Assembly (NCBI RefSeq): GCF_031081985.1
Contig: NZ_JARWSK010000010.1
Location: 1 to 64,000, forward strand
Direction of reading: 5' to 3'
Source of the DNA: Komagataeibacter xylinus
GTDB lineage: Bacteria; Pseudomonadota; Alphaproteobacteria; Acetobacterales; Acetobacteraceae
Length of the DNA stretch: 64,000 nucleotides
The position numbers and the translations under genes are program-made. Of the stretch, positions 1 through 64,000 are shown one piece after another. Numbering within the stretch: position 1 is the first letter of the stretch; every line of letters begins with the position of its first letter. The notes under the pieces were generated by a model, which saw only the letters and a program-made list of their open reading frames with translations, searched no databases and was not told the origin of the DNA.

Positions 1-283
1 CCCCATAAGGGTGGCTTTTTTTGTGCCCGAAATCTACCGTAGGAAACATATAGGAAACAGACGGAAAGGTAAGCCGGGCGCATTTTTGTCCGATTTTGCA
101 ATGGCGTGAAAGCGGGGAGGGTATTCCGTTGCCTGTTTCAGGGTATGATCCTGCGGTAATCCCCCGATTTTTAGTGGGGCGTTGAATGAGAATTCAGGCA
201 GATGTTTTGAGGCTCAGGACCTATTAATTTATTGAACTGAGTGGGGTATTGTAATTCACAGGCTTACCGATGGAGGTTAGGCA

Positions 284-652
284 GTGAGTGACGTGTTTTT
301 GCTGTCTGAGAGCCAGATGGAACGGATCAGGCCGTTTTTCCCTCTGGCTCATGGGGTTTCGCGTGTGGATGACCGTCGTGTTCTGAGTGGGATCGTTTAT
401 GTGATCCGCAACGGTCTTCAGTGGAAAGACGCTCTGAAAGCGTATGGTCCGTACAAGACTTTGTATAATCGCTTCATCCGGTGGAGCCGCCTGGGCGTCT
501 TTGACAGGATCTTTGTCGCCCTGACAGAACAGGCAGGCCGTTCGAAGCGTCTGATGATCGATGCGACACATCTCAAGGCGCACCGGACATCAGCCTCCCT
601 GCTTAAAAAGGGGGTTTTCCCCGCCATATCGGACGCACGAAAGGCGGCCTGA
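284..652 (+). CDS. IS5-family transposase, N-terminal frame (OrfA)
   Basis: This frame encodes 122 residues with the usual IS5 N-terminal DUF4096-type region (residues 1-75: start MSDVFLLSESQMERIRPFFP, then a GVSRVDDRRVLSGIVYVIRNG core) and the first catalytic aspartate in LMIDATHLKAH near residue 94. It ends at a stop shortly after the KKG stretch, while the rest of the transposase continues in the -1 frame. A purine-rich GGAGG at about 272-276 sits just upstream of the start. Alone it lacks the second Asp and the Glu, so it is either the regulator form or the front half of the frameshift product. Confidence 0.85.
   Translation: MSDVFLLSESQMERIRPFFPLAHGVSRVDDRRVLSGIVYVIRNGLQWKDALKAYGPYKTLYNRFIRWSRLGVFDRIFVALTEQAGRSKRLMIDATHLKAHRTSASLLKKGVFPAISDARKAA
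607..613 (+). other. Putative programmed -1 ribosomal frameshift site (A AAG GGG)
   Basis: In the OrfA frame the codons read aaa-aag-ggg-gtt, giving the heptamer A AAG GGG that matches X XXY YYZ. Slipping back one base joins OrfA to the downstream frame, which has a stop at 604-606 and then runs open as KGGFPRHIGRTKGGLNSKLH, the normal IS5 transposase sequence at this point. Frameshifting at such A/G runs is established for IS5-family elements; here it is inferred from sequence only. Confidence 0.7.
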
Positions 653-1047
653 ATTCAAAACTCCATACCGTGTGCGATGGTCTGGGTCGGCCTGTCCGTC
701 TTCATCTGACTACGGGACAGATCAGTGACTTCAAAGGGGCAGATGTTCTGCTGGCGCACCTGCCGGAAGAAACAGAAGAGGTCATCGGGGATCGGGGTTA
801 TTACAGCAACCGGATCAGACGATATCCTGTCGAACGGAACATTACCGCCTGCATTCCACCGAGGAAGAACCGGAAATCAAAGCCATCTTACAACTGGCAC
901 CTGTATAAAAAGCGCCACCTTATCGAAAACATGTTCGCAAAGTTGAAAGACTGGGGACGTGTAGCGACCAGATACGACCGCTGCGCTCATACAGTCATGT
1001 CTGCAATCCACATCGCAGCAAGCTTTATCTTCTATCTCAAAGAATGA
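607..1047 (+). CDS. IS5-family transposase, C-terminal frame (OrfB)
   Basis: The catalytic C-terminal half of the transposase, read after the -1 shift. It carries the second aspartate in VIGDRGYYSN and the glutamate in HLIENMFAKLKDW, completing the DDE triad together with OrfA, and ends with the typical AAS-FIFYLKE tail. The first ATG-like codon in frame is at 670, but homology clearly starts earlier (IGRTKGGLN), so independent initiation at 670 is unlikely. Both halves look undamaged, so the element could still be active. Confidence 0.82.
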   Translation, partial: KGGFPRHIGRTKGGLNSKLHTVCDGLGRPVRLHLTTGQISDFKGADVLLAHLPEETEEVIGDRGYYSNRIRRYPVERNITACIPPRKNRKSKPSYNWHLYKKRHLIENMFAKLKDWGRVATRYDRCAHTVMSAIHIAASFIFYLKE

Positions 1048-1285
1048 GTCCTGAGCCTAAGCCTAACGACTAGAAGGATAAAGCGAAAAAACTTCACCTG
1101 CCACGTCGCAAATGCCAGATCGCTAAGGCACGGATCTTCATCCGATGATCAACGCCTGCATATCGGAGTTGATAACGTCTGTATGTATGGTGTGCGTCTC
1201 AGTCAGCATCGGTCGCCGGGCGCCCCCCTGTGGGTGACGGCGCAGCAGACTGAACCGAGGAAGGTGCTGACCTGCACGTACGCTT

Positions 1286-1750
1286 TCAGAGAGTTAGAGG
1301 CCGTCCATCCACGACCTCCTTCATGACAAAGAATGTTCGTGTCTGACGTACGCCTGGCAGGGCGATAAGGCGGCTGGCGTGAAATCTGTTGAAATCAGCC
1401 ATATCCTTTACCCTGATTTTGAGAAAATAATCAAAATCTCCCGCTACAAGATAACAGTCCAGAATCGTCTTGATATTGTGTACGGCCTGTTCGAACAGAC
1501 CGAAGCTGTCGGGCGTCGAGCGGTCAAGAACGACCCCGACGAGAGCGAGTGTACCAAAACCGAGCAGCGCCGGTTCGAGCTGTGCGCGGACATCGCGCAC
1601 GTAACCATCTGCCATGAGTCGCTGTACGCGGCGATGACATGTCGCCGCGCTGATATTAGCCTCTTGTGCCAGTTCCGCATTGGGCATCCGGCCATTCTTT
1701 TGGAGCAGGCGCAGCAAGGATATGTCGATTCGGTCCACATTTTCCAGCAT
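1286..1750 (-). CDS. acdR: Lrp/AsnC-family regulator, probable AcdR activator of ACC deaminase
   Basis: A 154-residue protein with an N-terminal winged helix-turn-helix (residues about 5-60: DRIDISLLRLLQKNGRMPNA then AELAQEANISAATCHRRVQR) and a C-terminal RAM/AsnC ligand-binding domain ending in LPGVRQTRTFFVMKEV. The open frame extends upstream to 1855, but homology starts at MLENVDRID, so I take the ATG at 1750. It is transcribed away from acdS, with about 190 bases between the two starts. In Burkholderia, Azospirillum and Pseudomonas a divergent Lrp-type gene, acdR, senses ACC-bound partners and controls acdS; the assignment here rests on that arrangement plus family membership. Confidence 0.78.
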   Translation of the reverse strand: MLENVDRIDISLLRLLQKNGRMPNAELAQEANISAATCHRRVQRLMADGYVRDVRAQLEPALLGFGTLALVGVVLDRSTPDSFGLFEQAVHNIKTILDCYLVAGDFDYFLKIRVKDMADFNRFHASRLIALPGVRQTRTFFVMKEVVDGRPLTL

Positions 1751-1939
1751 GAAAGGATCTTCCGATTTGAGTGATATTTTATGATCTATTTCTATGTAAT
1801 TATCGATCATACAGGAAGAAGTTTGTATTATGTTGGACCAATAAGGAAGCACCATTCATAAGGAATGTGAGATAGTGCGGACGCAATCACTGAGGACCGT
1901 CCAGCCATCATGACGCCCTCGTCATTACGGAGTCCGCCC

Positions 1940-2956
1940 ATGCTCAACCTCGACCGTTACGAACGCTATCCCCTGACTTTTGGCCCGACACCGATTGAGC
2001 ACCTTACGCGCCTTTCGGATTTTCTTGGCGGCGATGTGAATATCTACGCCAAACGCGAAGACTGTAATTCGGGTCTGGCAATGGGTGGCAACAAGCTTCG
2101 CAAACTCGAATATATCGTGCCCGACGCTCTCGCATCAGGTGCCGATACGCTTGTGTCCATTGGTGGCGTGCAGTCCAACCATACCCGGCTGGTAGCGGCC
2201 GTCGCGGCAAAGATCGGCATGAAATGTCATGTGATCCAGGAAAGCTGGGTGCCGCATGATGACGCCGTCTATGACCGCGTCGGCAACATCCTCATGACAC
2301 GGCTGATGGGCGCGAATTCCCAGCTTGTCGATGAGGGATTCGACGTAGGTATCCGCGATAGCTGGCTGAACGCGATGGAAGAGGTCAAGGCGAAGGGTGG
2401 CAAGCCTTACGCGATTCCGGCCGGCGCGTCTGTCCATAAATACGGCGGTCTCGGATATGTCGGGTTTGCCGAAGAAGTGCGCGCCCAGGAAGCGGAAATG
2501 GGCGTGAAGTTCGACTTCATCGTCGTCTGCACGGTTACGGGCTCGACACATGCAGGCATGGTCGTCGGTTTTGCCGACGATGGTCGTGCGCGGCAGGTCA
2601 TCGGCATCGACGCCTCCTTCACGCCCAAGCCGGTCAAGGCCCAGGTGCTCGACATTGCGCAGAAGACCTCGGCTCTGGTCAACGGCCCTGCCATTGCGGG
2701 TGACGATATCATTCTGATGGAGGATTACGCTTACCCTGCCTACGGTGTGCCTTCGAAAGAGACCGTCGAGGCCATGCGCATTGCCGCACGAACCGAAGCG
2801 ATGATTACCGATCCCGTTTACGAGGGCAAATCCATTCAGGGTCTGATTGACCTCGTGAAAAAGGGGTTCTTCCCCAAGGGCTCAAATGTTCTTTACGCCC
2901 ATCTTGGCGGTACACCAGCCATCAACGGATACAGCTACACCTTCCGCAACGGCTGA
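1940..2956 (+). CDS. acdS: 1-aminocyclopropane-1-carboxylate deaminase
   Basis: A PLP enzyme of exactly the family length (338 residues from this start) that splits ACC, the plant ethylene precursor, into 2-oxobutyrate and ammonia. The cofactor lysine lies in [10 protein letters not shown] (residue about 52). The residues that separate true ACC deaminase from D-cysteine desulfhydrase are the deaminase ones: Tyr-Glu in DPVYEGKS (family positions 294-295) and Leu in YAHLGG (family 322). The ATG at 1940 has GGAG eight bases upstream; a longer frame opens at 1910 but lacks homology. Its companion regulator is divergent on the left. Flanking insertion sequences suggest acquisition. Confidence 0.93.
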
Positions 2957-3080
2957 GAACAAACGCGTCAAAGCGCGCCTGTGCATATTCGCATGGCGCG
3001 CTTTCTACCATCTCGTTGGAGACAAGAAGACTATCTGCAGGCTCGTACTGATCGTCATATATCAGACTTGCCTCGATCTT

Positions 3081-3104
3081 CCCCTGATAAGACATTATCA
3101 GGGG
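3081..3104 (+). terminator. Hairpin between convergent acdS and Lrp-type gene
   Basis: Perfect ten-base arms CCCCTGATAA (3081-3090) and TTATCAGGGG (3095-3104) around a four-base loop, followed on the plus strand by a T-rich stretch ending in TTTTTT. It lies between the stop of acdS (2956) and the stop of the convergent regulator (3110), where a shared terminator is expected. Confidence 0.75.
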
Positions 3105-3109
3105 ATAAT

Positions 3110-3604
3110 TTACTTGTATTTTATTTGGTTTTTTCGTTCCAGATGTTTCACTGGCAGCGCTGTTGTATATTTAACCTGATTCAACGCGAAACTTGATCTG
3201 ATGCTTGATACGCCGGGGATCTGCGTAAGAACCTCCAACATGAATTCCTGATAGCGAGGAATATCCTCAATGACGACGCGAAGAAGAAAATCTGCTTCTC
3301 CCGTCATGAGATAGCATTCCATCACTTCCGGCCGAGCCTGTACCGCCGAAATAAATACCTCCAGTGACTGCTTGTCCTGCTGCTGGAGAGAGACATGGAC
3401 AAAAACATTCACTGCGAGACCGAGTCTGAGCGGATCGACAAGCATTACTGTTCTCTTGAACACGCCTTGCGCCTTCATGTCCGCAACCCGACGCCAGCAT
3501 GGCGAGGGAGACAGGCCAACGCTTTCAGCGAGGTCGGCATTACTGATCTTTGCATTGTCCTGAAGGGCCTCAAGAATCTTGAGGATCGCGGTATCGAAAC
3601 TCAC
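3110..3604 (-). CDS. Lrp/AsnC-family transcriptional regulator
   Basis: An HTH-plus-RAM domain protein: residues about 1-60 form the winged helix (FDTAILKILEALQDNAKISN, then ADLAESVGLSPSPCWRRVA), followed by the AsnC ligand domain with ECYLMTGEADFLLRVV and the closing LTQIPGVSSIRSSFAL segment. No ATG fits the domain start, so I choose the GTG at 3604, giving 164 residues, close to the family norm; the ribosome site is weak and the start is uncertain. It is transcribed away from a broken EamA exporter gene, the classic layout for an amino-acid-responsive regulator and its exporter. Base composition is lower in G+C than the neighbours, which supports horizontal origin. The effector is unknown. 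Confidence 0.8.
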   Translation of the reverse strand: MSFDTAILKILEALQDNAKISNADLAESVGLSPSPCWRRVADMKAQGVFKRTVMLVDPLRLGLAVNVFVHVSLQQQDKQSLEVFISAVQARPEVMECYLMTGEADFLLRVVIEDIPRYQEFMLEVLTQIPGVSSIRSSFALNQVKYTTALPVKHLERKNQIKYK

Positions 3605-3748
3605 GGATTGTATGGGAAATATTTTTCTTGAAAATGATGAAAACGAGTATTTTATACCCAATAAGAGCAAACATTGGGTAAATTGGAAAGGATTTTTCCG
3701 CTGAAATAAATACAATGCGCTTTACCATTTCCATCCTGAGATAGCGCC

Positions 3749-4225
3749 ATGAATTCAAAGTCAGCCCAGACATCAATAGCCCCTCAGCCTGCCACCGTGG
3801 GGTAGCGACGTTTGTCTGGTTGGGCGTTATGGTTCTGCTATGGGGCGCGAGCTGGCCCGTGACAAAACTGGCGCTTGCAACGGTATCGCCCCTATGGCTT
3901 GCCGCAATCCGCTTTGGAAGCGCTGCCATATGTCTGTTTGCTTTCGTCTGGTGGAAAGGCCTGCTTGCCCGTCCACCTGTAGGCGACTGGCCGATTGTGG
4001 CCTCTATGGGCATGCTGCAAATGATGACCTTTACGGGGTTGGGTATGATTGCAATGACCAGGACTGATACCAGTCACGCGGTCCTGCTGGCCTATACGAC
4101 ACCTTTTTGGGGCATTCTGGTATCTTGGCTTGCATTTCGACAGACGCCGACACGTATGCAGTTTCTGGCACTGTTGGTAGGTTTGTCGGGAACAGCACTG
4201 ATCTGCTCCCCTCTGGAGATGGACT
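3749..4225 (+). pseudogene. EamA/DMT-family exporter, frameshifted and truncated by IS66
   Basis: The remnant encodes the first half of a ten-helix drug/metabolite transporter: after the ATG at 3749 (MNSKSAQTSIAPQPATV) the frame hits TAG at about 3803, and the continuation VATFVWLGVMVLLWGASWPV lies in the next frame. One missing G in the GTGGGGTAG run explains the shift. The second frame then gives four to five hydrophobic helices (including ALLVGLSGTALICSP) and is cut at the IS66 left end at 4226. The second EamA repeat is absent on the other side of the IS. By family and by the divergent Lrp gene it was probably an amino acid exporter; it is now dead. Confidence 0.8.
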
Positions 4226-4256
4226 GTAAGTATCCGACGAGGATCGCAGGCATGCG

Positions 4257-5593
4257 TTAGGCCGCCTGTGTATGAGTGGCGTGACGGGTGTTTTTCCAGT
4301 TCCAGGGACGCAGGTTGGGGAGCCGGGAGACGGGAATATCGTTGATCCGTCCGATGACATCAGCCAACCTGGCGTGGGAATCGACATCATTGAGTTTTGC
4401 AGTGACGATCAGGGAATACATGGCAGCTGCTCTCCTGCCGCTGCGGTCCGAACCCGCGAACAGCTAGGCCTTGCGTCCTACGGCGATGCCACGCAGGCTC
4501 CGTTCTGCCGCATTATTGGTCAGGCAGATCCGGCCATCATGGAGGAACGCCGTGAAGGTATCCGGTCGTCTGAGGATGTAGGCCATGGCCTGCGCGTCGG
4601 GCATGCGCCCAGCAGCCCGCCAGCGTTACGGGCGCAGGCTGCCGTCTCGGCTTTGCCAGGGCATTGTAGCTGGCGTAGGCATCGGCCTGCACGATGCCAC
4701 TCCAGCCATCAAGGTGAGTGGCAGGATGCTCGCCCCTGCGATCGCGGGAGTAGCCGAACCAGGCAGCAGGAGGCGCCAGGCCGCCAAAGGGGCGGTCATC
4801 GCGCACATAGGTCCATAACCGCCCGATCACGGTACGACTGCTGGCCAGAACCGGTACGGTGGTATCATCGGCATGTACCCGTTTTCCAGCAAGGACATGA
4901 TCTTTGATCAGTGCCGTCAGCGGTGCCAGTGTTGCGGTGCAGGCCCCCACCCAGCCAGCCAGGGTGGACGTATCCAACGCAATTCCTTCACGGGCAAAGG
5001 CTGCCGCCTGCCGGTTCAGGGGCTGCTGGTCCGCAAACTTCCCGACCAGGACAGAGGCCAGAAGGTGCGGTCCCGCCCGTCCGCGGACAAGGGGATGGAA
5101 TGGGGCTGGCAGCTGGGTAATGGTCTCGCAGTCCCGACAGCTGCACTTCTCGCGTATTGTCTGGATAACCCTGAACCGGCGCGGAATGACCTCAAGGGTT
5201 TCCGTGATGCTCTCACCCAGTTTCGTCAGTCTTGCCAAGCCACAGCAGGGACACTGCGTTGGGGCGGGAATGACAACGCGCGCGCGGCAGGTCTGACGGA
5301 AGGGGTCTGCGTCCGGCATGGCGTTGTGGACCAAGATCAGTGACCGGGATCGCTGTGCCGGGGCCATTAGTTGGGTCATCCTCAGCCATGCCCGTTTCCA
5401 GGTCCTCCAGCTCGAGTTCAAGCTGGTCAAGCAGCTGTTTCCCACGTTCCGACGAGGCGCCATAACGGTCGTGCCGCATCTTCGCGATGATCAGCCTCAG
5501 ATGGGTCACCATGGCTTCGGCTGCCGGACGGCCAGCCTCAGATGCCGCGAGAGCGGCCTGCAGATCACCGATTTTTCCGCGCACATCCTCCAT
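4257..5593 (-). pseudogene. tnpC: IS66 TnpC transposase, multiply disrupted
   Basis: The N-terminal frame (from 5593) encodes the coiled-coil and RHDRYGASSER-type region, then shifts frame between about 5390 and 5330. The second frame carries the zinc-finger region CPCCGLARLTKLGE and the catalytic core (HADDTTVPVL, VQADAYASYN, AGCWAHARR). After AHARR about 80 residues of the normal sequence are missing and the frame shifts; the tail (AYILRRPDTFTAFL, RICLTNNAAERSLRGIAVGR) continues in another frame and is interrupted by an in-frame TAG after GRKA before ending at 4257. Three independent lesions make this a clear pseudogene. Confidence 0.88.
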
Positions 5594-5661
5594 GCCCCAA
5601 GAGAGCCATATTATCTGGTGGTGGGGTACTGGAATTCACCTGCCCATCCCTCAATTCTGCG

Positions 5662-5997
5662 CTAGCCCGCGACATCAGGCCGCCATGTCCGTTGCGGATG
5701 CCGCCAGTCGATGCCTTCAAGCAGGTAACCCAGTTGCGCAGGTGATAGCGCAACAACGCCCTCTGCGGGCGATGGCCAGATGAAGCGGCCTTTCTCCAGC
5801 TGTTTGGCATAGAGCGACATGCCCAGTCCATCGTGCCAAAGCACTTTCAGCAGAACTCCGCGCCGCCCCCGGAAGGCAAACAGGTCCCCCGCATGGGGAT
5901 TGTGCCCCAGGGCCTCCTGAACCTTCAGGGCCAGACCTGGCATGTCGGTCGTACCCGTTGCCAGCCAGATTTGGACCCCGGAATGAACCGGGATCAT
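5662..5997 (-). CDS. tnpB: IS66 TnpB (Orf2-like) protein
   Basis: A 111-residue protein of the IS66 Orf2 family: it contains VQIWLATGTTDMP, the conserved FAFRGRRGVLLKVLWHDGLG block, and the RFIWP segment. TnpB is required for IS66 transposition but its biochemical role is unsettled. The start overlaps the end of tnpA by four bases (ATGA), as is usual for translational coupling in IS66. It appears undamaged, unlike tnpC. Confidence 0.9.
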   Translation of the reverse strand: MIPVHSGVQIWLATGTTDMPGLALKVQEALGHNPHAGDLFAFRGRRGVLLKVLWHDGLGMSLYAKQLEKGRFIWPSPAEGVVALSPAQLGYLLEGIDWRHPQRTWRPDVAG

Positions 5998-6422
5998 GGC
6001 CGCAGCAGCATAATCAGGCGTTCAACCCTCTCGGGTGGAACATCGTGACCAAAACGCAGGATGCTGCCATCGTGGAATGTAATTTCCATCTGGCCTGGCG
6101 CCTGACCTTCCTGCGCAACCGGTTCTGCCAGTCTGACAGGCACAAGGGGTCCCTCTTCAGGCCGTCTGCTGCGCCGACGGCAGTCCTGCCGCCAGCGATA
6201 GAGAAGACTGACATGGATCCCATGCTGGCGTGCCACTTCACGAACGGGAAAGCCGCTTTCAAAAGAGGCTTTTACAACCCGGAAGCGAAAAGCGGGCGTA
6301 TAGGCCCGGCGGCGTTCCCCCACAATCTCGATTGCTGCATGGTTTCTCCGGGCAGTCGCTGCGACCGTCTCGTGTTCATTCTCGATAAAATCGTCCATGC
6401 ATAGAAGAGATATCCGGTCCAA
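5994..6422 (-). CDS. tnpA: IS66 TnpA (Orf1-like) DNA-binding protein
   Basis: A 142-residue protein whose middle matches the IS3/IS66 helix-turn-helix family: RRAYTPAFRFRVVKASFESG, then REVARQHGIHVSLLYRWRQD. The C-terminal part (ITFHDGSILRFG, VERLIMLLRP) is the usual IS66 Orf1 tail. It probably binds the element's ends. Start choice between the ATG at 6422 and one eight codons later is open. The gene is intact inside a dead element. Confidence 0.88.
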   Translation of the reverse strand: MDRISLLCMDDFIENEHETVAATARRNHAAIEIVGERRRAYTPAFRFRVVKASFESGFPVREVARQHGIHVSLLYRWRQDCRRRSRRPEEGPLVPVRLAEPVAQEGQAPGQMEITFHDGSILRFGHDVPPERVERLIMLLRP

Positions 6423-6591
6423 TCAGTCTACAAGGCGGCTTCTACCGGATGCGTACCATCAAGCTGTGGCTACCATCTTTTGTCGACAGAACCTAAGGAG
6501 AACCTGAACCGGAGAAAATTGCGGCAAGTTTGGCATTCCCTTTAATTAAGGGCTTTTTGACGATGCAGTCGATCCCGTGCATGCCTTGTTC

Positions 6592-8178
6592 TCATGGGCT
6601 AGTATGCGGCGAGAGGACTGGCCCGGTCAGGTTGTCATCCGGGTCGGGGCCGTGGCTGTGGGGCGGTGGCACGTCGCCTGTGGAGCGTGCGTTATGCAGG
6701 CCGGAATACTGTAGCGGGTCGACCGAGAACAGCGTGTCGGGCGCGGGCAGGCTGGCGGCGTTCCATCCTCCGCCGCAGGCCCGGATCAGGCCGACCTGCG
6801 CCTGCAGGTAACGGGTCTGGATCTCGGCCTGCTGGATGCGGGCATCAAGCGTGCTGACCTGCGCGATCAGCACATCGAGATAGGTGGCAAGGCCGCCTTT
6901 ATACAGGTTCATGGTGATGTCCTGCGTCTGGCTGGCAGCCCCCACCGCGGCACGCAGGCGGCCGTTTTCACCATCAAGCCGGTTTGTGCGCGACAGGCCA
7001 TCCTCCACATCGCGAAAGGCGTTGAGGATGGTCACGCGGTAATGGTCGCGCGTTTCGCGGTAGGCGGACCAGCTCTGCTGCAACTGCGCGCGCCGCAGCC
7101 CGCCCTCAAACACCGGCATGGTCACGGTGGCGCCATATGACCACATGCTGTTGGCCAGGTTGGCGAGGTTGAAGCCGTTATCATCAAACCCCCCGTTCAT
7201 CTGGAAGGATACATGCGGGTAGAACGCCGCGCGCGCAATGCCGATGGCCCGGTTAGCCTGCGCCATCTGGCGCTCGCTCATGGCAATGTCGGGCCTGCGC
7301 TGCAACAGGTCCGATGGCAGGGGGGCGGACAGTGCGAAGCGGGTGGTATTGAGGCGGGCATCGGGCGCAATATGGAAGGATGAGGGGGCGACATTGACCA
7401 GAACCGCAACCGCATGCTCCATCACCTCGCGCTGGGCCTGAATGTCGAGCAGGCGGGCCTGCGTGGTGTAAAGCTGGTTCTGTGCGCGCGCCACATCCAG
7501 CCGGGAGGCCGCCTGATCCATCAGCCGGGTCTGGGTCACGCGCAGGGATTCCTCATAATAGCGGATCGACTGGGTATAGATCGCCGCCTGCGCATCCAGC
7601 CCGCGCAGGGTAAAGTAATCACTGGCCAGTTCGGCCTGCAGGCTTAGTCGTGCTGCGGCGTATTGCGCGGCCTGTTCCTGGGCATAATCCTTCTGCAGGC
7701 GCACGCGGTTGCGGATGGAGGACCAGAAATCCGGCTCCCACGAGGCCATGCCGCCATAGAACTCATCGGAATCCGTAATCGGCCCCTTGTAGCGGAACAG
7801 CCGCTCGGCCGAGCTTTTGTTGTTGCTGCCGCCAAAGGCCACGCCAAAATGCGGCAGCAGGTCGGCCCGGGCCTCGCTTACAATGGCGCGCGCCTGCAAA
7901 AAGCGCTCGCTGGCGGCCTGCAGGTCGCCGTTATGGGCCATGGCCGCCTCTTCCAGCGTATCCAGTTCCGGGTCGGCAAAACTCTGCCACCACTGCGCGG
8001 GAATGGCGTCATCCATCGGGTGGGCTACGCCAAACGGGGCCTGGCCCTGCCATGTGGCGGGAATGACGTAATGCGGCGCATGATAGGCGGGCGCAAGGTC
8101 GCACCCGGCCAGTGACAGCAGCGATATGGCGCAGGCAGCGCCCATGAACGTGGCGCGGTGAATGGTAGGGGCCATCAT
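6592..8178 (-). CDS. RND efflux outer-membrane lipoprotein (OprM/NodT family), system 1
   Basis: The outer-membrane channel of a tripartite efflux system, 528 residues. It begins with a lipoprotein signal ending in the lipobox SLLSLAGC (lipidated Cys near residue 26), followed by the family's LAPAYHAPHY start, GDLQAASERFLQARAIVSEA repeats and the paired OEP domains, with LLQRRPDIAMSERQMAQANR in the middle. The C-terminal 50 residues, rich in Pro and His, go beyond the normal family end. The start overlaps the adaptor stop by four bases (ATGA). It is the last gene of a pump-adaptor-channel cassette on the minus strand. Confidence 0.9.
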   Translation of the reverse strand: MMAPTIHRATFMGAACAISLLSLAGCDLAPAYHAPHYVIPATWQGQAPFGVAHPMDDAIPAQWWQSFADPELDTLEEAAMAHNGDLQAASERFLQARAIVSEARADLLPHFGVAFGGSNNKSSAERLFRYKGPITDSDEFYGGMASWEPDFWSSIRNRVRLQKDYAQEQAAQYAAARLSLQAELASDYFTLRGLDAQAAIYTQSIRYYEESLRVTQTRLMDQAASRLDVARAQNQLYTTQARLLDIQAQREVMEHAVAVLVNVAPSSFHIAPDARLNTTRFALSAPLPSDLLQRRPDIAMSERQMAQANRAIGIARAAFYPHVSFQMNGGFDDNGFNLANLANSMWSYGATVTMPVFEGGLRRAQLQQSWSAYRETRDHYRVTILNAFRDVEDGLSRTNRLDGENGRLRAAVGAASQTQDITMNLYKGGLATYLDVLIAQVSTLDARIQQAEIQTRYLQAQVGLIRACGGGWNAASLPAPDTLFSVDPLQYSGLHNARSTGDVPPPHSHGPDPDDNLTGPVLSPHTSP

Positions 8179-9362
8179 TCATCGTCCTTTTCATCGGTGT
8201 CGTTGCTGTATCCGGCAGCGGGCTGGACCACATGCACGCGCTCGCCTTCCAGCAGGTCGGCAGGCGGGTTGTCGATGATCCGGTCATCGGGGTTTATGCC
8301 CGAGAGGACCTGCGTTGCCCCATCACCCATGCGGCCTACCGTTATGTCATGGAAATGCGCGCGGCCCTGCCCATCCACAACCGCCACCTGCATGCCGTGC
8401 TCCTGAAACACCAGCGCGCCGGTGGGAATGCTCTGGTGGGCGGCCTGCTCGGGTGCGCTCAGGGTCACGGCGGCAAAGGTGCCGGGCCACAGGGCGTGGT
8501 CGGTGTTGTCGATCACGAATTCACTCACGCTGGTGCGGGTATCGGGGTCATAGCCGCCCGAGACGGTCAGGAACTTTGCCTCGAACGTGCGATCGGGGAA
8601 CTGCGGCACCCGCACGCTTGCATGCAGGCCGGGCTGGAGGATGTAGGACATGTTCTCCGGTATCGACACAAACAGCCGCATCTGGTGCGTATCGGCCACG
8701 CTGAACAGTTCGCTGGCCGCCCCCGTGGCGTTCAGGTTGCCGCCGCCTTCATGCACGTAGTCGCCTACATTGATGTCACGCTCCGTCACCACGCCATCAA
8801 ACGGGGCGACAATGACCTTGAAGCGCTCAAGGGCGGCGTAGCGGTCAAGGTTGTGGCGCGCGGCCTCAAGGTCAGCCGAGGCCGATTTCTCGTTGGCGTC
8901 CTGCACCGAGACCGACTGGCCCGATACCGCCTGTGATTTGCCCATCAGCCGCCAGCGCTGGGCTGTGACCACCGCAAGGTCGTATTTGGCCTGCGCGGAC
9001 TGAAGGTCGGCCTGCGCCTGCGCAAACTGGGCATCAAGGCCGGGGGTATTGATCTCGGCCAGGACGTCGCCCGCCGCCACGCGGGCGCCATAGTCCTTGT
9101 ACCACATATGCACGTAGCCCGAGGCCTGCGGGTAGATGGGGGCCTGGTACCATGCCTCGATCGTGCCGGGCAGGTCGAGGCTGACATGGCGGGCCTCCCT
9201 GCGTGGCGCTATGACCATGACATCGGGCACGGCGGCCTGTTCCGCATCATGGCGCAGGATGGTGGCATGGTGGATGCGCCCGGCCAGCAGGTAACCGCAC
9301 CAGCCCACAAGGATCGTGGCGCCGGCCAGCATCAGCATCTTACGGGATTCCCGGGTGGACAT
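8175..9362 (-). CDS. RND efflux periplasmic adaptor (HlyD/MFP family), system 1
   Basis: A 395-residue membrane-fusion protein with one N-terminal membrane anchor (residues about 10-28, LMLAGATILVGWCGYLLAG), a lipoyl/barrel-sandwich half-motif (PIYPQASGYVHMWYKDYGAR), an alpha-hairpin (QFAQAQADLQSAQAKYDLAV) and beta-barrel region (VIVAPFDGVVTERDINVGDY). It links the inner-membrane pump to the outer-membrane channel. It overlaps the pump stop by one base (TGATG) and the channel start by four bases, so the three genes are translationally coupled. The substrate cannot be read from the sequence. Confidence 0.9.
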   Translation of the reverse strand: MSTRESRKMLMLAGATILVGWCGYLLAGRIHHATILRHDAEQAAVPDVMVIAPRREARHVSLDLPGTIEAWYQAPIYPQASGYVHMWYKDYGARVAAGDVLAEINTPGLDAQFAQAQADLQSAQAKYDLAVVTAQRWRLMGKSQAVSGQSVSVQDANEKSASADLEAARHNLDRYAALERFKVIVAPFDGVVTERDINVGDYVHEGGGNLNATGAASELFSVADTHQMRLFVSIPENMSYILQPGLHASVRVPQFPDRTFEAKFLTVSGGYDPDTRTSVSEFVIDNTDHALWPGTFAAVTLSAPEQAAHQSIPTGALVFQEHGMQVAVVDGQGRAHFHDITVGRMGDGATQVLSGINPDDRIIDNPPADLLEGERVHVVQPAAGYSNDTDEKDDE

Positions 9363-12300
9363 CAGTTCAGTTCCTCGCGGTTGCGGGGGGCGCGGTTATG
9401 CAGGATTGCGTAAACACAGGGCACGAACAGAAGCGTGGACACGGTGGCCACCAGCAGCCCGCCAATCACGGCGCGGCCCAGCGGCGCGTTCTGCGAATTG
9501 CTCGTGGCCATGGGCACCATGCCGATCACCATGGCGAGTGCCGTCATCAGCACGGGGCGGATGCGGCCATAGCCCGCCTCGAGTGCTGCGCGCAGCGCGT
9601 CGCCATGCTCCTCGATCCGCTCCCGCGCGAAGGACACCACAAGGATGGAATTGGCAGTGGCCGTGCCCATGCACATGATTGCCCCCGTCAATGCCGGGAC
9701 AGACAGGCGCGTATGGGTCAGGAACAGCGCCCAGGCGATGCCTGCAAGGGCCGCGGGCAGGGCTGAGATGATGATGAACGGGTCCAGCCAGGACTGGAAG
9801 TTGACCACGATGAGCAGGTAGATCAGCAGCACCGACACCACCAGCCCGAACACAAGCTCGATATAGGCATGGCGCATGGTCTCGGTCTGGCCGCGCACCA
9901 CCACGGCGGCGGTGGAAGGCACCTTGTCGCGCGTCTGGTCCAGCACATGCTGCACGCCGGTGGTGACCTGCCCCAGATCCGCCCCCTCGGCGGAGACATA
10001 GATGTCGACCTCAGGCATGGAATTGAAGTGCGAGACCTGCCCCGGCGTGCCGGTGGCGCTGACATCGCTGATGCCGCCGAGCAACTGCATGTGCCGCCCC
10101 TGCGGGTCGCCATCGCCCTTGTCGACCGGAATGGTCATGAGGTTGTTGAAATGCGTTAGCTGGTCCTGCGAGACATAGACATTGAGCGGGAAGGTGATGC
10201 CTGTGGCCGGGTCGAGCCAGTATTGCGGGTCCACCGTCTGGCTGCCTGAAAGGGTCATGAGTTCGTTATTGGCAAGGTCCGCTTCAGTCATGCCGGTGGC
10301 CTGGCCGAAGGTGCGGTTGCCCTGCACGAACAGGGTCGGTGTCTTCATGGTCTGCTGGATCACGACATCAGCAGCACCCGGCACCCCGCGCAGGCGGTTT
10401 ACGAGCAGGCGGGCGTAGTCGTAATTATCGCGCAGGTCGGGGCCGGAAATCTGCACGTCGATGGGGGCAGGGGAGCCAAAGTTCAGGATCTTGGCCGTGA
10501 GGTCGGCAGGCTGGAAGGTGAACACCGTGCCGGGAAAACGCACCGAAAGGTCACGGCGCAGGATGGCGCGGTCATCCCACACCGGGGTTTCCTCATCCTT
10601 GAGCGCTATGGTGATGTCGCAGTCCTGCGTGCCGATGGTGGGCGTGGGGATGAAGGCCTGGTTATGCGCGCCTTCGGGCAGGCCGCAGTTTTCGATCATG
10701 CTTTCCACCTTGCCGGGGAACAGCGCGTTGACCCGGTCCTCCACCAGCGAGGCCTCGCGGCCCGCCACCTCGATGCGGGTGCCAAGGGGGGCACGCATGT
10801 GCATCTGCAGCGTGCCGGACTTTGTTTCAGGAAAGAAGTCGCGCCCCGCGATCAGGTACAGCCCCAGCGAGCCAACCGATACGCCAAGGAATATGGCCAC
10901 GAACCGCCCCCGCCGCGCGATGGCGCGCTCGAGCAGGGTGCCGTAGCGTTCACGAAAGGTGTTGAACCCGCGCTCGAAAGCCTGCTGGAAGCGCTCGGGC
11001 AGGCGTTTGGGGTATTGCAGGTTATGTACCTGCGGCTGGCAGTGGTGGGAATCCCCATGCCCCGCCACGCTGTGGCCGGCCAGCAGGTATTTGGCCATGG
11101 TGGGCACCAGCGTGCGCGAGAGGATGAACGACGCGATCATGGCGAAGATGATGGCCTCCGCCATGGGCATGAACAGCCAGCCCGCGACCCCGCTCAGGCC
11201 GAACAGCGGCAGCCAGACGATGCAGATGCACGTGGTGGCGACAAAGGTGGGGATGACGATCTGGTTGGCCGCATCAATGATGGCGGGTTCCAGCGTCTTG
11301 CCCATTTCAAGATGCGCGTCGATGTTCTCGATCATCACCGTGGCGTCATCGACCAGAATGCCGACCGCCAGTGCAAGCCCGCCCAGCGTCATGACATTGA
11401 TGGTCTGCCCCGCCCAGTGCAGCCCGATGATGGCGCACAATATGGCCAGCGGAATGGAGGTGGCGATGATGACCGTGGGCCGCCATGAGCCCAGGAACAG
11501 CAGCACCACCATGCCGGTCAGGAAGGCTGCGGTGAGCATCTCGCGCACCACATCAAAAATGGAATCCTTCACGAACACCGAGGCATCGCCCAGAATGCTC
11601 ACTTTGACATCGGGCGGTAGCAGTTTCTGGATGCGTGGCAGGAGCGCCTTGGCGCCTGCCACCACATCGAGCGTCGAGGCGTCGCCACTTTTCATGACCA
11701 CGATCTCGACCCCCTGCTTGCCCTTGACCAGCACAAGGTTGGTCTGCGGGTGGCCGCCACGATAGACCTCGGCCACGTCGTGCACATAGATCACGGCATT
11801 GCCCACGCGCTTGACCGGAATATCGCCCAGTTCCTTCATGGAGCGCGGAGTGGCGTTGGTCTGCACCATCCAGTCGGTGGCCGCGATTTTCTGGTCGCCC
11901 GCGGGCAGCACGATATTCTGCCCGCGCAGGGCGTTCTGCACATCCATGGCCGAGAGGTGATGCGCCTGAAGCTGCTGCTGGTTCAGCGCCACCATGACAA
12001 AACTGTCCATGCCGCCATAGGCCTGTGGCACTACCGCACCCGGTACGGTCACGAGCAGCGGCCGCACGCGGATCATGGCCAGCTTGAACAGGTCGGACGG
12101 AGTCTGTTTATCTGATGTGACCTGAAGCGTGAGCACCGGCACGGATGAGGCATCAAGGCTCATGACCATGGGCGAGGGGATGTTCTCGGGCAGCTGCTTG
12201 ATCACCGTCTGGGAAATGGCGGTGACTTCGGCCTCGGCCTTGCCAATATCGGTGCCGGGCTGGAAGTATATGTTGACGATGCCGCGCCCGTAATACGAAC

Positions 12301-12553
12301 TGCTTTCCATATGCTCAATGCCCTCGACAGTCGAGGTCACCATCAATTCGTAATTATAGATGATCCGGCCCGCGAATTCCTCAGGCAACATGCCGCCATA
12401 GGTCCAGACGACGGACACGACCGGAATGCGGATATTGGGGAACACATCCGTCGGCGTACGCCATACCGACATGATGCCAAAGACCACGATCAGGATCGAA
12501 AGCACCACAAAGGTATAGGGCCGACGTAGTGCAGTGACTACGATGGCATTCAT
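9362..12553 (-). CDS. RND efflux pump, HAE1-like, system 1
   Basis: The inner-membrane proton-driven pump, 1063 residues from the ATG at 12553 (MNAIVVTALRRPYTFVVLSI); an upstream in-frame start at 12601 adds sixteen residues without homology. It has twelve predicted helices with two large periplasmic loops, and TM4 keeps the proton-relay pair in LAVGILVDDATVMIENI. The second half has the typical LVATVSTLLFVPCVYAI close. First gene of the cassette. A paralogous pump lies at 57840-61004 with the same MNAIV..AL.RPYTF start, but with VDE in place of VDD. HAE1-like pumps commonly export drugs, solvents or organic acids; the substrate here is unknown. Confidence 0.92.
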   Translation of the reverse strand: MNAIVVTALRRPYTFVVLSILIVVFGIMSVWRTPTDVFPNIRIPVVSVVWTYGGMLPEEFAGRIIYNYELMVTSTVEGIEHMESSSYYGRGIVNIYFQPGTDIGKAEAEVTAISQTVIKQLPENIPSPMVMSLDASSVPVLTLQVTSDKQTPSDLFKLAMIRVRPLLVTVPGAVVPQAYGGMDSFVMVALNQQQLQAHHLSAMDVQNALRGQNIVLPAGDQKIAATDWMVQTNATPRSMKELGDIPVKRVGNAVIYVHDVAEVYRGGHPQTNLVLVKGKQGVEIVVMKSGDASTLDVVAGAKALLPRIQKLLPPDVKVSILGDASVFVKDSIFDVVREMLTAAFLTGMVVLLFLGSWRPTVIIATSIPLAILCAIIGLHWAGQTINVMTLGGLALAVGILVDDATVMIENIDAHLEMGKTLEPAIIDAANQIVIPTFVATTCICIVWLPLFGLSGVAGWLFMPMAEAIIFAMIASFILSRTLVPTMAKYLLAGHSVAGHGDSHHCQPQVHNLQYPKRLPERFQQAFERGFNTFRERYGTLLERAIARRGRFVAIFLGVSVGSLGLYLIAGRDFFPETKSGTLQMHMRAPLGTRIEVAGREASLVEDRVNALFPGKVESMIENCGLPEGAHNQAFIPTPTIGTQDCDITIALKDEETPVWDDRAILRRDLSVRFPGTVFTFQPADLTAKILNFGSPAPIDVQISGPDLRDNYDYARLLVNRLRGVPGAADVVIQQTMKTPTLFVQGNRTFGQATGMTEADLANNELMTLSGSQTVDPQYWLDPATGITFPLNVYVSQDQLTHFNNLMTIPVDKGDGDPQGRHMQLLGGISDVSATGTPGQVSHFNSMPEVDIYVSAEGADLGQVTTGVQHVLDQTRDKVPSTAAVVVRGQTETMRHAYIELVFGLVVSVLLIYLLIVVNFQSWLDPFIIISALPAALAGIAWALFLTHTRLSVPALTGAIMCMGTATANSILVVSFARERIEEHGDALRAALEAGYGRIRPVLMTALAMVIGMVPMATSNSQNAPLGRAVIGGLLVATVSTLLFVPCVYAILHNRAPRNREELN

Positions 12554-12983
12554 GGGATGTATAATTCCCTGTATCACGAAGAACCGCATAAGTGTAAGCA
12601 TGCGGTTTTATTGCGTTGATGGCATTCCTGACTGCCATATGTGCCCGAAAACGGCGCATGATGGCTTCATGCAGGCCGGATTGCTCCTGCGGGCAGGCGC
12701 AGGTCAGGAATATTCAGGCAGCACAGGGGGCATGACAGGGACACTCCAGCAGGATGGGTGATGGACGGACCCGCATGAATCTGCGGGCTGTGCCTGAACG
12801 ACAGATACAGCGTTTTTTTACAAAGTATGAACAGATAAGATTTAAAATAATTTTCATTACAAATCAGTATATTTTTTATTTTAAGTATTTAATGAACTGA
12901 TATTTATATTTCAATGAAATTAATTTTATTATGAAACTTTTATTGTATTGATGCGAAAGAGCATGCTGTCATGAAAACGCCGC
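12554..12983. other. Gene-free upstream region of RND system 1, with an AT-rich block
   Basis: No supported gene. The half nearest the pump presumably holds its promoter. From about 12815 to 12960 the sequence is strikingly AT-rich compared with the rest of the window, ending where the truncated IS5 copy begins. I see no convincing operator or hairpin. The AT block may be a scar of a past insertion or a xenogeneic-silencer target; neither can be decided from sequence. Confidence 0.6.
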
Positions 12984-13445
12984 TTGAAAAAAATGCGGCA
13001 CAGAGAACGCCGAAAGGATCGTGAGGCTCCTGGCCGCTCACGTGGGGGCTTTGGCACCAGGGTCTGCGTAGCCGCGGGCAGTCATGGCAGGGCACTGTCC
13101 TTCACGCTGTCACCTGGACAAGCGCACGAACTGCCGTGCGCCTACGCCCTGCCACATCCACCAATCCATGTCGTCTGCGATCGTGGGTATGCCTCACATG
13201 AATTTCGTGAAGATCTTTGGAGCCGCAGATCTCGTCCTGTCATCCCTCCAAGGAGGAATGATCCAGAAGTCGCCTGTCCCGGATGGGCTTACAGACATCG
13301 GCATCTGGTCGAAAACCTGTGGGTAAGGCTCAAGGAGTGGCGGGCTGTCGCGACCCGATACGAAAAGACAGCTGCGTCCTTTTTCTCCGTCATCCTCATC
13401 GCGGCTACAGCAGACTATATCAAGGCCTAAAAGGCCCTAGAAGCT
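12984..13445 (+). mobile_element. IS5-family remnant, 5'-truncated (3' half of transposase)
   Basis: Only the OrfB half of an IS5-family transposase remains: the readable frame 12984-13430 contains RSRGGFGTRVCVAA, the second catalytic Asp in VVCDRGYASHEF and the Glu in HLVENLWVRLKEW, and ends DYIKA. It is closely related to the fuller copy at 44733-45575 but lacks about twelve bases (the FDDL residues after YAL) and all of OrfA with the first Asp. The right end AGGCCCTAGAA (about 13438-13448) is shared with the other copy. No left end is visible, so this copy cannot move. Confidence 0.85.
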
Positions 13446-13546
13446 CCATGCGGGTCACGCTTCAAACCCCCGGCAATACTGCCGGGGGAGTGTGGAAGCA
13501 CGGGTTGGTGTTCAGTAAAATAAACTCCCGTCACCATAAAAGCGCG

Positions 13547-14524
13547 TCAGACCGGATTTTGAAAAAAATCTGGGGAAATGGCGCGTTTCAGGGCGGTAAA
13601 ATAAGAGTCTCTGAATTGTCTGCTCATGGGGGCGTCGGGAATGAACACGTCAAAGACGTGATAGGCACCGGGAACGACACAGATCTCCGTCGGCACGCCA
13701 GCGGCCATCAGGCGCCGGGCATATTCCAGATCCTCGTCCAAAAACAGGTCCAGGGACCCTACGCCGATATAGGCAGGCGGCAGGCCTGTCAGGTCCGTTG
13801 CACGAAAGGCCGCGGCATATTCTGAAATGCCTGCGCTTCCGGGCGTTTTACCAAGATAGGCGTTCCATGCGTAATGATTGGCGGAACGCGTCCAGATATA
13901 TTCGCCCAAGGCAGGCGATGGCATGAGTGTTGTTCCGGTCCGGTCATCGAGCATGGGATAAATCAGCAGTTGGAAAAGGACTTTGATTTCCGCCCGATCG
14001 CGTGCCAGCAGGGCAAGGCAGGCTGTCAGGCCGCCGCCCGCGCTATCTCCGCCAATAATCAGGCGGTTCCGGTCAATTCCAAGGTCGGTCGCATGATCAT
14101 GTGCCCATTTCAGGGCGGCATAACAATCCTCGATTGCCGCAGGGTAGGGGGCTTCTGGCGCCAGACGGTAATCAACCGAGAAAATGACCAGCCCCAGTTC
14201 GCTGGCCATCTGCCGGCAGCGTGCATCATCGACTTCCGGTGTGCCGCTTACGATCCCGCCACTATGGATATAGACCAGAGCAGGGGCATTCGGGTGAGGG
14301 GCCATGGGTCTGTAGGTTACAACCGGAACGGCCGGTGCGCCCACCGGCCCGGGCACGTGGCCTTCCTCAACCCTGACGTCAGGATATTCGGTAACCTTGA
14401 CGCTGCGGATGGCTGAAATGAATGCCCTGCGGGTCTCGTCCAGGGTCTCATCTGCAAGACCATCAAAGGAGGGCAGGACTTTCAGGGTCGCTCGAAATTC
14501 CGGTGCGACGGGATTGTGAGGCAT
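13547..14524 (-). CDS. Alpha/beta-hydrolase esterase, hormone-sensitive-lipase type
   Basis: A 325-residue alpha/beta hydrolase of the HSL (esterase family IV) group. The nucleophile serine lies in GGDSAGGG (residue about 159), the acid in the GSLDLFLDE block and the base His in GAYHVFDVF near residue 294. The oxyanion loop reads YIHSGGIV where the family normally has HGGG, a Ser-for-Gly change in a key loop. GGAG sits about ten bases before the ATG. No secretion signal is seen, so it is probably cytoplasmic. It stands alone, convergent with the IS5 remnant. The substrate, probably a short-chain ester, is unknown. Confidence 0.85.
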   Translation of the reverse strand: MPHNPVAPEFRATLKVLPSFDGLADETLDETRRAFISAIRSVKVTEYPDVRVEEGHVPGPVGAPAVPVVTYRPMAPHPNAPALVYIHSGGIVSGTPEVDDARCRQMASELGLVIFSVDYRLAPEAPYPAAIEDCYAALKWAHDHATDLGIDRNRLIIGGDSAGGGLTACLALLARDRAEIKVLFQLLIYPMLDDRTGTTLMPSPALGEYIWTRSANHYAWNAYLGKTPGSAGISEYAAAFRATDLTGLPPAYIGVGSLDLFLDEDLEYARRLMAAGVPTEICVVPGAYHVFDVFIPDAPMSRQFRDSYFTALKRAISPDFFQNPV

Positions 14525-14815
14525 GACAGGTTCTCCGCATTATCTTTTCCTTACGATAGAAGGCATCGGATCAGCAGCATCATCACGTCCAACTGATTGA
14601 ACAAAAAGTGTTATTCAGGGTATTCAGGCTTATGAATCCGGGGGTAGTGCATGCAGGCGCATTGTTTCATGCTACAATATGCTTGTATGCGTTTTTTGTA
14701 TTTATTTTTATTCACCTATATTTTATCTCATTAATCAATTAAGGTGTCTGAAATCATATATGCTAAGCACCCATCGTCACAATCACATGTAAATACCAAG
14801 CATAGGACAAATAAA

Positions 14816-15712
14816 ATGCCTATTGATCAGATGCGTAAGAACATGTCGGAAAATGCGGGCTTCATCGCGGCCCTTGACCAGAGTGGAGGGTCCACGCCGG
14901 GCGCGCTGCGGCATTACGGCATACCCGATAGCGCCTACAGCACCGATGCCCAGATGTTTGCCCTGATGCATGAAATGCGGGTCCGGGTCATTACCGCCCC
15001 GGCCTTTACGGGCAGGAAGATCCTTGCTGCCATCCTGTTCGAGCAGACCATGAACGGACTGGTCAACGATACGCCGGTCCCCACCTATCTGTGGCAGGAA
15101 AAGGGGGTTGTCCCGTTCCTTAAGGTGGACAAGGGGCTGGAGGCTGAAGCAGGTGGCGTGCAGATGATGAAGCCCATTCCCACCCTTGAAGTCATGCTGG
15201 ATCAGGCGGTCAGCAAGGGCATTTACGGCACGAAGGCGCGCTCGGTCATCCGCCTGGCCGAACGCGAGGGCGTCGCTGCCATCGTAAAGCAGCAGTTCAC
15301 CCTGGCCGAACAGATTGCAGCGCGCGGTCTTGTGCCCATCATGGAGCCTGAGGTCTTGATCAAAAGTCCGGACAAAGCAGGTGCGGAAGCCCTGCTGCAT
15401 GATGAACTGCACCGTGGGCTGGATGCGCTGCCGGGTGACTATCAGGTGATGATCAAGGTCTCGATCCCTGAAAAGGCTGATCTGTATCTTGACCTGATCA
15501 AGCACCCGCGCGTGCAGCGCGTGGTGGCGCTGTCCGGTGGGTACCCGCGTGATGAAGCCTGCCAGCGACTGGCGGCCAACCACGGCATGATCGCCAGCTT
15601 CTCGCGCGCGCTGCTTGAAGACCTGCGCTACACCATGACAGATGCGGATTTTGATGCAGCCCTTGCAAAATCCATCGACCAGATCTTCAAGGCTTCGACG
15701 CAGAAGGTCTGA
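14816..15712 (+). CDS. Fructose-bisphosphate aldolase, class I (FdaA type)
   Basis: It cleaves fructose 1,6-bisphosphate reversibly to two triose phosphates through a Schiff-base lysine. The 298-residue protein matches the short Staphylococcus-type class I aldolases almost throughout: ENAGFIAALDQSGGSTPGAL at the start, the FEQTMNG and VPFLKVDKGLEAEAGG blocks, KPIPTLEVML, PIMEPEVLI, the Schiff-base lysine in the VMIKVSIPEKADLY strand, and VALSGGYPRDEA. I chose the ATG at 14816, which has AGGAC nine bases upstream; the frame opens at 14744 but the extra 24 residues look non-coding. It is monocistronic, with a strong terminator following. In acetic acid bacteria it likely serves gluconeogenesis and the pentose-phosphate cycle. 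Confidence 0.92.
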   Translation: MPIDQMRKNMSENAGFIAALDQSGGSTPGALRHYGIPDSAYSTDAQMFALMHEMRVRVITAPAFTGRKILAAILFEQTMNGLVNDTPVPTYLWQEKGVVPFLKVDKGLEAEAGGVQMMKPIPTLEVMLDQAVSKGIYGTKARSVIRLAEREGVAAIVKQQFTLAEQIAARGLVPIMEPEVLIKSPDKAGAEALLHDELHRGLDALPGDYQVMIKVSIPEKADLYLDLIKHPRVQRVVALSGGYPRDEACQRLAANHGMIASFSRALLEDLRYTMTDADFDAALAKSIDQIFKASTQKV

Positions 15713-15738
15713 TACCCGTCCTTTTTTATCTCAGACAG

Positions 15739-15775
15739 AAAACGGCTTCCGGAATGAACCGGAAGCCGTTTTTGG
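15739..15775 (+). terminator. Strong bidirectional intrinsic terminator
   Basis: A hairpin of two perfect fourteen-base arms, AAAACGGCTTCCGG (15739-15752) and CCGGAAGCCGTTTT (15759-15772), with a six-base loop, followed by T residues on the plus strand and having A residues before it that serve the opposite strand. It lies between the aldolase stop (15712) and the convergent MFS stop (15794) and can end both transcripts. Confidence 0.92.
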
Positions 15776-15793
15776 TTCTCCTGCCATCCCGTT

Positions 15794-17275
15794 TCAGGTA
15801 GATGGACGTGTGGATGCTTTTGCGTCCTGCGGCATGGAACGCGCGCCAAGGTCGCGCAAGGGCCAGCCGGCAAGCAGGTGCGATTCAATATTTTCCAGCG
15901 AAACCCCTTTTGTTTCCGGCACGTAAAACAGCGTGATGGCGATAAACAGGGCATTCATGCCAGCAAACAGCCAGAAGGTATGGGCTTCCCCCAATGTGTC
16001 GAGCACGCTGAGGAATGTATTGCTGACCGCCCAGTTGGTTGCCCAGTTGGTAAAGGTAGAGCAGACAATGCCAAAGTCACGCCCGCGCAAGGGCTGGATT
16101 TCGGCGCACAGTGTCCAGACCAGTGGTCCGGCCCCAATGGCAAACCCCAGCACGAACACCAGCAGCGAACCGACCATGGCGATCTGGGCTGTGGTATCAT
16201 GGCCACCATATTCAACCAGGCCACCAGCCAGCAGCATGCTGCCTGTCATGATGGCGCAGCTGAGCAGCAGCAGCGGCCGGCGACCCCAGCGGTCAACCGT
16301 CACGATCGCGACGCATGTGGCAACAAGGTTGATCAGGCCGATCAGCGCCGTGGCCCAGCCTGCGGCGGATGCGCCAAAATCGGCGGCCTGAAAGACTTTG
16401 GGCGCGTAATACATCAGCACATTGATGCCGGTCAGTTGCTGCATGATCTGCAACACGATACCCAACCCGACCGAGCGGCGGAAGTTGGCGTTGTTGCGGA
16501 AAAACGAAAACCCTTCCGACCGGCCCCGGGTCAGTTCCGTGGCAATATCGGATATTTCCTGGTCCGCCTGCTGCGGGCTTGGCCGCAGGTAACGCATCAC
16601 CGTGCGGGCACGCAGCTTTTCTCCCCGCATCATGAGCCAGCGCGGGCTGTCCGGCAGGAACAGGCAGCCGATGAGGAAGACGGTCGCGGGCACTGTCATG
16701 AGTCCCAGCATCCACCGCCAGTGCGCGCCATTCGCCAGCACCCCATCGGTCACGTAGGACAGGAAGATGCCGCCCGTCATCATCAACTGGTAACACGCGA
16801 TCATCGACCCGCGCTGCGCTACCGCCGAGACTTCGGATATGTAGAGCGGCGCCGTAAAGGCCGCGATCCCCACCGCGAATCCCAGGAAAATCCGGCCGAT
16901 GATGAGAACGGCGACGGATGGGGCCAACGCGCTGACCAGGGAGCCGAGCAGAAAAAGAATGGACGATCCCAGCAATGCACGCCTGCGCCCAAAGCGGAAC
17001 GAGATTGTCCCGGCGATCAGCGAGCCCACAGCCGCCGCCGCCATCATGGAGGAGACAATCCATTCCTGCATGCGTGGCGATGCATCAAAATCCGTGCCAA
17101 TAAAGCGCAGCGCGCCCGCAATCACCCCGGTATCCAGCCCGAACATGAGACCGGCAAGGGCTGCCAGAACCCCCACCACAATGGCATGTCCCGTCGTTGG
17201 CGTGGCAGGAGAGGTGGCCTGCCCCTGTGGACCGGCATGTGTCATGGCGCGGGAAACCAGATCGTCTTCGGGCAT
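15794..17275 (-). CDS. Sugar:H+ symporter, MFS sugar-porter family
   Basis: A twelve-helix sugar porter of 493 residues. Family signatures are present: GLDTGVIAGALRF in helix 1, FGRRRALLGSS after helix 2, LPDSPRWLMMRG before the central loop, QQLTGINVLMYYAP in helix 7, DRWGRRPLLL, and the closing YVPETKGVSLE. It most resembles GalP/XylE-like proton symporters for hexoses or pentoses. The ATG at 17275 has AAAAGG eight bases upstream, better than the GTG three codons earlier. It is convergent with the aldolase and faces the pentose-phosphate operon across a 1-kb gap; sugar supply for that operon is an obvious role but not shown. Confidence 0.88.
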   Translation of the reverse strand: MPEDDLVSRAMTHAGPQGQATSPATPTTGHAIVVGVLAALAGLMFGLDTGVIAGALRFIGTDFDASPRMQEWIVSSMMAAAAVGSLIAGTISFRFGRRRALLGSSILFLLGSLVSALAPSVAVLIIGRIFLGFAVGIAAFTAPLYISEVSAVAQRGSMIACYQLMMTGGIFLSYVTDGVLANGAHWRWMLGLMTVPATVFLIGCLFLPDSPRWLMMRGEKLRARTVMRYLRPSPQQADQEISDIATELTRGRSEGFSFFRNNANFRRSVGLGIVLQIMQQLTGINVLMYYAPKVFQAADFGASAAGWATALIGLINLVATCVAIVTVDRWGRRPLLLLSCAIMTGSMLLAGGLVEYGGHDTTAQIAMVGSLLVFVLGFAIGAGPLVWTLCAEIQPLRGRDFGIVCSTFTNWATNWAVSNTFLSVLDTLGEAHTFWLFAGMNALFIAITLFYVPETKGVSLENIESHLLAGWPLRDLGARSMPQDAKASTRPST

Positions 17276-18293
17276 GCGTGACACCTTTTCTTGTTATTTA
17301 TTGGGATGCGGCTGTTCCGCTACATGATGAATGGGAAAGGTCCGGCCCGACCAGCATGAACGGTCGGGTCATTACAGACGCTGACATGCATGCATCAATG
17401 CATGGATTGCCCCCTGCTGAACAACAGATATGAACCCGGTCGCCAACATTTTTCTGTGACCCGGATATCTAGAATTTTTATATAAATCGAAGAAAATCCT
17501 GATAACGGCGACAAAGGGCCATTCGTCAGGCCCAATATCCGTCACTTTCAATGTTCTGGACGGAAAAATGCTTCATGGAAAGATATCTTGAACGTTATAT
17601 GTGCAAACCGTATTGCAGATATAAGTAACAGAATCGATCCTGTCATAAGAACTGCGCGACGGATTGAATCGACTCCGTGAACATATTGTGTTTCTACATA
17701 TGTTATATCCATAAACTTAAAAAACATTCGATTCAGGCTCTCTGTTATTTCTTCAATATGCGACCCTGCACATATTTTTGTGTGCCAGAGCAATATCCAA
17801 GCCAGTTTCGGGGTGTCTGGCACGGTCCATGCGCCCATGCGTTTCAGTCCCCTGAATTCTGTAAAAAACGGCGGTTAACGGCAAATTTTCAGGATATGAA
17901 ATATCTTGTCACATTCCCATAGCAGCATATAAAAAATGTATGCCTATGCGTAGAAAGAATAAATGCGTATCAAGAACTCGTGAATGAGCGAGGCTGGCCT
18001 TAGGGCAGAATTGGGACTTCAATGCAGGAACTGCCGCGCCGGACATGACGGCCTGTTCCATGTGAATGAACCGCAGGACTGAATCAATTACATCCAGCCC
18101 TCGGGTTATATTGGAAAGATGTCAGCGCATCAGTCCCTGTACTGTCACGGATGGCAGCAGGGTAATGGATCTCGGCACAGATATGTGACGTACGTGACAT
18201 GCGGGCATGACAGGATGAAAGCCGTCCCTTCATGCAGTTTCATGTAACGCCCGGAAATCACAGGGCTGGCCGTGACAATGGAGGACGGTTTTC
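17276..18293. other. One-kilobase gene-free region before the pentose-phosphate operon
   Basis: No supported gene over more than 1 kb, the longest such stretch in the window. It has several AT-rich parts (around 17460-17490 and 17680-17990), a run of overlapping ATGCAT words near 17386-17403, a small GGGCC/GGCCC stem at about 17516-17531, and a near-palindrome at 18184-18199. One minus-strand frame at 17548-17838 could encode 96 residues with a single hydrophobic segment, but has no recognisable relatives and poor codon pattern. Promoters for the MFS gene and tkt must be here. Confidence 0.6.
18184..18199 (+). promoter_or_regulatory. Candidate operator palindrome upstream of tkt
   Basis: TGTGACGTACGTGACA is symmetric at 14 of 16 positions around an ACGTACGT core and lies about 95 bases before the tkt start. 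Its place suggests a regulator site for the pentose-phosphate operon; no cognate regulator is known to me. Confidence 0.35.
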
Positions 18294-20414
18294 ATGCGTT
18301 CATTATTTCCCTGTCCCGTATGGGCACCCGATGGTGCCGGCACTGCACGGGTGGATATTGATACCCTGTGCATCAATACAATCCGTACACTGGCTATGGA
18401 TGCGGTGCAGAAAGCCAATTCCGGCCACCCGGGCACGCCCATGGCGCTGGCCCCGCCAGCCTATGCGTTGTGGCGCGAGGTTCTGAACTACGATCCCGCC
18501 AATCCCCTGTGGCCCAACCGCGACCGCTTCGTGCTGTCGATCGGCCATGCCTCCATGTTGCTGTATTCGCTGATCTACCTTGCCGGTATCCGTGATGTGA
18601 AAGACGGGCGCGTTCTGGCCAACCAGCCTTCGCTGACCCTGGCGGATATCGAGCAGTTCCGCCAGCTCAATTCCCGCACGCCGGGTCACCCGGAATACGG
18701 CCATACCGCAGGCGTCGAGACCACGACCGGCCCGCTGGGGCAGGGGTGTGGCAATTCCGTCGGCATGGCCATCGCCCAGAAATGGCTGGCCGCGCATTTC
18801 AACAGACCCGGCTTCGACCTGTTCAGCTATCACACCTACACATTCTGCGGTGATGGCGACAACATGGAAGGCGTGTCCAGCGAGGCCGCATCCATCGCGG
18901 GCCACCTGAAGCTGGGGAACCTGACATGGATCTATGACAGCAACCATATTTCCATCGAGGGCAATACCCGCATCGCCTTTACCGAAAGCGTGCATAAACG
19001 CTTCGAGGCTTATGGCTGGCATGTGCTGGAACTCAAGGATGCGAACGATACGGCTGATTTCCGCCGCCTGCTGGCTGAAGCCAAGGCGGAAACATCCCGG
19101 CCGACGCTGATCATCGTGCATTCCATCATCGGTTGGGGCTCGCCGCACAAGGCAGGCACGGCTGCGGCGCATGGCGCGCCCCTGGGGGTGGAAGAAATAC
19201 GCGAAACCAAGAAATTCTATGGCTGGCCGGAAGATAAAAGCTTCTATGTTCCCCAAGGCGTGCCCGAACACTTTCAGCACGGCATCGCCACGCGCGGAGC
19301 CACCGCCAGCAAGGCATGGTATGATCTGCTGGCCCGTTACCGCACGGCGCACCCCGACCTTGCGGCTGAACTTGACCTGATCTTGGCCGGAAAGCTGCCC
19401 GAAGGCTGGGACCGCCAGATCAGCGATTTCCCTGCGGATGCGAAGGGTCTTGCCTCCCGCGCCAGCTCCGCAACCGTGCTCAATCAGGTCGCCGTCAGCT
19501 ACCCGTGGATGATTGGCGGGTCAGCCGATCTGTCGCCCTCCACCAAGACGCACCTGACATTCGATGGGGCCGGTGATTTCCAGCCCCCGCAATGGGGTGG
19601 AACCTATGGCGGGCGCAACCTGCACTTTGGCGTGCGGGAACATGCCATGGGGTCGATCTGCAACGGGCTGGCGCTGTCCTATCTGCGGCCCTACTGCTCC
19701 GGCTTCTTCATCTTTTCCGATTACATGAAGCCGCCCATCCGCCTTGCCGCACTCATGAAGCTGCCGGTGCTGTATATTTTCACCCATGATTCCATCGGGG
19801 TGGGGGAAGATGGTCCGACCCATCAGCCGGTCGAACAACTGGCGCAGCTTCGCGCCACGCCGGGTGTCACCCTGATCCGCCCGGCGGACGCCAATGAGGT
19901 GGCCGAGGCCTGGCGCACCCTTGTCCCGCTGCGCGACCGGCCCACCGTTCTGGTGCTGACCCGCCAGAACCTGCCCACACTCTGCCGCAAGACCTATGCC
20001 CCGGCCACCGGTCTGGCCAAGGGGGCCTATGTGCTGGCTGACAGCAGCCCCGGCACGCCTGATGTCATCCTTATGGCAACGGGTAGCGAGGTCGGGCTGA
20101 TCGTGAAGGCTTTCGAACAGCTCAAGGCCGCAGGGGTCAAGGTCCGCATCGTCTCCATGCCGTCATGGGATCTGTTCGAGGCCCAGCCCCGGTCCTACCG
20201 CGACAGCGTGCTGCCGCCCGATGTGACTGCTCGCGTGGCGGTGGAACAGGCTGCCCGCCTAGGGTGGGAACGCTATGTCGGCCTGCAGGGGGCGACCATC
20301 GTCATGCATGGCTTCGGCGCGTCTGCCCCGGCGGGTGAACTCGAGGTCAAATTCGGCTTCACGGTGGACGCCGTCCTGACCGAAGCCCGCAAACAGCTTG
20401 CCGCCCGGCGCTGA
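18294..20414 (+). CDS. tkt: Transketolase
   Basis: A thiamine-diphosphate enzyme that moves two-carbon ketol groups between sugar phosphates in the non-oxidative pentose-phosphate pathway. At 706 residues it is slightly longer than usual, owing to about 20 extra N-terminal residues. Visible signatures are NSGHPGTPMALAPPAYALW, the TPP-binding GDGDNMEGVSSEAASIAGHL...YDSN block, the pyrimidine-domain GTYGGRNLHFGVREHAMG, and THDSIGVGEDGPTHQPVEQL. GGAGGA stands eight bases before the ATG. First gene of the seven-gene plus-strand cluster running to rpiA. Confidence 0.95.
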   Translation: MRSLFPCPVWAPDGAGTARVDIDTLCINTIRTLAMDAVQKANSGHPGTPMALAPPAYALWREVLNYDPANPLWPNRDRFVLSIGHASMLLYSLIYLAGIRDVKDGRVLANQPSLTLADIEQFRQLNSRTPGHPEYGHTAGVETTTGPLGQGCGNSVGMAIAQKWLAAHFNRPGFDLFSYHTYTFCGDGDNMEGVSSEAASIAGHLKLGNLTWIYDSNHISIEGNTRIAFTESVHKRFEAYGWHVLELKDANDTADFRRLLAEAKAETSRPTLIIVHSIIGWGSPHKAGTAAAHGAPLGVEEIRETKKFYGWPEDKSFYVPQGVPEHFQHGIATRGATASKAWYDLLARYRTAHPDLAAELDLILAGKLPEGWDRQISDFPADAKGLASRASSATVLNQVAVSYPWMIGGSADLSPSTKTHLTFDGAGDFQPPQWGGTYGGRNLHFGVREHAMGSICNGLALSYLRPYCSGFFIFSDYMKPPIRLAALMKLPVLYIFTHDSIGVGEDGPTHQPVEQLAQLRATPGVTLIRPADANEVAEAWRTLVPLRDRPTVLVLTRQNLPTLCRKTYAPATGLAKGAYVLADSSPGTPDVILMATGSEVGLIVKAFEQLKAAGVKVRIVSMPSWDLFEAQPRSYRDSVLPPDVTARVAVEQAARLGWERYVGLQGATIVMHGFGASAPAGELEVKFGFTVDAVLTEARKQLAARR

Positions 20415-20500
20415 CCGCCTGCCCAACCATAATTGCGACAGGACAGCCACCACGCGCCATGCGCCGGATGGCTGTCAGCAACACATGAAGGAACCACACC

Positions 20501-23365
20501 ATGACCGCGTATGACGCCGGCACCAGTGACGCTGCCAATCCGCTGAAGCAGATGGCCCGCTTTGGTCAGTCCCCGTGGCTGGACTTCATCCAGCGCTCCT
20601 ATACCGAAAGCGGCAAGCTGAAAAGGCTGGTGGAAGAAGACGGGCTGAAAGGGGTCACCTCCAACCCGTCCATTTTCCAGAAAGCCATGGGCCACGGCAC
20701 CGATTACGATCCGCAGATCCGCCAGATCCTCGAACATCAGATCGTGGATGCCGGGACGCTATATGAAACACTGGCGATCCAGGACATCCGTGCGGCGGCA
20801 AAGGTGCTGCACCCGGTCTATGAACAGACCGGGAAGGTGGATGGTTATGTCAGCCTTGAGGTCTCGCCCTATCTGGCGCGTGATACCGATGCCACGCTTG
20901 CCGAAGCACGGCGGTTGTGGCTTGCGGTGGGGGCACCCAACCTCATGATCAAGATACCCGGCACGGATGAAGGTGCGCCCGCAGTCCGGGCTGCCATCGC
21001 CGCAGGGATCAATGTCAACGTCACGCTGCTGTTCTCGCTCAATGCCTACAAGAAGGTGGTGGAAGCCCATATCGCCGGGCTGGAGGACCGCCTGAGCCGT
21101 GGCGAAAGTGTTGCGGGGATCGCAAGCGTTGCTTCCTTCTTCGTCAGCCGCATTGACGTCAAAATCGATAAGGAGATCGATGATCGCATTGCGGCAGGTG
21201 ACAGGGACGCCACTGCCCTCAAGGCCCTGCGCGGCAAGGTGGCCATCGCCAACGCCAAGCTGGCCTATGAATACTGGCAGACCGTAGTGAAAAGTCCGCG
21301 CTGGCAGAAACTGGCGCAGGCGGGCGCCATGCCCCAGCGTCTGCTGTGGGCCAGCACCAGCACGAAGGACAAAACGTTCAGCGACGTGCTGTATGTGGAC
21401 GGCCTGATCGGCCCGGAAACCGTCAACACCATCCCGCCTGCCACCTTTGATGATTTCCGCGATCATGGCAGGGTCGCCCCGACCCTGACACAGGATGTGG
21501 CGGGTGCGCATGCGGTGATCGGCGAAGCCCGGCGCCTTGGCCTTGATCTGGATGGCGTGACCCGGACGCTTGTGGATGAAGGGGTGCGTGGCTTCGAGGA
21601 GGCCTTCGACGCCCTGCTTGGCGCGATTGCCGCCAAGCAGGCGGCGTTTCTGGACCATAAGCTGACCACGACCACGCTCAACCTGCCTGCCGATCTTGAT
21701 ACGGCGGTCAAGGCTGAACTGGAAACATGGCGCACGCAGGGTAACGTCCGCCGCCTGTGGTCGAAGGACGCCACGCTTTGGACAGGTCATGACGAGGCAG
21801 GCTGGCTGAAATGGCTCAGCATTGTCGATGACCAGTTGCTGGATCTGGCGAAGTTCGAGGAATTCCAGGCCGAAGTGAAGGCGCGCGGCTTCCGTGACGC
21901 GCTGCTGCTGGGCATGGGGGGATCAAGCCTTGGTCCGGAAGCCCTGTCGGTGACGTTCGGCAGACATGAAGGTTTCCCGCACCTGTATGTGCTCGACAGC
22001 ACCGACCCGCAGCAGATCCGGGATTTTCAGGATAGGATCGACATCAGCAGGACCCTGTTCATCGTCTCGTCCAAATCCGGCGGCACGCTGGAGCCCAATA
22101 TCCTCAAGGCCTATTTCTTCGATCAGGCGAAAAAGGTACTGGGCGACAAGGCCGGGTCGCACTTCATCACCGTGACCGATCCCGGTTCGCACATGGAAGA
22201 CGTGGCGAAGAAGGACGGCTTCTGGAAAATCTTTTACGGCAACAGGCAGATCGGTGGCCGCTATTCCGTGCTGTCCGATTTCGGCATGGTGCCCGCAGCC
22301 ATCGCGGGCCTGCCGCTGAAGCGGCTGCTGGACTCCGCCCTACGGGGGGAAAAATCCTGTGCGGCTTCTGTCCCGCCCGCGCAGAATCCCGGCGTGGTAC
22401 TGGGCAGCGTGCTCGGCGTGGCAGCCCGCTCGTTCGGCCGGGACAAGGTCACGCTGCTGGCATCGCCTGCCATATACGACATGGGTGCCTGGCTGGAACA
22501 GCTGCTGGCGGAATCAACGGGCAAGGACGGCCGTGGCCTGATCCCCATTGATGGTGAAACCGCCGGACCTGCATCCGTCTATGGCAAGGACCGCGTGTTC
22601 ATCTACCTGCGCCTGGGCGAAAAACCGTGTGAGAAACAGGATGCGGCGTTCAAGACACTGATCGCGGCGGGTGAGCCGGTCGTCACCATCGAACTGCATG
22701 ACCGCTACCAGATTGCCCAAGAATTCTTCCGCTGGGAATTCGCCACCGCCGTCGCCGGTTCGATCATCGGCATCAACGCCTTTAACCAGCCCGATGTCGA
22801 GGCCTCGAAGATCGAGACCAAAAAGATCACGACCGCCTATAACGAAACCGGCAGGCTGCCGCCCTACGAGCCGTTTGCCAAGGATGGCGCGTTCGCCTTC
22901 TACGCCGACCCCAAAAATGCAGCCGCCCTGAAGGGCGACACGGCGGAAGCGATCCTGAAGGCCCATTTCGCCCGGGGCAGGGCGGGCGATTATGTTGCCC
23001 TGCTGGCCTATATCGACCGTGATACCGCCACGCGTGAATGGTTGCAGCAGGTAAGGCTGTCGGTGCGTGATGGGTTGAAACTGGCCACGGCTGCCGAATT
23101 CGGGCCGCGTTTCCAGCATTCCACCGGGCAGGCCTACAAGGGCGGCCCCAACACGGGCGTGTTCGTGCAGATCACGTGTGATGACGATGTCAACCTGCCG
23201 GTGCCGGGTGAGAAATATACCTTCAGCATCGTTAAGGAAGCCCAGGCCCGTGGGGACCTGGAAGTACTGGGCGAACGCGGCCGTCGCGCCCTGCGCGTGC
23301 ATATCCACGGCGACCTGAAAGCTGGCCTCGAAAAACTGGCGCAGGCCATCAGGGCCGCCGTCTGA
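20501..23365 (+). CDS. Bifunctional transaldolase / glucose-6-phosphate isomerase
   Basis: A natural fusion of 954 residues. Residues 1 to about 365 are transaldolase: GVTSNPSIFQKA near the start, the Schiff-base lysine in NLMIKIPGTDEG (about residue 151) and INVNVTLLFSLNAYKKV. Residues about 380-954 are glucose-6-phosphate isomerase: LLLGMGGSSLGPEAL, FIVSSKSGGTLEPNIL, and the ITVTDPGSH segment. The two enzymes regenerate glucose 6-phosphate from pentose-pathway products, so the fusion suits a cyclic pathway. The fusion is typical of Acetobacteraceae and some other bacteria. A strong hairpin follows, yet gnd comes next on the same strand. Confidence 0.95.
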   Translation: MTAYDAGTSDAANPLKQMARFGQSPWLDFIQRSYTESGKLKRLVEEDGLKGVTSNPSIFQKAMGHGTDYDPQIRQILEHQIVDAGTLYETLAIQDIRAAAKVLHPVYEQTGKVDGYVSLEVSPYLARDTDATLAEARRLWLAVGAPNLMIKIPGTDEGAPAVRAAIAAGINVNVTLLFSLNAYKKVVEAHIAGLEDRLSRGESVAGIASVASFFVSRIDVKIDKEIDDRIAAGDRDATALKALRGKVAIANAKLAYEYWQTVVKSPRWQKLAQAGAMPQRLLWASTSTKDKTFSDVLYVDGLIGPETVNTIPPATFDDFRDHGRVAPTLTQDVAGAHAVIGEARRLGLDLDGVTRTLVDEGVRGFEEAFDALLGAIAAKQAAFLDHKLTTTTLNLPADLDTAVKAELETWRTQGNVRRLWSKDATLWTGHDEAGWLKWLSIVDDQLLDLAKFEEFQAEVKARGFRDALLLGMGGSSLGPEALSVTFGRHEGFPHLYVLDSTDPQQIRDFQDRIDISRTLFIVSSKSGGTLEPNILKAYFFDQAKKVLGDKAGSHFITVTDPGSHMEDVAKKDGFWKIFYGNRQIGGRYSVLSDFGMVPAAIAGLPLKRLLDSALRGEKSCAASVPPAQNPGVVLGSVLGVAARSFGRDKVTLLASPAIYDMGAWLEQLLAESTGKDGRGLIPIDGETAGPASVYGKDRVFIYLRLGEKPCEKQDAAFKTLIAAGEPVVTIELHDRYQIAQEFFRWEFATAVAGSIIGINAFNQPDVEASKIETKKITTAYNETGRLPPYEPFAKDGAFAFYADPKNAAALKGDTAEAILKAHFARGRAGDYVALLAYIDRDTATREWLQQVRLSVRDGLKLATAAEFGPRFQHSTGQAYKGGPNTGVFVQITCDDDVNLPVPGEKYTFSIVKEAQARGDLEVLGERGRRALRVHIHGDLKAGLEKLAQAIRAAV

Positions 23366-23380
23366 TCGCGTAGCGGAACA

Positions 23381-23418
23381 GCCCCGCCATGACCGGTAAA
23401 TGGCGGGGCCTCTTTTTC
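23381..23418 (+). terminator. Intrinsic terminator or attenuator between tal-pgi and gnd
   Basis: Ten-base perfect arms GCCCCGCCAT (23381-23390) and ATGGCGGGGC (23400-23409) followed by CTCTTTTT. It looks like a full rho-independent terminator but sits inside the gene cluster, 60 bases before gnd, so it probably lowers or separates expression of the downstream genes. Confidence 0.85.
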
Positions 23419-23478
23419 ACCAGTCCGAATCTGGGCTGAAGCGCAGGGCACGTCCCTGCCATGGGAGCGGTAAAAATC

Positions 23479-24480
23479 ATGCAGATTGGTATAGTGGGTC
23501 TGGGCAAGATGGGCGGCAACATCGCCATCCGCCTGACACGTCACGGGCACGATGTGGTGCTTTATGACCGCACGGCCGCCGTAATGTCCAAGGTGGCGGA
23601 ACGGGCCGAGGGCGGAAAGACCATCGCGTCATCCGGGTTGAAGGACATGGTGACGAAGCTGACCGCCGAGCGGCGGATCATCTGGCTCATGCTGCCCGCA
23701 GGTGAGGTCACCGAAGCGGCCGTCAAGGAACTGGGCGGCCTGCTGGGCAAGGGTGATATCCTGATCGACGGCGGCAACTCCTTCTACAAGGACGATATCC
23801 GCCGGGCTGCTGAACTGACGCAAAAGGGCATTCACTACGTTGATGTCGGCACCTCGGGCGGCGTGTGGGGGCTGGAACGTGGCTACTGCATGATGTACGG
23901 CGGCACGAAGGACGCCACCAATCATATCGACCCCATCCTGTCGGCCCTTGCACCCGGGCTTGGCGATATCCCCCGCACGCCGAACCGTGACAAACCCGGT
24001 TTCGACCCGCGCGCCGAACAGGGCTACCTGCATTGCGGGCCTGCGGGTTCGGGCCATTTTGTTAAAATGGTCCATAACGGCATTGAATACGGCATCATGC
24101 AGGCCTTTGCCGAGGGCTTCCATGTCATGAAGTCCAAGAATTCCACAGATCTGCCTGAAAACCAGCGCTTCGAGCTGAACATGGCCGATATTGCCGAAGT
24201 ATGGCGGCGTGGCAGCGTGGTTTCGTCCTGGCTTCTCGACCTTTCGGCGCGCGCGCTGGCGGGCAATCCGGACCTGTCCAATTACAAGGGCGACGTAGCG
24301 GATTCCGGCGAAGGCCGCTGGACCATCGAGGCCGCAATTGAAGAAGCCGTGCCCGTTCCGGTGATGACGGAAGCCCTGTTCACGCGTTTCCGTTCGCGCA
24401 CGGGCAACAACTTTGCCGAGAAGATGCTGTCGGCCATGCGTTTCGGCTTTGGTGGCCATATCGAAGGCACGAACAACTGA
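23479..24480 (+). CDS. gnd: 6-phosphogluconate dehydrogenase, decarboxylating (short form)
   Basis: It oxidises and decarboxylates 6-phosphogluconate to ribulose 5-phosphate. At 333 residues it is the short bacterial form (GndA-like), not the 470-residue E. coli form. The Rossmann start is [19 protein letters not shown]; the catalytic regions [30 protein letters not shown] and [15 protein letters not shown] are intact. After the second strand the sequence is VVLYDR, with Asp where NADP-specific enzymes have Asn-Arg, suggesting NAD preference as in Gluconobacter-type enzymes. The frame opens at 23461 but homology begins at 23479. It lies between tal-pgi and zwf. Confidence 0.94.
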
Positions 24481-24490
24481 TGGTGCGCGC

Positions 24491-24562
24491 CTGATAACCC
24501 ACCCGGCAGGCCAGACCACGGTGGCGCCATAACGACCACGGGCGGCCTGGTCGGGTTTTAAC
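24491..24562 (+). terminator. Imperfect hairpin with T run between gnd and zwf
   Basis: A long imperfect stem pairs ACCCGGCAGGCCAG-type sequence near 24500 with GGCGGCCTGGTCGGGT near 24543-24557, followed by TTTT. Mismatches make it weaker than the tal-pgi hairpin; it could be a partial terminator or an mRNA-processing stem. Confidence 0.4.
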
Positions 24563-24588
24563 GCTAAAAAAGTTCAGGGAGAAGCAAG

Positions 24589-26121
24589 ATGGAGAGCATT
24601 GTCGCATCCGCATCCTCGCAGATTGACGACACGCAGCATGAAAACGTGCCACGTCGCGGGCCACCGGGCGTATTTGTCATATTTGGCGGGGGCGGGGACC
24701 TGACGCACCGCCTTCTTGTCCCGGCACTCTACAACCTGGCCAGCGCGGGGCTGCTGGATAGCCACTTCTCCATCATTGTGGTGGACCGGGCCGATGTCTC
24801 GGCAGCCGACCTGCGGCAGAGCTTTCATGCCTCGCTGGAAAATTTCGTAACCAGCCGCGGCACGGAAGCCGTCAGCCTGCATGATGATGTGTGGAAGCGC
24901 CTGTCCTCCAGCATCGACTATGTGCGCGGTTCGTTCGAAGAGCCCGCGACCTACGATGCCCTTGCCCGGAAGACCGGCAACCAGAACTGTATTTTCTATC
25001 TTGCGGTGGCGGCTCGCTTCTTTGGCACGATCGTGGACCAGCTCGGCGTATCGGGCCTTGCGAAGGAAAGCGGGAAGACCTTCCGCCGGGTCATTATCGA
25101 AAAGCCCTTCGGCAGCGATCTTGCTTCCGCCATTGCGCTGAACGGGCGGCTGCTACGCACACTTGATGAAAGCCAGATTTACCGGATTGATCATTATCTG
25201 GGCAAGGAAACGGTGCAGAACATCCTTGCCCTGCGCTTCTCTAACGGTTTTTTCGAACCTTTGTGGAATCGCGACAATATCGACCATGTACAGATCACGG
25301 CTGCCGAGACGGTGGGCGTAGAGCAGCGCGCCCGGTTTTATGAAAGCACGGGCGCCGTGCGCGACATGGTGCCCAACCATGTCATGCAGTTGCTGGCCAT
25401 GACGGCGATGGAAGCACCCATTTCATTTGATGCCGATGCGGTGCGTGATGAAAAGACCAAGGTGCTCAAGGCCATCCATACCGTGCAGCATCATGACGTG
25501 GTGCGCGGCCAGTACGCGGCGGGCACCATCAAGGGGCAACCCGTCGCGGGCTATCGTGATGAACCCTGCGTGGACCCGCATTCCCATACCGAAACCTATG
25601 TGGCGATGAAGCTCATGATCGATAACTGGCGCTGGGCGGGGGTGCCGTTCTATGTGCGCACCGGCAAGCGCCTGGCCGCGCGCAAGACGGAAATTGCGGT
25701 GCATTTCAAGTCAGCGCCCTACGCCCTGTTTCGCGACACGCCAGTGGACAAGCTGACCCCCAATATCATGTTGCTGCATATCCAGCCGACCGAAGGGGTG
25801 ACGCTGCAGTTTTCCGCCAAGATCCCCGGTCCCATGGTGCATCTGGGTGGGGTGCGTATGAAGTTCGACTATTCCGAATGGTTCCACGAAGGGCCAAGCA
25901 CCGGCTACGAGACGCTGCTGTATGACTGTATGATAGGGGATGCGACCCTGTTCCAGCGCGCGGACAATATCGAGGCCGGATGGCGCGTGGTCCAGCCCGT
26001 TCTGGACTGGATGCACGCCCCCGCGGGACTGGATTTCTACGCTGCTGGCAGCGAGGGGCCAAAGGCCGCCGATGACCTGCTGGTCCGCGACCACCGGCAT
26101 TGGCTGAAAATTGGGTCCTGA
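24589..26121 (+). CDS. zwf: Glucose-6-phosphate 1-dehydrogenase
   Basis: It oxidises glucose 6-phosphate to 6-phosphogluconolactone, the entry to the oxidative branch. The 510-residue protein has the coenzyme loop as GGGGDLTHRLLVPALYNL (usual form GASGDLAKR), the IIEKPFGSDLASA segment, the active-site RIDHYLGKETVQN (residues about 200-212), and the C-terminal VPFYVRTGKRLAARKTEIAV. About 20 extra residues precede the homology start. A GGAGAAGC ribosome site lies close to the ATG. It precedes a HAD phosphatase and pgl. Confidence 0.94.
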   Translation: MESIVASASSQIDDTQHENVPRRGPPGVFVIFGGGGDLTHRLLVPALYNLASAGLLDSHFSIIVVDRADVSAADLRQSFHASLENFVTSRGTEAVSLHDDVWKRLSSSIDYVRGSFEEPATYDALARKTGNQNCIFYLAVAARFFGTIVDQLGVSGLAKESGKTFRRVIIEKPFGSDLASAIALNGRLLRTLDESQIYRIDHYLGKETVQNILALRFSNGFFEPLWNRDNIDHVQITAAETVGVEQRARFYESTGAVRDMVPNHVMQLLAMTAMEAPISFDADAVRDEKTKVLKAIHTVQHHDVVRGQYAAGTIKGQPVAGYRDEPCVDPHSHTETYVAMKLMIDNWRWAGVPFYVRTGKRLAARKTEIAVHFKSAPYALFRDTPVDKLTPNIMLLHIQPTEGVTLQFSAKIPGPMVHLGGVRMKFDYSEWFHEGPSTGYETLLYDCMIGDATLFQRADNIEAGWRVVQPVLDWMHAPAGLDFYAAGSEGPKAADDLLVRDHRHWLKIGS

Positions 26122-26176
26122 CGGAACCTGACGCGCCGCAGCCTGACTGACATGATACTGACAGGAGGACACTTCC

Positions 26177-26986
26177 GTGTCTGATCCCGAAATACGCCTT
26201 GTACTGGCCGATGTGGATGGCACACTGGTCACGAAGGACAAGATCCTGACCCCACGCGCCATCCGCGCGGTCGAGCGCCTGCGCGAGCGGGGCATCCTTT
26301 TCACCATTACCAGCGGCCGCCCGCCCAAGGGCATGAAGATGGTGATCGACCCGCTGAAAATTTCCGAGCCGATTGCAGGCTTCAATGGCGGTATGATGGT
26401 CAGGCCCGATTTTACCGTGATCGAGGCCCGCACCCTGCCAACTGACACCGCGCGCAAGGTGATCGGCATCATCCGCGACCACAAGGCCGATCCGTGGGTG
26501 TATAACGGCAATGACTGGATCGTCTCGAAACTTGATGCCCCGCACGTGGCGCGCGAGCAGTGGACGGTCAAGTTCCCGCCCGTGGTGGGTGATGTCGAGA
26601 CGAAGCTGGACCAGGTGGTCAAGATCACCGGGGTGAGCGACGACCTTGAGCTGATGAAGCGCCTCGAGCACGACCTGCAGCAGGCGCTGGGTGATACGGC
26701 ATCTGCCGCCCTGTCGCAGCCATATTACGTGGACGTGACCAATAAAGACGCCAACAAGGGCGGCGTGGTGATGACGCTCGAGCGCCTGCTGGGCATTCCC
26801 GCCAGCCAGATGGTGACTTTGGGCGACCAGCCCAACGATGTGCTGATGTTCCGCAAGAGCGGCATGTCGATCGCCATGGGGCAGGCCAGCCCCGAGGTGC
26901 AGAAGCAGGCGACCTATGTTTCCACCTCATGCGAGGAGGAAGGATTCGCCAATGGAATCGAGAAATTCGTGCTGGGGGATGCGTGA
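26177..26986 (+). CDS. HAD-superfamily (Cof/IIB type) sugar-phosphate phosphatase
   Basis: A 269-residue HAD hydrolase of the Cof subfamily. Motif I is LADVDGTLVTKD with the nucleophile Asp, motif II is FTITSGRPP, and motif IV is VTLGDQPNDVLMF; a IIB cap lies between. The start is a GTG with GGAGGA eight bases before it. Its stop is two bases from the pgl start and it sits between zwf and pgl, so the substrate is likely a sugar phosphate or lactone phosphate; it could remove damaged pathway side products. Presence of such a gene inside this pentose-phosphate cluster is its only functional clue. Confidence 0.85.
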   Translation: MSDPEIRLVLADVDGTLVTKDKILTPRAIRAVERLRERGILFTITSGRPPKGMKMVIDPLKISEPIAGFNGGMMVRPDFTVIEARTLPTDTARKVIGIIRDHKADPWVYNGNDWIVSKLDAPHVAREQWTVKFPPVVGDVETKLDQVVKITGVSDDLELMKRLEHDLQQALGDTASAALSQPYYVDVTNKDANKGGVVMTLERLLGIPASQMVTLGDQPNDVLMFRKSGMSIAMGQASPEVQKQATYVSTSCEEEGFANGIEKFVLGDA

Positions 26987-26987
26987 G

Positions 26988-27728
26988 ATGACCGGTGGAC
27001 ATGATGTAAAAACGGGCGCGATGGTGGTGCTGCCCGATGCCGAGGCCATTGCACAGTACATGGCGAAGTGGCTGACCGGACAGGCGCTGGCCAGGAAGGA
27101 CGGCCCGTTCGTAATCGCGCTGTCGGGCGGGTCCACGCCCAGGCGGCTGTACCAGATCCTGGCCTCTGCCGAATACCGCGACCGCTTTCCGTGGGCGAAT
27201 ACGCAGTTCTTCTTTGGCGATGAGCGTTTCGTGCCCGAGAGCGATGCGGCCAGCAATTACAACATGGTCGAGACCGAGATGCTGGCGCATGTAAAGGTGC
27301 CGGCCGCCAACGTTCACCCCATGCCCACCTCGGGCGACCCGGCGCAGGCGGCGGCGAAGTATCAGGCGGAACTCGAGGCGGTTTATGGCGGCAAAACGCT
27401 GGAACCCGGCCGCCCGCTATTCGATGTGGTGATGCTGGGCCTGGGCGATAACGGGCATACCGCCTCCCTCTTTCCGCGCCAGCCCGTGCTGGAGGAGAAA
27501 AAGCTCTGGGTCTCGACCTGCGTGCCTGATGATGCGCCGCATACGCGCCTCACGCTCACCTATCCCGCCATCCATTCCAGCCGCCATGTGGTGTTCATGC
27601 TGGCGGGTGCGGGCAAGCGCGAAGCCTTTGCAAAGGTGCGCGCGGGCGACCCGGCAGAGCCTGCCAGCCATATTACCAGCGAGGGTGAACTCATCTGGCT
27701 TATGGACAAGGCGGCGGCGGGGCAATGA
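26988..27728 (+). CDS. pgl: 6-phosphogluconolactonase (DevB/SOL type)
   Basis: It hydrolyses 6-phosphogluconolactone made by Zwf. Family signatures in the 246-residue protein: VIALSGGSTPRRLYQILA near residue 40, FFFGDERFVPESDAASNYNM, the substrate-binding MLGLGDNGHTASLFP block and RLTLTYPAI. The ATG at 26988 begins just after the HAD stop, and the frame open upstream from 26916 overlaps HAD without homology. The stop overlaps the rpiA start by four bases. Confidence 0.93.
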   Translation: MTGGHDVKTGAMVVLPDAEAIAQYMAKWLTGQALARKDGPFVIALSGGSTPRRLYQILASAEYRDRFPWANTQFFFGDERFVPESDAASNYNMVETEMLAHVKVPAANVHPMPTSGDPAQAAAKYQAELEAVYGGKTLEPGRPLFDVVMLGLGDNGHTASLFPRQPVLEEKKLWVSTCVPDDAPHTRLTLTYPAIHSSRHVVFMLAGAGKREAFAKVRAGDPAEPASHITSEGELIWLMDKAAAGQ

Positions 27729-28459
27729 GCGCAGTGGATAGCAGGAGCCCGGACATGACAGCCCAGACATGCGACCCGCGTGAGAAACAGAAACGCCTTG
27801 CCGCGATCGAAGCCGCATCCATGGTCAGGGAAGGGATGGTGGTCGGCCTCGGCTCGGGCACCACATCAGCCTACATGATTGATGAACTCGGTCGCCGCTG
27901 GGCGGAAGGGCTGCGTTTTGCCGCCATTCCCACATCCGAGCATTCGGCCGAGCAGGCGCGTTCGCACGGAATAAATCTGGTGACATTCGCCACCCATCCG
28001 CAGATTGATCTTGATATTGATGGGGCGGATGAAGTGGAGATGGGCACGCTCAACCTGATAAAAGGACGGGGCGGAGCGCTGTTTCGTGAAAAGATCGTGG
28101 CCGCCGCCTCACGCCGCTTCGTGGTGGTGGTGGATGAAAGCAAGCTGGTGCCACGGTTGGGTCACCACATGCCCGTGCCAGTGGAAGTCACGACATTCGG
28201 CTGGGAACTGACGGCTTCCCGGCTACAGGATCTGGGCGCACGCCCCACCCTGCGGCTGGACCCGCAGGGTACGCCCTTCAACACCGATGGCGGCAATCTG
28301 ATCCTGGACTGCAATTTCGGGGAAATTGAGGATTCCGTAGCGCTGGCACGGAAAATCCGCGGCATTGTGGGCGTGATCGAAAGCGGCCTGTTCATTGGCC
28401 GCACATCCGAGGTCATTGTGGCAGGCCGGGATGGCCTGAAGCACCTGATGGCCGGATAA
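27725..28459 (+). CDS. rpiA: Ribose-5-phosphate isomerase A
   Basis: It interconverts ribose 5-phosphate and ribulose 5-phosphate. Signatures: VVGLGSGTTSAYMIDELG, DLDIDGADEVEMGTLNLIKG, GGALFREKIVA and NTDGGNLILDC, all intact. The ATG at 27725 overlaps the pgl stop as ATGA, giving 244 residues; an ATG ten codons later (27755) has a better AGGAG site and may be used instead. Last intact gene of the cluster; a xylulokinase remnant follows on the same strand. Confidence 0.94.
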   Translation: MSAVDSRSPDMTAQTCDPREKQKRLAAIEAASMVREGMVVGLGSGTTSAYMIDELGRRWAEGLRFAAIPTSEHSAEQARSHGINLVTFATHPQIDLDIDGADEVEMGTLNLIKGRGGALFREKIVAAASRRFVVVVDESKLVPRLGHHMPVPVEVTTFGWELTASRLQDLGARPTLRLDPQGTPFNTDGGNLILDCNFGEIEDSVALARKIRGIVGVIESGLFIGRTSEVIVAGRDGLKHLMAG

Positions 28460-28493
28460 CTACGGCTTTTACGCGTGGTGGCGGAAAACGATC

Positions 28494-28872
28494 ATGTTTG
28501 CCGGGATTGATCTGGGCAGCAGGTGCTGCCCACATTTCTTTCCGGCCCAGCATATGATGGAATGATGAACCAGCCGCATTGGCATGCGTGGAATTCGAAC
28601 GCAGGTTTCCCTGTAGCCAACAGGTATGCAGCACCATTGTGATGCCCGGCTGTGCCGCGGCCAGGCTGACAGGAGCGGCGCGACATGAGCCGGACATTTT
28701 CCATGCAACCCATCCCGTGCAGTTGCCCAAGGCATGGATACATTACCAGCCCTGCAGAGAGATAAGCGAAGACATGCCCGCTGCATCCGGCACGTTATGG
28801 CTGGATATGGGGCAGCGGAAATGGTCGGACGCAGTTCTTGCGGCAATGGACCTCATGCCTGCGGCCATACCC
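28494..28872 (+). pseudogene. xylB: Xylulokinase remnant (xylB pseudogene)
   Basis: Three pieces of an FGGY xylulokinase can be read. An ATG at 28494 starts MFAGIDLGS, the phosphate-binding N-terminus. A different frame from about 28525 then reads AAHISFRPSI, a TGA stop, WNDEPAALACVEFERRFP, equal to the usual LRPAILWND...ECVEFERRFP region. It continues VMPGCAAARLTGAARHEPDIF and ends in SGTLWLDMGQRKWSDAVLAA, the family's DASGTLWLDV..R.WSD motif, where homology stops. About 70 N-terminal codons and the whole C-terminal domain are missing. It lies 34 bases after rpiA, so an active kinase was probably once the last gene of the pentose-phosphate cluster. Confidence 0.85.
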
Positions 28873-29048
28873 GGTTTTTTCCTCACGCACATAAAAATAA
28901 TATATTCTCAAAATCCTGAACCGGCTATCCCGCTATTGTTCTGTCTCCTCATCACAGGCCTGATCGCTTAGATGACAGGCACAAGAGCGTTATAAATCCA
29001 AAAGCAAGGCCGCCCGGCAATCATTTGCAGATATATTTTGACATGTAT

Positions 29049-29069
29049 TGCAAGTGATTCTCATTTACG
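29049..29069 (+). promoter_or_regulatory. Fur-like iron box upstream of TonB receptor
   Basis: The sequence TGCAAGTGATTCTCATTTAC at 29049-29068 closely resembles a Fur box (GATAATGATAATCATTATC family, alphaproteobacterial TGCAA..ATT..CATTT variants). It lies about 50 bases before the receptor start, where iron-loaded Fur would block transcription of the receptor and the three genes behind it. Confidence 0.7.
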
Positions 29070-29118
29070 TTAATGGTCCCCATCCACATGATGAAAAACG
29101 CCAGAAACGGGGTCGGGC

Positions 29119-31317
29119 ATGCAGCGCAGCAGGGTTTTTTATGTCTTTCCACTTTCACTTCTGGTGACGGGAAATGCCCTTGCGGCGAATCTGGTCGATC
29201 AATCAGCCCACCAGCCTGTCGGCACGTCGCACGCAAAAAAGGCGAATGCCCAACCTGAAGCGAACGCCGTGCAGGCGGAAAAGCTTGAAGTCCATGCCCG
29301 CCGGCCAGCCACATCTGCGTCTTCGGCCACAAAATCCGATACCCCACTGATCGAAACCGCCCAGTCGGTCACGGTTGTCAGCCGCAATGAAATGGATGTG
29401 CGCGGCGTGCTCAGCCTTAATCAGGCCGTGCGCTATACGGCAGGCATTACCCCTGACCTGCGCGGCGGGGAGGGCACGCGTTATGACCAGTTCTTCCTGC
29501 GTGGCTTTCAGGTTCCGACCTTTCTTGATGGCCTGAAACTGCAGGATAGCCCGACAGGCTATGCCACGGCACAGACCGATACGTTCCGGCTGGAACGCGT
29601 CGAGATCCTCAAGGGGCCATCATCCGCGCTGTATGGTCAGTCCAGCCCGGGTGGCCTTGTCGCCCTGTCCAGCAAGCTGCCGACTGACCAGAAATTCTAT
29701 GGTGGCGTGACCACAACCGGCGGCATGTTCGACCTTTACCGCGTGGATGCCGATGTTGGCGGCTATGCAACGAAGGACGGCATGGTCCGCTATCGGCTGT
29801 ATGGCACGGTTAACGGCCAGCATACCCAGTTGAGCAAGACAGGCAGCCGACGCTTTTCCATCAGCCCGTCCTTTACGTTTGGCGGCGATGGGCCAACCAC
29901 GCTGACGCTTCTGGGCAATTACCAGTATGACCCCGAAAACGGCACTTATGGCGGCGAGCCGCTGGTGGGCTCACTCAAGCCCGCATCTTATGGTTACCTG
30001 CCACGGAATTTTTATGATGGCGACGTGCCGTTCGAGAAGTTCAACCGCCGGCAGGGCGGGATTACCTATATCTTCAATCACCGTTTCAACAATGACTGGA
30101 GCTTCACCAGCCGCGGTCGGTATGATGACATCAAGACCATCTATCGCAGCGTGTATAACAACGGGTATTATACTAGCGATGACATGCTCAGCCGCTCCGC
30201 GTTCGGTACGAACGAGCACACGCACAACCTGACTTTTGACAGTCAGTTCAAGGGCCATGTTCGCACCGGCACCCTGCGGCATACGATGATGTTTGGCTTT
30301 GACTACATGCAGCAGAGCGCGGCGGAGCAGGGATTTTACGGCTCGGCGCCCGACCTCGATGTCCTGCATCCGGATTATCACATGGCCATTCCCTCCATGG
30401 GCAGCCCTTATGTGAATTACCGGACCAATTCGCACCAGATCGGTATGTACGCGCAGGATGAAATGCGCTGGAAAGGGCTGGTCGTAACTGGCAGCCTGCG
30501 CAATGACTGGTACAGGTCACAACAGAATGAATATGTCAGCCAGACATCCACGCATGAAAGTCCCCGACAGATCACCTGGCGCGCGTCGGCCCTGTATCAT
30601 TTCAACTTCGGTCTTTCGCCCTATATCAGCTATTCGACCTCCTTCCAGCCGCAGTCGGGCATTGCCTCCAATGATGGCGGCAAAACGCAGCGCCAGGCCG
30701 ATCCATCGCTGGGCAAGCAGCTTGAAGGTGGCCTGAAATACCAGATTCCGGGCACGTCGCTGCTGTTTACGGCTGCGGGCTACCACATCGAACAGACCAA
30801 TGTGCTCGTTGCCGTGGGCAATCTGGGCTACAGCACGCAGAGTGGGAGGGTCCATTCGGATGGCTTTGAATTTGAAGCGCATGCCGAGCCCTACAAGAAC
30901 CTGATGATTACGGCAGCGGTGAGCGTGCAGAAAGTGCATGATGATTCGACAGGCAAGCCCCTGATCCAGTCTGGCAAGGGCAATGCGTCGCTGTTTGCAT
31001 TCTACACCATGCCGTCGGGGCCGGTAAAAGGCCTGGGCTTTGGTGGCGGCCTGCGCTACTCCGCCAAATCCTATGGTGGCGAGGCCAGTTATGGCAGCGT
31101 CTGGGTGCCGCAATACGCCGTGTTCGATGCGTCGCTACGCTATGATCTTTCGCACCTTTCGCCCAACCTGCGCGGATGGACGCTTGCTGCGAGCGTACGC
31201 AACCTGTTTGACAAGAAGTATGTCTCCAACTGCCTGAGCTACGCATCCTATAATCAGGAATGGTGCTATTATGGCGAACGGCGGAATGCACAGGCGAGCA
31301 TTGGCTTTAGCTGGTAA
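29119..31317 (+). CDS. TonB-dependent siderophore receptor
   Basis: A 732-residue outer-membrane receptor for ferric siderophores. It has a signal peptide (FPLSLLVTGNALA, cleavage near residue 22), a TonB-box/linker, a plug domain with TPLIETAQSVTVVSRNEM, LNQAVRYTAGI, FFLRGFQVPTFLDGL and VEILKGPSSALYGQSSPGGL, and a 22-strand barrel ending in the C-terminal aromatic residue of ASIGFSW. The plug and barrel fit the FhuA/FpvA siderophore subfamily; the ligand (hydroxamate or mixed) cannot be told. Followed in an overlapping frame by DUF3649, PepSY and DUF3325 genes. Confidence 0.93.
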   Translation: MQRSRVFYVFPLSLLVTGNALAANLVDQSAHQPVGTSHAKKANAQPEANAVQAEKLEVHARRPATSASSATKSDTPLIETAQSVTVVSRNEMDVRGVLSLNQAVRYTAGITPDLRGGEGTRYDQFFLRGFQVPTFLDGLKLQDSPTGYATAQTDTFRLERVEILKGPSSALYGQSSPGGLVALSSKLPTDQKFYGGVTTTGGMFDLYRVDADVGGYATKDGMVRYRLYGTVNGQHTQLSKTGSRRFSISPSFTFGGDGPTTLTLLGNYQYDPENGTYGGEPLVGSLKPASYGYLPRNFYDGDVPFEKFNRRQGGITYIFNHRFNNDWSFTSRGRYDDIKTIYRSVYNNGYYTSDDMLSRSAFGTNEHTHNLTFDSQFKGHVRTGTLRHTMMFGFDYMQQSAAEQGFYGSAPDLDVLHPDYHMAIPSMGSPYVNYRTNSHQIGMYAQDEMRWKGLVVTGSLRNDWYRSQQNEYVSQTSTHESPRQITWRASALYHFNFGLSPYISYSTSFQPQSGIASNDGGKTQRQADPSLGKQLEGGLKYQIPGTSLLFTAAGYHIEQTNVLVAVGNLGYSTQSGRVHSDGFEFEAHAEPYKNLMITAAVSVQKVHDDSTGKPLIQSGKGNASLFAFYTMPSGPVKGLGFGGGLRYSAKSYGGEASYGSVWVPQYAVFDASLRYDLSHLSPNLRGWTLAASVRNLFDKKYVSNCLSYASYNQEWCYYGERRNAQASIGFSW

Positions 31318-31603
31318 CCTCTCGCCTGCTGTTCAGGCCCGACTGAATATTGCCTTACGTATGCTGGTGGCCGGGCCGGGAGGGTATGGTCTTGCATCGC
31401 TTGGTGGCATGGCGCTGGGCCTGTGGCTTCCCCTGTCGCGGGCGGATGGGGCCATGGCCGGAACACTTTGCGGCCTGCTGCTGTGGCCTGTCGTGTTCAT
31501 TGCGGCCTTTGGTGTCTCCAGTCTCCGGCGGCTTGTACTGGGTGCTGGCGCCTGTATGGGGGTCTTCGCCCTTATGGTGTTTGTGGCCGGGTGGCGGCCA
31601 TGA
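31271..31603 (+). CDS. DUF3649 small membrane protein
   Basis: A 110-residue protein with three predicted membrane segments (GGYGLASLGGMALGLWLPLS, TLCGLLLWPVVFIAAFGVSS and LGAGACMGVFALMVFVAG). The LPLSRADGAMAGTL spacing fits DUF3649 proteins, which are found beside PepSY membrane proteins and TonB siderophore receptors. Its chosen start overlaps the receptor gene by 47 bases; a start at the Met near residue 31 is possible. The stop overlaps the next start by four bases (ATGA). Likely part of an inner-membrane system that releases or reduces siderophore iron. Confidence 0.8.
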   Translation: MANGGMHRRALALAGNLSPAVQARLNIALRMLVAGPGGYGLASLGGMALGLWLPLSRADGAMAGTLCGLLLWPVVFIAAFGVSSLRRLVLGAGACMGVFALMVFVAGWRP

Positions 31604-33051
31604 AGGGGTCATTCCGCGCCTCCATGGCATGGCTGCATACCACGCTGGGGCTTATCACCGGCTGGGTGCTGTTTGCCATTGCGCTGTCGGGTTCGCTGAG
31701 TGTCTATCGCCAGGAAATCACCCTCTGGATGCACCCTGAACTGGCCAGCCAGCGGGTTGACCCCATTCAGGCCTGCAGCCGGGCGATTGACTGGCTGGGC
31801 CAGCATGCAGGCACGGCGGCGGCATGGTACGTGGCCTGCCCCACGCCTCAGGCACCCTTTGCAACCGGCATATGGCCCAACGCGCAGGGGGCATACAGTC
31901 AACGGGTTCTTGATCCGCAAAGCGGCAGCCCGGACGGCCTGCGTGATACGCTTGGAGGCGAGTTCTTTTACCGTTTTCACTTCGAACTCCAGCTTCCCTA
32001 TCCCTGGGGCAGGCTGATCGCGGCCATCGCGGCCCTGGCACTTGTCGTGGCCCTTGTAACGGGCATCATCATCCACCGGCGCATTTTTGCGGATTTTTTC
32101 ACGTTCCGGCCGAACAAGGGGCAGAGAAGCTGGCTTGACGCCCATAACCTGCTTGGTGTTGCAGCGCTCCCTTTCCATCTCATGATTTCGTTGACGGGGG
32201 CGGTAACGCTCGCCTCCCTGCTGCTGCCGTGGAGCACGCAGGCCGTCTATCATCATGATGAGCGGGCATCCTACACGGAACTGAACCCGGCCCTGTACGC
32301 CCGCCCCGCCAGCGGCCAGCCGGGGCATCTTGTGCCCATCCTTCCCCTGATCCAGATGGCGGACAGGCATTTCAGGGGCGCAGGCATTGCACAGATCTAT
32401 GTCTTCAACCCGTCTGATCGTGCCTCTCTTGTTACCTTCATTTCCGGCAACAGCCAGACGGTCAGCACATCCGCCCGGATCATGACATTCGATGGGGTAA
32501 CGGGACAACTGCTGAACGCGCATACTGAAACGCGCCCCGTCATCAGGCTTTATACATTTCTCTATGGCCTGCATGTCGCGCGCTTTGCACCGGCACTCAC
32601 GCGCGGGCTCTATTTCGTGTCCGGTCTGGCTTTGGCCGTGGTTATCGGTAGCGGGATGCATCTGTGGGCCATCAAGCGCCTGCGCCAGCGGCCTCATATT
32701 GGCCATCTGATCGTCAACCGCCTGAATACGGGCATTCTGGCCGGAACGCCGCTGGCCTTTGCCACCTATTTTCTGGCCAACCGGCTTCTTCCTCCCGCAC
32801 TCGCGGGCCGGTCGGGATATGAGGTGCGATCCGTTTTCGTGATGTGGGCGCTTGCGCTTGTCTTTGCCCTTTTCCGGCGGCCAGGCCGTGCGTGGCCGGA
32901 ACTGCTGGGTGGCAATATGCTGGCCTGTCTGGCCATAGCACTGCTCAGCATGCCGTGGGGGAGTGCCGCGACACTCGGGGCGGGCAGCATCGCGCTCGGC
33001 CTGGCCGGGGCGTTTGGGTATGCCACTTTGCGCACGGCGCGCCGGGCATGA
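31600..33051 (+). CDS. PepSY-associated inner-membrane protein (ferric reductase-like)
   Basis: A 483-residue PepSY-TM protein. The N-terminal helix follows MAWLHTTLGLITGWVLFAIALSG; a PepSY periplasmic region leads to helix two (LIAAIAALALVVALVTGIII), then the conserved LDAHNLLGVAALPFHLMISLTG helix with histidines that may bind heme, a second periplasmic domain, and four more C-terminal helices. Proteins of this type beside siderophore receptors (FsqB/PiuB-like) are thought to reduce ferric siderophores in the periplasm or membrane. Start and stop both overlap neighbours as ATGA, so it is coupled to DUF3649 and DUF3325. Confidence 0.86.
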   Translation: MKGSFRASMAWLHTTLGLITGWVLFAIALSGSLSVYRQEITLWMHPELASQRVDPIQACSRAIDWLGQHAGTAAAWYVACPTPQAPFATGIWPNAQGAYSQRVLDPQSGSPDGLRDTLGGEFFYRFHFELQLPYPWGRLIAAIAALALVVALVTGIIIHRRIFADFFTFRPNKGQRSWLDAHNLLGVAALPFHLMISLTGAVTLASLLLPWSTQAVYHHDERASYTELNPALYARPASGQPGHLVPILPLIQMADRHFRGAGIAQIYVFNPSDRASLVTFISGNSQTVSTSARIMTFDGVTGQLLNAHTETRPVIRLYTFLYGLHVARFAPALTRGLYFVSGLALAVVIGSGMHLWAIKRLRQRPHIGHLIVNRLNTGILAGTPLAFATYFLANRLLPPALAGRSGYEVRSVFVMWALALVFALFRRPGRAWPELLGGNMLACLAIALLSMPWGSAATLGAGSIALGLAGAFGYATLRTARRA

Positions 33052-33332
33052 TGGTCGCGGCTATTGTGTGCGGGCAATGTGCCATGCTGTTACTGGCCAT
33101 GGTCTCTGTGCGGGGCAGTGGCATCCTTTTACGCAAAACCGTCACGCCGCTGGCATGTCGATGCGTCCGGGCGGCAGGGATCGTGCTGCTTGGCATGAGC
33201 TTTTTTCTGCAGATGCAGGTAATGGAAACGCTGGTTATTGCGGCGATCAACTGGATTGGAGTGATCAGTATTGAAATTGTCATGACAGCACTAACCTGTG
33301 CGGTAATAAAAAACATACGGGAAAATGGCTGA
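33048..33332 (+). CDS. DUF3325 small membrane protein
   Basis: A 94-residue protein with three hydrophobic segments (IVCGQCAMLLLAMVSVRG, AAGIVLLGMSFFLQMQV and WIGVISIEIVMTALTCAVI), size and layout of DUF3325. The ATG at 33048 overlaps the PepSY stop (ATGA). This is the usual last gene of the receptor-DUF3649-PepSY-DUF3325 iron-uptake group. Function unknown; probably a subunit of the PepSY membrane protein. Confidence 0.75.
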   Translation: MMVAAIVCGQCAMLLLAMVSVRGSGILLRKTVTPLACRCVRAAGIVLLGMSFFLQMQVMETLVIAAINWIGVISIEIVMTALTCAVIKNIRENG

Positions 33333-33569
33333 AATATTTAATTCAGGACCAGACATCATTAATCTGATGAACTTCAGGGGCGCAACCGCATAGTGCATGA
33401 TCTTCGGCCGGTCCTGGCCCGCAGCAGGGGTAAGAACGCCAGCCGTCATGACAGACAGCGAGGGAACGGATCTGCGGCATGATGACCCAGTCACACGCGC
33501 AGACGTGTGAGGGCATTGGCGTGTTCTCTTGCTATGATCAGCGCCCTGATAACACGGACGGACATTGTC

Positions 33570-34340
33570 ATGCAGGACGATACCCTTTTTTCACTTGCCG
33601 GAAGACGCGCACTTGTTACCGGAGCCTCCCGTGGCATTGGCATGACCCTGGCCCGTGGCCTTGGCCGCTATGGGGCAAAAATTGTGCTGAATGGCCGCCA
33701 TCCCGAACCACTGGAGGCCGCCCGCGCCATGCTGGAACGCGAAGGGGTGGAGGCCGCGATTGCCCCCTTTGACGTGACGGATCAGGATGCCGTCATTGCG
33801 GGGGTTGAAAAGATAGAGGCCGAATGCGGACCGATTGATATCCTGATCAACAACGCGGGCATCCAGCGCCGTGCGCCGCTGGACCAGTTCAGCCGGGCGG
33901 ACTGGGATGCCCTGATCGCTACGAACCTTAACGCGGTTTTCTTTGTCGGGCAGGCCGTAGCAAAGCATATGCTGCCGCGTGGCCGGGGGAAAATCGTCAA
34001 TATCTGTTCGGTGCAGAGCGAACTGGCACGCCCGGGCATCGCGCCCTATACCGCAACCAAGGGGGCGGTCAAAAACCTGACCAAGGGCATGGCAACGGAC
34101 TGGGCGCGTCACGGCCTGCAGGTCAACGGGCTTGCACCGGGTTATTTCAAAACGGAAATGAATGAAAAGCTGGTAGCCGACCAAGCCTTCACCCAGTGGC
34201 TGTGCCAGCGCACGCCTGCTGGCCGGTGGGGCAATGTGGAGGAACTTGTCGGGGCGGCTGTTTTCCTGTCTTCCGATGCCTCAAGCTTCGTCAACGGGCA
34301 TGTGCTCATGGTTGACGGGGGCATAACCGCTTCCGTGTAA
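33570..34340 (+). CDS. gno: Gluconate 5-dehydrogenase / 5-keto-D-gluconate reductase
   Basis: A 256-residue short-chain dehydrogenase, the exact length of Gluconobacter oxydans Gno and very like it. The coenzyme loop is TGASRGIGMTLARGL, followed by NNAG in LINNAGIQRRAPL; the catalytic Ser-Tyr-Lys are in ICSVQSE and PYTATKGAVKN; the end VNGHVLMVDGGIT is typical. It interconverts gluconate and 5-ketogluconate in the cytoplasm with NADP(H). The open frame starts at 33507, but similarity begins at the ATG 33570. It is convergent with idnD, its functional partner. Confidence 0.93.
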   Translation: MQDDTLFSLAGRRALVTGASRGIGMTLARGLGRYGAKIVLNGRHPEPLEAARAMLEREGVEAAIAPFDVTDQDAVIAGVEKIEAECGPIDILINNAGIQRRAPLDQFSRADWDALIATNLNAVFFVGQAVAKHMLPRGRGKIVNICSVQSELARPGIAPYTATKGAVKNLTKGMATDWARHGLQVNGLAPGYFKTEMNEKLVADQAFTQWLCQRTPAGRWGNVEELVGAAVFLSSDASSFVNGHVLMVDGGITASV

Positions 34341-34357
34341 ATGGAAGCTAAATTCTT

Positions 34358-34395
34358 TACCCATTTCCGCCAGTATGTTCCAGTGGAAATGGGTA
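34358..34395. terminator. Hairpin between convergent gno and idnD
   Basis: Eleven-base arms TACCCATTTCC (34358-34368) and GGAAATGGGTA (34385-34395) with a sixteen-base loop, 18 bases after the gno stop and 9 bases after the idnD stop. There is no long T run, so efficiency is uncertain, but the location fits a shared end. Confidence 0.6.
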
Positions 34396-34403
34396 GCGTT
34401 CTG

Positions 34404-35465
34404 TCAGGTGCTCAGGGAGAGCAGGATCTTGGCGGCCTGCCTGCGGTCTGGCGCAAGGGCAAAGGCTGCGGCAAAATCGCCCAGGGGAAATTGCCGGGTG
34501 ACCAGAATATCGGCAATTTCAGGCCGTTCAGCCAGCAAGGCCAGTGCTGCATCAAATTCCGTGTCAAAACGGAAAGTACCCCTGAAATCGAGTTCACGGT
34601 TGATGATCCGGGCAATCGGCACGGGGATGTCACCTGGTGGAAACATGCCAACCTGTACCAGTATGCCGCCCCGCCGTGTGCGGGCTATGGCCGCAGGCAG
34701 GGCGGCTGGCACGCCCGTGGCTTCGACCAGGATATCGAATTCTTCTTCCACTGCGGCATGGCGGGTGTTGTAGCACCTGCTGGCACCCAGCCGGGTTGCG
34801 CACTGGAGTGAAAAATCCTCCAGGTCGGTTACCACAATCCGTCCTGCCCCGTGATGGACCAGCCCCGCCACGATTAACAGCCCAATTGGTCCGGCCCCCT
34901 GTACCATCACGCTGCGGTCGCGCACATCGCCTGCGCGCGCAATGGCATGCAGGGCGACGGATAATGGTTCGGCAAGGCAGGCCTGGCGGAGAGTCAGGCC
35001 GGGGGGAAGGGTATGGAGCTGTGTCGCCTTGACAGTCATCGCCCGCCGGAAGCCGCCATCGGTATGGGGATCACGTGCAGCACTTCCCAGGAACTGCATG
35101 TTACGACACAGGTTGCGCTGTTTCCGCGCGCATTCGGGGCAGTGACCACACGGCTGGGCCGGGTGAATGGCGACGGCCTCGCCTACGGAAAAGCCTGTCA
35201 CATCGCGGCCCAGCGCGCCAATCGTGCCCGAGACTTCATGCCCCAGAACCATGGGGGCATGCAGAATGGATGCGCCAACGCCCCCATGCGCAAAATAATG
35301 CAGATCCGAGCCGCATATGCCGCCCCAGGCCATATTCACCTGCACTTTATCAGGACCGGGTGGTAGCAGGGGAGCTGGGTCCAGCCGCAGGTCATGCGGC
35401 GCATGGATCACCAGTGCCTCAGTCAGGCAGGAACCGACGTTGTTATGACTTGCTTCAGTATACAC
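34404..35465 (-). CDS. idnD: L-idonate 5-dehydrogenase-like zinc alcohol dehydrogenase
   Basis: A medium-chain zinc dehydrogenase of 353 residues resembling E. coli IdnD, which oxidises L-idonate to 5-ketogluconate. Catalytic zinc ligands appear in GGICGSDLHYF and the following LGHEVSG, the structural zinc cysteines in HPAQPCGHCPECARKQRNLC, the NAD loop in VQGAGPIGLLIVAG, and IdnD-like blocks MQFLGSA, DGGFRR, AEPLSVALHA and RGGILVQVGM. I chose the GTG at 35465, which has GGGGAG ten bases upstream; the frame runs open to 35552. Faces gno; ScfR lies upstream on the same strand. Confidence 0.85.
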   Translation of the reverse strand: MYTEASHNNVGSCLTEALVIHAPHDLRLDPAPLLPPGPDKVQVNMAWGGICGSDLHYFAHGGVGASILHAPMVLGHEVSGTIGALGRDVTGFSVGEAVAIHPAQPCGHCPECARKQRNLCRNMQFLGSAARDPHTDGGFRRAMTVKATQLHTLPPGLTLRQACLAEPLSVALHAIARAGDVRDRSVMVQGAGPIGLLIVAGLVHHGAGRIVVTDLEDFSLQCATRLGASRCYNTRHAAVEEEFDILVEATGVPAALPAAIARTRRGGILVQVGMFPPGDIPVPIARIINRELDFRGTFRFDTEFDAALALLAERPEIADILVTRQFPLGDFAAAFALAPDRRQAAKILLSLST

Positions 35466-35659
35466 GTTCAGAATGCTCCCCGCCTGTAAACAGGGCTGTC
35501 GCTTTGTCGGGACAGGTTGAGCCGGCATGACGGCCTTGACAGGGCATGGCAAATGGTAAGGGTTCTGCCCGCTCTAACGAGACAGCAGACAGTCTGGTTT
35601 CCGCCATAAAAAGAATGATGTGCGCCGCCTTCGTATCCGTGGCTGATCTGGGGCAGGTT

Positions 35660-37105
35660 TTATAATGCCGTGCGATAGGGCGCGATGCCGCGTCCCTCAT
35701 TGTTGACATCAACCCGGTGGCCAACCATGGGCAGCGCGCGGTGATGACAGTTCTCGCGGGTGCACGCACGGCATCCCGGCCCGATGGGAATGATCATCCG
35801 CGGGTCATTCAGGTCCAGCCCTGCGGAATAGACAAGGTGCTCGGCATCGGCAATGGAGCAGCCCAGAACCACGGCAGTCAGGCGTGGACGGTCAAGGTAG
35901 GATATGCTGCTGCGCCCGACCGTGCGGGCTATGTTGAGATAAAGCGCGCCGTCGGTGGTCTGTGATAGCTGGACCTGCACCTGCTGGGGCGTGCTGAATG
36001 CACGGAAAATGTTCCATAAGGGGCACGGACCGCCGAAGCGGGACTGGGTAAAGCGGTTCGCACTGAAACTTTTGAGGATATTGCCGGCGATATCCGTCTT
36101 GAGAAAGTAAAAGGGTATGCCCTCGCTTCCCGGGCGTTGCATGGTACTGAGCCGATGGCACGCCTGCTCGAAACTGACCCCGAAATGGCGCTGTAGCCGT
36201 TCCAGGTCATGGCGGACCTCACGTGCGGTTATCCGAAAACGCTCATAAGGAAGGAGCAATGCCCCGGCAAAATAATTGGTCAGATAAACACGCGCCAGTC
36301 CCCGTGCCTCACTTTCGCGCAGGCGGGAGCGGCGGATGGTGCGTGCAAACACGGCCTGATGCTCGATCTGCCCAAGCGCCTGCGCCATCCAGAACGTACT
36401 GCTCTCCGCCGGGAGGATGCGCGAAAGGAAGATGGTGCGTGCCCGCCGGTCCATCCGCCACATCAGGCCCCGCTGGCCGAGGCTGAGATCGGTTTCCGTG
36501 CGTATGCCATGATGGTCCAGAAGATAGCGGGTAAGCTGTTCGCGGGGGCTTCCTTCATCGAGCCGTATCATCTCGAACTGGCGTTCCGCCGTGCGGTCGA
36601 CTTCATCAAAATAGTTGCGCTGGAGCTGCACCCAGTCATTGACGGCCTCATAAGGTTCCACCCGATCGGGGGCATCATCCTGTCTGGCGGGCGATGGCGC
36701 GGCCGCGCCGACCAGTGGGGCCGCCGTGTGTTCCTGCCGTAGCAGATAGGCACGATAGAGCCGCACAAACTGGGCGCATAGATCAGGTGCCGCGCGCATG
36801 GCGGCCTGGATACTGTCGAGCCTGATGCCGTCCGTATCGAATACGGGGTCGGTCAGTATTTCACGTAGTGCCTGTATGCCCCGTGTTTCTTCAGTATCAC
36901 TGAAATAATCCGCCCCTACCGAAAAGATGTCGCACAGGGCACCAAGCAAAGGCAGGGGAAGGGGGCGTATGTCATGTTCGATCTGGTTAAGGTAACTGGC
37001 TGATATGCCCAGCCGCAGCGCCAGCGCGCTCTGTGTCATGCTCACACGGTTGCGTTGATGGCGGATGCGTGACCCGGTGAAGGTTTTGGTGGCGGCTTTT
37101 CTCAT
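35660..37105 (-). CDS. ScfR-type short-chain fatty acyl transcriptional regulator
   Basis: A 481-residue regulator with an N-terminal Xre helix-turn-helix (residues about 8-65: IRHQRNRVSMTQSALALRLG, then ISASYLNQIEHD), an IrrE/ImmA-like middle (with ARGLARVYLTNYFAGALLLP) and the DUF2083/ScfR C-terminal domain, ending in the cysteine motif GPGCRACTRENCHHRALP. RamB/MccR-type members control acetate, propionate and glyoxylate genes and bind short acyl-CoA. I chose the ATG at 37105; the frame continues to 37219 without homology. It is divergent from a truncated acetyl-CoA-synthetase-like gene, matching its family role. Confidence 0.88.
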   Translation of the reverse strand: MRKAATKTFTGSRIRHQRNRVSMTQSALALRLGISASYLNQIEHDIRPLPLPLLGALCDIFSVGADYFSDTEETRGIQALREILTDPVFDTDGIRLDSIQAAMRAAPDLCAQFVRLYRAYLLRQEHTAAPLVGAAAPSPARQDDAPDRVEPYEAVNDWVQLQRNYFDEVDRTAERQFEMIRLDEGSPREQLTRYLLDHHGIRTETDLSLGQRGLMWRMDRRARTIFLSRILPAESSTFWMAQALGQIEHQAVFARTIRRSRLRESEARGLARVYLTNYFAGALLLPYERFRITAREVRHDLERLQRHFGVSFEQACHRLSTMQRPGSEGIPFYFLKTDIAGNILKSFSANRFTQSRFGGPCPLWNIFRAFSTPQQVQVQLSQTTDGALYLNIARTVGRSSISYLDRPRLTAVVLGCSIADAEHLVYSAGLDLNDPRMIIPIGPGCRACTRENCHHRALPMVGHRVDVNNEGRGIAPYRTAL

Positions 37106-37447
37106 CTTCGCAACCTTTGCAATTCGCGGCGCGGCGTTCGCCCCTTTAAACGGCAAAACATCTTCCGCCCGCAACCGGGATTTGTCACAGTCCGTGGTAA
37201 CAAAAGCAAACAAGAGCACACCCTATGAAATGCCATGACGGAACACAGCCCCATACCGACAATAACTTTTTGTGGAACCGGACCGTGCGGGTGACGGCCA
37301 TCCGCTTCGGTTCCCGGTTGTGGCACGGCGCGCGTATCCGCCAGGTCGGCATACATCCGTCATCGCGTTTTTTCGCGTAAAGCACACGTCGCCTCTCTTT
37401 TAATTTATGACTGCATCGCGCGTGACCCGTGCCGGAGCAGTTGAGCA
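37106..37447. promoter_or_regulatory. Divergent promoter region of ScfR and the Acs-like gene
   Basis: A gene-free stretch of about 340 bases between divergent starts. Both promoters must be here, and ScfR-type proteins usually bind near their own gene. I see AT-rich words (AACAAAAGCAAACAAGAG near 37199-37216 and TTTTAATTTATGA near 37399-37411), but no certain operator. Confidence 0.5.
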
Positions 37448-38392
37448 ATGGGGAACAGGTCCATGATCAGCAGGACTTATGACAACGTGTTCGTTCTGCC
37501 TGCCATCCATGCGCGGCAGCACCCTATTCAACCGGCCGCTCATGCAGTCTCGCTGCCTGTCGACCCGCTGCGGCAATATGCCTCGCCCATGCTGAATATC
37601 TCCGCTTTGTGCATTGACCGTCATCTCGGCGATCATGCGGACAGGGCCGCGATAATCTGGCCGGGATCAGGCGCGCGGCCTGATGAACGGGTTTCTTGTC
37701 AGGCGCTGCATGAGCATGTCTGCCGTCTTGCAAATGCCCTGCTGGACCAGGGCGTGCAGCGCGGTGACAGGGTTGCGATCCATATGCCGTTGGTGATGGA
37801 AAGTATCGTTGCTGTACTGGCCTGTATCCGTATCGGTGCGGTGCATGTCGTGCTGGCTGGCGTGTCGGATGTTCCTACTCTTGCCGAACGGCTGGTGCAA
37901 TGTGGCGCTGTTGTCGTTCTGACAGATATTGGAACAGGCGGCATCGAGGGTTCCGTATCGTCAAAGGCCAGACTGGACAGCGCCCTGGCCATTGCCGGTG
38001 CCCGCTGCCGGGTGCAGATGGTCCTGGTCGTGGCCCCCGCCGCGGCGGATGTGCCGATGAAGCCGGGCCGCGACCATTGTTATGATGCCGTGGTGGACTG
38101 GTACGAGCCTGATTTTCCGCCTGCGGTCATGTTTGCGGATGAGCCGCTGTTTCTTCTCTATCCATCGCACCGGTCAGGTCGGGAGCGGGGTGTGTCCTAT
38201 ACGGTCGGGCAGTACAGCCGCCTGACCAGCTACGCCATGGAAATGCTGGCCCCACAGGGCAACGAAGAAATTCCTTACAGTCTCCTTAACATGGCGTGGA
38301 ATGCGGGCCAGACTGCGCTTGTGGTCAGCGTTCTGGCAAAAGGGAGCACCATTGCGGCCCCCGGCGATGGCCTTCAGCCCCAAAATGGCTGA
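37448..38392 (+). CDS. Truncated acetyl-CoA synthetase-like protein without a functional ATP loop
   Basis: A 314-residue open frame related to the N-terminal half of acetyl-CoA synthetase: NISALCIDRHLGDHADRAAI, ELHEEVC-like ALHEHVCRLANALLDQGVQ, GDRVAIHMPLVMESIVAVLA, CIRIGAVHVV. Where Acs has the ATP-binding loop YTSGSTGKPKG, this protein reads YPSHRSGRERG, losing most of the conserved residues. It stops soon afterwards, with no C-terminal adenylation lid. No internal stop or frameshift is present. It is therefore either a dying gene with an intact frame or a non-catalytic acetyl/AMP-binding partner of the divergent ScfR regulator. An alternative start lies at 37463. Confidence 0.75.
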   Translation: MGNRSMISRTYDNVFVLPAIHARQHPIQPAAHAVSLPVDPLRQYASPMLNISALCIDRHLGDHADRAAIIWPGSGARPDERVSCQALHEHVCRLANALLDQGVQRGDRVAIHMPLVMESIVAVLACIRIGAVHVVLAGVSDVPTLAERLVQCGAVVVLTDIGTGGIEGSVSSKARLDSALAIAGARCRVQMVLVVAPAAADVPMKPGRDHCYDAVVDWYEPDFPPAVMFADEPLFLLYPSHRSGRERGVSYTVGQYSRLTSYAMEMLAPQGNEEIPYSLLNMAWNAGQTALVVSVLAKGSTIAAPGDGLQPQNG

Positions 38393-38613
38393 CCTGGACG
38401 GGCTCCGTTCACGATTTTGTTTTCAACCTGACAAAACTGGTTCGGTAGGGCAGCGTTTTCAGTCAAGCGTCACCGGTTACTGGTGCGTTGAAATAAACAA
38501 TAAATAAAAATTCAACATTTGGTCGTTTCCCATACCTGATGCCACAAGACACGCCCCCTGTGGGGGAAGCGTGCCCATTATGGAGAGGGCCTGCAATTGT
38601 CCCTGATCATCCA

Positions 38614-39621
38614 ATGAACAATCCTATCGGTTGGGGCCTGATTGGCGCAAGCAATGTTGCCCGGCAATGGATTGTCGATGCCATTCGTGCGCAGCCAGAC
38701 AGCCAGATCCTGAACGTGCTGAGTTCGAGCGAAGAGCGCGGCGCCCGGTTTGCCACGGAAAACGGCATCCCTGCCTACACGACGGATATCGACGCGATCC
38801 TGACAGACGGGAACGTGGATGCCGTCTATATCAGCACCGCCAACCAGTTCCATTGTAGCCAGACATGCGCGGCAGCCAGTGCCGGAAAAAACATCCTGTG
38901 CGAAAAACCGGTTGCCCTTGGCATTGATGATGCCCGGAAAATGATCGCTGCCTGCCATGATGCGGGCGTGGTCCTGGCGGTCAATCATCACTTGCGCTGC
39001 AATGCCATGCACCAGAAACTGTGGCAGCTTCTGCAAGCGGGGGAGATCGGCCGGCTCAATGCCGTGCGGGTCTTTCATGCCAATTTCCTGCCTCAGGCCC
39101 TGCAGGGGTGGCGTATCAACGACCCCAACGGGGGCGGGCTGATACTCGATAGCACGATTCATGACATCGACACGCTGCGTTTCCTGATCGGTAGCAACCC
39201 GACACATGTCATGGCCATGACCCAGGGCGGTCGCCTTGCCCATGATGGCGTGGAGGACGGCATCATGGTGATCATGCGCTTTCCAGGCGATGTCCTGGTC
39301 CAGATCCATGGTTCCTATACCGTTCCCTTCTCTGAAGGTGGGGTAGAGTTCTATGGCAGCAATGGTGTCCTGATCGGTCGGGACTGCATGAGCCAGCGGG
39401 CCGCGGGGCGGCTGTTCATGCGCAATGCTGATGGTGAAAAGGAAATACCGGTTCACCATCACAATCTCTATCACTACGCCCTTGCCGCATTCAGCAATGC
39501 GGTGCGTGGCACGGGGCAACCCGCCGCGACCGGCGAAGATGGCCTTGCTGCACTGGCCATAGCGCTGGCCATTCGTGAATCGGCCCTTACGGGCCGTCAG
39601 GTCGAAGTGGAAATCCCATGA
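38614..39621 (+). CDS. Gfo/Idh/MocA oxidoreductase, 1,5-anhydro-D-fructose reductase-like
   Basis: A 335-residue NAD(P)-dependent sugar oxidoreductase closely resembling rhizobial 1,5-anhydro-D-fructose reductase. Shared features: WGLIGASNVARQWIVDAIRA at the start, the coenzyme-ribose loop SSSEERGARFATENG, CEKPVAL with the catalytic lysine (about residue 95), NHHLRCNAMH, LQGWR, and TIHDIDTLRFLIG with the active-site His. The first upstream Met (38539) lacks homology, so I start at 38614; its ribosome site is weak. The stop overlaps the MHS permease start (ATGA), so the two form an operon. The real substrate may be anhydrofructose or another keto-sugar. Confidence 0.82.
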   Translation: MNNPIGWGLIGASNVARQWIVDAIRAQPDSQILNVLSSSEERGARFATENGIPAYTTDIDAILTDGNVDAVYISTANQFHCSQTCAAASAGKNILCEKPVALGIDDARKMIAACHDAGVVLAVNHHLRCNAMHQKLWQLLQAGEIGRLNAVRVFHANFLPQALQGWRINDPNGGGLILDSTIHDIDTLRFLIGSNPTHVMAMTQGGRLAHDGVEDGIMVIMRFPGDVLVQIHGSYTVPFSEGGVEFYGSNGVLIGRDCMSQRAAGRLFMRNADGEKEIPVHHHNLYHYALAAFSNAVRGTGQPAATGEDGLAALAIALAIRESALTGRQVEVEIP

Positions 39622-41012
39622 CACAAGCAGCATTCGGGGGCATCGGCGCAGATGGCCGGATAATGTCTCCCCCGGTTCGCCTTGCCCTGACGGTAAGCGA
39701 ACTGCGTCGCGCGGCATGGACATGCTCGTTGGGAAGCGCGCTTGAATATTATGACTTCGCACTCTACAGCCTGGCATCGGCACTGGTTTTCGGGCCGCTC
39801 TTTTTTCCTTCGGCCACGCCGGTCACAAGTCTTATCGCCAGTTTCGCAACCTATTTTGTAGGCTTTGCCGTACGCCCGATTGGCGGGATCGTGTTCGGTC
39901 GGCTAGGCGACCATATCGGCCGCAAGAAGGTCCTGCTGATGACCATAACCCTTATGGGTCTGGCCAGCACGGGTATCGGCCTGATCCCGACCTACCAGAC
40001 AATAGGGATATGGGCTCCCATCCTGCTCATTACGGCCCGGATGCTCCAGGGGCTTGGGGCAGGGGCGGAACAGGCCGGCGCCGCCGTGATGATGACGGAA
40101 TATGCCCCTGTGGGCCAGCGCGGGTTCTATGCCTCGCTGCCATTCCTCGGCATCCAGATCGGTACAATCATCGCAGCCGTGGTCTATTGCAGCCTTCTGT
40201 TCGGGGTGACGGACATCACGCATTCATGGATATGGCGGCTGCCGTTTCTGGTCAGTGCCGTAATTCTTGTGGTTGCGCTTTATATGCGCCTCAAGCTCCG
40301 GGAATCCCCTACTTTCGAAGTAATCCAGCGCAAGGTGGCGGAAGAACGTGAATCGCTTTTCTCCCTCATCCAGGGCTCCTGGCGCACGATTTTGGCCGGG
40401 ATTGGCATGAGAATGGCCGAAAATGGCGGTTCCTCCATCTATCAGGTTCTGGCGATCAGCTATCTTGTCAACACCATGGGCCTGGGCGGACTGCTGGGCA
40501 CGACATCCCTGATAACGGCTGCGGTAATCGGCGGCTTTACCGTGCCGATTGCCGGGCGGCTGAGTGACCGTTTCGGGCGGATCAGGGTATATCGCACCTT
40601 TGCCATCCTGCAGGCCATCACGGCGTTGCCGGTATGGTATGCTTTCAGCACCGGCCGTCCGCTACCTGCCATTATCGCGCTGTCCATCGCCCTTGGGGTA
40701 ACCACCTGGGGCATGTTCGGCACGCAGGCCGCCATGCTGCCGGAAATGTTTGGCGCCCGGCACCGGTACATGGCCGTATCGCTGGCGCGTGAAGTCTCGG
40801 CCGTGATTGCAGGTGGCATAACGCCCCTTATCGGATCATGCATCATCAGGTGGGTGGCAAGCTTTTCGCCATCCGCGGCGCATCCCGGCCAGATGTCGTG
40901 GCTGCCAATTGCAGGTTATGTCGTTTTCCTGGCCGGCATCACCATTGGCACAACTTATTTCATTCCGGAATGCCGCAACCGTGACCTCGTTGCACAGAAC
41001 GACATTCTATAG
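39618..41012 (+). CDS. MFS transporter, metabolite:H+ symporter (MHS) family
   Basis: A 464-residue twelve-helix proton symporter of the MHS group. Signatures are GSALEYYDFALYSLASAL in helix 1, FAVRPIGGIVFGRLGDHIGR with the family GDRIGRK loop, RMLQGLGAGAEQAGAAVMMTEY in helix 4-5, and LSDRFGRIRVYR mid-protein. MHS members import dicarboxylates, shikimate, betaine and similar acids, so import of a sugar acid or keto-sugar is plausible. It is coupled by ATGA to the upstream anhydrofructose-reductase-like gene and sits 107 bases before the 2-ketoaldonate reductase. Confidence 0.86.
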   Translation: MTQAAFGGIGADGRIMSPPVRLALTVSELRRAAWTCSLGSALEYYDFALYSLASALVFGPLFFPSATPVTSLIASFATYFVGFAVRPIGGIVFGRLGDHIGRKKVLLMTITLMGLASTGIGLIPTYQTIGIWAPILLITARMLQGLGAGAEQAGAAVMMTEYAPVGQRGFYASLPFLGIQIGTIIAAVVYCSLLFGVTDITHSWIWRLPFLVSAVILVVALYMRLKLRESPTFEVIQRKVAEERESLFSLIQGSWRTILAGIGMRMAENGGSSIYQVLAISYLVNTMGLGGLLGTTSLITAAVIGGFTVPIAGRLSDRFGRIRVYRTFAILQAITALPVWYAFSTGRPLPAIIALSIALGVTTWGMFGTQAAMLPEMFGARHRYMAVSLAREVSAVIAGGITPLIGSCIIRWVASFSPSAAHPGQMSWLPIAGYVVFLAGITIGTTYFIPECRNRDLVAQNDIL

Positions 41013-41119
41013 TTGTTTTTTGTTTCATTTTTTGTCGGGCATGATACCGAAATTATGGCCCGATTTCCCGCTATTGGCAGTGTAAGTGCCCATTTTGCTT
41101 GAACTGGAAACCTGAAATC

Positions 41120-42049
41120 ATGAAACCTGAAATCCTGCTGATTGAACCCATGATGCCCGAAATCGAGAAGCAGCTTGATGCTGCCTATACCGTGCATCGT
41201 TTTACCTCGGTTGCACAATTGAAAGAGAGTGCGGGCAGGATACGCGGTATTGCGACAGGAGGCGCGACCGGCGTGCCTGAAGCCGTCATGGATAGCCTGC
41301 CTGCCCTCGAGATCATTGCCATAAACGGGATCGGCACGGACGCTGTGGACCTGAAAAAAGCCAGGCAGCGCAATATCCATGTCACCACCACGCCGGGTGT
41401 CCTGACCGATGATGTGGCGGATATGGCCATGGGGCTTGTCCTGTCGCTTCTGCGCGGGCTGCCCTCAGGGGATCGGTATGTTCGTGACGGGGCCTGGGGG
41501 CATAAACCCGCTCTGCCGCTCGGGCGCAAGGTAACCGGCAGGAAGCTCGGGATCATAGGCATGGGCCGGGTGGGGCGCGCGATTGCGCATCGCGCCCAGG
41601 GTTTTGCCATGCCTGTATCCTATACCGACCTGCGAGATTTTGAACTGGAGGGTTATGCTTTTGTGCCTGATCTGCTGACATTGGCGCGGGGTAGCGACAT
41701 TCTGGTCATCGCGGCATCGGGTGGTGCGGGATCGCGGCATCTGGTCAACCGGGAGATTATGGAAGCGCTGGGGGCCGATGGTTTTCTGGTCAATGTCGCC
41801 CGCGGTTCGGTCGTGGATGAACAGGCGCTGATACAGGTGCTTGATGCGGAAAAACTCGGTGGAGCGGCGTTGGACGTGTTCGAGCATGAACCCGACGTAC
41901 CTGCGCTGCTCCGCCATTCTGCCCGTGCGGTACTGCAGCCTCATCGTGCCAGCGCAACCGTGGAAACGCGGCTGAGCATGGGAGAACTGGTCATAAAAAA
42001 TCTTGCTGCCCATTTTGCGGATCAGTCATTGCTGACTGCCGTGATCTGA
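41120..42049 (+). CDS. 2-ketoaldonate (2-ketogluconate) reductase, D-2-hydroxyacid dehydrogenase family
   Basis: A 309-residue dehydrogenase that reduces 2-ketogluconate to gluconate with NADPH by similarity to the Gluconobacter enzyme. The coenzyme loop is LGIIGMGRVGRAIAHRA; catalytic Arg in VNVARGSVVDEQAL, Glu in DVFEHEPDVP and His in VLQPHRASATVETRLSMGEL, the last being a block shared with 2-ketogluconate reductase. The ATG at 41120 follows GGAAA; the longer frame from 41099 adds seven residues. Part of the gluconate/ketogluconate group with the MHS permease and OprB porin. Confidence 0.85.
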   Translation: MKPEILLIEPMMPEIEKQLDAAYTVHRFTSVAQLKESAGRIRGIATGGATGVPEAVMDSLPALEIIAINGIGTDAVDLKKARQRNIHVTTTPGVLTDDVADMAMGLVLSLLRGLPSGDRYVRDGAWGHKPALPLGRKVTGRKLGIIGMGRVGRAIAHRAQGFAMPVSYTDLRDFELEGYAFVPDLLTLARGSDILVIAASGGAGSRHLVNREIMEALGADGFLVNVARGSVVDEQALIQVLDAEKLGGAALDVFEHEPDVPALLRHSARAVLQPHRASATVETRLSMGELVIKNLAAHFADQSLLTAVI

Positions 42050-42223
42050 ACTGGAGTACTGCTTGTGTGGGATACGTCCGCAGTCAGGCGTATCTTACAC
42101 ATATTGAAGACATCCCTGCGGGCAGGGCGGCTTTAGGTGTCTATTTTTCTGAAATGTCGTTACTAAATATTCATGAAATAAATACTTTATTTATAAACAA
42201 TAAGTGCGGCGGGAACATGATGG

Positions 42224-43717
42224 ATGCGTGCGGTATTGACGGTTATTATGGCATTGTATTGTCGAAAACATATTTATAGAACAAAAGCCCGGGTCGTCAT
42301 TATCATCGCGGGTATGTTTCTATGCAGTCAAGCAACAGCGCAGACTTTTCAGGATAACTCCAACAGTGACGCCAGGCTCCGTGTCGCGACACCACTCATG
42401 GCCCATCCGTCAAACGGGCCTGTGGTTCCGCCATTTTCCCGGCCGGAAGCCCTGTTTATGGACCCATTCGGCATGACATCATGGCTACGCACGCGTGGCA
42501 TTGCCTTGACTATGGATAACACAAATGAATTTACGGCCGCCATTTCAAGTCCAACGCCCGGTCACCCGGATTACAAGCAGGGGTCAAGTAACGCAGGGCA
42601 GATGAATACCGCTCTTCACATCAACTGGGAAAAGGTTATTGGCCTGAAAGGCTTTGCCACCCATACGCTTTTTACCAGTCGCTATGGCACGACCGCCAAC
42701 CGCATGATGGGAGACTGGCTTGCACACTCATCGGAAATATACGGGGGAGGGGGCAATGTTGTCGTACATCTGGTTACGGCTTATGGAGAAGAAAACCTGC
42801 TCGGTGGCCGCGTCAGTATTGCCGGGGGGAGGTTGACTGAAATGAGTGAATTCAGCGCCAGTTCGCTTTTCTGCAATTTTCAGAATAACGGTTTTTGCGG
42901 GCGCCCCAAGGCAGCGATTGATAATCAGTATATTACATCCTATCCGGCCGGAGAGTGGGGTTTTCGTGTGCGTGGTCGTCCATCACGTTACATTTATATA
43001 CAGGCTGGTGTCTATTTTGCCGAACGTGGAATTTACGCCAACAGCCAGCACAGGACCGGGTTTCATTTTAATTCATCCAATATTGTAGGGCAGCTTGCGC
43101 CGATTGAGCTGGGCTGGGAGCCCCTGCTGGGCCATCAGCATAAACTGCCGGGACATTACAAGATTGGCGGCCAGGTGATCTCCGCTCCCAACCCTGACAA
43201 TTACTATGATGCTCAGGGTCAGCCTTATGCCCTTTCTGGCAGAGCGGCCCGCACTCATCAGCAGACATGGAGCACATGGTTTGAAATTGACCAGAAGCTC
43301 CTCCACCATTCCTATTCCAATGCCGAAGGCGGGCTGACGGCAATGACCGGGATAATCTACAATGATCCGCGCACCTCATTGCGTAATTACGAAACATATG
43401 TGGCATTTGTGGACCGTGGTTTTATCAGAAGTCGCCCCTATGATTCGTTTGGTGTCGTCATGACCTATGTAAAAATTGCGCCTGGTGTGTCAGATACGGA
43501 TATGCTGGACCTCAGCATGATCCCCGCTAAAACGGCGCCAAACCATGCCACGGGTGTCCAGGGACACGTAACGGTATTTGAGACAAACTACCAGATTCAT
43601 GTCATGCGCGGCGTGGTGTTTGCGCCAGATTTCCAGATCTATTTCCATCCCAATGCACAGAAAAACCTGAAGAACGTGGAGTTCATTGGGTTCAAGTCGC
43701 AGATACAGATTTTATAA
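42224..43717 (+). CDS. Carbohydrate-selective porin, OprB family
   Basis: A 497-residue outer-membrane porin. A hydrophobic signal segment (VVIIIAGMFLCSQATAQ, cleavage near residue 40) is preceded by an unusually long N-region, so the true start may be a later Met. The mature part fits OprB: LRTRGIALTMDNTNEFTAAI, INWEKVIGLKGFATHTLFTS, GRLTEMSEFSASSLFCNFQN and the closing barrel strand FIGFKSQIQIL. Such porins pass glucose and related sugars. It lies between the 2-ketoaldonate reductase and gluconokinase and probably admits gluconate, ketogluconates or sugars to the periplasm. Confidence 0.88.
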   Translation: MRAVLTVIMALYCRKHIYRTKARVVIIIAGMFLCSQATAQTFQDNSNSDARLRVATPLMAHPSNGPVVPPFSRPEALFMDPFGMTSWLRTRGIALTMDNTNEFTAAISSPTPGHPDYKQGSSNAGQMNTALHINWEKVIGLKGFATHTLFTSRYGTTANRMMGDWLAHSSEIYGGGGNVVVHLVTAYGEENLLGGRVSIAGGRLTEMSEFSASSLFCNFQNNGFCGRPKAAIDNQYITSYPAGEWGFRVRGRPSRYIYIQAGVYFAERGIYANSQHRTGFHFNSSNIVGQLAPIELGWEPLLGHQHKLPGHYKIGGQVISAPNPDNYYDAQGQPYALSGRAARTHQQTWSTWFEIDQKLLHHSYSNAEGGLTAMTGIIYNDPRTSLRNYETYVAFVDRGFIRSRPYDSFGVVMTYVKIAPGVSDTDMLDLSMIPAKTAPNHATGVQGHVTVFETNYQIHVMRGVVFAPDFQIYFHPNAQKNLKNVEFIGFKSQIQIL

Positions 43718-44090
43718 CCAGACTGCGGATCGTATCTGTTCTGTATGGAATTCCGCGATGTTGCAAAAACCTGGACACCCGTGATCTGAAAAGAGCTGGC
43801 TGTTGGAACTTGCTGATTTTTAAAGTGAGCAACATCCTTTTTTTGTAATTTTATTCTGGCTGGTTTTAGGGCAAGGAATATAAAATTCCACGATTGTTAA
43901 CGTGATCGAATGTATCAAGCAGGAATAAAATTATGCCATCCATTTTACTGGATTTATTTATCCTGTTTCTGTCAGGATGTTGATGTCTTGAATGCTGATC
44001 GGGTCAGTAACGGTTATCTGTCGCTTTTTTGCCGGTCGAGACAGGCCTGGGTCGATCATTTTCTCATGATAATATTCGGTAAGATAGACA
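43718..44090. other. Gene-free region between OprB and gluconokinase
   Basis: About 370 bases of lower G+C content with T runs near 43838-43850. No supported gene, no clear hairpin. The gluconokinase promoter should be here. Confidence 0.55.
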
Positions 44091-44660
44091 ATGTATGACA
44101 TGGGGCAGGATATGGTTTCATTCTCGCATAGGTTTGGTGAGGCAGGACGACCGTGCGTGCTGATTGTTATGGGGGTATCAGGTTGTGGCAAGAGTACACT
44201 TGCCCAACTGATAGCCGAACGAATGGGCTGGTCCCTTATCGAAGGTGACGACCTGCATCCTCCTGCCAATATTACCCGCATGAGCAATGGCATTCCGTTG
44301 ACCGATATGGATCGCGCACCATGGCTTGATCTGATTGCTGGCCGGATACAGTCATGGCGCGATGCAGGCCAGTGTGGCATCGTGACGTGCTCGTCGCTCA
44401 AGCGCAGTTACCGCAGGCAGATTGGCGGCGATAGCGCGGATGTCTGCTTTGTCTACCTTAAAGGCAGCAGGGAGGACATCATGCCCCGCCTTGCCCAGCG
44501 AACCGGCCATTTCATGCCGGTTGCCATGCTCGACAGCCAGTTCGCCACGCTGGAGGAACCCGACATGCATGAAGAAGTGGTCATGGTGCTGGATGTCAAC
44601 GCCCCGCAGGCGCAACTTGCTGAACTGGCCTGTGCACATCTGGCCCAGCTTTCTCTTTGA
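44091..44660 (+). CDS. gntK: Gluconokinase (GntK/IdnK family)
   Basis: It phosphorylates gluconate to 6-phosphogluconate. The 189-residue protein has the Walker A loop VMGVSGCGKSTLAQLIAERM (residues about 26-45), the gluconate-binding EGDDLHPPANITRMSNGIPL and DRAPWLDL, and the CSSLKRSYR segment, all intact. Start could also be the Met at 44112, next to a GGGGCAGG site. It completes gno, idnD and the 2-keto reductase into a route from idonate and ketogluconates to 6-phosphogluconate, the substrate of gnd in this window. An IS5-family element begins 73 bases after its stop. Confidence 0.92.
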   Translation: MYDMGQDMVSFSHRFGEAGRPCVLIVMGVSGCGKSTLAQLIAERMGWSLIEGDDLHPPANITRMSNGIPLTDMDRAPWLDLIAGRIQSWRDAGQCGIVTCSSLKRSYRRQIGGDSADVCFVYLKGSREDIMPRLAQRTGHFMPVAMLDSQFATLEEPDMHEEVVMVLDVNAPQAQLAELACAHLAQLSL

Positions 44661-44732
44661 AAATAAGGCGCGCCGTTTCCATGCTTCTGACGGAAAGCCA
44701 GATAAGCGATTATTACGGCGCCCACATGCTGC

Positions 44733-45575
44733 TTCTAAGGCCCGTTAGGCCTTGAATGACAGAACGGATTGCATGGCTATTTATGATGAGTATGATGCAG
44801 TCTGTCTTTTCCGATACCGCATGGTCTGCGTGGGAGTCTTTGATCGAGGAAGTCCGTCCGAAGCATCGAAAAACCTTCGACGGACGATATCCGCGATTTT
44901 CTGGCGCCATCAGAATGGCGCGAAGTGGCGTGCCCTGCCATCTGAGTTTGGTCCCTGGTGGATTGCTGCACAGTTGTTCATTCGCTGGTCGAAGCTCGGA
45001 GTATGGCAGCGCCTCTTTGAAAAGGTCAAAGACAGGGACCAGGCCCTTGGTATGGTCTTTCTCGATGGCACGACGATCCGTGCACATCATAAGGCGGCTG
45101 GAGCCGCCAAAAAGGGGGATACAATGGACGCCACAGGGATCGTGAGGCGCTTGGCCGCTCACGTGGGGGCTTTGGCACCAAGGTCTGCGTAGCCGCAGAT
45201 GGCCATGGCAGGACTCTTTCCTTCACGCTTTCTCCCGGACAGGCGCACGAACTGCCGTGTGCCTATGCCCTGTTCGATGATCTGCCACACCCACCGATCT
45301 ATGTCGTCTGCGATCGTGGGTATGCCTCACATAAATTTCGTGAAGATCTTTGGAACCGGGAATCTCGTCCCGTCATCCCACCAAGGAAGAATGATCCAGA
45401 AGTCACTTGGCCCAAATGGGCTTACAGACACCAGCACCTAATCGAAAACCTGTGGGCAAGGCTCAAGGAATGGCGGGCTGTCGCGACCCGATACGAGAAA
45501 ACCGCCACATCCTTCCTCTCCGTCATCCTCCTCGCTGCTACAGCAGACTACATCAAGACCTAACAGGCCCTAGAA
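44733..45575 (+). mobile_element. IS5-family insertion sequence with full ends
   Basis: An element of about 843 bases whose ends match: TTCTAAGGCCCGTTAGGCCT begins at 44733 and the inverse of TTCTAGGGCCTGTTAGGTCT ends at 45575. It contains a DDE transposase in several frames. It is clearly related to the truncated copy at 12984-13445, in the same orientation, about 31 kb away. It is a different IS5 subgroup from the element at 211-1058. One frame break in the N-terminal part suggests this copy is inactive or carries a recent error. Confidence 0.86.
44784..45563 (+). pseudogene. IS5-family transposase with an N-terminal frameshift
   Basis: The N-terminus SDTAWSAWESLIEEVRPKHR is read in one frame, then at the A-run near 44868 it must shift to reach NLRRTISAIFWRHQNGAKWR, which continues to the first catalytic Asp in FLDGTTIRAHHKAAG. 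At 45109-45118 (AAAAAGGGGG, heptamer A AAG GGG at 45111-45117) the usual -1 frameshift leads into the C-terminal half: RSRGGFGTKVCVAADG, VVCDRGYASH and LIENLWARLKEW, ending at TAA 45561-45563. The second shift is normal for the family; the first is not, so I call it a pseudogene. A sequencing error at the A-run is the alternative. Confidence 0.75.
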
Positions 45576-46035
45576 AGTATAGGAGCCATGAATAATTAAC
45601 GAACAAAACAAACTGTAACTGTAGTGCTAGAAAAATAATCACCATAAGCGTTGTCACCAGCCCATGTTGCCGCTCAGTAGGGGGGCGAATGGGGGGTAAG
45701 GCTTCTGTCAGTCAGGGGCGGTGGTTCGCCCCGAAACCTGTCATTACTGCTCACGACATGCTCCTGTATCGGAATCATGGCTGTGCACGGGGGGCGCTGC
45801 CCGCAAGTTCCATAGCGCGATAACTTATGATCCTGCCCCATGCCAGGGTGTCATTTTCATGAATACTGTATGTTCAGGGGGGTGTTTTATCCATTGCAGC
45901 ACATGCGCAGTATTCACTGCCTTGTGATGGGATCGTTTTTTTTGTCAGTGACGTTCTGCCCGGGGGGATACCCCAAGCGCACCGCGCGCCTGCCAGTGGC
46001 CAGATAAAGACAGGTTCCGAAGGCCGCCCTCACAG
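45576..46035. other. Promoter region of the actA-coxD operon
   Basis: About 460 bases without a supported gene before the respiratory operon. It holds G-runs (GGGGGGCGAATGGGGGG near 45680-45696) and a perfect stem GGGGCG/CGCCCC at 45715-45732, without T run. One small plus frame (45721-45927) is cysteine-rich but shows no family features. The operon promoter should lie here. Confidence 0.55.
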
Positions 46036-46704
46036 ATGGAACGCAAACTGATGGGAGTGCCGTTCACCCCCCGCGCCAATATCATCATGACAATATGCCT
46101 GGGCACCATCGCCTGTGTGGTCACCAGTGGCTGCCTGTTGTGGTTTGCATGGCCGTATTCGGATTACGAGCGGCATGTGGGCTGGACTGTCGAACAGCCG
46201 GTTCCCTTCAGCCACCAGCACCATGTGGCTGGCCTGGGGCTTGATTGTCGCTTCTGCCACAGCAGTGTGGAGCGCAGCGCGCAGGCCAGCCTGCCGCCGA
46301 CCTTCACCTGCATGACATGCCATTCACAGATCTGGACGAATGCCGCAGTACTCGCGGCCGTTCGCGACAGTTTGCTAAGGAACACTCCCATGACCTGGCA
46401 ACGCGTGACCAATGTGCCGGACTATGTCTATTTCAACCACAGCATCCATGTCGTCAAAGGGGTAGGCTGCGAAAGCTGTCACGGCAATATTGCTGCCATG
46501 CCACTGACCTACAAGGCCAAAACACTGACGATGCAGTTCTGTGTGAACTGCCATCGCGATCCCGGCCCCAACCTGCGTCCGGCGGAAAACATATTCGACA
46601 CGGACTGGCATCGCGGCCCCGATACACCGGGTCCGGCCGCCCTGATGGCATTATATCATCTTGGCAGGCGAAACCTTACGGAATGCTCGATATGCCACCG
46701 GTAG
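46036..46704 (+). CDS. actA: Alternative complex III subunit A, pentaheme cytochrome c
   Basis: The heme-rich periplasmic subunit of the quinol:cytochrome c oxidoreductase alternative complex III. The 222-residue protein has one N-terminal membrane anchor (residues about 16-38) and exactly five CxxCH motifs: CRFCH, CMTCH, CESCH, CVNCH and CSICH, with extra histidines (SHQHH, FNHSIHV) for sixth ligands, as in ActA. First gene of the operon. A Met at 46051 is an alternative start. The last 22 bases overlap the actB start. Confidence 0.93.
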   Translation: MERKLMGVPFTPRANIIMTICLGTIACVVTSGCLLWFAWPYSDYERHVGWTVEQPVPFSHQHHVAGLGLDCRFCHSSVERSAQASLPPTFTCMTCHSQIWTNAAVLAAVRDSLLRNTPMTWQRVTNVPDYVYFNHSIHVVKGVGCESCHGNIAAMPLTYKAKTLTMQFCVNCHRDPGPNLRPAENIFDTDWHRGPDTPGPAALMALYHLGRRNLTECSICHR

Positions 46705-49565
46705 GGGAAGCGCCACGCACCGCCATCGAACTGTCGGACAGGGCGCTCGTCCGGCATTTTCCCCAGCTTGAAACCGTGCTGTCCCATACGCTGGACCGGC
46801 GGCGTATGCTCAAACTGCTGGGGCTTGCACTGGCCAGTGGAGGGGTGGCAGGCTGTGATCCCGGTACGCCTGACCGGGGTTTCGTCTCGGCCGTGCGCGC
46901 GGCGGAAGGTGTGGTACCCGGCCTTCCCAACATCTACGCCACCGCCCATGTGCGCGATGGTTATGCGGAGGGCATTCTGGTCGCGCACCAGATGGGCCGT
47001 CCGATCAAGATAGAGGGCAATCCTGAGCATCCCAGCAGTCTGGGCGCGACAGATGTGATGGCCCAGGCGCTTGTTTACGATTTTTATGATCCTGATCGCG
47101 CCACAGGCCCGCTCCATAAGGGCATGCCGACTTCATGGCCGGATCTGGCCGCCGCCATGCAGAAGATGCGCGCAACCGCCATGACCCCGCGCGCCGATGG
47201 TACCCATGCAGGCGAGGGACTGCGTATCCTGACCGGTACGATCACGTCTCCTACGCTGGGCCGGGCGATCGAGCAGGTCCTGGCCGCTTTCCCCGGTGCA
47301 GTATGGCATGGATGGGATGCAATCGGGCGTGAGAACGTAACACGGGGCCTTGGTCTGGCCTATGGCATACCTGTCTCGGTTATTGCCGATCCGGGGCAGG
47401 CGGATGTGCTGCTCGCGCTGGATAGTGACCTACTGGACAGCGCGCCAGGGCATCTGAGCCATGCCCGCGCCTTTGCCGCACGCCGCAATCCGGTCAACAG
47501 CACCATGAACCGGCTTTATGCGGTGGAACCCACGCCGTCACTTACAGGCGTTGCGGCGGACCATCGCTTCATTGCGACGCCCGGCATGATGAATGAGGTG
47601 ATCGGACGGCTGTCGGCGCGGCTTTTGCAGAATGAAGCGCCATCGGGCGGGCCTGACTGGCTTGCGCCCGTGGCAGCCGACCTGCGTGCCCACCATGGCC
47701 GGGCCTTCGTGCATCTTGGCCCCGATTACCCGCCCGAGGCACAGGCCGCCGTACTGGCCATGAATGAAGCACTCGGTGGGCGGGGGAAGGTGTTCAGTAT
47801 TGCTGAATCTCCCCTGTACCAGCCAGCCGTTCCCACCAGCACCCTGAAGGCATTGATGGATGACATGGAACGCGGTGCGGTTCAGGCAGTGCTGATACTG
47901 GACGTAAACCCGGCCAGCCAGTCGCCCCGCTTTGCCGCGGCACTGAAGCACGTCTCCACCAGCATTGCCCTGTCAGACCGCCCGCACGAGACGGCACTGG
48001 CCGCACAGTGGCATGTGCCCCTTGCGCATGCGATGGAGGAATGGGGGGACGCACGCGGGCATGATGGTACCGTTGCCCTTATCCAGCCGCAGGCCATGCC
48101 GCTTTATGGCGGAATGAACGCCCTCAGCGCGCTCCATGCCTGTCTGGGCCAGTCATTGCGCCCGGCCATGGACCTGCTGCGCGAAACATGGCGTGACCAA
48201 CTGCCATCCCCGCGTGACTGGCACGATGCGCTGGCGACCGGTGTCATTACGGGAACGGCGTCACGGTTGGTGGATGTGCCGCTGCGACAGGTGGCGATGC
48301 GGGTGGCGTCTCCGGCTCCGTCTCCCCGTACACCGCCCGGGCCTGTGCTGCTGCTGCGGCCCGACCCGTATCTGTGGGATGGGCGCGGGGCCAACAATCC
48401 GTGGCTGCAGGAACTCCCCCGTCCGCTAAGCAAGGTGGTGTGGGACAACCCGCTGCTGATCCCGCCGGATATGGCGCAGGCCATGAACCTGCGCAATGGC
48501 GACAGGGTTATCCTGACCTGCGGCACGACCCGCACGCAGTTGCCTGTATGGATACAGCCGGGGCAGGCAACGGGCTGCGTGGTCGGGTTGCTGGGCTGGG
48601 GCCGCCGCCATGCAGGCGAGACCGGCAGCAACGTAGGCTGCGATCTTTACCCGTTCCGTGAAGCAGAGGGCTTCGTGCGGATCGAGGCGGCACGTGGGGA
48701 CAGCATATCTGTTCCCAGCACGGAGCATCACGCAACACTTATTGATGCCACCCCATCTGATGTGGCGCGGCGCGGCACGCTGGCGCAGTTCCATGATCGC
48801 CCGGACTTCCTTGTCGAAGCTCCCACGCCACAGGACACGCTGTATCGCCGCGAACCCGATGCCCCGGTGGCATGGGGCATGAGCATTGACCTCAATGCCT
48901 GTATTGGCTGCAACGCATGCGTGACCGCCTGCCAGGTGGAGAATAACATACCCGTGGTCGGGCGTGACGAGGTGTTGCGCCAGCGCGAGATGCACTGGTT
49001 GCGGATTGACCGTTTCTACGAAGGAACGGAGCACGCGCCTGACACGTTCTTCCAGCCAATGCTCTGCATGCATTGCGAACAGGCCCCGTGCGAGACCGTC
49101 TGTCCGGTCGGGGCCACGACGCATGATTCTGAAGGCCTGAATGTCATGGTCTATAATCGGTGTATCGGCACGAAATTCTGCTCCAACAACTGTCCCTACA
49201 AGGTCAGGCGGTTCAATTACTTCGCCTTTGCCGCAACCGAAAGCAGGCCCGCCATCAGTCGCAACCCTGATGTATCGGTCAGGGCGCGGGGCGTTATGGA
49301 AAAATGCACGTTCTGCGTGCAGCGCATTGCCCAGGCCCGCATTGCCGCCGATCGCGATGGAACAGGCGAGCACGTGGTCACCGCCTGTCAGGCTGCATGT
49401 CCTACGCGGGCCATAAGCTTCGGAGATATAAATGACCCCAACGCTGAAGTGACGCGCCGCAAGGCCAGTCCGCTCACCTATGCCGCCCTGCCCGAACAGG
49501 GCACGCATCCGCGCGTGACCTATGAGGGGCGCATCCTCAACCGCAATCCGGCCATCCCGTCATGA
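46683..49565 (+). CDS. actB: Alternative complex III subunit B, molybdopterin-like / iron-sulfur fusion
   Basis: A 960-residue protein fusing an N-terminal molybdopterin-oxidoreductase-like domain, which in ActB binds no molybdenum, to a C-terminal iron-sulfur domain (residues about 720-930) with cysteine groups CIGCNACVTACQVENN, CMHCEQAPCETVCPVGA, CIGTKFCSNNCPYK and CTFCVQRIA...CQAACPTRA. The N-terminus has RRRMLKLLGLALASGGVAGC, a Tat-like and lipobox sequence with Cys58, so it is likely a lipoprotein facing the periplasm. Start set at ATG 46683 inside actA; 46692 is possible. It overlaps actC by four bases. Confidence 0.92.
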   Translation: MLDMPPVGEAPRTAIELSDRALVRHFPQLETVLSHTLDRRRMLKLLGLALASGGVAGCDPGTPDRGFVSAVRAAEGVVPGLPNIYATAHVRDGYAEGILVAHQMGRPIKIEGNPEHPSSLGATDVMAQALVYDFYDPDRATGPLHKGMPTSWPDLAAAMQKMRATAMTPRADGTHAGEGLRILTGTITSPTLGRAIEQVLAAFPGAVWHGWDAIGRENVTRGLGLAYGIPVSVIADPGQADVLLALDSDLLDSAPGHLSHARAFAARRNPVNSTMNRLYAVEPTPSLTGVAADHRFIATPGMMNEVIGRLSARLLQNEAPSGGPDWLAPVAADLRAHHGRAFVHLGPDYPPEAQAAVLAMNEALGGRGKVFSIAESPLYQPAVPTSTLKALMDDMERGAVQAVLILDVNPASQSPRFAAALKHVSTSIALSDRPHETALAAQWHVPLAHAMEEWGDARGHDGTVALIQPQAMPLYGGMNALSALHACLGQSLRPAMDLLRETWRDQLPSPRDWHDALATGVITGTASRLVDVPLRQVAMRVASPAPSPRTPPGPVLLLRPDPYLWDGRGANNPWLQELPRPLSKVVWDNPLLIPPDMAQAMNLRNGDRVILTCGTTRTQLPVWIQPGQATGCVVGLLGWGRRHAGETGSNVGCDLYPFREAEGFVRIEAARGDSISVPSTEHHATLIDATPSDVARRGTLAQFHDRPDFLVEAPTPQDTLYRREPDAPVAWGMSIDLNACIGCNACVTACQVENNIPVVGRDEVLRQREMHWLRIDRFYEGTEHAPDTFFQPMLCMHCEQAPCETVCPVGATTHDSEGLNVMVYNRCIGTKFCSNNCPYKVRRFNYFAFAATESRPAISRNPDVSVRARGVMEKCTFCVQRIAQARIAADRDGTGEHVVTACQAACPTRAISFGDINDPNAEVTRRKASPLTYAALPEQGTHPRVTYEGRILNRNPAIPS

Positions 49566-50932
49566 CGGCGGAAACAGGTGCCAAGGTGGAAGATGGCCCT
49601 CTCATCTTTCCCACCGAGACACCACACTCCCTGACGGAACATATCTGCGCCACCACCCTGCATGAGGGAGAGGACGGCTGGACACCGCTATGGTGGTGGC
49701 TGGGCCTTGGCTTTGCCCTGTCGCTGCTGGGCATGGGGGTCATCTCCGTTGCCTGGCTGTTTTATGCGGGCCTGGGCATATGGGGCATCGACTGGCCCGT
49801 GGCGTGGGGGTTTGACATCCTCAATTACGTCTGGTGGATCGCCATTGCCTCGGGCGGGACGTTTATTTCGGCCCTGTTCTTCGTGCTGCGCGCGCCGTGG
49901 CGTACCTCGCTCAACCGGCTGGCCGAAAGCCTGACCCTGTGTGCCGCCCTATGTGCGGCCATATTTCCCATCCTGCATCTGGGGCGGCCACGGTTTTTCT
50001 ACTGGCTGTTTCCCTATCCCAATACCATGGGGCTGTGGGCGCAGTTCCGCAGTCCGCTGGTGTGGGATTTTTTTGCAATCCTGGCCTATGTGCTGTGTTC
50101 GATCGTGTTCTGGTATTTCGGGGTGCTGCCCGATCTGGCTATCCTGCGCGACCGGGCGCAACGGCGCTGGCAGCAGGTATTCTATGGCGTGCTGGCGCTG
50201 GGGTTTCGTGGCTCGGGGCGGCAGTGGCGGCATTACCAGCCCGTATATGGGGTCATGGCAGCCCTTATGGCACCGCTGGTGGTTTCGGTTCACAGTATTG
50301 TCGGCATGGACTTTGCAGGGGGTGCAACGCCCGGCTGGCATTCAACCCAGTTCCCGCCGTTCTTTGTATTCGGGGCTGCCCTGTCGGGTTTTGCCATCGT
50401 GCTGCTGGCGGTCATACCGCTCCGCCCGGCCATGGGGCTGCAGCCCTACATCACGCCGCGGCACATCAACATACTGGGGTGCCTGCTGCTCACCAGCAGC
50501 CTGTGCGTGGCCTATGCCTATGTCATGGATGTATTTTCAACCTATTACGGCCCCGACCCGGCGGACAGGGTCATGTTCGCCTTCCGGCTGCATGGTCTGT
50601 ATGCGCCCATCTACTGGGGCACCATCATGCTCAATATCGTGTTCCCGCAACTGTTATGGTGGCGGGCGATCCGGCTGAAACAGCCGGTGGTATGGCTGAT
50701 CTGCCTGGGTGTGCTCATCGGCATGTGGCTGGAACGCTTCCAGATCATCGTGACCAGTCTGGCACGCACACAGCTCCCATCCGCCTGGGGGCAGTACACG
50801 CCCACAGTGTGGGAATGGAGCCTGCTGTGCGGCAGTATCGGGCTGTTCCTGACCACCTTCCTCCTGCTCCTGCGTTTCATGCCCATGCTTGCCATAGCCG
50901 AGATGCGCAGCATGCTTGGTAACCGGCCATGA
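49562..50932 (+). CDS. actC: Alternative complex III subunit C, NrfD-like quinol-site membrane subunit
   Basis: A 456-residue NrfD/PsrC-family protein with about ten membrane helices, beginning at WWWLGLGFALSLLGMGVISV. ActC is one of two homologous membrane subunits and holds a quinol-binding site near its periplasmic face; conserved polar stretches such as GGTFISALFFVLR, HLGRPRFFYWLFPYPN, SVHSIVGMDFA and LWLERF-like MWLERFQI are present. Both ends overlap neighbours by four bases (ATGA), showing tight translational coupling. Confidence 0.93.
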   Translation: MTAETGAKVEDGPLIFPTETPHSLTEHICATTLHEGEDGWTPLWWWLGLGFALSLLGMGVISVAWLFYAGLGIWGIDWPVAWGFDILNYVWWIAIASGGTFISALFFVLRAPWRTSLNRLAESLTLCAALCAAIFPILHLGRPRFFYWLFPYPNTMGLWAQFRSPLVWDFFAILAYVLCSIVFWYFGVLPDLAILRDRAQRRWQQVFYGVLALGFRGSGRQWRHYQPVYGVMAALMAPLVVSVHSIVGMDFAGGATPGWHSTQFPPFFVFGAALSGFAIVLLAVIPLRPAMGLQPYITPRHINILGCLLLTSSLCVAYAYVMDVFSTYYGPDPADRVMFAFRLHGLYAPIYWGTIMLNIVFPQLLWWRAIRLKQPVVWLICLGVLIGMWLERFQIIVTSLARTQLPSAWGQYTPTVWEWSLLCGSIGLFLTTFLLLLRFMPMLAIAEMRSMLGNRP

Positions 50933-51417
50933 TCGTCGCGGCCTTTGCTACCGAAAGCGCACTGCATGAAGCCGTGGCCGAACTACGGCGTGACCGGGCC
51001 TGCAGGGTAGAAACCTACGGCGCGGCCCCGCCACCGGGAATGGTCACATCCTCCATCGTGCCATTGCTCATGCTGGGTGGGGGCATGGTGGGCGCCATGG
51101 GTGGCTTTGGCATGCAGGTCTACGCCACGACACTGGCCTATCCGCAGAATATTGGCGGCAGGCCTGATCTTTCATGGCCTTCCTACATTCCGGCCAGTTT
51201 TGAACTGGCGGTCATGGGGGCCATCCTGGCGGGCATTATCGGTTACTTCATGACCGTGCGCCTGCCACGTCTTTACGACCCTGTGGATGAGGCCGAGAGC
51301 ATGCAGGGTGTTATGACAGGCGGCCATGTGGCTGTGGTGCAAGGGACCGATAACGCGGCGGTGCTGGATACGCTTGCCCGTCACGGCGCGCTGAGGATTG
51401 AGGAAATCGAGCCATGA
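50929..51417 (+). CDS. actD: Alternative complex III subunit D (DUF3341)
   Basis: A 162-residue DUF3341 protein with two membrane helices (VPLLMLGGGMVGAMGGFGMQ and ELAVMGAILAGIIGYFMTVR) flanked by a ferredoxin-like N-terminal stretch (VAAFATESALHEAVAEL) and a cytoplasmic C-terminus. ActD contacts ActC and is a structural subunit. The RLPRLYDPVDE segment after helix two is a family hallmark. Overlaps actC and actE by four bases each. Confidence 0.9.
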   Translation: MIVAAFATESALHEAVAELRRDRACRVETYGAAPPPGMVTSSIVPLLMLGGGMVGAMGGFGMQVYATTLAYPQNIGGRPDLSWPSYIPASFELAVMGAILAGIIGYFMTVRLPRLYDPVDEAESMQGVMTGGHVAVVQGTDNAAVLDTLARHGALRIEEIEP

Positions 51418-51917
51418 GGTGTGCGTGGCCGCTGCATGTCCTGCCCGGCGCACTGCTGCTTCTGGCCGCCGGGTGCGATGATATGTCGAAGCAGCACAAG
51501 GAGAACCCTTATGCCAGCCCCCGCAGCGCGCCGGCGGACGTGGCGCAGGGCAGCGTGGAATATCATGATACCTTCCATCCTGCGCCCGGCCTGACGCCAG
51601 CCCTGCTGCAGCGCGGGCGCAGTGAATACCAGGCATTCTGCGCGCCCTGCCATGCCCGGACGGGGCAGGGCGACGGCATGGTGGTGCAACGGGGCTTTCC
51701 CGCCCCGCTGCCCCTTGCCACCGCCCCGACACGCAGCGCCACGCCGGAGCAGCTTTATGCCATCATCACATCGGGGCAGGGCGTGATGTATGGCTTTGCC
51801 CAACGGATCATGCCCGATGACCGCTGGGCCATAGTGGCCTATCTGTACGCGCTGCGCCGGAGTCAACAGGCCACGCTGGCAGACATGACCCCCGCCCAGC
51901 GGGCCATCCAGCCATGA
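51414..51917 (+). CDS. actE: Alternative complex III subunit E, monoheme cytochrome c lipoprotein
   Basis: A 167-residue periplasmic lipoprotein cytochrome. The signal ends in LLLLAAGC, with lipidated Cys21; the single heme site is CAPCH (about residue 80), followed by TGQGDGMVVQRG and a Met axial-ligand candidate in RIMPDDRW. ActE receives electrons from ActA and passes them to the oxidase or a soluble cytochrome. Overlaps actD and actF by four bases. Confidence 0.92.
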   Translation: MRCAWPLHVLPGALLLLAAGCDDMSKQHKENPYASPRSAPADVAQGSVEYHDTFHPAPGLTPALLQRGRSEYQAFCAPCHARTGQGDGMVVQRGFPAPLPLATAPTRSATPEQLYAIITSGQGVMYGFAQRIMPDDRWAIVAYLYALRRSQQATLADMTPAQRAIQP

Positions 51918-52963
51918 ACCGTGTCCGGTGTATGGCACTTGTGGTTGCACCCATTGCGCTGGCGGGTGTGATGGCTGATGCCATCTGGATGCCTGTCGCC
52001 ACATTCCCGGCATGGCTTGCGGTCGGGGCGGCATGGCTTGGCTGGCCGCTTGGCAGCATGGCTCTCATGCTGGTGCATGCCCTTACGGGCGGGCGCTGGG
52101 GGGAAATCCTGCATCCCGCCCTGCGAGCGGGGATTGCAACGCTCCCGCTGGGGCTGCCTGCGCTGGGGGGTATCATGCTGGGTGCACGCTACCTGTACCC
52201 GTGGCTGCACCCGGACAGGGCAATGCCGCTGGCAAACAGCTTCTACCTCAACATGCCTGCAGCCCTGACGCGGGCTGGGATCTATGTGGTTGCGTGGGGC
52301 GCACTGGGGCTGATCTGCCTGCGCGGCCGGGGTCTGGAGCGGGTAGCGCCTGCCGGTCTGATCGTACTGGGTTTTACATCCGGCTTTGCGGCAATTGACC
52401 TTACGGAATCGTTTGATCCGCATTTCAGTTCCAGCGCTTACGGTCTTGTGGCTTCTGCCGGGGCCGTGCTGCTGGCATTCGCAATCGGGATCATGCTGGA
52501 GGCGGCCCGGGCCAGTACGGCGGAATTACGGGATCTGGCGCGCCTGCTGCTGGGGCTTACTGTGCTGTGGGCCTATCTGGATTTCATGCAGTTCCTGATC
52601 GTGTGGCAGTCCAACCTGCCGGTGGAGGCCGCATGGTACGGCCCGCGCCTGCGCGGCGGGTGGGGGGTGGTGGCACTCTGTATTGTGGGGCTGCACTTTA
52701 TCCTGCCGTTCGTGCTGCTGGCCCTGCCGCGGCTGCAGGGGCTGCGGCCCGTCATCGTGGCGGTGGCAGGGTTACTGGTAGGCATGGAGGCGGTGCGCAA
52801 TTTCTGGCTGGTGCTGCCAGCCTGCCTCCCCGCACAGGTGGCGCTGCCGGTGCTGCTGTCGCTTGCCTTCTTCGGCAGTGGCAGTGTTTTTCTGGCTTTC
52901 CGTCCCGGCATACAGGAGCCCTTCGTGGCATCGAAACCCGAGCAGAGGGATGTCCATGTCTGA
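51914..52963 (+). CDS. actF: Alternative complex III subunit F, NrfD-like membrane subunit
   Basis: A 349-residue protein with about ten membrane helices, homologous in fold to ActC but shorter. Features include HALTGGRWGEILHPALRAG, YLNMPAALTRAGIYVVAWG, and WAYLDFMQFLIVWQSNLPVEAAWY, a block typical of ActF. Its C-terminal tail overlaps the start of the next small gene by eight bases. It completes the ActABCDEF set; no ActG was recognised unless the next gene replaces it. Confidence 0.91.
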   Translation: MNRVRCMALVVAPIALAGVMADAIWMPVATFPAWLAVGAAWLGWPLGSMALMLVHALTGGRWGEILHPALRAGIATLPLGLPALGGIMLGARYLYPWLHPDRAMPLANSFYLNMPAALTRAGIYVVAWGALGLICLRGRGLERVAPAGLIVLGFTSGFAAIDLTESFDPHFSSSAYGLVASAGAVLLAFAIGIMLEAARASTAELRDLARLLLGLTVLWAYLDFMQFLIVWQSNLPVEAAWYGPRLRGGWGVVALCIVGLHFILPFVLLALPRLQGLRPVIVAVAGLLVGMEAVRNFWLVLPACLPAQVALPVLLSLAFFGSGSVFLAFRPGIQEPFVASKPEQRDVHV

Positions 52964-53333
52964 GCAGCATCAAAGCGGACAGCCACCGGGGCATGAAACC
53001 CGTGATGTTTCCTTTCGCGCAGTCATGATCGGGGGGGTGGCCATCGGTCTGGCGGTGGGTGGGCTTGTGGTGGCGGCGGATATGCTGTTTCCGCAAAAAT
53101 CGCTTGATCGCCTGCTCAAGCCGCCTTTTCCGGTCGTTGCCGAACCCCGGCTGCAATCCGATCCGGTAGCGGACATGGCGGCATTCGCGGCACATGAGGA
53201 ACATGTCCTGAACAGTTTTGGCTGGACCGACAAAAGCAGGGGTATCGGCCATATTCCGATTGATCAGGCCATGCAGGAAATCGCCCGCGAAGGCATTCCC
53301 GGCTGGCCGGCAGATGAAAGGGCCGCACCATGA
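52956..53333 (+). CDS. Small membrane protein of the ACIII-oxidase operon, uncharacterised
   Basis: A 125-residue protein with one membrane helix (VMIGGVAIGLAVGGLVVAAD, about residues 24-43) and a C-terminal periplasmic part containing FGWTDKSRGIGHIPIDQAMQ, then EIAREGIPGWP. I recall similar W-x-D--G--IPI-AM---A--G-P motifs in short proteins coded beside ACIII and caa3 genes, but know no assigned function. AGAGGG lies seven bases before the ATG at 52956. It overlaps both actF and the SCO gene, between the complex III and complex IV halves, so an assembly or bridging role is a reasonable guess, no more. Confidence 0.8.
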   Translation: MSEQHQSGQPPGHETRDVSFRAVMIGGVAIGLAVGGLVVAADMLFPQKSLDRLLKPPFPVVAEPRLQSDPVADMAAFAAHEEHVLNSFGWTDKSRGIGHIPIDQAMQEIAREGIPGWPADERAAP

Positions 53334-54139
53334 TGGCGCACCATGCGGCCCTGTTGCGCCATTACAGGGTGCTGGTTATCGTACTGGCCTGTGCCGCACC
53401 GGCATGGTGGATACAGCCCGCTGCGGCGGAAGATGCATTCCAGGCGCTGGCTTTTACCCCACGGCAGGGCACGGTACTGCCGCTTGATGCACCCTTTACC
53501 GATACATCAGGCCAGACCCGGCCACTCGGGGCCTTTCTGGGCCATGGGGCCACGATTATTGCAATGGGATATTATGCCTGTCCCAATATGTGTGAACTCG
53601 AACGGACCGACCTGCTGGACGCGCTGGCGCGGGGTGGCCTGAAAACACCGGGTGATTATACGCTGCTGGTTGTCAGTATTGATCCTGCGGAAACACGCTT
53701 CACGGCGCAGCAGGCACTGGCGGAAGATCTGGCGCGGTTTCCCGACGCCGGAGCAGGGCAGGGATGGCATTTCGTAACCGGTACGCCCGCAAGCATCCGG
53801 CGCCTGTCGCGCGCGGTGGGGTTCCACGCGCGCTATGACGAAAAACTGCACCAGTACCTGCACCCCATGGGGCTGGTATTCATAACCCCGGCAGGTACTG
53901 TATCGGGGTATGTGCTGGGTGTCGGCTACCAGCCGGGTGATGTACGGCAGGCCCTGGCCCATGCCGCGCGTGGTGAGCAGGCCCGCGCCGCGCCCATCCT
54001 GCTTTTATGCTTTCATTATGATGAAACGACCGGCCGTTATACGCTGGCAGTAGAAAAACTGCTGAAACTCGGCGGTGTGCTGACCGTGCTGATGCTGGGC
54101 ACCCTGCTGGGCATGGCCCACTGGCGAGGGCAGCGATGA
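53330..54139 (+). CDS. SCO1/SenC-family copper chaperone for cytochrome oxidase
   Basis: A 269-residue thioredoxin-like protein that delivers copper to the CuA site. An N-terminal signal/anchor ends near AEDAFQ (residue about 33); the copper-binding cysteines are in YYACPNMCELE (CxxxC), with the ligand His in QYLHPMGLVFITP. A further C-terminal helix (LGGVLTVLMLGTLLGMAHW) makes it a double-anchored SCO variant. Its start overlaps the small protein and its stop overlaps coxB (ATGA), exactly where a CuA chaperone is expected. Confidence 0.9.
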   Translation: MMAHHAALLRHYRVLVIVLACAAPAWWIQPAAAEDAFQALAFTPRQGTVLPLDAPFTDTSGQTRPLGAFLGHGATIIAMGYYACPNMCELERTDLLDALARGGLKTPGDYTLLVVSIDPAETRFTAQQALAEDLARFPDAGAGQGWHFVTGTPASIRRLSRAVGFHARYDEKLHQYLHPMGLVFITPAGTVSGYVLGVGYQPGDVRQALAHAARGEQARAAPILLLCFHYDETTGRYTLAVEKLLKLGGVLTVLMLGTLLGMAHWRGQR

Positions 54140-55134
54140 ACTGGCTGCCCGAAGCCTCGGCCCATGCCAGCCGGGTCGATATCCTGCTGGCGGGGTTGCT
54201 GCTCATCAGCCTGGCGGTGCTCGGGCTGGTATTCGGGCTGATGATGCTCAACATCATCCGCTTCCGTGTAGGCAGCAGGGTGCCCGTATCGGCGGAGACG
54301 GTGGCCCATAAAAGCTGGCGTTTCGAGATTGGCTGGACCGCGACCACGCTGGCTGTTTTCTTCGCGCTGTTTGTGTGGGCGGCACGGCTTTACGTACTGG
54401 GGTTCCAGCCGCCGCCCGGTGCAATCCAGATTTATGTCACGGGCAAGCAGTGGATGTGGAAGGTCCAGTATCCCGGTGGCCAGCGCGAGATCAATGCGCT
54501 GCATGTGCCTCTGGGGCGGCCGGTGCAACTTCTGCTCACGTCGGAAGATGTCATTCATGATTTCTCGATCCCGGTGCTGCGCATCAAGCACGACGTGCTG
54601 CCCGGCCGGTACCAGAGCCTGTGGTTCATTGCGACACAGGCAGGGGCATTTCGTTTTTACTGCACGCAGTTCTGTGGCATCGGGCACTCGCGCATGACCG
54701 GCACCCTGATTGTTCTGACCCCGACCGATTATGCCAACTGGCTGGGCCGGACCCCGGCCAGCGGCAGCCTTGCGACAAAGGGGGAAGCCCTGTTCATCCA
54801 TAACGGATGCAGCGGCTGCCATGTATCGCAGCCTTATGCCCCCGATGCGGACGATACCAGCCGCGCGCCTTCCATGGTGGGACTGTATGGCAGCGAGATC
54901 ACTGGGGCGGATGGGCAGCACATACGGGTGGATAACGCATTCCTGCACGATGCCATCCTTCATATCGGCCCCGCGCACGGGCAGGCGGCAGGCTATGCCA
55001 CCCGGATGCCATCCTATCGCGGTGTGCTGGGAGAAGAGGATCTGGCCGCCCTGATTGCCTATCTCCAGACCCTCTCACCATCCCGGTCGTCGGGCATGGG
55101 CGTATCGGCCGTCAGTGCACGTAAAGGGAACTGA
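54136..55134 (+). CDS. coxB: caa3-type cytochrome c oxidase subunit II with fused cytochrome c
   Basis: A 332-residue subunit II: two membrane helices (residues about 17-42 and 65-88), the cupredoxin domain with the aromatic KQWMWKVQYPGG region, CuA ligands in VIHDFSIP and CTQFCGIGHSRM, then a fused C-terminal cytochrome c with heme site CSGCH and Met candidate in RMPSYRG. The fused heme defines caa3-type oxidases, which take electrons directly from ACIII or cytochrome c. The CuA loop has Gln between the cysteines where most oxidases have Glu. Stop lies four bases before coxA. Confidence 0.93.
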   Translation: MNWLPEASAHASRVDILLAGLLLISLAVLGLVFGLMMLNIIRFRVGSRVPVSAETVAHKSWRFEIGWTATTLAVFFALFVWAARLYVLGFQPPPGAIQIYVTGKQWMWKVQYPGGQREINALHVPLGRPVQLLLTSEDVIHDFSIPVLRIKHDVLPGRYQSLWFIATQAGAFRFYCTQFCGIGHSRMTGTLIVLTPTDYANWLGRTPASGSLATKGEALFIHNGCSGCHVSQPYAPDADDTSRAPSMVGLYGSEITGADGQHIRVDNAFLHDAILHIGPAHGQAAGYATRMPSYRGVLGEEDLAALIAYLQTLSPSRSSGMGVSAVSARKGN

Positions 55135-55138
55135 TACC

Positions 55139-56788
55139 ATGGCACCCACACCCGGCCTGCAAATCATGCAGCGCAGCTATCTGTGGCAGGATGGCACGGT
55201 GCGCTCATGGCTGCTGACAACCGACCATAAACGGATCGCGCTGTTATACATGGCCTCGATCACCGCGTTTTTCGTGCTTGGCAGCTTTGGTGCGGCCCTG
55301 ATCCGGCTGCATCTGATTTCCCCCACCGGGGCCATCCTGTCCGATGAGACCTACAGCCGCATGTTCACCATGCATGGCATTGTCATGGTCTGGCTGTTCC
55401 TTGTGCCTTCCATACCGGTCACGCTGGGCAATTTTCTCGTACCCCTCATGCTGGGGGCAAAGGACCTGGCTTTTCCACGCCTGAACCTGATCAGCTGGTA
55501 TCTGTTCATCATGGCTGGCGCACTGGTGGTCTACGGGCTGTTCCGTGGTGGGTTGGAAACGGGATGGACCTTCTATACCCCGCTTTCCACCGATTATACG
55601 CAAGGTCGCGTGCTGCCGGTCGTGGCCGGGGTATTCCTGAGCGGATTTTCCTCCATTGCCACGGGGGTGAACTTCATCATCAGCATCCACCAGCTCCGTG
55701 CGCCGGGGCTGACATGGTACCGGCTGCCGCTCATGCTCTGGGCGCTTTATGCCACCAGCGTCATTTTCGTGCTGGCAACACCGGTGCTCAGCATTACGCT
55801 GCTCCTGCTGGCGTTCGAGCATTTCTTCCATGTCGGTGTATTTGATCCCGCGCTGGGGGGAGACCCGCTCCTGTTCCAGCACCTGTTCTGGTTCTATTCC
55901 CACCCAGCGGTCTACATCATGATCCTGCCGGGCATGGGCGTGGTCAGCGAAGTTGTGAGTACGTTCTGCCACAAGCCGGTTTTTGGCTACCGGTTCGTGG
56001 CGTGGTCATCCATTTCCATTGCGGCTATCGGCTTTCTGGTCTGGGGGCACCACATGTTCGTGGCTGGCACATCGCTCTATGCGGCGGTTGTGTTTTCCAT
56101 GCTGAGTTTTCTGGTATCGGTGCCATCGGCCATCAAGGTTTTCAACTGGCTGGGCACCATGCATGGGGGGGCCATAAGGCTTGATGCGCCCATGCTTTAT
56201 GCCATGGGGTTTATCGGGCTTTTTACGGTGGGCGGCCTTACGGGGCTGTTTCTGGCTTCCCTGGCAAGCGACGTGCATCTGACCCAGACATATTTCGTGG
56301 TGGCGCATTTCCACTACATCATGGTCGGCGGCATGGTATCAGCCTATTTTGCCGGGCTGCATTACTGGTGGCCCAAGATAACAGGGCGCATGTACCCCGA
56401 AATGTGGGGGCGCACGGCGGCAGCACTGCTGTTCTTTGGCTTCAACCTGACATTCTTCCCCCAGTTCATTCTGGGCTATGAGGGCATGCCGCGCCGGTAC
56501 GCGACCTATCCCGCGCAGTTTCAGGTGCTGAATGTCCTGTCGTCTGCCGGGGCCAGCATTCTTGCGCTGGCCTATATCCTGCCATTGATCTACTTCACCT
56601 GGGCGCTGTTCCGCGGTGCGCGTGCAACCGACAATCCATGGCAGGCCACCGGGCTGGAATGGCGGATATCCTCTCCTCCGCCTGTGGAAAATTTCATCAC
56701 CCCGCCAGTCGTAACCCATGAAGCCTATGATTACGCCGCACTGGATCACCCGGACGCTGCCCCGCGTGCGGAGGCCCCGCATGTCTGA
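55139..56788 (+). CDS. coxA: Cytochrome c oxidase subunit I, A2-type heme-copper oxidase
   Basis: The catalytic subunit, 549 residues and twelve core helices. Heme ligand His in MFTMHGIVMVWLF, the CuB region WFYSHPAVYIMILPGMG, the paired CuB histidines in WGHHMFVAG, and heme a/a3 ligands in VVAHFHYIMVGG are all present. The GHPEVY glutamate of A1 oxidases is replaced by the YSHPAVY form, which marks the A2 subfamily where Tyr-Ser does the proton-loading job. It pumps protons while reducing oxygen. The ATG at 55139 follows AAGGGA; the longer frame overlaps coxB. Confidence 0.94.
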   Translation: MAPTPGLQIMQRSYLWQDGTVRSWLLTTDHKRIALLYMASITAFFVLGSFGAALIRLHLISPTGAILSDETYSRMFTMHGIVMVWLFLVPSIPVTLGNFLVPLMLGAKDLAFPRLNLISWYLFIMAGALVVYGLFRGGLETGWTFYTPLSTDYTQGRVLPVVAGVFLSGFSSIATGVNFIISIHQLRAPGLTWYRLPLMLWALYATSVIFVLATPVLSITLLLLAFEHFFHVGVFDPALGGDPLLFQHLFWFYSHPAVYIMILPGMGVVSEVVSTFCHKPVFGYRFVAWSSISIAAIGFLVWGHHMFVAGTSLYAAVVFSMLSFLVSVPSAIKVFNWLGTMHGGAIRLDAPMLYAMGFIGLFTVGGLTGLFLASLASDVHLTQTYFVVAHFHYIMVGGMVSAYFAGLHYWWPKITGRMYPEMWGRTAAALLFFGFNLTFFPQFILGYEGMPRRYATYPAQFQVLNVLSSAGASILALAYILPLIYFTWALFRGARATDNPWQATGLEWRISSPPPVENFITPPVVTHEAYDYAALDHPDAAPRAEAPHV

Positions 56789-57413
56789 GCACCTTGCGCC
56801 CTATGACAGCCCGCAGCACCGCGATGAAACGGCAATAGCCGGCATGTGGCTGTTCCTTGCCAGCGAAATACTGCTGTTTGGCGGCCTGTTCCTGATTTTT
56901 GTGGTCTATTCCCACACCCGTGCCGCAGGCTGGGCGCTGGGGGTCAGGCATACCAGCCTTACGATTGGCGGCATCAACACCGCACTCCTGCTGACCAGCA
57001 GCATGGTCTACACCCTTGGGGTGGAAGCCGCCCGCAATGAAAACGCTCGTGGCACCATCCTTGCCGGGCTGGGTGCCGCCGGGTTGGGTGTGACCTTCCT
57101 GTGCCTGAAAGGATGGGAATGGCATACGGAACTGGACGAACACCTGTTCCCCGGACCCGGATTTGCCCTTGGCGGCCTGCAGGCTGGCGGGGCGCAGTTA
57201 TTCTACAGTTTCTATTTCCTGTCCACCGCGCTGCATGGCCTGCATATGCTGGTAGGGATCGGGCTGATCGCGTGGGTCTGCCTGCGGGTTTACCGGGGCA
57301 GGGGCGCATCGCTCCGGGTCTTACCGGTGGAGGTTGTCGGCCTTTACTGGAGCTTTGTCGATCTGGTCTGGGTCCTGCTTTTCCCTGTTTTATACCTGAT
57401 CGGGCGGGTGTGA
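56781..57413 (+). CDS. coxC: Cytochrome c oxidase subunit III
   Basis: A 210-residue, five-helix subunit III: ETAIAGMWLFLASEILLFGG, GGINTALLLTSSMVYTLGVE, the KGWEWHTELDEHLFPG loop, LFYSFYFLSTALHGLHMLVG and VVGLYWSFVDLVWVLLFPVL are family blocks. It begins inside the end of coxA (eight-base overlap) and its stop shares one base with the coxD start. Confidence 0.93.
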   Translation: MSEHLAPYDSPQHRDETAIAGMWLFLASEILLFGGLFLIFVVYSHTRAAGWALGVRHTSLTIGGINTALLLTSSMVYTLGVEAARNENARGTILAGLGAAGLGVTFLCLKGWEWHTELDEHLFPGPGFALGGLQAGGAQLFYSFYFLSTALHGLHMLVGIGLIAWVCLRVYRGRGASLRVLPVEVVGLYWSFVDLVWVLLFPVLYLIGRV

Positions 57414-57727
57414 TGGTTCGCGTCCTGTCATGCTGGGTGGTGGTGCTGCTGTTGCTGGCGGTGGAACTGCTGCTGAGTGCAGCAGGGGTGAACTGGGGCA
57501 TTGGCGTGTGTGCCGGGGTGATGGCGCTGCTGGTTGCCTACGGCTTCATGCGTATGACGCGCGCCCCGGCGCTGGCACTCATCTTTGCCATTGGCGGCCT
57601 GTTCTGGCTGTCCATCCTGCTTGCACTGGGCAGCCTGGACAGTTTTACGCGAACCAATTTCCCCGTGGGCGACACGTTATCTTCCACCACGCAGAACCCG
57701 CGCCCACCGCCGGATACGGCGCCCTGA
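57413..57727 (+). CDS. coxD: Cytochrome c oxidase subunit IV-like small membrane protein
   Basis: A 104-residue protein with three membrane helices (LSCWVVVLLLLAVELLLSAA, IGVCAGVMALLVAYGFM and LALIFAIGGLFWLSILLAL) ending in a Pro/Ser/Thr-rich tail. Size, helix number and place after subunit III fit the bacterial subunit IV of caa3 oxidases (caa3_CtaG-unrelated COX4_pro type). It starts on the last base of coxC's stop (TGATG). Last gene of the operon. Confidence 0.82.
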   Translation: MVRVLSCWVVVLLLLAVELLLSAAGVNWGIGVCAGVMALLVAYGFMRMTRAPALALIFAIGGLFWLSILLALGSLDSFTRTNFPVGDTLSSTTQNPRPPPDTAP

Positions 57728-57839
57728 TACAAAATTATCTGTCCCGCTGCACAAACCGGGCCGAGCCGTGGCCGTTATCTGAAGCCGGACATCCCATGAA
57801 CCACAGGGCATCATAACCGACAGGAAACAGGCAGGTGGC

Positions 57840-60800
57840 ATGAATGCAATTGTTCAGCTGGCACTTGCCCGTCCCTATACATTTATCGTGATGGCCATCC
57901 TGATCGCCATGGCCGGTGTGCTTTCCGCCATCCGCACGCCGGAGGACATCTTCCCCGATATCGGCATTCCCGTCATTGCCGTGGCGTGGACCTACAGCAA
58001 CCTTTCACCGCAGGACATGTCCGGGCGCATCGTACTGCCGTTCCAGCGCACGCTGACCACTACGGTCAACAATATCGAACATATCGAGGGACAGTCGCTG
58101 ACGGGCATCGGGGTGATAAAGATATTCTTCCAGCCCGGCACCGATATCCGCATTGCCAATACGCAGGTCACCGCCATTGCCCAGACCATCCTGCGCCAGC
58201 TGCCTGTGGGCACCACGCCGCCGCTGATCCTGAACTACAATGCCTCCACCGTGCCGATCGTCCAGCTTGCCCTGTCGGGCGAGGGCATGACCGAACAGCA
58301 GCTTTATGATTACGGCTTCAACTTCATCCGTAACCGGCTGGTAACTGTGCCGGGCGCTGCCCTGCCGTACCCCTATGGCGGCCGCGTGCGCCAGATCCAG
58401 ATGGATCTCGACCCAGGCAAGCTGCAGTCCCGTGGCGTATCGGCCCAGGACGTGGGCAACGCCCTGACCACACAGACACAGATCACCCCCGCAGGTTTTG
58501 TAAAGATCGGTGAATATCAGTATAATTTCAGGCTGAATAACGCGCCCCTTTCGGTCGAACTGCTCAACATGCTGCCTGTGCGCACGGTCAACGGCGCCGT
58601 GGTGCGTGTGCGCGATGTTGCCCACGTGCGTGATGGGGCCACACCGCAGCAGAACGTGGTGCATGTGGATGGCCAGCGCTCCGCACTCATGACCGTACTG
58701 AAATCGGGCGCTACCTCCACCATCGCCATCGTGGCGGGGATCAAGGCGATGATCCCTGATGCGACACGCGGCCTGCCAAAGCAGCTCAAGCTCCGCCCTG
58801 TCAACGATCAGTCGCTGTTTGTCCGGGCCGCCGTCAACGGGGTGATGCGCGAGGGGGCGATTGCCGCGGGGCTGACCAGCCTCATGATCCTGCTTTTTCT
58901 GGGGTCGTGGCGGTCCACGCTGATTGTGGCGACATCCATCCCGTTATCGGTCATGGGGGCGATTGCAGCGTTGTCCGCGCTGGGCGAGACGCTGAATATC
59001 ATGACACTCGGCGGCCTTGCGCTGGCCGTCGGCATTCTGGTCGATGAGGCGACAGTCACGATCGAGAATATCGAGCGCCATCTGGAAATGGGCAAGGACG
59101 TGCATGCCGCCATTGTTGATGGATCAGGCGAGATCATCGTCCCGGCCTTTCTTTCGCTCATCTGCATCTGCATCGTGTTCGTGCCGATGTTCTACCTGCC
59201 GGGGGTCGCGGGTTTCCTGTTCGTGCCGATGGCGCTGTCGGTCATGTTCGCCATGGTCATGTCCTTCATCCTGTCGCGCACGCTCGTGCCGACCATGGCC
59301 ATGTTCCTGCTGCGCCCGCATGCGGATGCAAAGGGGCATAAGGAGAATATCTTCACACGCTTCCAGCATGGTTTCGAGCGGTATTTCGAGGCGCTGCGTG
59401 CCCACTACAGTGCGCTTTTAGAAAGCATTCTGGACCATCGTGGCCGGTTTGTGGCAGGCTTCCTGTGCTTTGCCGTGCTGAGCATGGGGCTGCTCCCGTT
59501 CCTTGGCCGCAACTTCTTTCCGCAGGTCGATGCGGGCACGATGACTTTGCATGTGCGTGGCTCCACAGGCATGCGCATAGAAGAGACATCAGCCCTGTTC
59601 CAGCGTATCGAGAAGCAGATCCGCCAGCGGATTCCGGCAGGTGAGATTGATTCCATCGCCGATAATATCGGGCTACCCACCAGCGCCATCAACACCGCCT
59701 ATAATGCATCGGGCACCATCGGGCCGCAGGATGGGGACATCCTTGTCGCGCTGAAGGAAAACCACCGCCCGACCGGGCAGTACATCCATATCCTGCGCCG
59801 CGAGCTGCCCAGGGAATTCCCCGAAGCCAGCTTTGCCTTCCTGCCATCGGACATCACGACCCAGATCCTCAATTTCGGCGTGCCGGCACCGATCGACATT
59901 CAGGTCTCCGGCCCCAACCCCGATGAGACGCGACAGTTCGCAGGCCGCATATTGCGCGCCATACGCGGCATTGACGGTCTGGTCGATACGCGCATCCAGC
60001 AGCCCGGTCATTACCCTGAACTGCGTTTTGATGCCGACCGCACCCGCATCAACCAGCTTGGCCTGACGGAAGGTGATGTCACCACATCCATTGCCACCTC
60101 CATTGCCGGCACCGTGCAGACCGCCCCGCTGTACTGGCTGGACCCGCACAGCATGGTCACATACCCCATTGCGGTGCAGATGCCTGAATACCGGATCAGT
60201 TCGCTGGCGGATATCATCGGCCTGCCTGTAACCGGGCTTTCAACCACCCAGGTGCAGGTGCTCGGTGCCCTTGGCACGATTACGCGCGGTACGACCTCAC
60301 CGGTCGAGGCGCAGTATGATATCCGCTCTCTGGTCGATGTTTTTGCCGGTGGGGACGGGCGCGACCTCGGCGCCATTGCCTCGGACGTACAGGCGGCCCT
60401 GCACCGGCTTGAACACGACCGGCCCGATACAGTTACGGTCACGCTGCGCGGCCAGTACCAGGCCATGACAGCTGCCTTCTCGGGCATGGGGTTTGGCCTG
60501 CTGGGCGCGATCGTGCTGATCTACCTGCTTATCGTCATCAATTTCCAGAGCTGGACCGATCCGTGCATTGTTGTCCTTGCACTGCCGGGAGCGCTGGCGG
60601 GGATATGCTGGATGCTGTTTGCAACGCATACTCCTCTTTCCGTGCCTGCGCTGACGGGCGCGATCATGTGCATGGGGGTGGCGACGGCCAACTCCATCCT
60701 TGTCATCACCTTCTGCCGCGAGCAGCTGGCGGAGCATGGGGATGCGCTCAGGGCAGCCCTGACGGCGGGCAGTACACGCCTTCGGCCCGTCATCATGACG

Positions 60801-61004
60801 GCGCTGGCCATGGTGATCGGCATGCTGCCCATGGCGCTGGGGCTGGGCGAGGGGGGCGAGCAGAATGCGCCGCTGGGGCGGGCCGTCATTGGCGGCCTGA
60901 TATTTGCCACCTGTGCCTCCCTGTTTTTTGTGCCTACGCTTTTCGCCATCATCTACGACCGGCGTGCATGCCACGGCCATGACGGGGCACGGGCCCATGG
61001 CTGA
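57840..61004 (+). CDS. RND efflux pump, HAE1-like, system 2
   Basis: A 1054-residue pump paralogous to the one at 9362-12553. It starts MNAIVQLALARPYTFIVMAI and has the same large periplasmic loops and twelve helices. TM4 reads LAVGILVDEATVTIENI, so one aspartate of the AcrB-type pair is Glu here. The second half includes TGAIMCMGVATANSILVITF and GRAVIGGLIFATCASLFFVP. AGGTGG sits just upstream of the ATG. First gene of a pump-adaptor-channel set on the plus strand, following coxD by 112 bases. Substrate unknown. Confidence 0.92.
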   Translation: MNAIVQLALARPYTFIVMAILIAMAGVLSAIRTPEDIFPDIGIPVIAVAWTYSNLSPQDMSGRIVLPFQRTLTTTVNNIEHIEGQSLTGIGVIKIFFQPGTDIRIANTQVTAIAQTILRQLPVGTTPPLILNYNASTVPIVQLALSGEGMTEQQLYDYGFNFIRNRLVTVPGAALPYPYGGRVRQIQMDLDPGKLQSRGVSAQDVGNALTTQTQITPAGFVKIGEYQYNFRLNNAPLSVELLNMLPVRTVNGAVVRVRDVAHVRDGATPQQNVVHVDGQRSALMTVLKSGATSTIAIVAGIKAMIPDATRGLPKQLKLRPVNDQSLFVRAAVNGVMREGAIAAGLTSLMILLFLGSWRSTLIVATSIPLSVMGAIAALSALGETLNIMTLGGLALAVGILVDEATVTIENIERHLEMGKDVHAAIVDGSGEIIVPAFLSLICICIVFVPMFYLPGVAGFLFVPMALSVMFAMVMSFILSRTLVPTMAMFLLRPHADAKGHKENIFTRFQHGFERYFEALRAHYSALLESILDHRGRFVAGFLCFAVLSMGLLPFLGRNFFPQVDAGTMTLHVRGSTGMRIEETSALFQRIEKQIRQRIPAGEIDSIADNIGLPTSAINTAYNASGTIGPQDGDILVALKENHRPTGQYIHILRRELPREFPEASFAFLPSDITTQILNFGVPAPIDIQVSGPNPDETRQFAGRILRAIRGIDGLVDTRIQQPGHYPELRFDADRTRINQLGLTEGDVTTSIATSIAGTVQTAPLYWLDPHSMVTYPIAVQMPEYRISSLADIIGLPVTGLSTTQVQVLGALGTITRGTTSPVEAQYDIRSLVDVFAGGDGRDLGAIASDVQAALHRLEHDRPDTVTVTLRGQYQAMTAAFSGMGFGLLGAIVLIYLLIVINFQSWTDPCIVVLALPGALAGICWMLFATHTPLSVPALTGAIMCMGVATANSILVITFCREQLAEHGDALRAALTAGSTRLRPVIMTALAMVIGMLPMALGLGEGGEQNAPLGRAVIGGLIFATCASLFFVPTLFAIIYDRRACHGHDGARAHG

Positions 61005-62169
61005 GACCCATACGGCCATGCATGCCGGACCCCGCCCCCGCCTGCGCTGGATCGTTCTTGGCGGGGCGTGCGTTTTCGGGGTGATACTCGTGGCGGGCAC
61101 GATGACGCGCATCCATGAACGCCACCGGCTCCATGCCACCAATGTTGCGGCACGCGTGCCCAGTGTGAACATCGTGCATCCGGGTGGTCAGGCTGTTGAT
61201 ACGCTGGTCCTGCCAGGCATCCTGCAGGCGTGGTACAGCGCGCCGGTCTATGCACGGACCAGTGGCTACCTGCGGCAATGGTATGTCGATATCGGGCAGA
61301 AGGTGGAAGCAGGTCAGCTTCTGGCGGAAATTGACACACCTGATGTTGATCTGCAGCTTGCAGGCGCACGGGCTGCGCTGGGCACCCGGACCGCGCAGCG
61401 CGATCTGGCACAGATTACATCACGCCGGTGGGACCGGCTGAATGCCCAGAATGCCGTATCCCAGCAGGAAACGGATGAGCGGCGGGGCAATCTGGCCGCC
61501 AGCGAGGCCACGCGCCATGAAGCCGCGGCAGAGGTCGAACGGCTTGAAACGCTCTCCGCCTTCAAGCGCATCATTGCCCCTTTTGCCGGTGTGGTCACTA
61601 GCCGTGCGACCGATATCGGTGCGCTGATCGTGGCGGGAACGGCTGCCAGCCAGCCGCTTTTTACCGTATCGGACGTGACCCGCCTGCGGCTTTATGTGCG
61701 TGTGCCACAGGCCTATGCCGCGCGGATGCATGAGGGCTTTGTCGCGCATTTTACGGTACCCGATTACCGCAACCGGCAGTTTGATGCCCGTCTGCTGCAT
61801 TCTTCGGATGCGGTTGACTCACAGTCGGGCACGATGCTGGTCCAGTTTGTCTATGATAATGGGGAAAATCTTCTCAAACCGGGGGCCTATGCCCAGATCG
61901 CCTTTACGTTTCACGGCCCCGGACCACAGGCGCCCCCCACCGTGCGCATACCCGCCAGCAGCCTGCTCTTCCGCCGGGACGGGACAACCGTGGCGGTGGT
62001 GGACGGGCATGACCATGTCAGGATACAGCCCGTCGCGATCCTGATCGATTTCGGGACCGAACTTGAGGTCACGGGGCTGACACAGCAGGACAGGATCATC
62101 ACCAACCCGCCGGATGATATCGACAATGGGGATCCCGTCAAACCGCGTGAGGGCAGGCATGGCGCGTGA
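60997..62169 (+). CDS. RND efflux periplasmic adaptor (HlyD/MFP family), system 2
   Basis: A 390-residue membrane-fusion protein: one N-terminal helix (WIVLGGACVFGVILVAGTM), the lipoyl half-motif APVYARTSGYLRQWYVDIGQ, the alpha hairpin, FKRIIAPFAGVVTSRATDIG and the beta-barrel region with PAYAQIAF-like GAYAQIAFTFHG. The ATG at 60997 overlaps the pump stop by eight bases, a better choice than the far upstream frame start. It overlaps the channel gene by eleven bases. Confidence 0.9.
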   Translation: MAETHTAMHAGPRPRLRWIVLGGACVFGVILVAGTMTRIHERHRLHATNVAARVPSVNIVHPGGQAVDTLVLPGILQAWYSAPVYARTSGYLRQWYVDIGQKVEAGQLLAEIDTPDVDLQLAGARAALGTRTAQRDLAQITSRRWDRLNAQNAVSQQETDERRGNLAASEATRHEAAAEVERLETLSAFKRIIAPFAGVVTSRATDIGALIVAGTAASQPLFTVSDVTRLRLYVRVPQAYAARMHEGFVAHFTVPDYRNRQFDARLLHSSDAVDSQSGTMLVQFVYDNGENLLKPGAYAQIAFTFHGPGPQAPPTVRIPASSLLFRRDGTTVAVVDGHDHVRIQPVAILIDFGTELEVTGLTQQDRIITNPPDDIDNGDPVKPREGRHGA

Positions 62170-63577
62170 GCGGGGCAGGGCAGTCCTGCTTCTTGTTATT
62201 CTGCTGTGTGGCTGTAATCTCGCTCCCCGTTACCACAGGCCCACGCTGCCCGACACGCCCGCCACATTCAGGGAAGCCGGACCATGGACCCCGGCACGGC
62301 CCGCCGATACCGCGCAGCGCGGGGCATGGTGGTCGGTCATGGGCGATGAGGTTCTGGACCGGCTGGAAGACAGGATCGAACACGGCAGCCCGCAACTGGC
62401 CGCCGCCGTGGCGCGATATGATCAGGCGCGGGCACTGGTCAGGCGGGCACGGGCAGACTTCTTTCCCCAGATTGATGCGACGGCCAGCGCGCAGCGCGAA
62501 CGCGCCCTCTTTCCGGCCACCGGCAATTATTACGAATATCATGACTATGAATCCGGTGGCACCGTTTCATGGGAGCCCGATATCTGGGGACGCATCCGCA
62601 ATCTGGTCAGGGCGGCGCGGGCCAGTGCGCAGGCCAGTGCGGCTGATCTTGCCTCGCTCCGCCTCAGCCTGGAGGGGGAACTGGGCGATGATTATTTCCA
62701 GCTACGCGGTCTGGATGCCCGCATCAGCCTGCTGCAAAAGACCATCGCAGCCTATTCCGCAGCACTGGACCTGACCACGAAGCGTTTTGTGGGAGGGGCC
62801 GCGAATGAGCTCGATGTCGGCCGTGCACGCACACAGCTGACCACGACACAATCCCAGCTTGAACAGCAGCAGGCCGACCGTGCGCTGGTGGAACACGCCA
62901 TTGCGGTGTTGATCGGTGAGCAGCCCTCCACCTTTTCAATCCCGCCAGCAGACGGTCTGCCGCCCGTGCCACCCATTCCCATAACCGCACCCGCCCACCT
63001 GCTGGAACGCAGGCCCGATGTTGCATCGGCGGAGCGGCATATGGCAGCGGCTAATGCCCGGATTGGCGTGGCGCGGGCTGCTTTCTTTCCCAACATCACG
63101 CTGGGGGCGACCGGTGGTTCGGAAACCACGACCGGTATGCTGGCCTCGGCCGGGAGTGGTGTGTGGGCGCTTGGCCCGGCACTGGCAACACTGGCTATAT
63201 TTGACGGCGGGCGGCGGTTCGCCAATCTGGCACTCACGCACGCGGAATATGCACAGGCCGCAGCCACTTACCGGCAGACGGCCCTTACGGCCTTCCGTGA
63301 GGTGGAAGACCAGCTTGCGCTGCTCAACCATCTGGCCGATGCCGCCACGCGGCAGGATGAAGGGGTGGAGGCGGCCACACGCACTGACCATCTGGCAACC
63401 ATTCAGTACCGCGAAGGCGCCGTTGACTACCTCCAGGTTGTCATTGCCCAGACGGCGGAATTACAGGCGCGCGAAGACCTGATTATGGTCAATACGCGCC
63501 GCCTGATGAGTGGTATCGACCTTGTACGGGCCATGGGAGGTAACTGGGGTGAGCATGATGGGCTGAAAGGGAAATAG
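62159..63577 (+). CDS. RND efflux outer-membrane lipoprotein (OprM/NodT family), system 2
   Basis: A 472-residue channel. The short signal GRAVLLLVILLCGC gives a lipobox with Cys near residue 18, followed by NLAPRYHRPTLPDTP. Two OEP repeats with VSWEPDIWGRIRNLVRAARA and HLLERRPDVASAERHMAAAN follow, ending in GIDLVRAMGGNW. GAGGGCAGG lies just before the ATG at 62159. It lacks the extended Pro/His tail of the system 1 channel. Confidence 0.91.
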   Translation: MARERGRAVLLLVILLCGCNLAPRYHRPTLPDTPATFREAGPWTPARPADTAQRGAWWSVMGDEVLDRLEDRIEHGSPQLAAAVARYDQARALVRRARADFFPQIDATASAQRERALFPATGNYYEYHDYESGGTVSWEPDIWGRIRNLVRAARASAQASAADLASLRLSLEGELGDDYFQLRGLDARISLLQKTIAAYSAALDLTTKRFVGGAANELDVGRARTQLTTTQSQLEQQQADRALVEHAIAVLIGEQPSTFSIPPADGLPPVPPIPITAPAHLLERRPDVASAERHMAAANARIGVARAAFFPNITLGATGGSETTTGMLASAGSGVWALGPALATLAIFDGGRRFANLALTHAEYAQAAATYRQTALTAFREVEDQLALLNHLADAATRQDEGVEAATRTDHLATIQYREGAVDYLQVVIAQTAELQAREDLIMVNTRRLMSGIDLVRAMGGNWGEHDGLKGK

Positions 63578-63799
63578 GGTCCCTTGCCCGCATGTTGGTG
63601 CCGCTTGTGGGGCATGCGGCGGCAATTCATCAGGCACTGTTTGAAAATAATGCATTGATGGAAGTTTTCGGATGTCGCCTTTTTTCAAAAAATCTCCACT
63701 GGAAAGTTCTTTGTAATGCGCACGATACCTTAAACGAAACTTCAGTCGACGGGTGTGCTTTATAGCGACATATGCTTCGTGCTGCATGAAAGGACAGAC

Positions 63800-64000
63800 C
63801 ATGTCGTTCCTTCATAACTTTACCTGCCGCCGATGTTTCAATCGCACGCTTGCCGCAACCCTTGTTGCGGCACCCCTTTCGGCAATCGCGGGGCGCAGGG
63901 CCGGTGCGGCGGACAAAAAGCTGGCGCCCGTTCCCGGCGGCCCCACATCCATGCGCAGCGATGTGCTCGACGCGGCGGCGGAGACGCTGCAGGTCAAGAA
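63800..64000 (+). CDS. Exported DUF1264-type protein, partial at the window edge
   Basis: The first 67 codons of a gene that runs out of the window. AAAGGAC precedes the ATG. A secretion signal (RRCFNRTLAATLVAAPLSAIAG, with an Arg pair that could be Tat-type) leads into LAPVPGGPTSMRSDVLDAAA, then ETLQ, which resembles the start of DUF1264 (OBAP-like) proteins. Too little is visible to be sure of the family, and its function is unknown in bacteria. Confidence 0.65.

Follow-up and report, generated by a model that had tools for sequence, protein, structure and literature searches.

Operons that join alternative complex III (ACIII) to an A2-type oxidase are of a known kind, published as COX operon subtype a-I and described from alphaproteobacteria and Acetobacteraceae in passages of PMC4013037, PMC6431628 and PMC10715153. 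The passage in PMC10715153 (2023) places the A2-type subtype a-I as "present in some acetous taxa". Biochemical work on this subtype in acetic acid bacteria was not found in a literature search. Excerpts of other accounts of the group differ. PMC4007555 states of the aa3 oxidase that it "is absent in AAB" and PMC9171043 terms the bacteria oxidase-negative, whereas a table note in PMC4596401 credits two species with a cytochrome c oxidase. A preliminary description of the locus reported here had pointed to many acetic acid bacteria being described as having a ubiquinol oxidase and lacking cytochrome c oxidase. The excerpts of PMC4007555 and PMC9171043 bear this out, but given those of PMC10715153 and PMC4596401 the presence of such an oxidase is no surprise.

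We analyzed a 64,000-nucleotide stretch of Komagataeibacter xylinus DNA (the window), which contains an operon with the ACIII cluster (including its two NrfD-like genes), attached cox genes and SCO gene of subtype a-I. The ACIII cluster, SCO and an A2-type subunit I are common to both. No basic difference from subtype a-I was found, the compact overlapping layout and a 104-residue coxD being local details. In the parts of PMC5928083 that describe the ACIII and the ACIII-caa3 supercomplex of Rhodothermus marinus, ActA to ActF, the quinol-site and coupling residues and downstream oxygen reductase genes are features shared with the window. Unlike the R. marinus system, the window organism also has a bc1 complex. 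The ACIII-A2 caa3 superoperons of Acidobacteria, a different phylum from that of the window organism, likewise place the A2 caa3 genes after those for ACIII and are transcribed down to nanomolar oxygen (PMC8407424).

Organization of the operon

The operon spans positions 46036 to 57727 and comprises actABCDEF, orf7 (for a small membrane protein resembling ActG), SCO and coxBACD, with all twelve frames open and on the forward strand (Table 1). The twelve genes, their positions and their order given in the preliminary description were recovered apart from corrections to some starts, and its observation that nearly all junctions are stop-start overlaps holds for 10 of the 11. From actA to coxB the overlaps are, in order, 13 (or 22), 4, 4, 4, 4, 8, 4 and 4 nucleotides. 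A 4-nucleotide gap separates coxB from coxA, after which coxA and coxC overlap by 8 nucleotides and coxC and coxD by 1.

Table 1. Features of the window at and around the operon
Feature	Coordinates	Strand	Basis
actA, pentaheme cytochrome c subunit of ACIII (222 aa)	46036..46704	+	five CxxCH; Cytochrome_C7 and QrcA-like matches
actB, molybdopterin-like domain fused to 4Fe-4S domain	46692..49565	+	solved chains; start ATG 46692 or 46683
actC, NrfD-like quinol-binding membrane subunit	49562..50932	+	NrfD Pfam; solved ActC chains
actD	50929..51417	+	PF11821 ActD, E 2.7e-34; alignment to 6f0k_D
actE, monoheme cytochrome c subunit	51414..51917	+	Cytochrome_CBB3 Pfam; one CxxCH
actF, second NrfD-like membrane subunit	51914..52963	+	solved ActF chains; no Pfam match
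orf7, ActG-like small membrane protein (125 aa)	52956..53333	+	similarity to 8k9e_G
SCO copper chaperone, C-terminal membrane helix (judged by eye)	53330..54139	+	SCO1-SenC Pfam, E 1.2e-6; CPNMC motif
coxB, subunit II, CuA site and fused cytochrome c	54136..55134	+	COX2 and Cytochrom_C Pfam; CTQFCGIGHSRM; one CxxCH
coxA, A2-type heme-copper oxidase subunit I	55139..56788	+	COX1 Pfam, E 1e-140; FYSHPAV motif
coxC, subunit III	56781..57413	+	COX3 Pfam, E 8.7e-12 (searched from 56718)
coxD, small subunit IV-like protein (104 aa)	57413..57727	+	operon position; homologues at same place in relatives
IS5-family element, ~460 bp upstream of actA	44735..45575		DUF4096 transposase Pfam; plasmid-element DNA match
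RND efflux pump gene, flank marking operon site, outside respiratory module	57840..61004	+	ACR_tran Pfam, E 2e-193

Either in-frame ATG of actB may be the start; both are conserved in the four relatives compared. The frame used as query in the ActB searches was read from 46701, which is ruled out as a start because the codon there is GTA. Longer versions of coxA (from TTG 55055) and coxD (a GTG reading frame from 57101) were dropped in favor of the ATG starts at 55139 and 57413 because the overlaps and the closer ATGs favor these. The coxC start is the ATG at 56781, with 210 alignable codons. The Pfam cut-off was passed by nine of the twelve proteins, the exceptions being ActF, Orf7 and CoxD (for CoxD the query was the longer GTG frame). 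These nine matches, the matches of ActF to solved chains and the recurrence of the gene order in relatives exclude chance. The IS5-family element has DNA matches of 84-88% to elements from plasmids of Komagataeibacter, Acetobacter and Novacetimonas, some of which carry an IS5-family annotation.

Cofactor sites and similarity to solved complexes

The five heme motifs of ActA are also found in all 18 operons compared. ActB, a single chain that has both the molybdopterin-like and the 4Fe-4S domain, matched 8k9e_B best (E 1.6e-224), then 6lod_B, 6f0k_B and 6btm_B, and ActC matched the C chains of the same four entries (8k9e_C, 6lod_C, 6f0k_C and 6btm_C). ActF was recognized by four solved ActF chains (6lod_F, E 6e-32; 6f0k_F, 6e-24; 8k9e_F, 5e-22; 6btm_F, 6e-12). 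The two NrfD-like subunits of ACIII, ActC and ActF, are present together with ActD. We take entry 6F0K to be the R. marinus ACIII and entry 8K9E, the best solved match for ActB and ActC, to be that of Roseiflexus castenholzii with ActG. As a single sequence Orf7 matched the ActG chain 8k9e_G weakly (E 0.0027), and a profile of 11 relatives gave E 3.5e-6, the sole PDB match at E values up to 1. The similarity to ActG covers Orf7 residues 35-115 only. The quinol-site residues His139, Asp169 and Asp253 of R. marinus ActC and the coupling residues Ser245 (ActC), Glu122 (ActD) and Tyr284 (ActF) are identical in the aligned window proteins, as counted by hand from positions given for the published R. 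marinus complex.

On the oxidase side, the FYSHPAV motif of CoxA has YSHP in place of the A1 glutamate, a replacement which we take as the marker of A2-type enzymes, and the best solved match is the A2 caa3 enzyme 2yev_A. CoxB combines the CuA ligands (Table 1) with a fused cytochrome c heme motif, CSGCH, and has caa3 chain 2yev_B as its best solved match. Each of the six species of the genus that carry the operon has the CuA, A2, heme c and SCO motifs intact (in G250 and G253 the operon is cut by contig ends). The ACIII plus A2-type caa3 assignment of the preliminary description is supported.

Taken together, the operon very probably encodes a respiratory module of ACIII and caa3 oxidase that is intact, belongs to the known subtype a-I and is optional in the genus; its putative function is drawn from homology and purifying selection. 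Its activity, electron path, proton pumping and supercomplex we infer from homology. ActB and ActC would oxidize ubiquinol, and the ActA and ActE hemes would pass electrons on to the fused cytochrome c of CoxB, either directly or with cytochrome c in between. From there the electrons would go by way of the CuA site to the heme a and heme a3-CuB site of CoxA. Oxygen would be reduced at the heme a3-CuB site, protons would be pumped by ActC/ActF and CoxA, and copper would be loaded by SCO. The use of ubiquinone is presumably a further difference between the window organism and R. marinus. A physically linked ACIII-caa3 supercomplex may fairly be inferred from the R. marinus precedent, as presented in the relevant parts of PMC5928083.

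Distribution, selection and genomic site

Of 19 species of the genus, 6 have both ActB and the A2 CoxA, and neither was found apart from the other in these 19 genomes; the operon is absent from the 13 remaining species. All 19 have a cytochrome c1 of the bc1 complex, a COX1 of CyoB length (that of the window genome is CyoB by NCBIfam) and the heme A synthase CtaA. Because CtaA is not specific to carriers, its presence does not demonstrate that the caa3 oxidase uses heme A. In a wider scan for related loci, which covered 80 matches out of at least 592, almost all loci lay outside the Acetobacteraceae and three belonged to the family (two Gluconacetobacter and one Acidisphaera MAG). The preliminary description would count as refuted if the operon were universal in the family and already biochemically described. 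This applies by half: genome-level accounts are in print, but the operon is not universal (6 of 19 species in the genus). The setting in an acetic acid bacterium was upheld, as was a possible second branch to oxygen alongside the CyoB-type oxidase.

A different pairing of the respiratory complexes, in which ACIII donates elsewhere or bc1 feeds caa3 and the two halves are merely neighbors, is conceivable given the bc1 complex in every species and the statement in the text available of PMC5928083 that ACIII can reduce soluble carriers too. Moreover, no cox genes were found behind ACIII in G195, G186 and a Roseiflexus MAG stretch, unlike in the window. Against this, ActB and A2 CoxA are never separated in the genus, and in the remaining family stretches compared act is accompanied by coxB and coxA, downstream in all but G021, where the order is reversed. 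We consider such an uncoupled arrangement very improbable.

A somewhat larger, still small, probability goes to a silent relic, a module that would have stayed intact by accident and be unexpressed or unassembled. Deranged respiratory genes do persist in acetic acid bacteria. A COX1-like gene beside the heme O synthase gene ctaB on contig C11 has three of six metal-binding histidines replaced in alignment and was rejected as a third working oxidase; a similar gene is already in print, a passage of PMC10715153 describing an Acetobacter counterpart in which every conserved metal-binding residue is missing. The absence of the operon from most congeners, and a promoter search before actA that gave no signal above chance, also fit a relic. 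However, the window frames are all open, the motifs checked are intact in every carrier, and dN/dS is well below 1 in all twelve genes (0.04-0.37 over 15 pairs of the six carriers; the operon as a whole gave 0.13-0.18, and coxA had the lowest values, 0.04-0.08). As to regulation, FNR-like boxes with up to two mismatches were about as frequent in the window as chance predicts (20 against an expected 21), with none within 600 bases before actA. An FNR-type oxygen switch was therefore rejected, and the low-oxygen or acetate roles suggested in the preliminary description found no support.

The ACIII plus caa3 module behaves as an optional one in the genus, lost by deletion in some lineages and moved in others. 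Its site was read in other species through orthologues of the RND gene. Three carriers have the operon upstream of this gene and the other three have it at different places, and the site flanks are joined in three operon-free species (G249, G255 and G251). At the RND sites of G257 and G250 the 3' end of coxD is left behind (local alignment scores 79 and 43, against a best of 27 and 28 in 300 shuffles), and this remnant is a deletion scar. Alignments at the sites of G249, G255, G251, G262 and G184 did not exceed shuffles for coxD remnants, so the scar applies to two of seven sites.

The module has probably also been transferred between lineages at least once. Silent divergence between G000 and G262 is 0.32 in the operon and 0.15 in the RND gene (ratio 2.08), with 0.14 in rpoB, 0.05 in cyoB and 0.15 in ctaA; the operon/RND ratio is 0.78-1.40 in the other 14 carrier pairs. 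It is chiefly this one outlying ratio that argues for exchange. A tree of rpoB, cyoB and ctaA, in which the G257 branch length is unreliable owing to its ctaA row, sets G250 apart from G000 and G262 with no more than 84-85% bootstrap (SH-aLRT 86-92) at the deep forks. The RpoB protein tree groups the three together, as does the operon tree, which was built with faulty coxC rows but agrees in grouping with a protein tree of ActB, ActC, CoxB and CoxA. Transfer into G250 on tree shape was therefore dropped. We tentatively propose, as a possibility somewhat short of even, that the complete ACIII-caa3 chain of Komagataeibacter-type bacteria is an exchangeable respiratory cassette. It would move together with the intergenic tail of its former site between species that have, apart from it, a common chain terminating in the quinol oxidase.

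Meaning for respiration in vinegar and cellulose bacteria

The system is of a known kind, and its interest therefore lies in its distribution and physiology. Added here are its co-occurrence pattern in the genus (6 of 19 species), its variable sites, the coxD scar, the silent-site outlier and purifying selection. In the usual description of vinegar and cellulose bacteria, respiration terminates in quinol oxidases. If 6 of 19 species of one genus have a complete and proton-efficient route through cytochrome c, this would matter for their growth yield, their demand for oxygen and their product output, and close pairs of species with and without it would offer a way to probe the role of the puzzling bc1 complex. 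If the cassette proposal is true, these species would form a natural experiment on the roles of bc1 and cytochrome c in bacteria regarded as having no cytochrome c oxidase.

Gene content and cofactor sites of the operon

The operon is an uninterrupted run of twelve genes: actABCDEF, a small actG-like gene, SCO and coxBACD. Overlap between genes at nearly every junction, as claimed in the preliminary description, was confirmed: neighbouring genes share 1 to 22 nt at 10 of the 11 junctions, the exception being coxB-coxA with a gap of 4 nt. ActA, ActB, ActC, ActD, ActE, SCO, CoxB, CoxA and CoxC were named or fitted by family searches. A Pfam search with the ActF protein gave no match; the protein matched four solved ActF chains. 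The closest solved chains to ActB and ActC were from the alternative complex III (ACIII) entries 8K9E, 6LOD, 6F0K and 6BTM, and the closest to CoxA and CoxB was the caa3 oxidase 2YEV. The seventh gene, previously described only as encoding a small membrane protein, is present and can be further identified as ActG-like, since a profile built from 11 relatives had the ActG chain of 8K9E as its sole match (E 3.5e-6).

Heme c motifs are found in ActA (five), ActE (one) and CoxB (one). The CuA ligands are retained in CoxB, CoxA has the motif FYSHPAV, and SCO has a CxxxC pair. In the R. marinus ACIII, six residues have been proposed to take part in quinol binding and coupling (PMC5928083); alignment shows each of them unchanged in the window proteins, by a count made by hand with the half-channel residues checked in part.

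Coordinates of the operon and other features
Feature	Location	Strand	Remark
Operon	window 46036-57727	+	actA to coxD
IS5-family element	window 44735-45575		~460 bp upstream of actA
RND efflux pump gene	window 57840-61004	+	downstream of operon
Sugar-acid-type genes	window 33461-44660		near operon
Sugar-acid-type genes, G250	L130 3600-8500		near operon
471-aa COX1-like protein	L135:9997-11412 (own genome C11, about 139996-141411)	-	beside heme O synthase
Extra COX1 homologue	L248 (G261:C37, about 13662-14912)		1 of 19 congeners
rpoB match	G236:C1:3931113-3932791		in two pieces

Distribution in the family and genus

The ActD family was detected in 53 of 249 sampled Acetobacteraceae genomes (51 above the cut-off). 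ActB is present in six of the 19 genomes of the genus, and the same six encode an A2-type CoxA, so the co-occurrence of actB and coxA put forward as a check holds here. All 19 encode cytochrome c1, heme A synthase (CtaA; split across two contigs in G260) and a COX1 of CyoB length (687-693 aa), which in the window genome is CyoB by NCBIfam. In G236 the rpoB match falls into two pieces, perhaps through misassembly or an insertion.

The order of the genes was determined for another 20 genomes of the family, for the five other carriers in the genus (with the operon cut by contig ends in G250 and G253) and for six named records. The family stretches have act followed by coxB and coxA, except in G021, where cox is reversed, and in G195 and G186, where a coxA-like piece precedes act and no more cox was seen there. 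CoxA is more distant (35-38%) in G202, G245, G003, G021 and Microvirga, and no cox was found in the Roseiflexus stretch read. The same operon occurs in Gluconacetobacter takamatsuzukensis and G. tumulisoli, with ActB identity of 70-71%.

Other COX1 homologues were observed in the genus. Alignment of the 471-aa protein showed three of six metal-binding histidines to be replaced; 19/19 congeners have a COX1 match of this kind (463-494 aa), and a "deranged COX1" beside CtaB has already been reported in Acetobacter (PMC10715153). The extra homologue in G261 clusters with diheme cytochromes and a CcoO-like sequence, and by eye looks like part of a cbb3 oxidase cluster.

Operon site and probable movement and exchange

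The operon lies directly 5' of the same RND gene in the window genome (G000), G060 and G253, and away from it in G262, G250 and G184. G249, G255 and G251 lack the operon, and there only 164-344 bp separate the flanks corresponding to window 38350 and 57719-57817. The 3' end of coxD is kept at the RND site in G257, which is operon-free (78 bp), and in G250 (38 bp); at five other tested sites no remnant scored above shuffles. The relocated copies match the window up to 57824 (G262) and 57813 (G250), within the gap before the RND gene, which suggests that both probably derive from an RND-adjacent copy. IS5-type DNA, found near the operon in G000, G253 (opposite orientation) and G262 (a fragment), is a possible means of movement. 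The window IS elements match Komagataeibacter plasmids at 84-88%, with one Acetobacter plasmid equally good. The sugar-acid-type genes (zinc dehydrogenase, SDR, small kinase) differ in order between the window and G250, with IS DNA in between.

At rpoB, cyoB, ctaA and RND, G000 and G262 are much closer to each other (silent divergence 0.05-0.15 for the first three, 0.15 for RND) than either is to G250 (0.24-0.49 and 0.32-0.33). Over the whole operon the corresponding values are 0.32 for G000-G262, 0.31 for G000-G250 and 0.25 for G262-G250. The operon/RND ratio is 2.08 for G000-G262, as against 0.78-1.40 in the 14 other carrier pairs. Such a ratio is not expected from simple vertical descent, and at least one exchange of the operon is likely. 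Tree shape alone is no proof of exchange, because two trees conflict on the placement of G250.

Relation to known oxidases and possible function

The operon is real, intact and ordinary in kind, and patchy in distribution. As far as the cited passages go, COX operon subtype a-I is defined as joined to ACIII (PMC4013037), usually accompanies A2 oxidases (PMC6431628) and is reported in some acetous taxa (PMC10715153); the last paper also casts doubt on the bc1 of acetous taxa. In other papers, COX subunit I is the sole COX subunit found in Acetobacter pasteurianus 386B (PMC3751514), a table note citing Matsutani 2014 attributes a cytochrome c oxidase to A. pasteurianus and to Granulibacter (PMC4596401), and aa3 oxidase is stated to be absent in acetic acid bacteria (PMC4007555). 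If the operon is active, the window genome contradicts this last statement. Among the matches listed, which cover few subscription journals, no biochemical study of ACIII-caa3 was found for acetic acid bacteria, Acetobacteraceae, Gluconacetobacter or Komagataeibacter.

Across the 15 carrier pairs dN/dS is 0.04-0.37 over all twelve genes and 0.13-0.18 for the whole operon; these low values suggest that the enzyme works. In R. marinus an ACIII-caa3 supercomplex has been reported (PMC5928083), and ACIII-A2 superoperons of Acidobacteria are described, in an excerpt of PMC8407424, as transcribed at nanomolar oxygen. By analogy with these systems, the operon may have a role at low oxygen.
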